Origin: Clostridia bacterium
Lineage (GTDB): Bacteria; Bacillota; Clostridia; Oscillospirales; CAG-272
Direction: 5' to 3'
Assembly (NCBI GenBank): GCA_017503865.1
Contig: JAFVSI010000069.1
Location: forward strand, 1 to 33,531
Length of the DNA: 33,531 nucleotides
Shown: positions 1 through 33,531 of the stretch, in pieces
How positions within the stretch are numbered: the first letter of the stretch is position 1
How the letters are laid out: the number at the start of each line of letters is the position of its first letter
Position numbers and translations under genes: made by a program
The notes under the pieces: model-generated
Told to the model about the DNA's origin: nothing
What the model saw: the letters and a program-made list of their open reading frames with translations, nothing else
Databases searched by the model: none

Positions 1-1
1 T

Positions 2-238
2 ATAGGCTTGAGAATGCTAACCCCACGTGAGCTTTATGACGCAATGGGCTTTCCGCACGATTATATCATTGACCGAGATATTAGCGGTAATCCTATAAGC
101 CGTGCTGACCAAGTTGCTCGCTGCGGCAATGCTGTTTGTCCAGCAGTAGCAGAAGCACTCGTAAGAGCTAATCTGCCACAGTATTGTAAACGTAAGATAA
201 CCGACATGGCACAGTTGCATGAGGTTATGATTTCGTAG
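2..238 (+). CDS. C-terminal end of a DNA (cytosine-5) methyltransferase (partial)
   Basis: The gene enters the window already in frame, so only its last 78 codons are visible. The reading frame is open from base 2; the TTG at 8 is not a believable start. The translation carries the closing motifs of Dcm-type enzymes: RMLTPRELYDAMGFP (motif IX/X region) followed by ADQVARCGNAVCPAVAEALV, the motif X helix that closes the AdoMet pocket. Such enzymes transfer a methyl group to C5 of cytosine in a target site; in phages they usually protect DNA from host restriction. The catalytic PCQ and ENV motifs must lie upstream. It is followed by about 60 bases of AT-rich sequence before the next ribosome site. 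Family assignment is firm; specificity cannot be read from this piece. Confidence 0.85.
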   Translation: MGLRMLTPRELYDAMGFPHDYIIDRDISGNPISRADQVARCGNAVCPAVAEALVRANLPQYCKRKITDMAQLHEVMIS

Positions 239-298
239 AACGAAAAATTATAATGCTTTTCTGAAATAGAAATATTTTATTGAGAGGGATATATAGTA

Positions 299-385
299 AT
301 GACTAAAGAAGTACGTTCCGAGTATATGAGGAAACATCAGTAAGAGCATAAGGAGCAAGAACGTGGACATCGAGAAGGAACTTAA
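299..385 (+). pseudogene. Truncated relative of the basic repeat protein at 510
   Basis: An ATG at 299 follows a GAGAGGG ribosome site and reads MTKEVRSEYMRKHQ before a TAA at 341. Reading on through that stop gives EHKEQERGHREG and then another stop. This matches the start of the gene at 510 (YMKRYRQEHKEQ), and the match is also visible in DNA: AGAGCATAAGGAGCAAG here against AGAGCATAAAGAGCAAG there. One C-to-T change turned a CAA codon into TAA. The distal part is gone, replaced by the small gene that begins at 363. A 14-residue peptide could still be made, but no function is implied. Confidence 0.6.
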
Positions 386-497
386 TGAACTTATAAAGAG
401 ATGCACCGAGCAGGGTGGCTGTGTATGGCTCATAGATAAGCGAGGAAACAAATACTCAATAAGGCTTGAAGAAGAAGACCTTTCGTGCCTACAATGA
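363..497 (+). CDS. Small phage protein, 44 aa, GTG start
   Basis: A short reading frame starting with GTG at 363, seven bases after an AAGGAG ribosome site at 350-355, and ending with TGA at 495-497. It encodes 44 residues beginning VDIEKELNELIKRC, with a VWLIDKRGNKYSIRLEEED stretch that looks like a small beta hairpin or strand pair. It lies in the same direction as its neighbours, twelve bases ahead of the next start, and its start overlaps the decayed copy at 299. I do not recognise a family. The good ribosome site and tight packing make it a probable real gene; GTG is the only sensible start. Confidence 0.55.
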   Translation: MDIEKELNELIKRCTEQGGCVWLIDKRGNKYSIRLEEEDLSCLQ

Positions 498-509
498 GGG
501 AGGACACCA

Positions 510-830
510 ATGGCAAAGACTAAAGAAGAGATAGCTGCTTATATGAAGCGGTATCGGCAAGAGCATAAAGAGCAAGCCTATGTGACTCAAAAGCGGTGGA
601 GAATGCGAAATAAAGAAAAATTCGATAAGTACTGTCAAGAGTACAATGCCGCCCGTAGAGAGAAAAATAGGGAATATGCTAAGGCTTACCGCCAAGAACA
701 CAAGAACGATGAAGCCTTCAAGGAGACGATGAAAGCTTCTCAGAAGCATTGGCGTGAGCGGAACAGGGAAAGATGGAACGCCTATCAGCGAGAGTATAGA
801 AAGCGAAAGGCTTTAGGGGTGCAGGTATGA
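510..830 (+). CDS. Basic Tyr/Arg-rich phage protein with an internal duplication
   Basis: This 106-residue protein is very basic and built from two copies of one unit. Residues 11-55 start YMKRYRQEHKEQ and continue QKRWRMRNKEKF; residues 56-96 start YAKAYRQEHKND and continue QKHWRERNRERW. The spacing of Tyr, Arg and Trp suggests amphipathic charged helices, as in small nucleic-acid-binding phage proteins. Proteins of this look are common in Clostridia phages but have no agreed function. The ATG at 510 follows a GAGGGAGG site inside the end of the preceding frame. Its stop overlaps the next start (ATGA at 827-830), so the two are translationally coupled. A broken third copy of the unit lies at 299. 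DNA or RNA binding is an inference from composition only. Confidence 0.6.
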   Translation: MAKTKEEIAAYMKRYRQEHKEQAYVTQKRWRMRNKEKFDKYCQEYNAARREKNREYAKAYRQEHKNDEAFKETMKASQKHWRERNRERWNAYQREYRKRKALGVQV

Positions 831-1132
831 TTGAGAGAAAAAGATTGATAGAGCTGCTTGAAAAAGTGGCGATTGAAAAGGACTGCCCACAAATGGACGT
901 GGTTGCAGACTATCTACTTGCAAATGGAGTTATAGTGCCGCCTGCACCAATTGGTACTAAGTATTACCGAGTTGTTGAAAAACAAGGAAAGTATAAGGGT
1001 GTGTTTTATTATATCCGAGAAGCTAAACTCGATTACTATAACGTCGGTAAAGCTCTTAAAGATTTTGGCAAAACCGTATTCCTCTCCCGAGAGGAAGCAG
1101 AAAAGGCACTTGAGGAAAGAGAGGGTAAGTAA
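827..1132 (+). CDS. Phage protein with a conserved GKTVFLSREEAEKALEER tail
   Basis: A 101-residue hypothetical protein. The N-terminal third is helical (RKRLIELLEKVAIEKDC). The centre (GTKYYRVVEKQ...) looks like beta strands, and the end, FGKTVFLSREEAEKALEER, is a motif seen in very many small proteins of Gram-positive phages, where the tail marks a family of short accessory proteins of unknown role. It overlaps the gene before by ATGA and the gene after by one base (1132), in an unbroken chain of small genes. No catalytic residues are apparent. The gene is confidently real, but its job is unknown. Confidence 0.65.
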   Translation: MIERKRLIELLEKVAIEKDCPQMDVVADYLLANGVIVPPAPIGTKYYRVVEKQGKYKGVFYYIREAKLDYYNVGKALKDFGKTVFLSREEAEKALEEREGK

Positions 1133-1350
1133 TGAGGGTATCACAGTTACTTCACGTTATGGACAAAAACGACGAGGTTGTTATAAACGATTTCGGCAAG
1201 GCCGTTGACAAAATGACTATTTATGAAGGACTCGTAAAAGGCATAAATAGGGATAACCCAATAAACAAGATGTGCGTAGCGTGTATATGTGCTTCTGATG
1301 ACACTATTTACATAGTTGCTGAGTTCCCAAAAGGAAAAGGCGGCGAGTAG
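1132..1350 (+). CDS. Small phage hypothetical protein, 72 aa
   Basis: The ATG overlaps the TAA of the preceding gene (TAATG at 1130-1134). The protein begins MRVSQLLHVMDKNDEVVIND and ends in VAEFPKGKGGE. The pattern (VSQLLxxMDxxDEVVIxDF, then IYEGxVxGI) is typical of a small beta-rich phage protein: the opening reads as a helix plus a turn and a strand, and the middle carries two cysteines in MCVACICA. I know of no function. Coupling to its neighbours shows it belongs to the same accessory operon. Confidence 0.55.
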   Translation: MRVSQLLHVMDKNDEVVINDFGKAVDKMTIYEGLVKGINRDNPINKMCVACICASDDTIYIVAEFPKGKGGE

Positions 1351-1351
1351 T

Positions 1352-1540
1352 ATGTCACAAAAAGTAGAGGTTGTCTGCGATAGATGCGGCAGAGAAATTA
1401 CAAGTTATGATATCAAGATATCATCTGCCAAAATACAGTTGTGGGCCGTTGGAGAACATAGGTCAATGCCGGGACAAAGAATAGACCTTTGCGAAGATTG
1501 TTACGAAAAGTTTGTCAATTTTATCGAAGGCGGTGAGTGA
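1352..1540 (+). CDS. Zinc-ribbon phage protein, 62 aa
   Basis: The start is placed at the ATG at 1352 rather than at an in-frame upstream codon at 1316, because the former lies just after a GGCGAG site and the longer form would run back over the preceding gene. The protein begins MSQKVEVVCDRCGREI and ends near IDLCEDCYEKFVNF. The two CxxC pairs (CDRC near residue 9, CEDC near residue 50) form a classic four-cysteine zinc ribbon. In phages, such small proteins are thought to bind nucleic acid or protein partners; nothing here fixes the partner. Confidence 0.6.
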   Translation: MSQKVEVVCDRCGREITSYDIKISSAKIQLWAVGEHRSMPGQRIDLCEDCYEKFVNFIEGGE

Positions 1541-1541
1541 T

Positions 1542-1880
1542 ATGGAAGCGGAGAAACGTTCAACAGGTGTCACCGATAAATACGGTCTTGAGATATTCGA
1601 GGGAGACATACTTAGTGCCGGTGTTTGGAGTGCCGGGGAGCTTATAATCGTTGACTGCATCGTACAATACAACGAGGGTATGTTTTGGCTGAAATCGCTC
1701 AAAAACTCCAAGATATTTAACTTTATAAGCATAATTAAAACAAGCACAATAAAAAAGGACTGTCGCAACTGTACATATTTCGAGGGCTGCGAATGCTTTG
1801 ACGGAAAGACTTGCGACGAATTCAACGAAAGAAAGGAAAAAACAAAATATGAAAAACTATTTCTATCTCAACGGAACTAA
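1542..1880 (+). CDS. YopX family protein
   Basis: The ATG at 1542 sits two bases after the previous stop; an in-frame start at 1512 would overlap the previous gene and is less likely. The N-terminus, RSTGVTDKYGLEIFEGDIL, is the hallmark of the YopX family, named from a Bacillus phage SPbeta protein and widespread in phages of Gram-positive bacteria. These form beta-barrel-like small proteins whose function is unknown. The C-terminus adds a cysteine cluster, CRNCTYFEGCECFDGKTC, which could bind a metal and is not part of the core YopX fold. The length of 112 residues is a little short for the family. The last 32 bases overlap the start of the next gene. Confidence 0.75.
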   Translation: MEAEKRSTGVTDKYGLEIFEGDILSAGVWSAGELIIVDCIVQYNEGMFWLKSLKNSKIFNFISIIKTSTIKKDCRNCTYFEGCECFDGKTCDEFNERKEKTKYEKLFLSQRN

Positions 1881-2466
1881 GATCGAGCTGACCGAGGAGC
1901 AGGCTCATCAGATAGCAAACAGCTTTAACGTAGCTCCCAAAATGTTCCTTGCCGAGAAGGCTGTAGGAGACACTGCCAAGATTGGCGACTATGAGTTCAT
2001 AGTCTTAAAGCAAGGAGCGGGAGAAACGCACCTTATCTTGAAGGACCTTCTTGGAGATGATGACGTTGTTTTTGGGGAGAATAACAACGATTACGGGGAG
2101 TCTAATATACGTCCTGTGCTCTCGAAGTTTGCGGACGAGCTTTCCTCTCTTGTAGGTGAAGAAAACGTCATAGAGCACGTTGTGGACCTCACGTCTGATG
2201 ATGGACTCAAGGACTATGGTAATGTGGTTGAGAGGGTGTCCTTGCTTACTACAGAGCAGTACCGTGAATTTGTTGACGTACTCGATAAGGAACGTCTTGA
2301 GAAATGGTGGTGGTTAGCTACTCCTCATAGTACGAAACGACACGAGAACGATAGATGGGTAAAAGTCGTCTCGCCGGCTGGCGGTATCGGCAATTACTAC
2401 TACTTTAGCCACATCGGCGTGCGTCCGTTTTGTATCCTTTCGAGTGATGTTCTCGTATCTACATAA
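1849..2466 (+). CDS. DUF6273-type protein (C-type-lectin-like or formylglycine-enzyme-like fold)
   Basis: Translation most likely starts at the ATG at 1849 after GAAAGGAAAA, giving 205 residues. A short leader (MKNYFYLNGTKIELTEEQAH) precedes a domain that starts GDTAKIGDYEFIVL and ends with WWWLATPH near residue 153 and GVRPFCIL near residue 190. The pair W-W-L-x-T/S-P and G-V-R-P is the signature of DUF6273, found in many Clostridia and phage proteins and often used as a displayed recognition domain. The tail protein at 29095 carries the same pair. No signal peptide is visible. It is the last gene before the terminator at 2467. Whether it is a virion part, a moron or something else cannot be told from context; its position near a methyltransferase and far from the tail genes is odd. 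Confidence 0.6.
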   Translation: MKNYFYLNGTKIELTEEQAHQIANSFNVAPKMFLAEKAVGDTAKIGDYEFIVLKQGAGETHLILKDLLGDDDVVFGENNNDYGESNIRPVLSKFADELSSLVGEENVIEHVVDLTSDDGLKDYGNVVERVSLLTTEQYREFVDVLDKERLEKWWWLATPHSTKRHENDRWVKVVSPAGGIGNYYYFSHIGVRPFCILSSDVLVST

Positions 2467-2495
2467 AAAGGAGAGGAAAAACTTTCCTCTCCTTT
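2467..2495. terminator. Bidirectional intrinsic terminator between convergent genes
   Basis: A perfect 13-bp stem, AAAGGAGAGGAAA pairing with TTTCCTCTCCTTT, with a three-base loop AAC. It starts directly after the TAA at 2464-2466. The A-rich and T-rich ends let it work on both strands, so it would end the + operon arriving from the left and the minus-strand repressor transcript arriving from 2504. Confidence 0.85.
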
Positions 2496-2503
2496 AGGGC
2501 AAC

Positions 2504-2719
2504 TTATTTGTTCTCATCTTCTACGTATTCGATGATGTCGCCGGGTTGACACTTGAGTAACTCGCAAAGCTTGTCAAGACAAGCATTTGAAACGATTTCT
2601 CCGTGTCGTATTTGTTGTAGATAGGATTGCCCGATGAGTTTTTCATTGCGTATTCTTGTAGTGCTATATCCAGCATCTTTTAATGCCGACATAACATCAA
2701 TTTTATAACGAATAGACAT
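2504..2719 (-). CDS. Small XRE-family repressor (Cro/CI-type helix-turn-helix)
   Basis: This 71-residue protein consists of a single helix-turn-helix domain: MSALKDAGYSTTRIRNEKLIG, then QSYLQQIRHGE as the recognition region, then SNACLDKLCELLKCQPGDIIEY, the usual fourth and fifth helices of XRE/HTH_26 domains. The ATG (CAT at 2717-2719) follows AAGGAAG. It is the only minus-strand gene in the left 30 kb and faces the early operon, the standard layout of a phage genetic switch. It has no C-terminal dimer or autocleavage domain, so induction may need an outside factor; the ImmA-like proteases just across the promoter are candidates. The four operators at 2772-2882 are its most likely targets, which would include its own promoter. 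Confidence 0.85.
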   Translation of the reverse strand: MSIRYKIDVMSALKDAGYSTTRIRNEKLIGQSYLQQIRHGEIVSNACLDKLCELLKCQPGDIIEYVEDENK

Positions 2720-2754
2720 TAATCTTCTTCCTTTCTATTTTTTTGTTACGATAT

Positions 2755-2783
2755 AGTATAACAAAAATCAACACTAAAAACAA
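2755..2783 (-). promoter_or_regulatory. Promoter of the minus-strand repressor
   Basis: On the minus strand, TATACT (2755-2760) lies 17 bases after TTGTTT (2778-2783). The -35 element lies inside the first operator (2772-2786), so a bound repressor would shut its own promoter. The -35 match is partial. Confidence 0.5.
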
Positions 2784-2786
2784 GTG
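2772..2786. promoter_or_regulatory. Operator 1 (CACT...AGTG)
   Basis: CACTAAAAACAAGTG: arms CACT and AGTG around a 7-base centre. It covers the -35 region of the repressor promoter. Confidence 0.6.
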
Positions 2787-2803
2787 CAAAAATAAACAAA
2801 AAA

Positions 2804-2822
2804 TGCACTAAAAGTTTGTGCA
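2804..2822. promoter_or_regulatory. Operator 2 (TGCAC...GTGCA)
   Basis: The core CACTAAAAGTTTGTG at 2806-2820 is flanked to give TGCAC and GTGCA arms. It lies midway between the two divergent promoters. Its right inner arm (TGTG) departs from the AGTG of the other sites, so binding may be weaker. Confidence 0.55.
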
Positions 2823-2831
2823 TTTTGTCTC

Positions 2832-2860
2832 TTTACAACACTAAAAATTAGTGCTATAAT
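2832..2860 (+). promoter_or_regulatory. Early promoter, near-consensus
   Basis: TTTACA (2832-2837), a 17-base spacer and a perfect TATAAT (2855-2860). Operator 3 fills the spacer and operator 4 covers the expected transcription start, so repressor binding would exclude RNA polymerase. It drives the operon starting at 2901. Confidence 0.8.
2839..2853. promoter_or_regulatory. Operator 3, perfect palindrome
   Basis: CACTAAAAATTAGTG: six-base arms CACTAA and TTAGTG around AAA. It is the best of the four sites and lies between the -35 and -10 of the early promoter. Confidence 0.7.
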
Positions 2861-2867
2861 AAATTTG

Positions 2868-2882
2868 CACTAAAATCGAGTG
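2868..2882. promoter_or_regulatory. Operator 4 (GCACT...AGTGC)
   Basis: CACTAAAATCGAGTG, extended by one matched base on each side. It sits at the start of the early transcript, just ahead of the AAGGAGG ribosome site at 2888. Confidence 0.65.
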
Positions 2883-2900
2883 CAAAAAGGAGGAAGAAAA

Positions 2901-3356
2901 ATGGGATGGTTACAAGTATCACGTAAGGATGAAGAGATTAGAAGACTTGCGGCAGAGTGCCGGGCAAAAATGGAGTTTACCGAGGACGGTAGAATGAAGA
3001 TCGGCAAGCTCGCCCGAGATTTAGGGTTAAAGGTAATACGAAACGAATCTTTAGAAGATTCCCCGGAACTTCAACTTAAAGACACGGAGAATGGAAAGTT
3101 TCACTATGATGGTAAACAAGGATTCGTTATCTATGACGAAACACGTACAACAGAGCAAAAAGAGTTTACTTTGGCACACGAGATAGGGCACTATATGCTA
3201 AGGCATTGGGAAACCCGAGACACGCTTAATTGGATAATTGAGTGCATAGAAATGCTAAAATTTATAAACACCGAGAGGGAAGCTGATTTATTCGCTGAGT
3301 ATCTTCTCGGTAGGTGTTCTCCCTATGTATTGGAAAGTGTAGAGGTGAAAAAATGA
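2901..3356 (+). CDS. ImmA/IrrE family metallopeptidase, first of a pair
   Basis: The start is the ATG at 2901, right after AAGGAGG; a GTG at 2880 in the same frame lies within operator 4 and is rejected. The 151-residue protein has a helical N-terminal third, then FTLAHEIGHYMLRH with the zinc motif HEIGH at residues 93-97 and the probable third ligand E127 in EREADLFAEYLL. ImmA of ICEBs1 cuts the repressor ImmR and so induces the element; IrrE-type proteins cut or regulate XRE repressors in stress responses. Here the gene is first behind the early promoter, divergent from the XRE repressor rather than in its operon. A role in removing the resident or a competing repressor is inferred. Its ATGA end overlaps the next gene. 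Confidence 0.85.
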   Translation: MGWLQVSRKDEEIRRLAAECRAKMEFTEDGRMKIGKLARDLGLKVIRNESLEDSPELQLKDTENGKFHYDGKQGFVIYDETRTTEQKEFTLAHEIGHYMLRHWETRDTLNWIIECIEMLKFINTEREADLFAEYLLGRCSPYVLESVEVKK

Positions 3357-3775
3357 GCCTTGTAAGAGATACAAAAGAAATATCAGAAATGGTGAGATTG
3401 TGCAGGGACATAAACGGAGAGGGAACTATTGACTTGATTAAGATAGTTAAGGCATTAGATATACACCTTATCGACACCACGCAGCATAACTATCTTAAAA
3501 GTCAAGAATATGGAAAGATTGTTTATGATGCGACTGAAGGAAAGGCAATAATTATTTTTGACGAAAAGCAACCTCTTTATCTTCAAAGATTTACTGTTGC
3601 TCACGAAGTGGGGCACTATCTATTAAGGTTTTGGGAGCCAACGTCTTTGGGGAAAGAAATAATCAGAGCCCTTGACGAGCTTATCGGAATTACCATAGAG
3701 CGTGAGGCGAGTATGTTTGCCAAAATGCTATTACAAGAACCCGAACCCGATTTGAGCGAGGGAAAAAAGTTATGA
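3353..3775 (+). CDS. ImmA/IrrE family metallopeptidase, second of a pair
   Basis: The ATG at 3353 overlaps the stop of the first protease (ATGA). The 140-residue product has the same plan: a helical start, FTVAHEVGHYLLRF with HEVGH at residues 84-88, and E118 in EREASMFAKMLL as the likely third zinc ligand. All metal-binding residues are kept, so both copies look active. The pair shares the segment order and motif spacing but differs widely elsewhere, which points to an old duplication or two independent acquisitions rather than a recent copy. The pair could form a heterodimer or act on different repressors, for example those at 2504 and 33064; both ideas are inference. Confidence 0.85.
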   Translation: MSLVRDTKEISEMVRLCRDINGEGTIDLIKIVKALDIHLIDTTQHNYLKSQEYGKIVYDATEGKAIIIFDEKQPLYLQRFTVAHEVGHYLLRFWEPTSLGKEIIRALDELIGITIEREASMFAKMLLQEPEPDLSEGKKL

Positions 3776-4113
3776 GCACTGTAAAAGACATTTTGGATAT
3801 AGAGCTCATAGAAACGGTAGCTTTATTTACCGAATTATCGAAAATTGCTGCGTGTCAGTTACAGCACGAGGTTGAAACCCATGAACATTGGCGGCAGAAA
3901 TCTACACACATGAGAGCTATCAAGCATTTCTCCGAGGCTTTAGAAGTTATGGCTACCAATTCCACAATCCACACTGTCAAAGAATGGGTTTTATACTACG
4001 AAAATCAACGTGGTATGGAATGGTGCAATCAATGGGGGGATTGGTTTTGGAATGCCATTGAACAATCGGTTATGTATGCTATGTTTGTAATAGAAAGAAA
4101 CGAGAGGGAATGA
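3772..4113 (+). CDS. Early-operon hypothetical protein, 113 aa
   Basis: It overlaps the previous gene by ATGA (3772) and the next by ATGA (4110), so it is locked into the early operon. The product is helical, with a Glu/Leu-rich start (VKDILDIELIETVALFTELSKI), a His-rich middle (HEVETHEHWRQKSTH) and a Trp-rich end (EWCNQWGDWFWNAIEQ). I recognise no family. The three histidines with nearby glutamates could bind a metal, but the spacing matches no known site. No membrane segment or signal peptide is seen. Confidence 0.5.
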   Translation: MSTVKDILDIELIETVALFTELSKIAACQLQHEVETHEHWRQKSTHMRAIKHFSEALEVMATNSTIHTVKEWVLYYENQRGMEWCNQWGDWFWNAIEQSVMYAMFVIERNERE

Positions 4114-4307
4114 ATATGAGTCATGAGAACAAACTAACGATTAAAGAAGCAGCTCGTCTTACAGGAATGTCGGAGCAGTTTATTAGAATAGCCCTTCAGC
4201 AAGGGAAGTTACCTTGGGGGTGTGCGGTTCGAATGAGTGGCAGAAACTATACATATTTCATAAGCAAGCAAAAATTCATTGAGCACACGGGGATATCGGT
4301 TCTATGA
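4110..4307 (+). CDS. Excisionase-like helix-turn-helix protein (HTH_17 type)
   Basis: A 65-residue protein with the pattern LTIKEAARLTGMSEQFIRIALQQGKLPWGCAVR, followed by NYTYFISKQKFIEHTG. This is the winged MerR/excisionase fold: a first helix (TIKEAARLTG), a recognition helix (SEQFIRIALQQG) and a wing (YTYFISKQKF). Such small proteins either direct excision of a prophage or regulate transcription. The ATG at 4110 overlaps the previous stop; a second ATG at 4116 is also possible. It overlaps the next start by ATGA (4304). No integrase is in the window, so an excisionase role remains open. Confidence 0.7.
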   Translation: MNMSHENKLTIKEAARLTGMSEQFIRIALQQGKLPWGCAVRMSGRNYTYFISKQKFIEHTGISVL

Positions 4308-4843
4308 GCAAAGCTAAAGATTTAACAGGTCAAAGATTCGGTCGGCTTGTTGCCCTTGAACCGACCGAGGAACAAAAGAACAGACGTATCATCTGGAAGT
4401 GTGTCTGTGATTGTGGAAATATATGTTTTGTTTCGTCAAAAAGATTATTATATGGAGATACTCAAAGTTGTGGGTGCTTACGAAAAGAAAGAGTAACTGA
4501 AAGAATATCAAAAGCACGTGAGAAGGTAATTAAGCACAATATGTACACAACACGTCTTTATAAGGTTTTTGCTGGAATGAAAGACCGCTGTTATAATCCA
4601 AACAATAAAAGATATAAACATTATGGCGGACGAGGCATAACCGTCTGTGACGAGTGGCGTGATGATTTCCAAGCGTTTCACGATTGGGCTATGGCAAACG
4701 GCTACGATGAGAATGCCCCACGAGGAGCTTGCACCCTTGACCGCATAGACGTTGACGGAAACTACTGCCCCGAGAACTGCCGCTGGGTGGATATGAAGAC
4801 ACAAGCAAATAATAGAAGGAAGAACAAAACTGTCCAAAATTAG
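4304..4843 (+). CDS. Phage zinc-binding, degenerate HNH-like protein
   Basis: A 179-residue protein with two parts. Residues 1-70 begin DLTGQRFGRLVALEP and hold WKCVCDCGN and SCGCL, a cysteine cluster (CVCDC...CGC) typical of a DNA-binding zinc module in phage endonuclease relatives. Residues 80-175 contain RLYKVFAGMKDRCYNP, YGGRGITVCDEW and LDRIDVDGNYCPENCRWVD, a layout shared by a large group of phage proteins often annotated as HNH or AP2-like endonucleases. The ID-x2-GNY-x2-ENCRW segment lines up with the end of an HNH motif, but the first histidine is replaced by arginine (LDRID for the usual DHID), so nuclease activity is uncertain. A mobile homing-type origin is likely, though here it sits in the operon in place of no obvious gene. 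Confidence 0.6.
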   Translation: MSKAKDLTGQRFGRLVALEPTEEQKNRRIIWKCVCDCGNICFVSSKRLLYGDTQSCGCLRKERVTERISKAREKVIKHNMYTTRLYKVFAGMKDRCYNPNNKRYKHYGGRGITVCDEWRDDFQAFHDWAMANGYDENAPRGACTLDRIDVDGNYCPENCRWVDMKTQANNRRKNKTVQN

Positions 4844-4878
4844 GTACAATAATAGAAATGTAAAAAAGGAGTAAGACA

Positions 4879-5136
4879 ATGGCTGCAATAATAAAATTCG
4901 ATGAAATAATGAAAGAACGATTTTACAAATGGGCCGAAGGCTATCTTCAGTCAAATGCAGGAAAATCTCTTGACCAGTATCCGATAGAGCACATATTGTG
5001 TACACTTATCGAAAAGAACATCCTTTCTCTTGAGCAGATAAGAGCAGAGCTTAAAATGAGGAAGATCATGCTTCACGAGTCATACTTCGAAAAAGCACTT
5101 TGGCTTATTGAAGAAATGAAGAAGGATCAAGAATGA
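4879..5136 (+). CDS. Early-operon hypothetical protein, 85 aa
   Basis: It starts at an ATG after AAAAAAGGAG and follows a 35-base gap that holds a TACAAT which may act as a weak -10. The product is all-helical, with HILCTLIEKNILSLEQIRAELKMRK in the middle and a charged end (EEMKKDQE). It overlaps the next gene by ATGA (5133). I recognise no family; the pattern suggests a small helical bundle protein. No metal site or membrane segment is seen. Confidence 0.5.
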   Translation: MAAIIKFDEIMKERFYKWAEGYLQSNAGKSLDQYPIEHILCTLIEKNILSLEQIRAELKMRKIMLHESYFEKALWLIEEMKKDQE

Positions 5137-5453
5137 TGACGTGGAATATACCGTGCAGGATAGGAGACACAGTTTGGGTGATACGTTCCCGAGCCGATAA
5201 GAAGATAATAAGTAAAGGAATTGTTAGTGAAATAACATTTATTGGAGCTAAGATGGACCTTTGTATTGTCGTTGGTCATTTGCTGAGAGGAAGATGGGGA
5301 ATAAACGTATTCAAATCCGAACAAGACGCTATAAGAACATTGGAAAGGGAGCAGGATCCACAATTTGTATCAGCAGCACAGGTACGTGCTATGACTCTTG
5401 ATGAGGTGAGGGAACGAAAAGACGACATTATGACATCTTTTCCAAAATGGTGA
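5133..5453 (+). CDS. Phage hypothetical protein with a beta-barrel-like start
   Basis: This 106-residue protein opens with WNIPCRIGDTVWVIRS and continues ISKGIVSEITFIGAKMDLCIVV, a strand-turn-strand pattern common to a widespread group of small Clostridia phage proteins (PCxIGDTVWxI) of unknown role. The second half has short conserved helices (SEQDAIRTLEREQD, TLDEVRERKDDI). It is coupled to the gene before it. The 74 bases that follow are AT-rich and carry only the ribosome site of the next gene. Confidence 0.55.
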   Translation: MMTWNIPCRIGDTVWVIRSRADKKIISKGIVSEITFIGAKMDLCIVVGHLLRGRWGINVFKSEQDAIRTLEREQDPQFVSAAQVRAMTLDEVRERKDDIMTSFPKW

Positions 5454-5527
5454 TTGTTTCAATAAGTGAAAAATTGATATAAAAGCATAAGTAATAAATG
5501 AATATTTGAGAAAGAAGGATTTTTAAA

Positions 5528-5785
5528 ATGGAAAAAGCAAAAGAGTTTGATTGCTCTAAGTGTTTAAACAGGAGTACCTTGATTTGTGAGCACTGTAATT
5601 ACATAGCTGCTCCCAGTGGTAAAACAACTAAACCCACTCATTTTGAAGAAGATGTAGGGGCAAATAACAGGGCAGAGAGGGCGGTAATGTTAACCTCGCT
5701 TATAGGGTACCGTTTGAAGCTTGGTAAACCCATTCCGTTGACCTGGATAATGGAATATAATACACTCGCCTGCAGCGAGGGATGA
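5528..5785 (+). CDS. Small zinc-ribbon protein with KPTHF motif
   Basis: An 85-residue protein with two CxxC pairs near the start (CSKC, CEHC; a further Cys lies between at TLIC) and then KTTKPTHFE. The order zinc ribbon then KPTxF is typical of a common small protein in Firmicutes phages, usually next to replication genes. The second half (ERAVMLTSLIGYRLKLGKPIPLTWIMEYN) looks helical. It precedes ssb by 17 bases, so it probably belongs to the DNA-replication group. The detailed role is unknown. Confidence 0.6.
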   Translation: MEKAKEFDCSKCLNRSTLICEHCNYIAAPSGKTTKPTHFEEDVGANNRAERAVMLTSLIGYRLKLGKPIPLTWIMEYNTLACSEG

Positions 5786-5802
5786 AAAAGAAGGGAGTAT
5801 AA

Positions 5803-6231
5803 ATGTCTAACTTTAACTTAAACAAAGTAATTATCGCAGGAAGGCTTACGTCAGATATTGAGTTAAAGCAAACACAAAGCGGTGTATCGGTGATCGGCGG
5901 AAGTATAGCCGTAAACCGAAAGAAAAAAGATGCAGAGAACAAACCTATTGCCGATTTCTTTAATTTTGTTGCTTGGAGAGGGACGGCCGAGCTGATGTCA
6001 AAATATTTCCACAAAGGTTCTTCGGTGTGTCTTATAGGGGAATTGCAAAACCGTTCGTATACCGACAACCAAGGCGTAAAACGATATATTACTGAAATCA
6101 TCGTTGACGAGGTAAAATTTGTCGATAGCAAGTCTTTAGGAGAAAACCAAGAGAATTCACCCCCCGATGCCTATACGCCGTCTCCGGCGAATTTTGAGGA
6201 CGTAGAGGGTGACGGCGATTTGCCGTTATGA
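5803..6231 (+). CDS. ssb: Single-stranded DNA-binding protein
   Basis: A 142-residue protein of the OB-fold SSB family. It opens NLNKVIIAGRLTSDIELKQTQ, has FFNFVAWRGTAELMSKYFHKG and VCLIGELQNRSYTD, the strands that line the ssDNA groove, and closes with a disordered linker (SPPDAYTPSPANFED) and an acidic tip, DGDLPL, close to the DDDIPF-type tail that recruits replication proteins. The protein coats single strands during phage DNA replication and recombination. The ATG at 5803 follows AAGGGAG. It sits directly before the DUF4373 gene in the replication block. Confidence 0.95.
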   Translation: MSNFNLNKVIIAGRLTSDIELKQTQSGVSVIGGSIAVNRKKKDAENKPIADFFNFVAWRGTAELMSKYFHKGSSVCLIGELQNRSYTDNQGVKRYITEIIVDEVKFVDSKSLGENQENSPPDAYTPSPANFEDVEGDGDLPL

Positions 6232-6246
6232 CGGGGGTAGAGGAAA

Positions 6247-7035
6247 ATGGCAAGACCGATAAAAGACGGTGTTGATTATTTTCCCTTTGATGTGTCTCTT
6301 GACGAAAAATTTGAGCTGATAGAAGCGGAGTTTGGACTGACAGGATTTGCGGTAATTGTCAAACTGTATCAAAGAATATACAGTCGTGGTTATTACTGTG
6401 AATGGACAAAAGAGGTTGCATTATTGTTTGGGCGTTCAGTTGGCCTTGGTGGTAATGCCGTTTCTGAAATAGTATCCGCTTGTATCCGTAGGGGTATCTT
6501 CGATATTGAGATGTATGATAAGTATGAGATTTTGACTTCCGTTGGAATTCAAAAAAGATACTTTGAGGCGGTCAGTCGCCGTAAAAATGTCAATCTCGAA
6601 AAACGGTACCTCTTGGTTGACTATGCCGAATTTTTCAAAAATGTTGACATAAACTGGGTAAATGACAACATAAACTCAAAAAATGATAACACAAATACGC
6701 AAATAAGAGTAAAGGAAAGTAAAGTAAAGGAAACTAAATTAGAGAGAGATACCGCACTCGCAAAGAAGCCGTACGGACAGTTTAAAAATGTTTATCTTGA
6801 AGATGAAGAATATGCAGAGCTTGTAAAGCGATTCCCAATGGCAGATGAAATTATTGAGCAGTTTTCTTTGAAGCTTAAGGCAAAGAATTATAAGTACGAT
6901 TCGCACTATGCGGCTATACTTTGTTGGCAATTAGAGGATGAAAGCAAGACTGATGCTAATAAATCAAGTATTGGATGCTCTTATGATTTAGATGATTTTT
7001 TCAATGCGGCCCTTAAAAGATCTTACGGAGAATAG
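6247..7035 (+). CDS. DUF4373 (Lin1244/Lin1753-type) replication protein
   Basis: A 262-residue protein that begins MARPIKDGVDYFPFD, then LIEAEFGLTGFAVIVKLYQRIYSRGYYCEW, the signature of the Lin1244/Lin1753 N-terminal domain (DUF4373). This is a winged-helix domain in phage replication-initiator or helicase-loader proteins related to DnaD. A Lys/Asn-rich linker (residues about 135-165) leads to a second part (VYLEDEEYAELVKRFP...) with a probable helical DNA-binding or helicase-contact role. It follows ssb by 15 bases. No separate DnaC-like ATPase or helicase is in the window, so the host helicase is probably recruited. The role is inferred from family and position. Confidence 0.8.
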   Translation: MARPIKDGVDYFPFDVSLDEKFELIEAEFGLTGFAVIVKLYQRIYSRGYYCEWTKEVALLFGRSVGLGGNAVSEIVSACIRRGIFDIEMYDKYEILTSVGIQKRYFEAVSRRKNVNLEKRYLLVDYAEFFKNVDINWVNDNINSKNDNTNTQIRVKESKVKETKLERDTALAKKPYGQFKNVYLEDEEYAELVKRFPMADEIIEQFSLKLKAKNYKYDSHYAAILCWQLEDESKTDANKSSIGCSYDLDDFFNAALKRSYGE

Positions 7036-7048
7036 CGAGGAGAGGGAA

Positions 7049-7393
7049 ATGTCAAGGAAAACTACATATTTTCAGTATAAGCTACCATCAAGCGTGGTAA
7101 ACGTTGTGAAATGCATAATCATTGATTATAATCGTCGAGAGGGAGCTATAAAGCATTCTGCAATATCCGGTGCAGTCCTTGAGCGTTATATTGAGTTAAA
7201 TTCTGCTATTGACAAGGGACTCTCTGAGATAGAAACGGGTATACGTACGTATATGCTTGAAGATATTATAAAGGGAGTAGGGTACGAAAGGTCACTTGTT
7301 CAGTCGTTGCTTTCAAAAAATGCTTACTATCGCAGACGGCGTAAACTCATTTACGACATCGCTGTCGAATTATCACTTTTAAATAAAAGTTAG
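7049..7393 (+). CDS. Probable late-gene transcription regulator (ArpU/RinA-like position)
   Basis: The start is placed at the ATG at 7049 after GAGGAGAGGG, giving 114 residues; a longer frame from 6992 would overlap the replication gene. The protein is basic and helical, with a middle section LSEIETGIRTYMLEDIIKG and an end SKNAYYRRRRKLIYDIAVELSLL. The end resembles the closing helices of phage late regulators of the ArpU/RinA/sigma-like group, but I cannot identify the family with confidence. Position argues for it: it is the last early gene, 15 bases before the conserved box of a late promoter and two features before the small terminase. An activator of the boxes at 7408 and 21237, or an antiterminator for the hairpins behind them, would be the simplest reading. 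Confidence 0.45.
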   Translation: MSRKTTYFQYKLPSSVVNVVKCIIIDYNRREGAIKHSAISGAVLERYIELNSAIDKGLSEIETGIRTYMLEDIIKGVGYERSLVQSLLSKNAYYRRRRKLIYDIAVELSLLNKS

Positions 7394-7407
7394 AAGTTAC
7401 AGGGTAA

Positions 7408-7445
7408 TTAATGGCGACAAATTAGACCTAAATTTGTGTTATACT
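7408..7445 (+). promoter_or_regulatory. Late promoter module, copy 1: conserved box plus extended -10
   Basis: A 26-base box at 7408-7433, containing AATGGCGACAAATT and GACCTAAAT, leads to TGT-TATACT (7437-7445), an extended -10. No good -35 lies 16-18 bases upstream; the box takes its place, as in activator-dependent promoters. The box has two GAC triplets nine bases apart, which could be direct half-sites. It matches copy 2 at 21237 at 25 of 26 positions, with the same spacing to the -10. Confidence 0.75.
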
Positions 7446-7452
7446 TAAAATA

Positions 7453-7527
7453 ATTACAGTGCCATATAGCCACGAGCTGAGAGCCATAGATACCGAAGAG
7501 ACGGTATCCGTGGCTCTTTTGTTTTTT
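7453..7527 (+). terminator. Leader hairpin and intrinsic terminator, copy 1
   Basis: GAGCCATAGATACCG (7481-7495), loop AAGAGA, and CGGTATCCGTGGCTC (7502-7516) form a 15-position stem with one mismatch and one G-U, followed by TTTTGTTTTTT. It begins only about 35 bases after the -10 of the promoter and ends 17 bases before terS, with no second promoter visible after it. Upstream, AGCCACG (7468-7474) can pair perfectly with CGTGGCT (7509-7515) in the 3' arm, an alternative to the terminator fold. The segment from ATTACAG at 7453 is shared with copy 2. Confidence 0.8.
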
Positions 7528-7543
7528 AGAAAGGAGATAACAA

Positions 7544-8065
7544 ATGAGCCAAGAAAAGAAAAAATCTCCCGGGCGAGACGAGAGGGGAAGATTTACAAAA
7601 GATAATAAAATAGGCGAGGAAACTCGTTTTCAAAAGGAAAATGCCGCTGCTTGTAAGTATCACGAAAAATATGCGGACGAGCTTATAGAGTACTTTAATC
7701 AACCTTCTACGAGAATAGAGTACCGTGAAGTATTTAACGGCGATGGAAAATTGATAAAACGTACACCTGTGGTTATAGCTAACGACTATCCTACGTTCGA
7801 AGGGTTTGCGGCAAAGCTCGGTGTAACCGTAAACACACTACTTAATTGGCGTGATCAGAGCCGCCGTTTTGCGAATGCTTATGTGCGTGCGAAAGAGATG
7901 CAGAAGATAACTCTTATTCAAAATACGTTGAGAGGGATGTATAATCCGATGTTTGCAAAGTTACTTGCAGTAAACGAGCACGGTATGACCGAAAAGGTAG
8001 AGAATAAGAGCGAGGTAACGTTTAATGTATCACTTCCCGATGAGATAGACGAGGAGAGTAACTGA
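7544..8065 (+). CDS. terS: Terminase small subunit
   Basis: A 173-residue protein just ahead of the large terminase. It opens with a basic, flexible stretch (SPGRDERGRFTKDNKIGEE). A helix-turn-helix-like part follows (TFEGFAAKLGVTVNTLLNWRDQSRRFANAYVRAKEMQ), and then TLIQNTLRGMYNPMFAKLLAVNEHGM, a conserved end in small terminases of this type. It recognises the packaging site on phage DNA and regulates the large subunit. The ATG at 7544 follows AAGGAG, downstream of the leader hairpin. It overlaps the next gene by one base (TGATG). Confidence 0.85.
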   Translation: MSQEKKKSPGRDERGRFTKDNKIGEETRFQKENAAACKYHEKYADELIEYFNQPSTRIEYREVFNGDGKLIKRTPVVIANDYPTFEGFAAKLGVTVNTLLNWRDQSRRFANAYVRAKEMQKITLIQNTLRGMYNPMFAKLLAVNEHGMTEKVENKSEVTFNVSLPDEIDEESN

Positions 8066-9432
8066 TGACTGTTCCGGTGGTTCTCGGAAAACCTCAGCCC
8101 AAGCAAAAGGAATTTATGATGGCTACCGCCAGGTACGTTGCTTTTGGTGGTGCAAGAGGCGGTGGAAAATCTTGGTCCGTTCGAGAAAAGGCAAAGCGGT
8201 TAGCTCTAAAATGGGAAGGAATAAAGATTCTTATAATCCGTAAGACCTATACGGATCTAAGGGATAACCATATACTTCCTCTGCGTGCTGAGCTTCCTTC
8301 TGAACTTGCACCATATAAGGAGACGGATAAAGCCTTCTGTTTTAGAAACGGTTCTCGAATAAAGTGTTCATATTTTGCAAATGACAGTGATGCTTTACAG
8401 TATCAAGGTCAGGAATATGACGTTATTTTTCTTGAAGAAGCTACACAGTTTTCAGAGCTTGTATTTCACGTTCTTAAAGCTTGTCTTCGTGGAGCAAATG
8501 ATTTTCCGAAAAGAATGTACCTTACCTGCAATCCTGACGGCATTGGATTTCTTTGGGTAAAGCGTTTATTTGTAAGCAGAGATTACTTGCCGGGAGAGAA
8601 TCCCGACGATTTTATGTTTATACAGTCGCTCGTTGATGATAACGAGATACTTATGCGAAAAAACCCCGACTACGTTAAACAGCTCGACTCCCTGCCCGAA
8701 GGAATGAAAGAGCGTTGGAGATACGGCTCGTGGGATGTTGCGGAAGGTCAGTATTTTGCTGAATTCAGACGAGAGATACACACCTGTGAACCGTTTATTA
8801 TACCTAAAGAATGGCGGCGTTATATCAGTATTGACTATGGTCTTGATATGCTTGCGGCATATTGGATTGCTGTAGATAATTCAATGAATTGTTACGTATA
8901 TAAGGAGCTTTGCCAAAGTGATTTGCCGATAAGTGCAGCCGCTGAGGCAATTAACGGTATGCGAACTGCCGATGAGAATATATATTGTGTACTTGCTCCG
9001 CCTGATCTTTGGAACCGCTCGCAAGAAACGGGAAAAAGCAAGGCTTTGTTGTTTCAAGAAGCAGGACTTACTTTGACAAAATCAAACAACGATAGAGAAG
9101 CGGGTTGGCTTGCTATCAAGGAGCTTTTGAGACAAGATTTAGAAGGTAATAGTAGGCTCCACATATTCAAAACTTGCACTCGTTTAATAAAAAACTTGCC
9201 CGAGTTGTTGCGAGATCCAAAACGTCCAACTGATACTATGAATGAGCCACACGATATAACACACAGTCCCGATGCACTGCGTTACTTTGCTATATATTGG
9301 GTATCTCCCGAGAACAATCAAATTATAAAGCGAGTGAAATACCGAGCAGATGTTCTTGAGGACTATTTTAATGCAACTGAAGAAGAAAGACAAATAATAA
9401 TAAAGAAATACGGAGGACCCCCCGAAATATGA
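8065..9432 (+). CDS. terL: Terminase large subunit
   Basis: A 455-residue packaging motor. The ATPase domain has Walker A GGARGGGKS (residues 28-36), Walker B VIFLEEA (120-126) and the coupling motif LTCNP (153-157). The RNase-H-like nuclease domain has the first acidic residue in ISIDYG (D257), a middle acidic in APPD (D314) and HSPDALRYF (D403). It translocates DNA into the prohead through the portal and cuts the genome. All key residues are present. It is coupled to terS (TGATG) and to the portal gene (ATGA at 9429). Confidence 0.95.
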   Translation: MTVPVVLGKPQPKQKEFMMATARYVAFGGARGGGKSWSVREKAKRLALKWEGIKILIIRKTYTDLRDNHILPLRAELPSELAPYKETDKAFCFRNGSRIKCSYFANDSDALQYQGQEYDVIFLEEATQFSELVFHVLKACLRGANDFPKRMYLTCNPDGIGFLWVKRLFVSRDYLPGENPDDFMFIQSLVDDNEILMRKNPDYVKQLDSLPEGMKERWRYGSWDVAEGQYFAEFRREIHTCEPFIIPKEWRRYISIDYGLDMLAAYWIAVDNSMNCYVYKELCQSDLPISAAAEAINGMRTADENIYCVLAPPDLWNRSQETGKSKALLFQEAGLTLTKSNNDREAGWLAIKELLRQDLEGNSRLHIFKTCTRLIKNLPELLRDPKRPTDTMNEPHDITHSPDALRYFAIYWVSPENNQIIKRVKYRADVLEDYFNATEEERQIIIKKYGGPPEI

Positions 9433-11372
9433 ATATTGATACTAAAAACGGCGGAAAACTTGCCTTCTTTCAAGACCTTTACGATGAGGCAAGAGCGACC
9501 GCAGATTCACTTTATGAGCAGCTTGAAAAGAACTTTAAACAGTATAAGGGTGACCTTGAGATTGATGGCTCTGATGTGAAAGCAACTCAAGGAAGAAACG
9601 TTACCTATGAGCTTGTAGAATCGCAGGTTACAAGCTACATTCCTACACCCGCTGTTTCACCGAAGATATTCAGTGAAAAGAACGAAAGAAATGCCAAGAG
9701 CATTGAAACACTTTTACTTAACAAGCGCAACGAGCTACCTTTTGAAAAGATGAATGATATAGACGAGCGATATAACCCTATCTATGGCGGTAGTGTATGG
9801 CTTGTAGAGTGGGATAACTCAATAATGACACATCACACAATAGGTGACATAAAGGTAAATTGTCTCAGTCCGCAGAAGTTCACAGGACAGCCTTACATAT
9901 ATGATGTTCAGGAGATGGAGTACTGCTTTGTAACCTTTGATACAACCAAGGAAGATATAGAACGCAGATACGGCGTAACTCCCGAGGTCGCCGATGAAGC
10001 AGAATCAAGTGAAACCGCCGATGATAAGACGGCTACACTATACGTTTGTTACTACAAGAATGATGAGGACAAAATCTGTCAGTACGTTTGGTCAGCCGAT
10101 ACAGAACTTCTCGATATTGATGATTATTATTCAAGAAAGAGAAAGGTATGCAAGAAGTGCGGCAAACGTGAGGGCCTTTGCAATTGCGACAAGCCTAAAT
10201 TTGAACTTCAAAACGAAGAGTTCGAGGAAATAAAGAGAGATATAAAGCTTTCGGACGGATCTGTTATCCCCGCAATGTCACCAAAGATAAAAGACGGGGT
10301 ATATGTTACTGAAACAAAGCAGATACAGGCTAATAATCCGGATGGAAGTATGGCATTTGATGAGCTTGGTCTTCCCGCAACTATGCCGGTAGAAGTACCT
10401 GTGCTTGAACAAACAAAGCTTCCATACTTTAAAATGAGCGTTCTCCCTATCGTCATACGCAAGAATACGAGCGAGGAAAATAATCTCTTCGGTCAGTCGG
10501 ACTGTGAATTTATTCGCCCACAGCAACAGGCAATAAATAAGATAGAGAGCCGCATAATTCAAAAAGTTATGGGAAGCGGAGTATATCCTATTGTTCCCGA
10601 AAGCTTTACAGGTGACCTTGATAATAGCATTTTTAAGAAGGTATTTAAGGCGAATCCCAGTAACTTTAATCAGTTTGGAAGAATCGATTTGCAGGTCGAT
10701 ATTTCACGTGATATAGCCGAAGCAGAGCGTATGTACGACCAGGCTAAAAGAATACTCGGTATAACAGATTCCTTCCAGGGTCAGTATGACGGTTCTGCAC
10801 AATCGGGAAAAGCAAAGATGCTTCAGATACAGCAGGCAGCAGGCAGACTTGACTCTAAGCGACAAATGAAGAACGCCGCTTATGCCGAGATAGACCAGAT
10901 TATCTTTCAGTATTATCTTGCCTATGCGGACGAGCCTCGCCCTGCTACGTATAGAGATGCACACGGCAATTATCAGAATATAATGTTTAACCGTTACGAC
11001 TTTATTGAGAGAGATAGTGCGGGAGAATGGTACTATAACGACCAATATTTGTTTAGTACCGATGCAACTATTGACTTGGAAAAATCACGTGAGACCTTGT
11101 GGCAGGAGAATAGAATGAACTTTCAGCAGGGAGCCTACGGAGACCCTGCACAGCCTCAAACAAGACTTATATTCTGGCAGAATATGGAGAAGGCACATTA
11201 TCCCTGGGCGAGAGATAACGTGGAACGTATTAAGGAAGAGATAGCACAGATGCAGCAGATGGCACAAATGCAACAGCAGATTGCCAACCTCGAGGGCGAG
11301 GTAGAGAATGTTGCAGGATATGCGGGATATCTGCAAGACGAGATTAAGAAAGCGGGAGGAACTGTTAAATGA
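9429..11372 (+). CDS. Portal protein with an inserted zinc-ribbon motif
   Basis: A 647-residue protein directly after terL, matching the length and order of podovirus-type portal proteins. It opens with a coiled start (FQDLYDEARATADSLYEQLEKNFKQYKGD) and has FEKMNDIDERYNPIYGGSVWLVEWD and FGQSDCEFIRPQQQAINKIESRI (portal core and stem). The sequence IQQAAGRLDSKRQMKNAAYAEIDQII gives a helical crown part, and a Gln/Met-rich coiled coil (IAQMQQMAQMQQQIANLEGEVENV) closes it. The ring forms the DNA port at one capsid vertex. An unusual CxxC-x6-CxC cluster at residues 241-253 lies in a loop; the same spacing recurs in the nozzle-like protein at 24608. Confidence 0.9.
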   Translation: MNIDTKNGGKLAFFQDLYDEARATADSLYEQLEKNFKQYKGDLEIDGSDVKATQGRNVTYELVESQVTSYIPTPAVSPKIFSEKNERNAKSIETLLLNKRNELPFEKMNDIDERYNPIYGGSVWLVEWDNSIMTHHTIGDIKVNCLSPQKFTGQPYIYDVQEMEYCFVTFDTTKEDIERRYGVTPEVADEAESSETADDKTATLYVCYYKNDEDKICQYVWSADTELLDIDDYYSRKRKVCKKCGKREGLCNCDKPKFELQNEEFEEIKRDIKLSDGSVIPAMSPKIKDGVYVTETKQIQANNPDGSMAFDELGLPATMPVEVPVLEQTKLPYFKMSVLPIVIRKNTSEENNLFGQSDCEFIRPQQQAINKIESRIIQKVMGSGVYPIVPESFTGDLDNSIFKKVFKANPSNFNQFGRIDLQVDISRDIAEAERMYDQAKRILGITDSFQGQYDGSAQSGKAKMLQIQQAAGRLDSKRQMKNAAYAEIDQIIFQYYLAYADEPRPATYRDAHGNYQNIMFNRYDFIERDSAGEWYYNDQYLFSTDATIDLEKSRETLWQENRMNFQQGAYGDPAQPQTRLIFWQNMEKAHYPWARDNVERIKEEIAQMQQMAQMQQQIANLEGEVENVAGYAGYLQDEIKKAGGTVK

Positions 11373-13339
11373 GCGAAAAAAAGGACGTCTACACTAAAAC
11401 AATAGAAGGTATAAACTTCGATTTTGATACAAAAGAGGAAGGAGATGCAGTGGCAACCGCATATTACTTATTGGAGGACCCGAATAAAAACGTATATGAG
11501 GTAATAAATACCTATCGTAAAACCAATAAGGTTGGCAATAAACAAATCCTTCACGGGGTGAGGTATGATGATACCACAAATCCTGGTACCAATGGAGATA
11601 ATGCCTCAAATACTAATACCAACGGAGATAATGCCTCAAATACTAATACCAACGGAGATACTTATGCATCTCTTAAAGCCTATCTTGACCAGTATCGTGA
11701 TAGAGCCTTTAACAATGACGAACAGTATCGTGATAAAGCCTACTCCAATGCGGAACAGTATCTTGGTAGTGCCTATTCCAATGCGGAGAGCCTTCGAGGT
11801 GCATCGTATGCTCAAGCTTTAAAGGAAAGACAAGAAGCGGAAGCCCTTGCCGAGATACAACGCAAGAGGGGTGTTGTAGATGCCTCTACAATGGCAGAAC
11901 AGCAGAAGGCTACATACGGTGCGAATGCCGAGCAAGTGGGCAGAATGGGACTTCAAGTAAGCGGGTACAGTGATTACCTTAACAGCCAAGCTTATGCCGC
12001 TGGAATGGCGGCAAGGCAGAGTGCTAATGCACAAGCAACCGACATTAAGAGACAAGCACTCTACCAAGAAGCTATTGCAAGACTTGATGCAGATAAGGCT
12101 TACTCTCAAGCAAAGGCAGATGCGGACAAGGTTTATTTTCAGGCAAGGTCAGAGGCTGACAAGATTTATTCTCAGGCAAGGTCAGAGGCTTACAAGACTT
12201 ATTACGGTGCTTTGAACGAAATAGGGGAGGAAAACGGAAGTGTTGCAAAGATAACCGATGCTGATGTTCAAAAAGCAGAGGAAAAAGGCACAGAATATTA
12301 TGCTCAAGGAAACTTTGTCTTGGCGGCAAAAGAAGGCGTAACGGTGCAAAAGCTTTCGTTGGACACCGAAACGGGAAAAGCGGAATACGCAAACCTTGTC
12401 GGAAGATCAATGCCCGATATATACGGCAATGACGCACAAATAGGTGTGTTGAAGACCGAGATTGAAAACGGAGCGTTTGGTGCGTCTAAGAGTAGCGTAA
12501 TCAAGGCAATAAGTGCGGCGGCGAAGAACGATGTGCTTTACGAAACCGACAGCAATGGAGTGCAGACGGAAAAGAGTGCGGTAACCGCAAGCGTTGCATA
12601 CAAAAAGGCACAAATGCTTAGTAAGGATGGACTTATAGACGAAGAGACTTGGCGTGAGATCGAAGGAACGTACAAGATGCGGTACGAGGAAGGATATGTA
12701 AGCATCTATTCGGATGATTTCAATATACATTCGTTTGGAAACTTCGACGATGGAGAAAAGCAGACCGAGCTCATTGAATCAATAAAGGCTATGGTTGAGG
12801 GAAAAATCAAGGGTTACCGTCAGGGAGACGGAAAGCAGGTAGAAATTAAAAAAGGATACGTTGTTTACGTTAATTATGGCCATGATCAATGGCGCGGTGA
12901 CTGCTACGAATATCTCGACACTGGATTGTTTAAGAAGATATCCGTCGAAGACACGGCAGACAAGCAAATAATTTTGCCCGAAGGATTCTATTTCGAGCAA
13001 GGAGAAGTAAGTAAAGGCAAGGTCGTTGAAGTATCCAAGGACAGCCCTTCCACTGTGTTTGGTAATTTTGCGGGAAGCAAAGATAAGGATTCCGAGCAAG
13101 CGAAATACACGGATAAAATCATCGAAATGGTCACAAATGGAGACATCGAAGAGGGAGAGTATGTGTGCGTAAATTTTGGAGGAATCTTTAATACCGATAC
13201 CTCTTACTATAGATACTTAGGCAATAACAAATTGATGTCGGTTGATTTTGTGCCAGATAGTGACTATGTAAGATATCCTGAAGGATATAAAGAAAGTTTT
13301 TGGAAACATACGTTCGCAGGGGGCGCAGTAAAAGAATAA
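11369..13339 (+). CDS. Repeat-rich protein of unknown role, likely internal virion protein
   Basis: A 656-residue protein coupled to the portal gene (ATGA). I recognise no family. After an N-terminal part comes a threonine/asparagine-rich double repeat (residues about 76-95), then short repeats of the form YRDxAFNNDEQYRDKAYSNAEQ. From about residue 150 to 285 it is strongly helical and Ala/Gln-rich, with heptad-like repeats (DKAYSQAKADADKVYFQARSEADK), a likely long coiled coil. The second half is more globular and ends with two beta-rich sections that resemble each other (KGYVVYVNYG... and GEYVCVNFGG...). Placed between portal and the giant polyvalent protein, it fits an ejection or internal core protein, but this is inference. 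Confidence 0.55.
   Translation: MSEKKDVYTKTIEGINFDFDTKEEGDAVATAYYLLEDPNKNVYEVINTYRKTNKVGNKQILHGVRYDDTTNPGTNGDNASNTNTNGDNASNTNTNGDTYASLKAYLDQYRDRAFNNDEQYRDKAYSNAEQYLGSAYSNAESLRGASYAQALKERQEAEALAEIQRKRGVVDASTMAEQQKATYGANAEQVGRMGLQVSGYSDYLNSQAYAAGMAARQSANAQATDIKRQALYQEAIARLDADKAYSQAKADADKVYFQARSEADKIYSQARSEAYKTYYGALNEIGEENGSVAKITDADVQKAEEKGTEYYAQGNFVLAAKEGVTVQKLSLDTETGKAEYANLVGRSMPDIYGNDAQIGVLKTEIENGAFGASKSSVIKAISAAAKNDVLYETDSNGVQTEKSAVTASVAYKKAQMLSKDGLIDEETWREIEGTYKMRYEEGYVSIYSDDFNIHSFGNFDDGEKQTELIESIKAMVEGKIKGYRQGDGKQVEIKKGYVVYVNYGHDQWRGDCYEYLDTGLFKKISVEDTADKQIILPEGFYFEQGEVSKGKVVEVSKDSPSTVFGNFAGSKDKDSEQAKYTDKIIEMVTNGDIEEGEYVCVNFGGIFNTDTSYYRYLGNNKLMSVDFVPDSDYVRYPEGYKESFWKHTFAGGAVKE
11594..11653 (+). 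repeat. Two tandem 30-bp units
   Basis: GGAGATAATGCCTCAAATAC and the ten bases after it form a 30-bp unit repeated in full at 11594-11623 and 11624-11653, with a third partial start after it. They encode a ten-residue Asn/Thr-rich unit in the protein above. Identity at DNA level suggests recent slippage, so copy number may vary between related phages. Confidence 0.8.
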
Positions 13340-13353
13340 ATAAGGAGGCAAAT

Positions 13354-16300
13354 ATGCCAACACTTGCAGAACTTTATAGAACAAACACAACGGCAAAGGG
13401 GACTACAATGTCCTCTTTGTCTTCTCCCGTTGAGGAGAAAAAGGATTTCGGAGAGGGACTTGCCTATCTCGGAGAAAAGGTAGCGGTAGGCTTTGTATCT
13501 TCAATCGAGGGTATATGGGATTATACCGCATCGGGCATAGCTAAGCTCTTCGGTGCTGACGAATGGGCAGAGGAGCAGATAGCAAACGATTGGTTTGGCG
13601 ATTGGTATTCTCACCCTGACGAGTGGTTTCAGCCTACAGGCGGATGGAAGATAGCGGGAGACGTTGCGAGCGGTATAGGCACGTCCTTGCCCGCTATGGC
13701 GGCGGCTATTGGAATAACAATAGCATCGGGCGGAGCTGCGGCTCCTGCGGCAGTAGGACTTGTTTCGGCAACTATAGCTGGACTTGGTGCAGCGGGCAGA
13801 GGAGTAAAGGAAGCCTATGAGCAAACAGGACAGCTCGGTGGCAAGGAATACCTTTACGGAACGGGCGTTGGTCTTGTAGAAGGCGGAATAGAGGGCGTAA
13901 CCAACGCACTTGGTTTAGGCGGTGTAGGAAGTGTAATAAAGAACTTCGGAAAGAGTGCTACTAAGAGTATGGCATCAAGAGTCGGTGTGGCTGTTGTGGA
14001 CGGTTTTCTTGGAGAAGCTTTTGAGGAAGGTCTCTCGGAGTTTGTCACACCTTACATAAAGAAATTCACATACGATCCCAATGCCAAGAACGCAACGGCA
14101 CAAGAGATATTATATGCATCGCTTGTCGGTGGATTGAGTGGTGCTATAATGAGTGGCGGCGGTGCTACTGTTGACGTTTCCTCAAGCCTTATAAGCGGCA
14201 CGAAAGCGGTGAATGAGGGAAGAACAGCAGAGATAATAAATAGTGCAGAAATTGTATCTGCCTTTGAGGAGTCTCAAAAGACGGGTATGGAGTTTTACGA
14301 GAGGGTATCCTCATCGTATAAAGCACTTTCCGAGAGTATTGCCAAGACAGGAGGAGAGGTAAAGACCGCAAATCAGCGAATGATGCTCGGTGACCTTTCG
14401 AGAGCAGACGTAACATCAAAGGTGGCTACATTGCTATGTAAAGAAGCGTCAAATATACTCAACGATGCAGAAGGTTTTGTAGCGAGATTCAACGGTAACG
14501 GATATACCGACCTTGACGGAAATACCATAACTATAACAGCAGAGGGATTGACAAAGGGATTTGACCGAAGCAATCCCAATAGTATTGCTGAAGCGATAAA
14601 GACAAACGATACCCTTCGCACGTTGTCGGCAATGGCATTGGCGGGAAAGGCTATGTCAAGCACGTCTGCTATGGCAGACAGTGTCCTTAGAGGCAATATA
14701 TTAAGTAAGACTGACCTCGCTTATCTTAAAGAAAAAGGCTCTATCGAAGAAATAGAAGCATTGTCGAAGGCACTTAATATTGAGGATTGGACAGCTCTGA
14801 CAAAGGAAGGTCTTGCAGACAAGCTTGTCGAATACAAAAACAACGGAGGCTTGGACGAGTATGTAAGAAATTCAAAGCTCGTTGATAAGATCAAGAAAAC
14901 AAAGGGCAAACGAAGTGTGAAGCAGGGAGTTATCGGGCTAAAAAGCGGAAATGCAACTCGTTTCAATGAGGGTAACTTGGGTATAGCACGAGACGGAGAT
15001 AATTACATTCTGTACAATTTCGATACAAATATACGTTCAAGGCTGATGACAAAGGAAGAAGTCAACGAATACCTTCGCAACTACTCACAAGAGACGTATC
15101 AAGCAGAGCAGACCAAGAGAGAGGAAGCCAATGCTAAGAGAAAGGCAGAGGTCGAGGAGCTTGACACTTGGGCAAGGGAGAACATAAAGGATTATGCGGG
15201 ACTTGTTCCGTCTGCGAAGTTAATGGTACGAGAGGTCATTCGTCAGGCAAGAGCAAACGGTCTCTCCGAGACTGACGTTAAGATGTGGGCGGATATGTCG
15301 GCACACTCAGGACTTGACGTGGCATTTGATAAGAGCTTGAGCAAGACAAAGGTCAAAGTTAAGCAAAAGGACGGCTCGGTAAAAGAGGAAACTAAGTTTG
15401 TAAATGCTTATTACGATGAAAAGAACAATAGGATAGTTGCAAATCCCGAGGCGAGAATATCGCAAGAAAAGGCACTCTTTCACGAGCTTGACCACGCATT
15501 GAGGGCGTTTTACAAGAAAAAGGGAATCAATATATCGCTCAAATATAAAAAAGCCCTCGACAAGATAGACGAGGACACGGAAGCACAGATAGAGAAAGAA
15601 TACGGAGCCGACCAAGCAATTATTGATGACGAGACAACCGCCTTTTATGCGGCAGAAATAATGGCAACTAAAGGCTATGCAAAAGCACTTGCAACAGAAC
15701 AGCCCTCAGTTATAAAGAGAATACTTTCCTTTTTCAAGGAAGCATCGAACTACAAAAACGAGAGGCTGTCAAGGGCGGCAAAGAGCTACTATAAGCTCTA
15801 CCAAAAGATGTATGCCGAGTTTTCGGCAGCTAATAGAGGCAATAATGCTCTTGGGGGTGTTGAAGGTAGTAAGAGGTATTCCTTAATAGGCAGAACTAAA
15901 GACGGCAGAGGAATATATCGCTCTAACTATCCAGAAAATACGCCCAAAGACGTTAAGCAGAAAGATATTGTAGACCTCGTGCAAAATGTATGGAGCGAGA
16001 AGCCTATCAAACTAAAACTAATTGTGGACGGTAAAACCATTCCCATTGAGGCAAAATTTAATCCAGAGCTTACAGAAAGAAGCGACCTTTCCAAAATTGC
16101 CTTTGGCAATAGAAAAGGTACTGCTTCTGAAAAACGTATTACAATGAATTTATCCAGCGATCTTTATCAGATTGCTGAAGAATCACATCACGTAAGAAGT
16201 AAGATTGAAACGGGCAAAGACAATGCCGCACACGCAGGCGTTACAACGTGGCACTACTTCCTCACCAATCTTGTTTACGTTGAGGCGAACGGTACGGAAA

Positions 16301-19300
16301 TTGAGTGCTATATGAATATAGACGTTAAGCAGAACGATAGTGGACATTGGTTTTATTCTTTTGCAATAGAAAAAGGAAGTTGCCCCGCCGATGTACTTTC
16401 GGTGGTTACGGATAAATCCGCGACAACTTCCACTAATAGTATATCACAAACTCCCGAAAAGTCAACACCTTCGACAAAAAAAGATGGAGAGACAAAACTT
16501 CCCAATGGTGCGAGGGCGTCGGTGGATATTGACTCTTTTGATATTTCGCAGTATAATGATATTGAACTTCTTGAAGATGAATATGCACAAATACAATCAG
16601 AAGGATTGACTTGGGGTGCAGGTCGCAGAAACAAAATTCTTACGAAAACATTTATCAAAGATGGATATGATGTTACAATTGCATATTGGATAAGTGATTC
16701 GGGCATAGTGCATCCAATTAGTCGTAAAGAAACCCAATATATAAACGAAAGGAATAAAGAGTATGATATCAAAGATAGAAAGCAACCTGATAGGGCTGTT
16801 GAAGAGTTTCGGCTTGGACAAAGAAACAACAGTGGCAGTATCGACACTTTGCGAAATAGACGAAAATCGGGAGAAACTAATAGAAGCAATAATCGAGAGA
16901 TACGACCAAAAGAGAGAAGTGACCGAGCAAGATATACTGAAAATGGTAGTGATGTTGACGGGTCAAAGAAAACAAGAAATCAATTAATAAACTCTACCGA
17001 CGAAGATTATTTCAAAGCATTAGGTCGCAATGAAAAACTTAAGGCACAAAGTATGGTGGACGATGCTTCGATAGCATCAATGGGAAATCCCGATGGTCAA
17101 GAAACTGCAATCATCATCAAAGATGCCCATAAGAAAGACGGAAGAGTTGTTGACTTTGCTAATGCAATTTTAGATGGGAAGAAAAAAGGCGAGGTAAGAA
17201 AAACCAAGACATTAACTCGCAAGTGGGTAGGAATTGCTAAAGACGGAAAGGTCATAGGAAGAGTCCGCTTTGGAGAACCTATAGTCCTTCGCAAAGGTAC
17301 ACAGGAGTATCACGATTCTCTCATAGAGGGAACGGAATATGATATAGCAGACGGAGAAACTAAATATTACTATCCCGTAGAAGAAATAATGGATTTGCGA
17401 GACAATCCTCGTAAATATTATCACAACAACGGTATTTATGGCTTCTATGACTTTAAGGAAACGGATGTTATAACCCGAGACGACAACGGCAACATTATTC
17501 CACTTTCCGAAAGGTTTAATAGCGAGAATCCCGACATTCGCTACTCCCTCGACATCGATGGTACAAAAAACGATTCGAATGATAATAAAGCAGTAGTAAG
17601 CAAGAACAGACTTGCTCAACTGAGGGCGAATTATCAAGGCGAAAAGGTATTCTACAAAAAGGATATACTTGTAGCACTTTCCGAGGTTGACGGTATTTCC
17701 AAACTTACAAAAAAGAAGATTGGTATTATTGCCGATAGGCTTTGCCAGGGATATAACCAAAGAGTTGATGAGCAGGGATACGAGAAATACACCCTTGTTA
17801 TGAAAGACAAGCTCTTTGACGAGCTTAACGAGTCATCAATGACGGATGAGGAAGTAAAGAGCCTTAAAGAACAGCTTGAGAAGGCATTAAAGCGAATAGT
17901 GTCGGAAGGACGTCCATCAGAAAAAACAAGACTCTTGCAACAAGCTGCAAGGGAATCCAACGTTAAGTATTGGAAGGACGAGTATAAAAAACTTGTAGGA
18001 AGAAATGAACTGATAAATACTCTTATTGAGAAGGCAAAGAAAATGAGAGATATTAAACTCGGCGTTTTTTCCAATATAACACAGCTCGATAGTGATAAAT
18101 TCAAGGGGTCAATTGAGAAACTTGCAAGAATTGATTTTCGAGGAAATCTTAACAAATCAGGAACGAGAAAGATAATTGCAGAGCTTCGCAGTTGGTACAC
18201 GACAGACAATACCATTATGCAGTACATTAACGAGACTTCCCCTGGATACTACAACAAGAGTATAGCCGAGATGCTTGATACACTTTCAATGGAAGAAAAA
18301 GATTTTACCAATCAGGACCTCAAGATGCTTATTGACGTTATGTCCTATTTTACACACTTTGTTGAGAATTATAACAAGGTATGGAGAAACGGAAAATGGC
18401 TTGATGCTATGTCCGAGTGCGAGAGATACATCAAGCTTATTGAAGCAAATAAGGGTATAAATATTGGATTGTTCGGTAGGAAGTTTGGCGGAAAGCTCGG
18501 TCACTGGTATAGTACATTGTTTGGTGACCCTATGAGTATTGCAAGGCGAATGGATATGTATGAAAGCGGATTCTTTACAGAAATGATCGAAGATATTCGT
18601 CTCGCTGCCGAAGAAGCTGCCGTTGCAGAGGTTGAAGTTAAGCGTGATTATGACGCTTTTCTAAAAAAGAATAAGAAATATCTCAAAAATGCAACCGAAG
18701 AAATGGTTACGTATAGAGGCGTTAAGATAGATAAACTTCATCTTATCGGGCTTTATATGACGATGAAACGAAAACACGCACACGCAGGACTCGCCTACAA
18801 TGGCTTTAAATTTATCCATAAAGGCGAAAAATATGATGTAAGTGGTTTTGTTGACCTTGAAGCTAATCTTAATGAAGCTCAACTTGAAGCAGAAGTCAAG
18901 AAACAAATGGAGATAATTGAGAAGGAATTGAGTGACCTTGACAAAGAATACATCTCTATTCTTGAAAAGGGATACAACGTTGACCTTCGAAAGCTAAAGG
19001 TTGATCGAGATATGCAGCGGCTTGGTTTTACAAATGCGACGGATGGCTATTATTATCCCATAATACGTGCTGACAAGGCTATAAATATTGATGTAAACGA
19101 CGTTAAAGGGGAAATAGACAGAGTGACTAATTCTTCGTTTAATAAGGATACGGTCAAGGGAGCAAAGCAGCAGTTGTTTATTGAGGATGCTGATGTTTGT
19201 TATAATCGACATGCTCACGCAGTTTGTCAGTATTCTTACTTTCATCCCGTTGTTGATGCGTTTAATCATCTATTTAATATGGATATATCGGGTAATCCTA

Positions 19301-21231
19301 ACAAACCAGTGAGTGTACGTACTGCAAGTGAGAACGTTTGGGAAGATGGAATGGATTATTTTCACAAGCTTATATCTGACGTTCAGGGAATACCTGCTAT
19401 TGCAAGCGAGGGGGCAAAGTTCTTTGCTTTTTTAAGAACAGGATATGCGAGATATCAGCTTGGAGCAAACCCAAAGGTTTTAGCAACACAGTTTTCTTCA
19501 TTATTTGCGTCCTCAAGTATTTTGGATTATGACTCAATTGTTAGAGGAATGACACTTTCGTCTGCCGATGTTGAGGAATACTGTTCGCTTGCAATGCTTA
19601 GAAATTACGATAACGCGGCGGCAAAGGCACAAGGTAACTTGGACTCTAAAGTGGGCGATCTTTTTGTGAAGCCTATTGGAACAGTAGATAAGCTTGTTAT
19701 CGGAAGACTCTTTGGTGCTTGTCAGGTGCAGGTTGAGAAGAATGGTGGGCCCAAGATTGGAACCAAGGAAAACAAGGTTAAGGCAGGAGAATTGTTGAGA
19801 AAGGTTATCCTTGAAACGCAACAGAATTCATTTGCGACAGAAAGATCTCAAGCTATGCGCTCAGGTAGTGAGTTTTGGAGAGCTGTTACAATGTTTACCT
19901 CGGACTCAATGAAGGTGTTCGGACGAGTGGTTGATTCGACTGGTGAGGCCGCTGTGCTTAAGGCTAAGTTAAAAGCGGCAACAACTGAGAGCGAGAGAGC
20001 CGATTTAAAATCAAAACTTAAAGATGCAAACAAAAAGGTAAGAAAATCAATAACGGCACTCACTATGACAGCAGTGTTTATGGCAAGCATTTCGCAGGCA
20101 TTCCGATGGTTATATGATAAAGATCAAAAAGAGGATGAGAGTGTAATTGAAACGATGTTTGCGGATACTTTTGGTAACTTGTTTGGTGGATTGCCACTTT
20201 TGAAAGATGCATATTCCTTTATGGTTAACGGCTATGAGATGGAAAACTATACATATTCAGCCATTAACGACTTGCTTTCAAGTATAAAAGGTTTGATGGA
20301 AATAGGAGATTCTAATCAAACACTTGCAGCGAAGGTTAGAAAAGTGAGTTATGCTCTCGGCCAGGTATATGGAATTCCTGTAAGAAACATTTTTAATGTT
20401 CTCTATGGACTAACAAAGCGTTTTAGCCCTACGAAAGCATATAAAATTGATAATACCTTTTATAAGAAAAATTTCCAAAACGACCTTTATAAAGCAATGG
20501 AAGATGGTGATGGTGAGATGGTTGGAATGCTTATGGGCATGCTGTATAACGAGCGAATGAGTGATACCATGAGTGAGAGTGTTCATAATGAACTTTATGA
20601 CCTTTTTATGAAGGGTTACAAGGTTATGCCGAAGGCTGTTGCTTCCAAGATAACATACAACGGAGAGGAGATAGAGTTGTCTGCAGAACAGCAAAACTCA
20701 CTACGTCAAAGCTACTCATCCTCGCAAGCGTCTTTGAATAAGTTGTTCTCTAACGCAAAATACAAGACATTGTCCGAAGAAGATAAGGTTCAAGCGATAA
20801 AATACGTTTACGAGCTGCACTATGATAGTGCTTTTGAGGATATTCTTGGTATTGACGGCGGAAAATCGGTGTTGTTAAACAACGTGTTTGGTGCTGATAT
20901 TTTAGCGTTGTATTATATCCTTACCAAAGGTCTTGAAAGCGACAAGGACAAAGACGGTAAGACTATAAGCGGAACCAAAAAGAAGAAAATGCTTGCTGCA
21001 ATAAAATCACTTGGACTGTCGAGCGAGGAGCAGATGCTCTTGTTGTGTGCAAAGGGGTATTCAATAAACGACAGCGATGTCGGAAATCTCTCGTCTCAAT
21101 TGGCGAAGAAGAGATTGTTAAGATATATCCTCAACTTGAAGAATATTTCGAAGGAAAACAAAGCAAAACTCGCAGAAATGTGCAATTTTCAGGTAAAAAA
21201 CGGAAAAATTATTCAAAAATCTGTTGCATAA
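13354..21231 (+). CDS. Giant polyvalent protein with zincin, nuclease-like and LPD38-type regions
   Basis: The ATG at 13354 follows AAGGAGG; an in-frame codon at 13300 overlaps the previous gene and is rejected. The product has 2,625 residues. Residues 105-290 are Gly/Ala-rich and hydrophobic (SLPAMAAAIGITIASGG), able to enter a membrane. A zincin follows: HELDH at 710-714, with E760 in DDETTAFYAAE as likely third ligand. A first RYSL junction is at 841. The next segment (to about 1030; WHYFLTNLVYVEANG) resembles LPD3/PBECR-type modules. An ASCH-like segment (ILDGKKKGEVRK, VGIAKDGKVIGRVRFG; about 1256-1313) ends at NPDIRYSL (1396). From about 1400 to the end it is helical, and residues near 2030-2310 resemble LPD38, including a hydrophobic helix near 2235. 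Such proteins are packed in the head and injected. No polymerase, primase or RNA polymerase domain is recognised. Domain names are from memory of patterns and are tentative; the overall class is firm. Confidence 0.75.
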   Translation: MPTLAELYRTNTTAKGTTMSSLSSPVEEKKDFGEGLAYLGEKVAVGFVSSIEGIWDYTASGIAKLFGADEWAEEQIANDWFGDWYSHPDEWFQPTGGWKIAGDVASGIGTSLPAMAAAIGITIASGGAAAPAAVGLVSATIAGLGAAGRGVKEAYEQTGQLGGKEYLYGTGVGLVEGGIEGVTNALGLGGVGSVIKNFGKSATKSMASRVGVAVVDGFLGEAFEEGLSEFVTPYIKKFTYDPNAKNATAQEILYASLVGGLSGAIMSGGGATVDVSSSLISGTKAVNEGRTAEIINSAEIVSAFEESQKTGMEFYERVSSSYKALSESIAKTGGEVKTANQRMMLGDLSRADVTSKVATLLCKEASNILNDAEGFVARFNGNGYTDLDGNTITITAEGLTKGFDRSNPNSIAEAIKTNDTLRTLSAMALAGKAMSSTSAMADSVLRGNILSKTDLAYLKEKGSIEEIEALSKALNIEDWTALTKEGLADKLVEYKNNGGLDEYVRNSKLVDKIKKTKGKRSVKQGVIGLKSGNATRFNEGNLGIARDGDNYILYNFDTNIRSRLMTKEEVNEYLRNYSQETYQAEQTKREEANAKRKAEVEELDTWARENIKDYAGLVPSAKLMVREVIRQARANGLSETDVKMWADMSAHSGLDVAFDKSLSKTKVKVKQKDGSVKEETKFVNAYYDEKNNRIVANPEARISQEKALFHELDHALRAFYKKKGINISLKYKKALDKIDEDTEAQIEKEYGADQAIIDDETTAFYAAEIMATKGYAKALATEQPSVIKRILSFFKEASNYKNERLSRAAKSYYKLYQKMYAEFSAANRGNNALGGVEGSKRYSLIGRTKDGRGIYRSNYPENTPKDVKQKDIVDLVQNVWSEKPIKLKLIVDGKTIPIEAKFNPELTERSDLSKIAFGNRKGTASEKRITMNLSSDLYQIAEESHHVRSKIETGKDNAAHAGVTTWHYFLTNLVYVEANGTEIECYMNIDVKQNDSGHWFYSFAIEKGSCPADVLSVVTDKSATTSTNSISQTPEKSTPSTKKDGETKLPNGARASVDIDSFDISQYNDIELLEDEYAQIQSEGLTWGAGRRNKILTKTFIKDGYDVTIAYWISDSGIVHPISRKETQYINERNKEYDIKDRKQPDRAVEEFRLGQRNNSGSIDTLRNRRKSGETNRSNNREIRPKERSDRARYTENGSDVDGSKKTRNQLINSTDEDYFKALGRNEKLKAQSMVDDASIASMGNPDGQETAIIIKDAHKKDGRVVDFANAILDGKKKGEVRKTKTLTRKWVGIAKDGKVIGRVRFGEPIVLRKGTQEYHDSLIEGTEYDIADGETKYYYPVEEIMDLRDNPRKYYHNNGIYGFYDFKETDVITRDDNGNIIPLSERFNSENPDIRYSLDIDGTKNDSNDNKAVVSKNRLAQLRANYQGEKVFYKKDILVALSEVDGISKLTKKKIGIIADRLCQGYNQRVDEQGYEKYTLVMKDKLFDELNESSMTDEEVKSLKEQLEKALKRIVSEGRPSEKTRLLQQAARESNVKYWKDEYKKLVGRNELINTLIEKAKKMRDIKLGVFSNITQLDSDKFKGSIEKLARIDFRGNLNKSGTRKIIAELRSWYTTDNTIMQYINETSPGYYNKSIAEMLDTLSMEEKDFTNQDLKMLIDVMSYFTHFVENYNKVWRNGKWLDAMSECERYIKLIEANKGINIGLFGRKFGGKLGHWYSTLFGDPMSIARRMDMYESGFFTEMIEDIRLAAEEAAVAEVEVKRDYDAFLKKNKKYLKNATEEMVTYRGVKIDKLHLIGLYMTMKRKHAHAGLAYNGFKFIHKGEKYDVSGFVDLEANLNEAQLEAEVKKQMEIIEKELSDLDKEYISILEKGYNVDLRKLKVDRDMQRLGFTNATDGYYYPIIRADKAINIDVNDVKGEIDRVTNSSFNKDTVKGAKQQLFIEDADVCYNRHAHAVCQYSYFHPVVDAFNHLFNMDISGNPNKPVSVRTASENVWEDGMDYFHKLISDVQGIPAIASEGAKFFAFLRTGYARYQLGANPKVLATQFSSLFASSSILDYDSIVRGMTLSSADVEEYCSLAMLRNYDNAAAKAQGNLDSKVGDLFVKPIGTVDKLVIGRLFGACQVQVEKNGGPKIGTKENKVKAGELLRKVILETQQNSFATERSQAMRSGSEFWRAVTMFTSDSMKVFGRVVDSTGEAAVLKAKLKAATTESERADLKSKLKDANKKVRKSITALTMTAVFMASISQAFRWLYDKDQKEDESVIETMFADTFGNLFGGLPLLKDAYSFMVNGYEMENYTYSAINDLLSSIKGLMEIGDSNQTLAAKVRKVSYALGQVYGIPVRNIFNVLYGLTKRFSPTKAYKIDNTFYKKNFQNDLYKAMEDGDGEMVGMLMGMLYNERMSDTMSESVHNELYDLFMKGYKVMPKAVASKITYNGEEIELSAEQQNSLRQSYSSSQASLNKLFSNAKYKTLSEEDKVQAIKYVYELHYDSAFEDILGIDGGKSVLLNNVFGADILALYYILTKGLESDKDKDGKTISGTKKKKMLAAIKSLGLSSEEQMLLLCAKGYSINDSDVGNLSSQLAKKRLLRYILNLKNISKENKAKLAEMCNFQVKNGKIIQKSVA

Positions 21232-21236
21232 TGAAA

Positions 21237-21274
21237 TTAATGGCGACAAATTCGACCTAAATGTATGATATAAT
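21237..21274 (+). promoter_or_regulatory. Late promoter module, copy 2: conserved box plus extended -10
   Basis: The 26-base box (21237-21262) differs from copy 1 at one position only (C for A at 21253). Three variable bases lead to TGA-TATAAT (21266-21274), a perfect extended -10 at the same spacing. It starts six bases after the stop of the giant gene and would drive the zinc-ribbon gene and, with readthrough of the hairpin at 21508, the capsid operon. Confidence 0.8.
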
Positions 21275-21295
21275 ATCATTCGGGAGGATTTGTTT

Positions 21296-21508
21296 ATGTC
21301 AATAATGATTACACCAACAGAAAAGACTGACGTCACAAAACTTGTTTGCCCGGGGTGTGGGGAAAAGGTTAAGGGCGTTGGTCTTAAACCGAACAGCATT
21401 ACGCAAGGCTTGAGCTTTAAGTGTCGCCGTTGTGGCGAACTATGGGAAGTGAATTCAGTTCCCGACAATCAATCGAATATATTACAGAGCCAAAGTCCGA
21501 AGAGATAG
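21296..21508 (+). CDS. Small four-cysteine zinc-ribbon protein inside the late leader
   Basis: A 70-residue protein starting at the ATG at 21296, eight bases after GGGAGG. It has LVCPGCGEKVKG and SFKCRRCGELWEVN, two CxxC knuckles about 20 residues apart, a zinc ribbon of the type seen in Com-like and cysteine-rich KTR proteins. The tail is polar and looks disordered (PDNQSNILQSQSPKR). It lies between promoter copy 2 and its terminator, with its stop on the first base of the hairpin stem; copy 1 of the module lacks any gene here. Com of phage Mu controls translation by binding an RNA hairpin; by analogy this protein could act on the leader hairpin, but that is inference only. Confidence 0.65.
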   Translation: MSIMITPTEKTDVTKLVCPGCGEKVKGVGLKPNSITQGLSFKCRRCGELWEVNSVPDNQSNILQSQSPKR

Positions 21509-21548
21509 AGCCATAGATACCGAATAGACGGTATTTATGGCTCTTTTT
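21481..21548 (+). terminator. Leader hairpin and intrinsic terminator, copy 2
   Basis: GAGCCATAGATACCG (21508-21522), loop AATAGA, and CGGTATTTATGGCTC (21529-21543) form a 15-bp stem with one G-U, followed by TTTTT. The 5' arm is identical to copy 1. In the 3' arm the changes keep or improve pairing, which argues the fold is selected. AGAGCCA (21486-21492) can pair with TGGCTCT (21538-21544) as an alternative. It lies 30 bases before the next gene, with no promoter between. Confidence 0.8.
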
Positions 21549-21578
21549 ATCTTAAAAATCTAAAAAGGAGGAGAAGCC

Positions 21579-21713
21579 ATGAAGAAGGATAACAGATATG
21601 CTACCAACAAGGGCGGTGTTATAAAAGCACCTAAGCCTACGGGCAAAGGCGATCCTAAATCAACCGTAGTGAAGGGTAATGACCTTAGAGACGGAACCAA
21701 AAAGAGTAAGTAA
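21579..21713 (+). CDS. Small basic virion-operon protein, 44 aa
   Basis: The ATG at 21579 follows a strong AAAGGAGGAG site, and TAA at 21711-21713 ends a 44-residue frame: MKKDNRYATNKGG, then IKAPKPTGKGDPKSTVV, then DLRDGTKKSK. It is Lys/Gly/Pro-rich with no expected secondary structure, close to a disordered peptide. It lies at the head of the capsid operon before the scaffold. Such small proteins are sometimes minor virion parts or assembly aids. I recognise no family, but the very good ribosome site supports a real gene. Confidence 0.6.
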   Translation: MKKDNRYATNKGGVIKAPKPTGKGDPKSTVVKGNDLRDGTKKSK

Positions 21714-21749
21714 TATAAGTTGCAGTAAGTAACGGAAAGGAAGTCTAAA

Positions 21750-22607
21750 ATGGAAGACGAAAAGAATATCGAACTTGAATCTGAAATAATCGAAGATGAT
21801 GTCGTTCAGGGGGATGATGAGGATCTTATTGGCGATGATATCGAAGATAAAGACGATGAGTTTGAGTATGACGAAGACGGTAATATCATTATCCCCGATC
21901 CCGTATTTGAGGATGACGATGACGAATTTCTCGAGGATGATGAAGCCGAAGAGATGCAGGATGAAACCGAGGAAGAGAAATCCGAGGAAGTAGTAGAGCC
22001 TGTAAAAGAAGACAATGAAAAAGACCTGGAAATTGAGCGACTCAAAAGAGAACTCAATGCAATGAAAACTCAAGCAAAGGACACCTTGTCAAAGCTTGGC
22101 ATTGAGGGTGGCGATGAAATGGAAGGTCTGGTAAAACTTGCCGCAGAGGCAGAGGATAAAACCCCCGAGGAATACCTCAAGAAAAAGGAAGAGGAAAAAC
22201 TGCGTGAAGAGGGCGAGAGACTACGCAAGGAAGCGGCATACAAAAAAATGATAGCCGATGATCTTGCTGCAATTCATGCCGCATACCCAGAGACAAAAAA
22301 ATATACCTCAGTGGAGGACTTTCCTAACTTTAAGAGGTTTGGTGCTCTTCGAGATCTCGGTAATACGCCCGAAGAGGCGTTTGCCGCTAGTCATAGAGAC
22401 GAGATTTTTAAAAGTATTGCAGAATCAACTAGACAGCAATCGCTCAATGACACAAAAAAGCACCTCAAATCCAATGTACCCCAAAAGGCAACCAAAGAGC
22501 CTCCCGTTCGTATGACTAAGGGAGAACTTAAAGAATGGAGAAATCTTTTTCCGCACAAGTCGGATAAAGAAATTCTCGAACATTACAGAAAAACTAAAAC
22601 AAATTAG
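21750..22607 (+). CDS. Putative scaffolding protein, acidic
   Basis: A 285-residue protein directly before the capsid gene. The first 100 residues are extremely acidic (runs such as GDDEDLIGDDIEDKDDEFEY and FEDDDDEFLEDDEAEE). Next comes a coiled coil (DLEIERLKRELNAMKTQAKD), then charged helices (PEEYLKKKEEEKLREEGERLRKEA) and a basic end (MTKGELKEWRNLFPHKSDKEI). Acidic front, coiled-coil middle and basic helix-loop-helix end, placed just before the capsid gene, is the usual layout of a scaffold that shapes the prohead and then leaves. No protease motif is seen, so release is probably without cleavage. Confidence 0.75.
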   Translation: MEDEKNIELESEIIEDDVVQGDDEDLIGDDIEDKDDEFEYDEDGNIIIPDPVFEDDDDEFLEDDEAEEMQDETEEEKSEEVVEPVKEDNEKDLEIERLKRELNAMKTQAKDTLSKLGIEGGDEMEGLVKLAAEAEDKTPEEYLKKKEEEKLREEGERLRKEAAYKKMIADDLAAIHAAYPETKKYTSVEDFPNFKRFGALRDLGNTPEEAFAASHRDEIFKSIAESTRQQSLNDTKKHLKSNVPQKATKEPPVRMTKGELKEWRNLFPHKSDKEILEHYRKTKTN

Positions 22608-22622
22608 GAGGAATTATAAAAA

Positions 22623-23657
22623 ATGTCTGAATTTATTTACAGTTCGATGGTAGAGGCAAACACTCCGTTGTTCGGTAAGTTTGTACACCCCATTAAGGCG
22701 CTCATCGAGGATGAGTCCAACATTTGTCAGCAGAATAAATCTATTCTCGACGTTCTCTTTAACGTTGAGAAATCCAATCGTTATGCAGAGACCGTTATGG
22801 GCGAATCCGACTTTGATACCTTCCATAGCAAAGAGGAAGGCAAGGAAGCCTCACCCGATACGGTCAAGAAGACCTTTTCTAAGACTATTGAGCACGTAGA
22901 GTTTGGTAAAGAGTTTACCATTACACGAAAGATGGCAGATGACGCTAAATTCGGTATGGGAGCAAATATGAAGAATGCACCCCGTAAGTTTACACGTGCA
23001 TACTACAAAACAAGAATAAAGCTTGCGGCACAGGCCCTTATAAACGGTACTGAAAAGAGTATGGACTTCAACGGTGCTACTGTAGATCTTACAACAGGTG
23101 ACGAACTTGCGCTTTTCTCTTCGGCTCATCTATATTCGACTGATAAAATGAAGGGACAGACACAGTCCAATTATTTCTACGGAGACCTCACCTCTGATTC
23201 CGCAACCTTTGAAGAAGCACTTGGCATTCTTGCAAACAAGGTCCGTAATTTCAAGGATGAAAACGGTGAGACGATGGGATATACAGCAGACGTACTTATT
23301 ATCCCCTGTAATCGCCCTAAGCTTGAGATGATGGCAAAGAAGATCATAGGCTCTGAGAGAACTACGGGTTCGCACAACAACGACATCAACACTCAGTACG
23401 GCAATTGGACACTTGTTGTACTTGACGGATGGGAAGTAGATAAGGACCAGTTTATGGTTATGTCGAGCGAGGCAAATGAGAACCTTCTCGGAAATATGTT
23501 CTTCAACCGTGTTCCCCTCGATATCACTTCCGACATCGATAAGCACACAAGAAATATGTTCTGGAACGGTTACTGCCGTTTCGGTGTAGGCTTCACCACG
23601 TGGAAGCACATTGCTCTCGCTGTTGATGGCGAGGTTGCAGAGGCAGAGGCCATCTAA
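22623..23657 (+). CDS. Major capsid protein (HK97-type fold)
   Basis: A 344-residue protein after the scaffold, starting at the ATG at 22623 with AGGAGG upstream. Motifs typical of HK97-fold capsids can be seen: a long N-terminal arm (KALIEDESNICQQNKSILDVLFNVEKSNRYAE), an E-loop-like part with TFHSKEEGKEAS, the spine helix (FTRAYYKTRIKLAAQALINGTE), and a P-domain end LVVLDGWEVDKDQFMVM. It closes with RFGVGFTTWKHIALAVDG. This family usually builds the shell of short-tailed and some siphovirus heads. No N-terminal cleavage peptide is evident, matching the separate scaffold gene. Confidence 0.9.
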   Translation: MSEFIYSSMVEANTPLFGKFVHPIKALIEDESNICQQNKSILDVLFNVEKSNRYAETVMGESDFDTFHSKEEGKEASPDTVKKTFSKTIEHVEFGKEFTITRKMADDAKFGMGANMKNAPRKFTRAYYKTRIKLAAQALINGTEKSMDFNGATVDLTTGDELALFSSAHLYSTDKMKGQTQSNYFYGDLTSDSATFEEALGILANKVRNFKDENGETMGYTADVLIIPCNRPKLEMMAKKIIGSERTTGSHNNDINTQYGNWTLVVLDGWEVDKDQFMVMSSEANENLLGNMFFNRVPLDITSDIDKHTRNMFWNGYCRFGVGFTTWKHIALAVDGEVAEAEAI

Positions 23658-23685
23658 AAAACAAAGAAAGTAGAGGGCGGAAAAA

Positions 23686-24603
23686 ATGACCGTTGCGGAA
23701 CTTTATAGTCAAGTATCACAGTTGGGATTTGAGGATGCCCTTGAACACGATGAGCGATTTTATTTTGCAGTAAACAGGGCTTTGTTGCAGGTCAATTCTT
23801 TGAGGCCTGCAACAAAGTCGTTGCTTATCAATCATCATCCAATAGAGAATATGCTCAAATCGTCATCGTTTAAACCGATATCGAGAGTAAAAGACATTAC
23901 CTTTGAGGCGGTAGGGGCAAAGGCGTACTACTTTGAAGCAGACGGAAACGGTGTTGTCAACATAGAGAAGTATAACGAGTCTAATAAGGTTTGGGATATT
24001 CTCTCACGGAAAACACTTGAGTCAAAAGGATTTATTCCTTACAGAAATTTCATAAAAGAGGAGAACGAAGAAGGATTTGCCAAGGGCAGAGTAAGACTTC
24101 GTTTTTCGGGTGAGTTTATATACTCAATTCGTAACGTTGCAATGTACGAACACTTGTACAGCAACAACGTAGAAGATATACCGTCATACGAGCCTTTTCA
24201 TCGCTACGATATGACGAAATATGCCGATGACTTTATCGGCTTTGCGGAAACTCCCGTTTTTGTAGATGGTGAGAATCTGCACCTTAACCAAGACTACGAT
24301 ATAGAGTCTGCATCAATACTCCTTCTGCCTTTTGATAAGCAGGGAGCATATAAGGTTATATACAAGTGCAGACCTAAAGCAATAGAAAGCGAAGGCAATG
24401 CGATAGAAGACACAACGAGCATCGATCTTGACGAAGAGTTGTGTTATGCACTCCCCAACCTCGTAGCTGCATATATTTGGGCAGAAGACGAGCCTTCACT
24501 TGCAGAGTATTATCTCACCTTGTATAGAGAGAGAGCAGCAGAGATTGTCGCAACGACCAAGAATACCTCTCCTGTTATATACAAGAGTTGCAATGGGTGG
24601 TGA
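23686..24603 (+). CDS. Head-to-tail adaptor (neck) protein
   Basis: A 305-residue protein between capsid and nozzle. The start is MTVAELYSQVSQLGFEDALEHDERFYFAVNRALLQVN, and the end is LDEELCYALPNLVAAYIWAEDEPSLAEYYLTLYRERAAEIVA. This helix-bundle end is the usual mark of adaptor proteins (gp4/gp6-type) that dock on the portal ring. The middle is beta-rich and unusual for a plain adaptor, which may add a decoration domain. It sits four bases before the next gene. The role is inferred from order and end motif. Confidence 0.7.
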   Translation: MTVAELYSQVSQLGFEDALEHDERFYFAVNRALLQVNSLRPATKSLLINHHPIENMLKSSSFKPISRVKDITFEAVGAKAYYFEADGNGVVNIEKYNESNKVWDILSRKTLESKGFIPYRNFIKEENEEGFAKGRVRLRFSGEFIYSIRNVAMYEHLYSNNVEDIPSYEPFHRYDMTKYADDFIGFAETPVFVDGENLHLNQDYDIESASILLLPFDKQGAYKVIYKCRPKAIESEGNAIEDTTSIDLDEELCYALPNLVAAYIWAEDEPSLAEYYLTLYRERAAEIVATTKNTSPVIYKSCNGW

Positions 24604-24607
24604 TTAA

Positions 24608-27226
24608 ATGGGATTGCTTGAGCAGAAGCCGGAATATGCAAGATACTACGGTGGTTTTCGTGGCGTTGATTTTTCGAGCGACCACACACAAGTAAACGAG
24701 AGTAGACTTGCCTATTCCGTGAATATGTATAAGGACTATCAATCGGGACAGGGGCAATCCCTTGAGAGTATCTGCGGTTTTCGGCGTAGAGTAGCGACTC
24801 CCGAAGGAAAATCAATTTTTGGAATCCATAATTTTGTTGAAGAAGGAAAAACAAAAATACTCGTTCATTCCGGCACAAAGCTTTACAATTGGCACAATTA
24901 CCCAAGCACTATAGGTGTGGTGGTAAAGGAAGGATATGTGCTTGGTGAGGTGGTTGATACAATACAAACGATGAATGTCTTTGAGATAAAACTTAAAGAC
25001 GCAGCAGAGAGTATTGTGAAGGTTGAGACCTCATTTAATACCGATGTGACCGCCACATCAAGCTACGATCCTGAGACGCAAATCTTGACTGTGAGAAGCA
25101 CCCTCTTAATAAAGGGCGACACAATAACCGTTCACTTTATAGAGGGCAGCTTCAAGGATGAGGATATTCTCTTTACGGATATGAACGAGCAGAAAAGTAC
25201 CTCGTTTATATTCAATAACCGTCTTTATATCATAGACGGAAAGAACTATATCGTCTATGACGGAGAAAAGGTCGAGAAGGTGTCAGCGGGTGCATACGTT
25301 CCCACTACGTATATCAATATAATTCCCGCAGGGGAGAACTCTGATAACGGTACCGAGTACGAGCAGAGAAACATTCTTTCCCCGTACTTTAAGCACACCT
25401 TTATAGCTGACGGAGAGACGACAAAGTTCTATCTCAACGATAATGACCTTGAGGAGATAACCGAAGTCAAGGTGTACGGCAAGGTTGTTACCGACTACAA
25501 GGCTGATTTGGCCGGGGGGACGGTTACGTTCACGACCGCACCTAAAAAGCCCGAAGAGGCAGTGCAGGTGGAAGCAGAAGGTGACGGGGAAGACATAATG
25601 TACCCCGAATTCTTTGCAGGCATCGAGATAACCGCCAAGAAGAGCATTACGGCAGTTTCGGGAATTATTGACGAGACGGTTGAGATCGAGAACATTATAA
25701 CCGCTTGTACGATAGCAACGATATTCGACAACCGAGTGTTCCTGTCGGGCAATCCCAAGTATCCCAACCACGTATTCTATTGTGGAAGAAATACTACGGG
25801 ATATGTAGATCCAACCTATTTTGGTGTTCTCAATTATATGCAAGACGGTGTAGGTGAGACAGCTATAACAGGAATGATTCCCGTTGCGGATTCTCTTATG
25901 GTGCTAAAGGGAGACACACAGCAAGACGGTTCGGTGTTCTTCCATACTCCCACTACAACAGGGGACCATATACAGCCTGTTATATATCCCTCGACTCAAG
26001 GACTTGCAGGTACGGGATGTCTTGGAGCTTGCGTTAACTTCCTTGACGATCCTGTATTCATTTCCCGTCTCGGTGTAGAGGGAATCGGTCAGCTCTCGGT
26101 GAGATACGAGAGAGCAATAGAACATCGTTCGAGCCTCATCGATTCAAAGCTCGTAAATTTGGACTTGACGAAAGCAAGTCTTGCGGAGTGGAACGGATAC
26201 CTTCTTGTTTCGGTTAACGGTAAAGTGTTTATGGCTGACTCCCGTCAGCGATATACAAACGAATCGGGTACTCCGCAGTATGAGTGGTATTACCTTGAGG
26301 ACATAGGAGTATATGAGGGACAGTATCCCGAATACAAGTACACAAAGGAGCAATACGATTATCTTGAGGGAAAGACAGTGAAGATTTGTGCTAACTGTCT
26401 TGGACCTATAGAAAATTGTTCTTGCGAAAAAGAAATAGAAATACCTATTGTTGTGGCAAGTGAAGTCCTCAACGAGAATACAGGTAAGGTGGAAGACCTT
26501 CGTGGACTTACTGCAAATCCGCCTCTTGATGACGGTAGCGAGTCTTGTAAGGTTTTCTTTGATACTGTACACGTTCAGTTTGACGAGGAGAACGAAGGAG
26601 ACATAGGTATATATTACGTTGTCCATAAAATATATGACATATTTACGGGCGAGGAAAAGGGCTATGAGGCACTTCTCTGTGAAAGCGGGAAAGGGGCACA
26701 CACAGGCGGAGTATTTAAGCCTGCAACCCTCTTTAAGTCAATTGACTACAACCTCTTTTTCGGCACGGAAAACGGAGACGTTTGTTCGTTTAATTTTGAC
26801 AAAAGAGGAGAAGACGGAGATATAGCTCCGATATGGTATTCCTTCAACGAGAGGGCAATTTTAAGCGGATGTGCCACAAAAATGGACAACTGCGGAATTC
26901 CTCACCTGACGAAGACTACAATCAAGAAGTCCACCGTCATTAAAACTAAGGCCTTCCACAAGTCTGCTGCCAAGATAAAGGTGCGGACAAACAAGAAGGC
27001 TTATTCGCAGATAGCACGAATAAACAGTAGTGTATTTTCCTTTGACGATATGGACTTTTCCGACTTTTCCTTTAATACCGAAGGGCAAACCTTGTATGCC
27101 GTTAAGGAGAAGGAAAAAAAGTGGGTAGAGAAACAGTACTACATCTTTAGTGATGAGTACCAAAGACCTTTTGCCCTTTATTACATATCATACAGATATA
27201 AGATAGCAGGAAGGTATAAAGAATGA
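24608..27226 (+). CDS. Nozzle-like tail protein (beta-propeller type) with zinc motif
   Basis: An 872-residue protein. The opening (RYYGGFRGVDFSSDHTQVNE, then RLAYSVNMYKDY and ESICGFRRR) matches the start of podovirus tail-needle-platform or T7 gp12-like nozzle proteins, which build the end of a short tail. The body is beta-rich with many Gly and Thr and repeated blade-like stretches, ending YYISYRYKIAGRYKE. It also has CxxC-x6-CxC at residues 594-606 (CANCLGPIENCSC), the same spacing as in the portal. It is followed directly by the fibre gene (ATGA at 27223). No lysin domain is seen. Confidence 0.65.
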   Translation: MGLLEQKPEYARYYGGFRGVDFSSDHTQVNESRLAYSVNMYKDYQSGQGQSLESICGFRRRVATPEGKSIFGIHNFVEEGKTKILVHSGTKLYNWHNYPSTIGVVVKEGYVLGEVVDTIQTMNVFEIKLKDAAESIVKVETSFNTDVTATSSYDPETQILTVRSTLLIKGDTITVHFIEGSFKDEDILFTDMNEQKSTSFIFNNRLYIIDGKNYIVYDGEKVEKVSAGAYVPTTYINIIPAGENSDNGTEYEQRNILSPYFKHTFIADGETTKFYLNDNDLEEITEVKVYGKVVTDYKADLAGGTVTFTTAPKKPEEAVQVEAEGDGEDIMYPEFFAGIEITAKKSITAVSGIIDETVEIENIITACTIATIFDNRVFLSGNPKYPNHVFYCGRNTTGYVDPTYFGVLNYMQDGVGETAITGMIPVADSLMVLKGDTQQDGSVFFHTPTTTGDHIQPVIYPSTQGLAGTGCLGACVNFLDDPVFISRLGVEGIGQLSVRYERAIEHRSSLIDSKLVNLDLTKASLAEWNGYLLVSVNGKVFMADSRQRYTNESGTPQYEWYYLEDIGVYEGQYPEYKYTKEQYDYLEGKTVKICANCLGPIENCSCEKEIEIPIVVASEVLNENTGKVEDLRGLTANPPLDDGSESCKVFFDTVHVQFDEENEGDIGIYYVVHKIYDIFTGEEKGYEALLCESGKGAHTGGVFKPATLFKSIDYNLFFGTENGDVCSFNFDKRGEDGDIAPIWYSFNERAILSGCATKMDNCGIPHLTKTTIKKSTVIKTKAFHKSAAKIKVRTNKKAYSQIARINSSVFSFDDMDFSDFSFNTEGQTLYAVKEKEKKWVEKQYYIFSDEYQRPFALYYISYRYKIAGRYKE

Positions 27227-29082
27227 GTGAAGTTAAGAAATTTACAAATATATCCCCCGACCTCGTCGAAAGAATAGGTGTACAAGCTCTTTCTGATCGT
27301 CCAAATGCAAAGAGTGCTTACGGAAATGCGGGCATGTCTGCGGCAGAACTAAAAGCTCACTTTGACAATATGTCGAAAGTTCTTGCAGATAAGATAAATG
27401 CTTGGCAAGAACAATTCTCGACGGATGAGATAGCACAGTACGTAAGAATAGCACTTGATGATTATGAGGTGGGTAATCTTCAGGACCTTGTAGATGCCAT
27501 TTTCAATGGAGAATTTGCAGAGAAGCTTCTTATGGTGTTTCCGACACAAAACGATTATGAACGAAAAACGCTTCAAGAAGTCATTTTTGGTATCAATAAA
27601 AATATTGCCGAAAGAATAAAAGAGGCATATGGTGAGATAGACAATGTAAGAAAGCTCATTACAGATCTTGGATACGGTTACACCGATGCAGATGTTGTCT
27701 TTATAGAAGACGGCGGAAAGGTAAGTGCAGACGTTGTCGCAGAGGACGATAATGGAGCAAGGAGACTGATATTTACATTCCGTAACTTTGGAAAAGGTGT
27801 TGCTGAGATTGCGTTAGGTATTCCACTTATCGAGGGTGAGGGCGAAAACAGTATAGAGCAGGTAGAGAGCAATAACAGCTCTATTACAGAACGGTCAATA
27901 TCTTTAGGTGAGAATAACATTTCAGGAGCTAAGGGCTACTACTTTACGGAAATATACTACGGAAGTGAGACGTTAAATCCGCAGATAAAGATAGATTCCG
28001 TACAGCCTACCAACAGGGGATTGTATATATCTCCCGAGGCATTAAGTAAAAATCCTACATTTGAAGCTCCAAACTATGCGGTTGGAGACGTGTTCAGCCT
28101 CATCTGCAACGACCACTTTGTTTTGTTTGGCACAATAACCAAGATAGACCACGATATTATAACCTTTGAGGGCGATATTGAGCTATTCAAGTCGGGCCTT
28201 GCAAGGATGGTGTCGCAGGGGAACGCAAAGATGGTAGAAGAGTACTATGTAAATCTTTTTCCACAGTACGACGACTATACCTTGTGTGTTCCCGACAAAC
28301 CTATTAACGGAATCGTAGAGGTTTGCCAAAACGCATTTTCTTCAGGATACGGCAATATATCCGCAGGTGAAGAAGGAACGGCTCTTGGAGCAGGAACAAA
28401 GGTCGTGGGAGCTTATGGACATACATCGGGTAAGGGGACACTTGCAGGATATGCGGCAAACGCAGAGGGAAGCGAAACACAAGCTCCTGCTAAGTATTCT
28501 CACGCACAAAATAAAGGTACAAAAGCACTTGGCCTTGCTTCTACTGCTATGGGCAACGCTACTCTGGCTGAAGGAGAGGCAGCTGTTGCCGAAGGAAACT
28601 ATACAAAAGCATTAGGTCCTTACTCACATTCGGAGGGGTGGCTTGCCGAAGCCACAGGCTCAGCAACACACGCAGAAGGAAGACAAACCATAGCAAGTGG
28701 GGCTAGGGCTCATGCAGAAGGGTGGAGTACTATAGCAAGTGCGGCAGATTCACACGCAGAAGGAAGAGAAACCAAAGCTACCGCAGGAAGAGCACACTCC
28801 GAAGGATACCTTACCGAAGCAAGTGGTTTGGAATCTCACGCAGGTGGTAGAGGAACAAAGGCAACTGCAACTGCACAGACCGCTATCGGTAAGTACAACA
28901 AAGAAAATCCCGATGCACTCTTCATTGTCGGCAACGGTACATCCGATAATGACCGTTCCAATGCCTTTGAGGTGTTGAAGGATGGTAGGGTTGTCTTGGG
29001 CGAAAAAAGCTATGGAACAGAAAAGCTTGAGGCGGGTGTAAGTGCTCTACCAACGGGTGCTTTATACTTCGTATATGAGTAA
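27223..29082 (+). CDS. Tail fibre with YadA-like head repeats
   Basis: A 619-residue protein starting in the stop of the nozzle gene. The N-terminus is helical (LKAHFDNMSKVLADKINAWQEQFSTDE) and probably attaches to the tail. The centre is beta-rich, and from about residue 400 to 545 there are repeats of about 14 residues such as SHAQNKGTKALG, THAEGRQTIASG and SHAEGRETKATAG. These match the left-handed trimeric helix of YadA-type adhesin heads and phage fibres. It closes with ALFIVGNGTSDNDRSNAFEVLKDGRV, a frequent end in Gram-positive phage fibres. It is likely a trimer that reaches the host surface; the receptor is not predictable. Confidence 0.8.
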   Translation: MSEVKKFTNISPDLVERIGVQALSDRPNAKSAYGNAGMSAAELKAHFDNMSKVLADKINAWQEQFSTDEIAQYVRIALDDYEVGNLQDLVDAIFNGEFAEKLLMVFPTQNDYERKTLQEVIFGINKNIAERIKEAYGEIDNVRKLITDLGYGYTDADVVFIEDGGKVSADVVAEDDNGARRLIFTFRNFGKGVAEIALGIPLIEGEGENSIEQVESNNSSITERSISLGENNISGAKGYYFTEIYYGSETLNPQIKIDSVQPTNRGLYISPEALSKNPTFEAPNYAVGDVFSLICNDHFVLFGTITKIDHDIITFEGDIELFKSGLARMVSQGNAKMVEEYYVNLFPQYDDYTLCVPDKPINGIVEVCQNAFSSGYGNISAGEEGTALGAGTKVVGAYGHTSGKGTLAGYAANAEGSETQAPAKYSHAQNKGTKALGLASTAMGNATLAEGEAAVAEGNYTKALGPYSHSEGWLAEATGSATHAEGRQTIASGARAHAEGWSTIASAADSHAEGRETKATAGRAHSEGYLTEASGLESHAGGRGTKATATAQTAIGKYNKENPDALFIVGNGTSDNDRSNAFEVLKDGRVVLGEKSYGTEKLEAGVSALPTGALYFVYE

Positions 29083-29094
29083 GGTGGTGACGAT

Positions 29095-29868
29095 ATGGCC
29101 AAAAAGGGTTATGTCGGTATAGACAATGTTGCTCGAAAGGTTACGAAGCAATATATCGGTGTAGATAATGTTGCCCGAAAGGTCACAAAGGGATATATCG
29201 GCGTTGATAATGTGGCAAGGCAATGTTACGCAGGGGGAACACCCGTTGGAGAATTGGAAGTCGGCTCGTCTGTATATATGAATGTCAACGGAGTGGCTAC
29301 CGAATTTCTTGTGGTTCATCAAGGTAATCCCGATACCACTATGTATGACGTTAGTTGCGATGGGACTTGGTTGCTGATGAAAGATATTTATGAGAATAGA
29401 GTGTGGAACGGAGGTGGTGGCGATACCTACGCAGAGTCAGATATTCACAAATATTTGAACAACGAGTTTTTGAATTTGTTTGACAACGATACGAGTATTA
29501 AGCAAGTAAAAATCCCTTATAATAGCGGTTATTCAAAATATGATGTAAATAACACGGGGGCGAACGGTCTTTCGACACGGATTTTTTTACTTTCAATTCG
29601 TGAAATAGGCTTTGATGAATACTATAGTGATTATAGCCCCAAAGACGGTGTGCGTTTGGCTTATTTTGATGATGTTACCAAAGCATATATAGGGGAGTTT
29701 TGGTGGACTCGTTCCCCATATGTGGACGACCTTAACGGCCTGTATGTTTGGAGAATTGCAAAACAATACCCAAATGACCACCCATATACTTGGTATGCTT
29801 TTGGTGTTCGCCCTGCCTTAATATTATCAAACGAAGCCACATTCGATGATAATTTCAATATAAACTAA
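29095..29868 (+). CDS. Tail-tip protein with DUF6273 receptor-type domain
   Basis: A 257-residue protein after the fibre. Residues 5-46 are three copies of a 14-residue unit, GYxGxDNVARKVTK, likely an attachment or trimer segment. The rest is a DUF6273 domain: start VGSSVYMNVNGVATEFLVVHQG, the segment FWWTRSPY near residue 202 and GVRPALILS near residue 237. DUF6273 domains resemble C-type-lectin or formylglycine-type folds with a loop between the WW and GVRP elements able to vary. Position next to the fibre suggests host recognition. The same signature pair occurs in the gene at 1849. No reverse transcriptase is in the window. Confidence 0.7.
   Translation: MAKKGYVGIDNVARKVTKQYIGVDNVARKVTKGYIGVDNVARQCYAGGTPVGELEVGSSVYMNVNGVATEFLVVHQGNPDTTMYDVSCDGTWLLMKDIYENRVWNGGGGDTYAESDIHKYLNNEFLNLFDNDTSIKQVKIPYNSGYSKYDVNNTGANGLSTRIFLLSIREIGFDEYYSDYSPKDGVRLAYFDDVTKAYIGEFWWTRSPYVDDLNGLYVWRIAKQYPNDHPYTWYAFGVRPALILSNEATFDDNFNIN
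29107..29232 (+). repeat. Three 42-bp tandem repeats
   Basis: Three imperfect copies encode GYVGIDNVARKVTK, QYIGVDNVARKVTK and GYIGVDNVARQCYA. The DNA has drifted at third positions (GACAATGTTGC, GATAATGTTGC, GATAATGTGGC) while the protein is kept, so the repeat is under selection rather than fresh. Confidence 0.8.
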
Positions 29869-29892
29869 TAAAAATAATTGGAGGAAAACCAA

Positions 29893-30255
29893 ATGAAAAT
29901 TATACTTGCAAATGGTACAGAGTTAAACCCTATCCTTGTAAAAGGAGCAACCTCATTCGTACAAGGGGCAAAGAGAGATACACTTTCTTTCGTTTTCCCT
30001 GCAACAGAGGATATGGGTGCATTAGACACCGCCTTTTCAGAGTCGGCTTGTGAGTCTATCGCAATTATTGGTGACGATGAGAGCGAGAGCATCTACAAGG
30101 GCTATGTTATCCGTGCGGAGCTTAAAAAAGCTCCTGTCGAGGTATCGCCCGAGACTCCCGAAGCACCTGCGATTACAGAGGAACGTATTACGGTGTCTAT
30201 GTCGCAGAGAACATACATAGAGACACAGCTTGCGATTTTGGGTGTGAGAGTTTAA
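29893..30255 (+). CDS. Tail-region protein of a common Clostridia phage family, 120 aa
   Basis: The ATG at 29893 follows TTGGAGG; a codon at 29878 is poorer. The product begins MKIILANGTELNPILVKGA, then RDTLSFVFPATEDMG, and ends TVSMSQRTYIETQLAILG. This set (KIILADGTEL, RDTLxFVFP, SQRTYxExQL) is seen in many short proteins next to tail fibres of Clostridia phages, often called hypothetical. The middle has a Pro/Glu linker (VEVSPETPEAPAITEE). The role may be assembly or a small accessory to the fibre. The link to the tail is from position only. Confidence 0.6.
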   Translation: MKIILANGTELNPILVKGATSFVQGAKRDTLSFVFPATEDMGALDTAFSESACESIAIIGDDESESIYKGYVIRAELKKAPVEVSPETPEAPAITEERITVSMSQRTYIETQLAILGVRV

Positions 30256-30316
30256 GCACCACGGGGGTACTTAAATGAAAATTCAGAAGGGATGGGAGGC
30301 ATACACCGATGAATGA
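30251..30316 (+). promoter_or_regulatory. Inverted repeat and possible 13-residue leader peptide
   Basis: TTTAAG and CTTAAA (30251-30256 and 30270-30275) flank ACC and GGT inner arms. Right after lies ATG at 30275 with a short frame MKIQKGWEAYTDE ending TGA at 30314-30316, which overlaps the next start at 30309. The short peptide may be a coupling or leader frame; there is no T-run, so it is not a clear terminator. Confidence 0.3.
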
Positions 30317-30779
30317 GCCAAATTTTGTATATAAACTCCTTGACAACAACAAGGGAATTATCCTCAAACGAAATCTTGTCGTAGCTGATAGAGAGATAAA
30401 GCTTTCGGTCGATAATGCCCCTTCAAGCTCACTTGCAGTATTTGAGTTTGACAACGGGCGAGAATCTTATAAGCCTGTACCCGAGGGAGAGTGTAGCCTT
30501 ACATTACCCGCCACCGGCAAGGGCAGAATAAAGGTAGCTATAATCATTAACAACGGTATGGTAAATCCTCGTAGATGGCTCTGCGAGGGTTTGCAGTACT
30601 GTCATACATCGAGCGGAGACCTTATAGTCTATCCTGATGACTCAAACGTTCCGCAAGAGATTACCGACCTCAAGATTGAGAACGAGAAGCTTCGTGAGGA
30701 AAATATAAAGCTTCACAAAAGAATTGACGAGATCGATACTCGTCTCAAAAAAATAATGGAAGGATACGACCTCGTATAA
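30309..30779 (+). CDS. Probable baseplate or tail accessory protein with a coiled-coil end
   Basis: A 156-residue protein starting at the ATG at 30309 after GGGAGG. The first 110 residues are beta-rich (FVYKLLDNNKGIILKRNLVV, IKLSVDNAPSSSLAVFEFDN), and the end is a coiled coil, ITDLKIENEKLREENIKLHK, then RIDEIDTRLKKIM. A beta domain followed by a coiled coil is a usual plan for a tail-tip connector or trimer clasp. I recognise no family. Given its place between tail and membrane genes, either a virion or lysis-control role is possible. Confidence 0.5.
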   Translation: MNEPNFVYKLLDNNKGIILKRNLVVADREIKLSVDNAPSSSLAVFEFDNGRESYKPVPEGECSLTLPATGKGRIKVAIIINNGMVNPRRWLCEGLQYCHTSSGDLIVYPDDSNVPQEITDLKIENEKLREENIKLHKRIDEIDTRLKKIMEGYDLV

Positions 30780-30788
30780 GGTGCAAAA

Positions 30789-31508
30789 ATGAAGAAAATT
30801 TTTTCAATGGTTGTACTGATGCTCGTGGCACTATCTCTTTGTGTCAGTATCTGTGCAACCGAAATAACTACGGGAGAAAGCGAAGTCGTTACCGAAGCGG
30901 TTGACGAAGTAGTTGACACGGTAGTTGACGAGACTGTGTCTGAGAGTTTACCCGAAGGTACAACAAATATACTCGGTGCTTATTTCTCAAGGATTTGGGA
31001 ATACATAGTGACTCACAAGCAGGAGCTTCTCACAACTTGCGGAGACGTGATATTGGTCATCCTTACACTCTTTATCCGTTCAAGAACGGGAAAAAAGACC
31101 GCAGAAATAGAGAAAACTGTAAACAGCATTGAGGAATACGCAAAGGCAACAAACGGCTCTCAGGGCTCCGTTGTCGGGGCTGTAAACGGAATGATTGACG
31201 GGTATAACGCTCTCAAGGATTCCTATGAGAAATACGGAGAGACCGAGGATGATAGAAACCGTTTGGTAGGTGCTTTGTTGGCACAAAATACGGCAATACT
31301 TGAAATCCTTGTCTCCGTTTATCCTCACTCAAAGAATCTTCCGCAGGGTGTCAAGGATGTAGTAATGTTGCGGTATGCAAATTGCCTCAAGGCTCTTGAC
31401 GATGACGAGAAGCTCAAATCCATCGTTGCGTCAGTAAGAGAGGGCATAAACGCAAGCTTGACAGTAGAAGAGCCTACGGAGGAAGAGACAACCGAAACGG
31501 AGGAGTAA
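30789..31508 (+). CDS. Secreted or membrane protein with signal peptide, possible lysis factor
   Basis: A 239-residue protein. Residues 1-23 form a signal peptide (MKKIFSMVVLMLVALSLCVS, then Ala at the cut), followed by an acidic, Val-rich stretch (TEAVDEVVDTVVDETV). One membrane helix is at about residues 81-97 (LTTCGDVILVILTLFI), then a basic RSRTGKK stop and a helical cytoplasmic or outer part; the end is acidic (EEPTEEETTETEE). Signal peptide plus one internal helix is odd for a holin but could fit a membrane-anchored regulator or spanin-like role. Position directly before a small membrane protein suggests a joint lysis cassette; no enzyme motif is seen. Confidence 0.5.
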   Translation: MKKIFSMVVLMLVALSLCVSICATEITTGESEVVTEAVDEVVDTVVDETVSESLPEGTTNILGAYFSRIWEYIVTHKQELLTTCGDVILVILTLFIRSRTGKKTAEIEKTVNSIEEYAKATNGSQGSVVGAVNGMIDGYNALKDSYEKYGETEDDRNRLVGALLAQNTAILEILVSVYPHSKNLPQGVKDVVMLRYANCLKALDDDEKLKSIVASVREGINASLTVEEPTEEETTETEE

Positions 31509-31511
31509 GAT

Positions 31512-31889
31512 ATGAAGAAATCTACACTCGGAAAGGTTGTAAAATGGTCGGCAATTGGAGTGGACGTAGCTTGTCCGCTTATTGCCACGCTTTCTCAATT
31601 TCCTATATGGATACATAGAAGCAGCGAGGCAACGGTATCGGGAACGTTCCTGCTGTTTGCCTTGCTTTCTATGCTTCCCTTTGCAAAGCAGATAGCTACC
31701 TATATGAAATCTCCATCCGCTTGGGTGGTGTGGGGAATACTGTTTGCTTTGTTCATAGCCTTACGGAATATTATCGATGAGATGGTTATCGTTTGTTTTG
31801 TTGGCTTGTTATCTAACATAGTCGGCACTTTTGTCTATAAATTGGGCGAGAAAATAGCTGACGGAAATTCAGGAGACGGTAGTAAATAA
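31512..31889 (+). CDS. Putative holin, four membrane helices
   Basis: A 125-residue membrane protein with helices near residues 12-32 (WSAIGVDVACPLIATLSQF), 42-60 (FLLFALLSMLPF), 69-86 (WVVWGILFALFIAL) and 88-108 (IVCFVGLLSNIVGTFV). The charged short end (KLGEKIADGNSGDGSK) lies at the C-terminus. Size and topology fit holins, which gather in the membrane and open it on time. No known holin family is recognised, so the label rests on topology and place. It overlaps the next start by one base (TAATG at 31887). Confidence 0.5.
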   Translation: MKKSTLGKVVKWSAIGVDVACPLIATLSQFPIWIHRSSEATVSGTFLLFALLSMLPFAKQIATYMKSPSAWVVWGILFALFIALRNIIDEMVIVCFVGLLSNIVGTFVYKLGEKIADGNSGDGSK

Positions 31890-32863
31890 TGAATCGCATT
31901 GATACCCAACTCGCAGACGAAAAAGTAATCAACTCGGATATAAGACGAGAGCTGAGAAAAAACGTAGAGAGAGGAATAGCAGGGAAGGAAACTGACCGAA
32001 TACAGCTTAATGACATAATGCTTTATTTGCTTGTCATTATTGCGGCAGCTATCTCCTTTACCGACTTCACGCTCTCCTTCGGTGAAATAAAGAATTTTAC
32101 CGCACTCACAGCCTTTCTTTATATTGTTACCACACTTGTCTATAACAATAGATATGCACGAGGAAAAAGAAGAGGAATGCAGGACCTCGACTATAGAGCC
32201 TCGCTTGAGGACTATAGAAAAAAGGTCAAGGCAATTCACGATTCCTCTATCGCAGGGCTCGTTCCTACCTTCTGTAAGGAGTATAAGGTTAAGGAATTGA
32301 AGGAGTACCGAGAGTCTTTGCTTTCGGGCATAGAGATGGAATATGAAGAGTATAAGGAAAAGTATTGGGGCAAGAGCAAACGAGAAATAATGAGGCTCAG
32401 ATTGCCGCTTGACGTTAAGCGGACAATTTTCAAATGCAACAATGCAAGACCTATAAAGCTCGTTCCAAGCATCATCTTCAGTGAATCGGGAGAGACCGAG
32501 CGAAACAAGCTTATTCACCAAAGCGGAAGAGATAGAGAGAAAAAGGATAAAAGGACACAAGTTATATCGAGGGCAGTCATCGTTCTTTTTGGAGGAGCAA
32601 TTGCAGTAGATATTATCCTTAACTTTTCTCTGCTTGTAATTATTCAATGGTTTGCGAGAATGCTACCTATACTGTGGGCAACGATAACGGGGGAGGACTC
32701 CGGATACTGCTGCGTAGCTGTAACCGAGATGAATTTCAAGAAAGACCAATCCTCTATAATTGACCTCTTTAACGAGTGGGTTAAGGAAAGAAAAAAATCC
32801 TCAGCAGAGGAATACTCTACTGAGGATAAGGATATTAGTGTGATACAAGAAAATCGTCAATAA
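31889..32863 (+). CDS. Membrane protein of unknown function, late cassette
   Basis: A 324-residue protein with helices near residues 42-63 (IMLYLLVIIAAAISFTDF) and 69-84 (FTALTAFLYIVTTLVY), then a large basic loop rich in Arg and Lys. A hydrophobic block at about 225-266 (VISRAVIVLFGGAIAVDIIL and more) makes two further helices. The end is charged and probably cytoplasmic. I recognise no family and see no enzymatic motif. It is coupled to the holin-like gene. Its last 29 bases overlap the end of the convergent gene at 32835, and its 3' coding part carries the terminator of that gene's operon. Confidence 0.5.
   Translation: MNRIDTQLADEKVINSDIRRELRKNVERGIAGKETDRIQLNDIMLYLLVIIAAAISFTDFTLSFGEIKNFTALTAFLYIVTTLVYNNRYARGKRRGMQDLDYRASLEDYRKKVKAIHDSSIAGLVPTFCKEYKVKELKEYRESLLSGIEMEYEEYKEKYWGKSKREIMRLRLPLDVKRTIFKCNNARPIKLVPSIIFSESGETERNKLIHQSGRDREKKDKRTQVISRAVIVLFGGAIAVDIILNFSLLVIIQWFARMLPILWATITGEDSGYCCVAVTEMNFKKDQSSIIDLFNEWVKERKKSSAEEYSTEDKDISVIQENRQ
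32790..32827 (-). terminator. Minus-strand terminator embedded in a + strand gene
   Basis: ATCCTCAG (32797-32804) pairs with CTGAGGAT (32820-32827), with a further AGAG/CTCT stem after one mismatch and loop GAATA. Read on the minus strand, the stem is followed by TTTTTTT. So it would end the DUF6514 transcript just after its stop. On the + strand it is coding sequence of the membrane protein and has no T-run, so it should not stop that transcript. Confidence 0.75.
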
Positions 32864-33071
32864 CGTCTCTTATATGTATCGGATCGAGTTTTAGCTCGTT
32901 GCATAAAGAGACGAGATTTGCAATGTCGTTTTTGTTTACACTTATATCGTGAAACAACGTACATTTGCCGCTTCTTGTATCTATTACGGATATTCCGTAG
33001 CCTACGTATGTTTTGGAGTCAAGAGTGAAAGATCCTTCAATTAACTCATAACGTATATTGTAGTTATCCAT
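32835..33071 (-). CDS. DUF6514 family protein
   Basis: The start is placed at the minus-strand ATG at 33071, overlapping the stop of the XRE gene by eight bases, giving 78 residues; a longer frame would overlap most of the regulator. The protein reads YELIEGSFTLDSKTYVGYGI, then DTRSGKCTLFHDISVNKNDI, then LCNELKLDPIHIRDVIDDFL. The pattern YGI-x-V, DIS and CNELxLxPxHxxDVIxDF is that of DUF6514, a Clostridia family of unknown function found in mobile elements. Tight coupling to an XRE protein suggests a partner or co-regulator. Confidence 0.7.
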   Translation of the reverse strand: MDNYNIRYELIEGSFTLDSKTYVGYGISVIDTRSGKCTLFHDISVNKNDIANLVSLCNELKLDPIHIRDVIDDFLVSH

Positions 33072-33318
33072 ATTTAATTTCTTCATTTGGAACAAAGGCT
33101 TCCAACTCTCCCATATCAATTTTGCAAGCTTTGCAAAGAAGAAGTGCGGTACCCAATAAAGGCTCGGTCTTGCCGTTTTCAATGTCAATGATTTGCCGAT
33201 CACATCTGTTTGCCTCTTCAGCAAGCTGTTCTGCGGTCATGCCGAGCTCTTTTCGTCTTTCTCGAACAAACTCGCCAAAATCCGCAAGTTCCGGGTATAA
33301 TGTGGTTGCTTTCTTCAT
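33064..33318 (-). CDS. XRE-family transcriptional regulator
   Basis: An 84-residue helix-turn-helix protein: FGEFVRERRKELGMTAEQLAEE as the first helices, then NRCDRQIIDIENGKTEPLLG with the recognition helix, then ALLLCKACKIDMGELEAF. Its ATG (33318) follows GGAGGTGATTTT, an excellent ribosome site. The promoter and a palindromic operator lie upstream. It is transcribed against the virion and membrane genes, with DUF6514 behind it. This is the second XRE gene of the window and could maintain lysogeny, regulate immunity to other phages, or serve as a prophage-expressed accessory pair. Which one cannot be read from the sequence. Confidence 0.85.
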   Translation of the reverse strand: MKKATTLYPELADFGEFVRERRKELGMTAEQLAEEANRCDRQIIDIENGKTEPLLGTALLLCKACKIDMGELEAFVPNEEIKYG

Positions 33319-33341
33319 AAAATCACCTCCAATAATGTTTT

Positions 33342-33356
33342 TGTTTCAGTGAAACA
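33342..33356. promoter_or_regulatory. Operator palindrome of the second XRE gene
   Basis: TGTTTCAGTGAAACA: seven-base arms around one G. It lies at the expected start of transcription, seven bases after the -10, fitting self-repression by the XRE protein. It is unlike the CACT operators at 2772-2882, so the two repressors should not share sites. Confidence 0.7.
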
Positions 33357-33362
33357 GGCAAC

Positions 33363-33391
33363 ATTATAGAGGAATGCGTCGAATTGTTGAA
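33363..33391 (-). promoter_or_regulatory. Promoter of the second XRE gene
   Basis: Minus-strand TATAAT (33363-33368) preceded at 16-17 bases by TCAACA or TTCAAC, a weak -35. It reads towards the XRE gene. Confidence 0.55.
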
Positions 33392-33531
33392 TGAACTGGA
33401 ATTCACGTTTATTAAATTTTCACAAGCATTCCCCTATAAAATTGGGTGCTTGTGTGGTAGTAATACCCTTGTAAGACACAAATCGACAAAAAGTATTATA
33501 TTTAAAGGACTATCAGTTCTCGAAGAGATAA
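33372..33531. other. Intergenic end of the window with a long inverted repeat
   Basis: No gene is seen here in either strand. CACAAGCA (33421-33428) and TGCTTGTG (33447-33454) form perfect eight-base arms with CCC and GGG inner pairs around a TATAAAATT centre. A sequence GAGGAATGC near 33369 is partly echoed inverted by GCATTCCCC at 33426. It could be an operator, a site-specific recombination site, or a hairpin of a gene beyond the edge. Confidence 0.3.

Follow-up and report, generated by a model that had tools for sequence, protein, structure and literature searches.

The DNA considered here is that of a dormant bacterial virus, and it carries a repeat which, at the level of sequence, is not one module but two separable ones, a 26-bp promoter box and a 75-nt RNA element. 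The repeat is also found conserved in related uncultured phages. We propose that the two modules form a two-lock late switch, operated by a DNA-level factor together with an RNA-level zinc protein, a reading to which we give a probability of a little over one half. The underlying anatomy of box, -10, element and terminator-like hairpin, along with its conservation, co-occurrence and shared motif, can be demonstrated from the letters themselves. The window, by which is meant the whole stretch of 33,531 nucleotides that was analysed, comprises positions 1-33,531 of contig JAFVSI010000069.1 in assembly GCA_017503865.1 (Clostridia bacterium, CAG-272). Contig C88, from the same assembly, contains it in full at 99.8-100% identity, so matches in C88 are non-independent copies.

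Two late promoters and their box

The packaging and capsid units of the window each lie behind a late promoter, and the features concerned are as follows.

7049..7393, plus strand: P0001, a 114-aa protein with a C-terminal helix-turn-helix, candidate box-binding late regulator
7408..7433, plus strand: box copy 1, covering the -35 region of promoter 1
7440..7445, plus strand: -10 hexamer of promoter 1, TATACT with TG upstream, predicted start near 7452
7544..8065, plus strand: TerS (phrog_3064 9.3e-21, GP3_package 3.8e-10), the first gene past terminator 1
8065..9432, plus strand: TerL, by profile matches
21237..21262, plus strand: box copy 2, in front of promoter 2
21269..21274, plus strand: -10 hexamer of promoter 2, TATAAT with TG upstream, predicted start near 21281
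21579..21713, plus strand: 44-aa ORF, the first gene past terminator 2
22623..23657, plus strand: major capsid protein (Phage_capsid_4 2.3e-7, phrog_371 1.7e-6)

An earlier note on this DNA had described a module that occurs twice, and so it does. The box copies share 25 of their 26 bases, the distance from box to -10 is the same in both, each -10 is preceded by TG, and a 73-column block, which includes the ATTACAG-x-GCCA stretch and the hairpin, aligns between the copies (80.8%, E 1.9e-10). When the window is searched with a 24-base box pattern allowing up to three mismatches, these two sites are the only ones, and shuffled sequences (n=100) give a mean of 0. The box spans about -45 to -19 rather than the -35/-10 spacer alone, and its fixed spacing is conserved. 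One 26-bp box is seen at each of the two late promoters, and in a scan of the window for repeats of at least 20 bases the 20 families listed, out of 28, include no repeat upstream of 7408. A -10-like pause sequence is present at promoter 1 in 9 of 16 cases (p 0.013) and at promoter 2 in none of 10. The stretch from -10 to hairpin measures 34 nt in the first copy and 232 nt in the second, which is longer because a 70-aa ORF sits within it.

The two boxes of a phage resemble each other far more than they resemble those of other phages. Box identity is 0.81 within a phage and 0.55 between phages (10 phages), none of 100,000 permutations being as close, and the own-phage likeness holds in the eight group-A phages alone (p 2e-5). 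Since boxes are alike within a phage and divergent across phages, one fast-evolving phage factor would appear to read both, as had been suggested earlier for the packaging and capsid units. The earlier note's own test, absence of the box from relatives whose flanking genes are retained, did not overturn this. The best candidate for the factor is the 114-aa protein encoded at 7049, P0001, and it is probably the protein in question. P0001 distance correlates with box distance (0.74, 15 phages), and also within group A (0.40, p 0.02, 12 phages), which agrees with the idea of a phage-encoded factor. Among 996 chains compared, the top structural match of its predicted fold is the antiterminator 21Q. 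P0001 matches no NCBIfam family at E <=1, in a collection that we take to include RinA and ArpU models and possibly to lack the Ltr groups. When 50,697 phage records were searched by tblastn, no relative of P0001, nor of the zinc ribbon described below, was found at E <=0.01.

An RNA element beside a zinc-ribbon gene

Behind each promoter lies the second module, a 75-nt element in which a GNGCC stretch is followed by a 3-bp hairpin and then by a stem-loop of intrinsic-terminator type. In copy 2 the element overlaps the end of a small gene.

7452..7526, plus strand: RNA element copy 1, 78.9 bits with covariance model R1, of whose seed it is a member
7468..7478, plus strand: small Com-type hairpin 1, AGC-CACGA-GCT, with the motif CC-AC-GAG at 7470-7476
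7480..7527, plus strand: intrinsic-terminator-like hairpin 1, stem-loop 7480-7517 and U-rich tract 7518-7527
21296..21508, plus strand: 70-aa Com-like zinc ribbon, the first gene of unit 2, its stop codon touching the stem of terminator 2
21480..21553, plus strand: RNA element copy 2, 68.9 bits with R1, also a seed member
21495..21506, plus strand: small Com-type hairpin 2, GTC-CGAAGA-GAT, with the motif CC-GAA-GAG at 21497-21504
21507..21553, plus strand: intrinsic-terminator-like hairpin 2, stem-loop 21507-21544 followed by a U-rich tract

The terminator hairpin had been reported as a repeat with pairing preserved. Its 5' arms are indeed identical and its loops nearly so (AAGAGA and AATAGA), but the stem of copy 1 contains a single A.C mismatch. 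Both elements of the window fold with energies far below those of shuffled sequences (z -6.4 and -6.9), but those of loci L018 and L022 fold only moderately better than shuffles (z -1.9). Across 32 distinct elements 90.5% of cells are paired, and covariation is 0.507, against 0.193 when shuffled and at most 0.126 when slid; pairs changed on both sides number 12 against 10.5 in shuffles (67/500), which is not above the shuffled level. In the small hairpin every cell that holds letters is paired, the middle pair being CG in 18, UA in 12 and GC in one, and the closing pair is CG in all 32. For 32 terminator stems the mean is -21.3 kcal/mol, and the eight nucleotides that follow contain on average 6.4 U, with a lowest value of 3. 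The GNGCC stretch is nearly invariant, and it has no part in the two-lock model.

The motif CC(N)2-3GAG is present in 42 of 43 distinct leaders, with a shuffled mean of 1.1 and maximum of 5, although these controls ignore relatedness and the elements are one family by descent, so that the 42 are copies rather than independent events. The single other leader, from L259, has CC(N)4GAG. Of 231 terminator-like hairpins from 36 loci, a small hairpin of this kind lies no more than 32 nt away from five, each of them a late element; with a span of 45 nt it is found near 5 of 6 late elements as against 1 of 225 other terminator-like hairpins. Likeness of the leader between phages is 0.83 and 0.79 (9 phages, with a string that reaches the first stem bases), and that of the box is lower, at 0.54 and 0.57 (10 phages). 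Of 43 elements, 40 have a ribosome-site-like sequence with an ATG 11-34 nt past the stem, the 3' side of the stem being the side searched. In the window, the start codons and ribosome sites of TerS (7544) and of the 44-aa ORF (21579) fall outside the terminator stems. This ORF has an equivalent behind element 2 in relatives and no match at E <=0.001 in a PHROG search.

In the window, no gene other than that of the zinc ribbon is seen from promoter 2 to terminator 2. The zinc ribbon is a small protein with a single four-cysteine zinc finger, and Cys18, 21, 43 and 46 are invariant in 14 sequences. Its relation to Mu Com is remote. The window protein scores 13.4 bits with Pfam Com PF10122, under the cut-off of 22.9, and 7 of the 14 members match this family at E <=0.1 (best 0.0014), fewer than match other zinc-ribbon models, such as PF09723 with 12. 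Eight members match phrog_6417 (E <=0.01, best 2.2e-5), as does Mu Com itself (2.8e-10); the window protein is absent from these eight, and PHROGs of unknown function match the zinc ribbons about equally well. An hhalign comparison with Mu Com alone aligned 16 columns at a probability of 20%. With the PF10122 cut-off missed and the link remote, the protein is not filed as a member of the Com family.

Zinc ribbon and element occur together. Searching with the zinc ribbon led to 33 viral loci, 11 of them in records already known, and every one of the 33 has the element (18 distinct sequences), a figure that counts copies and not independent events, as the ribbons are one family by descent. Of 38 records or genomes, 12 have the zinc ribbon: each of the 11 that carry two elements, and G325. 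Among 23 distant TerL-relative records there is no zinc ribbon, and the best element match has E 3.5e-4. The element is found in 22 of 22 P0001-relative records that had not been searched before, and second copies outside the R1 seed come from six records in one search and five among those 22.

Box and element are separable, and the single module of box plus hairpin envisaged earlier is not borne out in that form. A third box in the same assembly, at C88:36368-36393 on the minus strand, departs from the pattern at one position; it is located in the early region, outside the window, and has no hairpin behind it. In L101, P0001, the box and an ORF read as TerS are present without any element, and in L133-L135 element 2 is hundreds of bases past the zinc ORF.

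A proposed late switch and its rivals

In the proposed switch the first lock is at the DNA level. The early protein P0001 would bind the 26-bp box where it covers the -35 region of each late promoter, both promoters relying on a (mostly extended) -10, and would so start the packaging and capsid units together. The second lock would be in the RNA, where each transcript would meet an intrinsic terminator ahead of any head or packaging gene. Firing of promoter 2 would allow the zinc ribbon to be made, and once accumulated this protein would bind both CC(N)2-3GAG hairpins, directly 5' of the terminators, and open the terminator stems. Polymerase would then pass both terminators, and the two units would be expressed in step. 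We regard binding of the zinc ribbon to the small hairpins as probable, and lean towards read-through, in preference to tighter termination, as the outcome. The earlier note was right about a shared factor, yet it made no mention of the zinc-ribbon gene in copy 2 or of the Com-type hairpin, and missed the proposed second lock. It had the duplicated box keep the units in step, which the box alone need not do, given the intrinsic-terminator form between promoter and late genes.

The nearest known parallel is Com/mom of phage Mu. According to PMC6483171, Com targets a small RNA hairpin that bears CC(N)2-3GAG, a C-G closing pair and a six-nt loop, and Com is proposed to melt an inhibitory stem in the mom mRNA. 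The loop form C-N2-3-GA had been derived here before this comparison. Both systems have a small CCCC zinc protein as the first gene behind a late promoter, and a CC(N)2-3GAG hairpin with a C-G closing pair (loop of 5-6 nt here) beside a larger inhibitory stem. They differ in that the larger stem here has the form of an intrinsic terminator ahead of the ribosome site and does not hide the translation start, in that there are two targets 13-19 kb apart, and in that packaging and capsid genes lie downstream rather than a DNA-modification gene. The put RNA of HK022 is likewise structured, lies where a phage operon begins and is linked to terminator passage. It acts without a protein and is sited apart from terminators, whereas the hairpin here directly adjoins the terminator and goes together with a zinc-ribbon gene.

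The main rival, which we consider unlikely, is that P0001 bound at the box loads on RNA polymerase and itself carries it through the terminator, in the manner of 21Q, lambda Q, AlpA and GafZ, in which case the RNA element would be a terminator alone and the zinc ribbon would have some other job. The predicted fold of P0001, with 21Q as its best match among the chains compared, leans this way, and what is shared with the Q-type systems is a regulator gene upstream, a DNA site (a candidate one here) in the late promoter and an intrinsic terminator (by sequence form here) before the late genes. They differ from the arrangement here, where two late promoters have the same box, this box is over the -35 region, promoter 2 is without a -10-like pause sequence, and an RNA hairpin is conserved. 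It is improbable, in our view, that P0001 only activates the promoters and that the hairpins are partial terminators trimming upstream read-through, with the zinc ribbon an unrelated late protein. Such activation appears to do without the element in L101, and the RinA/Ltr regulators of staphylococcal and other Gram-positive phages are, according to PMC13123087, small basic proteins whose genes are just upstream of the promoter switched, as that of P0001 is in the window. Yet phages differ less in the leader than in the box, the leader pairs and covaries, and a hairpin of this kind is near just one of 225 other terminator-like hairpins. By comparison with the RinA/Ltr systems, P0001 has no NCBIfam match at E <=1, one 26-bp box is seen per promoter, and there are two late promoters with terminators behind both.

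About as improbable is a different action of the zinc ribbon on the element, either tightening termination as a feedback limit on late expression or, like Com with mom, controlling translation or RNA stability. In Mu, Com activates translation, and an element behind the zinc ribbon's own gene would suit feedback too. The position of ribosome sites and starts beyond the stems, both in the window and in most elements on the side searched, argues against this, as do the U-tracts directly after the stems.

Late control in uncultured phages is, to our knowledge, largely undescribed. On the two-lock reading we would suggest, tentatively and at slightly less than even odds, that in a group of uncultured phages zinc-ribbon proteins of the Com type serve as transcription antiterminators, that the leader-region product of one late unit acts through CC(N)2-3GAG hairpins to open the terminators of two late units, and that late expression is an AND gate of a DNA-binding and an RNA-binding factor. 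If true, this would be a late-gene protein-RNA antitermination system distinct from N, Q, LoaP and put, and would place a second, RNA-level lock on the head and packaging genes. The Com/mom principle would then extend past one DNA-modification gene, and the compact covariance model could be used to find such late units in metagenomes.

The repeated control module and its phage

The control module noted earlier as occurring twice is present in the sequence as described, and comprises the following features (window coordinates).

7049-7393: P0001, a 114-aa protein, the candidate box factor
7408-7433: box 1, a 26-bp repeat at promoter 1
7440-7445: -10 hexamer with upstream TG
Behind box 1: unit 1, with TerS, TerL, portal, a 656-aa ORF and a 2643-aa ORF
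21237-21262: box 2, at promoter 2
21269-21274: -10 hexamer with upstream TG
21296-21508: zinc ribbon, a 70-aa Com-like protein
Behind box 2: unit 2, with the zinc ribbon, a 44-aa ORF, an acidic 285-aa ORF, the major capsid protein and further genes, one with a structural match

The boxes differ at one of 26 positions, the -10 hexamers are equally distant from their respective boxes, and a 24-base box pattern, with up to three mismatches allowed, finds no further site in the window. A common block of 73 columns, including ATTACAG-x-GCCA and the hairpin, agrees at 80.8% (E 1.9e-10). The hairpin reported for both copies is found in both, but the stem of copy 1 (before TerS) has an A.C mismatch. 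Similarly, box and hairpin occur together in both copies, but in copy 2 (before unit 2) a 70-aa reading frame lies between them.

The window is a 33.5-kb contig. Another contig of the same assembly, C88 (41.9 kb), covers it completely at 99.8-100% identity and adds upstream sequence with an integrase-like ORF, HTH proteins (both labels read off the translations) and matching 19-bp ends. The window and C88 are taken as a single temperate phage, assembled twice. The identical 19-bp ends (L006:1-19 and the end of L008, both loci of C88) lie beside the integrase-like ORF and are perhaps the attachment core. The 656-aa ORF, which falls in the stretch where the two contigs are 99.8% rather than 100% identical, contains tandem repeats of 30 and 33 bases (11567-11785 and 12086-12184). 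The 2643-aa ORF (13300-21231) closes unit 1 and matches none of the Pfam families (E up to 0.001); in the relatives read, an ORF likewise ends just before box 2. The neighboring ORFs at 2880-3356 and 3314-3775 have their metallo-protease-like PHROG matches in common and look like a tandem duplication. Two PHROGs, one of them named Hoc-like head decoration, are matched both by an early ORF (1798-2466) and by a late ORF (29095-29868).

Structure and occurrence of the RNA element

The element is a 75-nt RNA that consists of GNGCC, a 3-bp small hairpin and an intrinsic terminator; the starting GNGCC is nearly invariant and unpaired in the structure. Both window elements fold far better than shuffled sequences (z -6.4 and -6.9), the range for all nine elements folded being -1.9 to -6.9. 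Among 32 distinct elements, paired cells amount to 90.5% and covariation to 0.507, against 0.193 when shuffled and at most 0.126 when slid, in an alignment adjusted to the structure and biased in its favor; MAFFT alignments show the same letters. Pairs changed on both sides number 12, not above the 10.5 of the shuffles (67 of 500 reach 12). In the small hairpin every cell that holds letters is paired (100%); its closing C-G pair is invariant, and its middle pair is CG in 18, UA in 12 and GC in one. Elements behind a zinc ribbon have U-A as middle pair in 17 of the 18 distinct rows showing letters there (19 rows including reverse-strand matches), those before TerS mostly C-G, and the middle pair looks like a class mark of copy 1 versus copy 2 across phages. 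In nine phages, the leader, the part holding the small hairpin, has an identity between phages of 0.83 for copies 1 and 0.79 for copies 2, versus 0.74 within a phage. It is thus conserved by position and, unlike the box, is not tuned to its phage.

The 32 stems are all strong, none weaker than -17.8 kcal/mol, and the eight bases that follow them hold a mean of 6.4 U (minimum 3). Neither TerS nor the 44-aa ORF of the window has its start within a stem. Downstream of the stem, the one side searched, 40 of 43 elements show a ribosome-site-like sequence with ATG at a distance of 11-34 nt. Judged from sequence, the element reads as a terminator rather than a translation lock.

TerL relatives in viral contigs (of 136 loci, 80 were kept) and relatives of P0001 were gathered, and the surroundings of the terminase genes were read where these lay close. 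The order upstream of TerS in the loci read is box, -10, GNGCC, small hairpin, terminator, TerS. A covariance model built from 11 elements (R1) recovered the known elements and, in records searched whole, a non-seed second copy 13-19 kb downstream. Such copies occur in six of 14 records or genomes (G222, G295, G296, G297, G298 and G302; E 6.5e-10 to 4.5e-13), that of the present assembly, G000, being already known, and in five of 22 records (G308, G311, G316, G320 and G322); many single-copy records are fragments. The P0001-relative search gave 38 loci, 16 of them in records examined earlier; all 22 previously unexamined records hold at least one element, each with a best E of 2.7e-11 or lower. 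No credible element was found in 23 more distant TerL-relative records (best E 3.5e-4). Across 394 genomes of the order, matches at E up to 1e-5 occur in three, G000, G139 and G535, the last being, judging from its surroundings, an ordinary terminator.

A search of 50,697 phage records (E up to 0.01) gave no relative of P0001 or of the zinc ribbon. The literature matches listed, with subscription papers and preprints outside their scope, include no late-leader element of this kind or Com-type antiterminator. The element could appear under a number in a large human-microbiome catalogue of structured RNA candidates (PMC8040213).

The box and its presumed factor

In the 10 phages with both copies, box 1 is 0.81 identical to its own box 2 and 0.55 to those of other phages, and the own copy is the closest box in eight (ties counted). 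None of 100,000 permutations was as good, and p is 2e-5 in the eight group-A phages alone. The box is probably recognized by a phage-specific factor. In one group (L018, L021, L022, L025, L100 and G320) the box differs clearly while its spacing is unchanged, and does so in both copies wherever the two were read. The distance between P0001 proteins correlates with that between boxes (r 0.74, p 1e-4, 15 phages; 0.40, p 0.02, 12 of group A) and more weakly with that between RNA leaders (0.43, p 0.003; group A 0.36, p 0.06). The P0001 relatives of G322-G325 and G005 are encoded on the opposite strand from the elements found there, and so would act in trans.

A third box, without a hairpin, is found outside the window at C88:36368-36393 (L008:2356-2393, minus strand), with the same spacing to TAAAAT and before a 140-aa early ORF; the box regulon is therefore not late only. 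A weaker third box (L215:281-318 in G311, score 20.4, other strand) precedes an ORF of about 80 aa beside a repressor-like gene. A different box, of ATACCA type, occurs three times on the minus strand of L283 (G005), a prophage with zinc ribbon and element, and a similar one twice in G325.

The zinc ribbon and proposed control of the late units

In the copies 2 read, the zinc-ribbon gene lies between box and element. It directly precedes the element in the window, L136-L138, L204 and L206-L208, and is several hundred bases from it in L133-L135. In L202 and L203 the gene is likewise found directly before the element (in L203 behind another box). A profile search found 33 viral loci, all with an element downstream; these represent 18 distinct elements, with 11 loci in known records, and a second covariance model, R2, was partly built from them. 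Zinc ribbons occur in 12 of 38 records or genomes searched, namely all 11 with two elements and G325. Among 19 genomes with P0001 relatives, they are found in G005 and G222, each with an element behind (31.7 bits, E 4.6e-4 in G005). G058, an assembly split into 370 contigs, shows P0001, box and a TerS-like ORF but neither zinc ribbon nor element.

Com is an RNA-binding zinc protein of phage Mu that targets CC(N)2-3GAG (PMC6483171). The form of the small hairpin (3 bp, loop C-N2-3-GA) was recorded ahead of the reading on zinc proteins. Of 43 distinct leaders, 42 carry the Com motif, against a mean of 1.1 and at most 5 after shuffling; in the remaining one, L259, the gap is four bases long. Among 231 terminator-like hairpins from 36 loci, five have such a small hairpin within 32 nt upstream, all of them late elements; with 45 nt, it is found at five of six late elements versus one of 225 others, counts that serve as a background control rather than a survey, as the simple finder misses most known elements. 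At E up to 0.01, eight of 14 zinc ribbons match phrog_6417 (best 2.2e-5), a 'translational regulator' family that is matched by Mu Com as well (2.8e-10). The protein of the window is not one of the eight, and PHROGs that are zinc ribbons of unknown function match the zinc ribbons about equally well. Membership of the Com family was rejected, as the proteins fall below the Pfam cut-off and hhalign aligns them with Mu Com over 16 columns only, so that the zinc ribbon is described as working like Com, not as being a Com.

Of the rivals, a Q-type action of P0001 has the strongest case. It is disfavored because a -10-like pause sequence, present at promoter 1 in nine of 16, is found at promoter 2 in none of 10, and because such action explains neither the hairpin nor the zinc gene. 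No other gene than the zinc gene is seen ahead of terminator 2 in the window. The sequence is as compatible with a zinc ribbon that opens the terminator as with one that tightens it. Control of the late units by two locks in series is favored: P0001, acting at the box, would fire both promoters, and the Com-like protein would let polymerase through both terminators.
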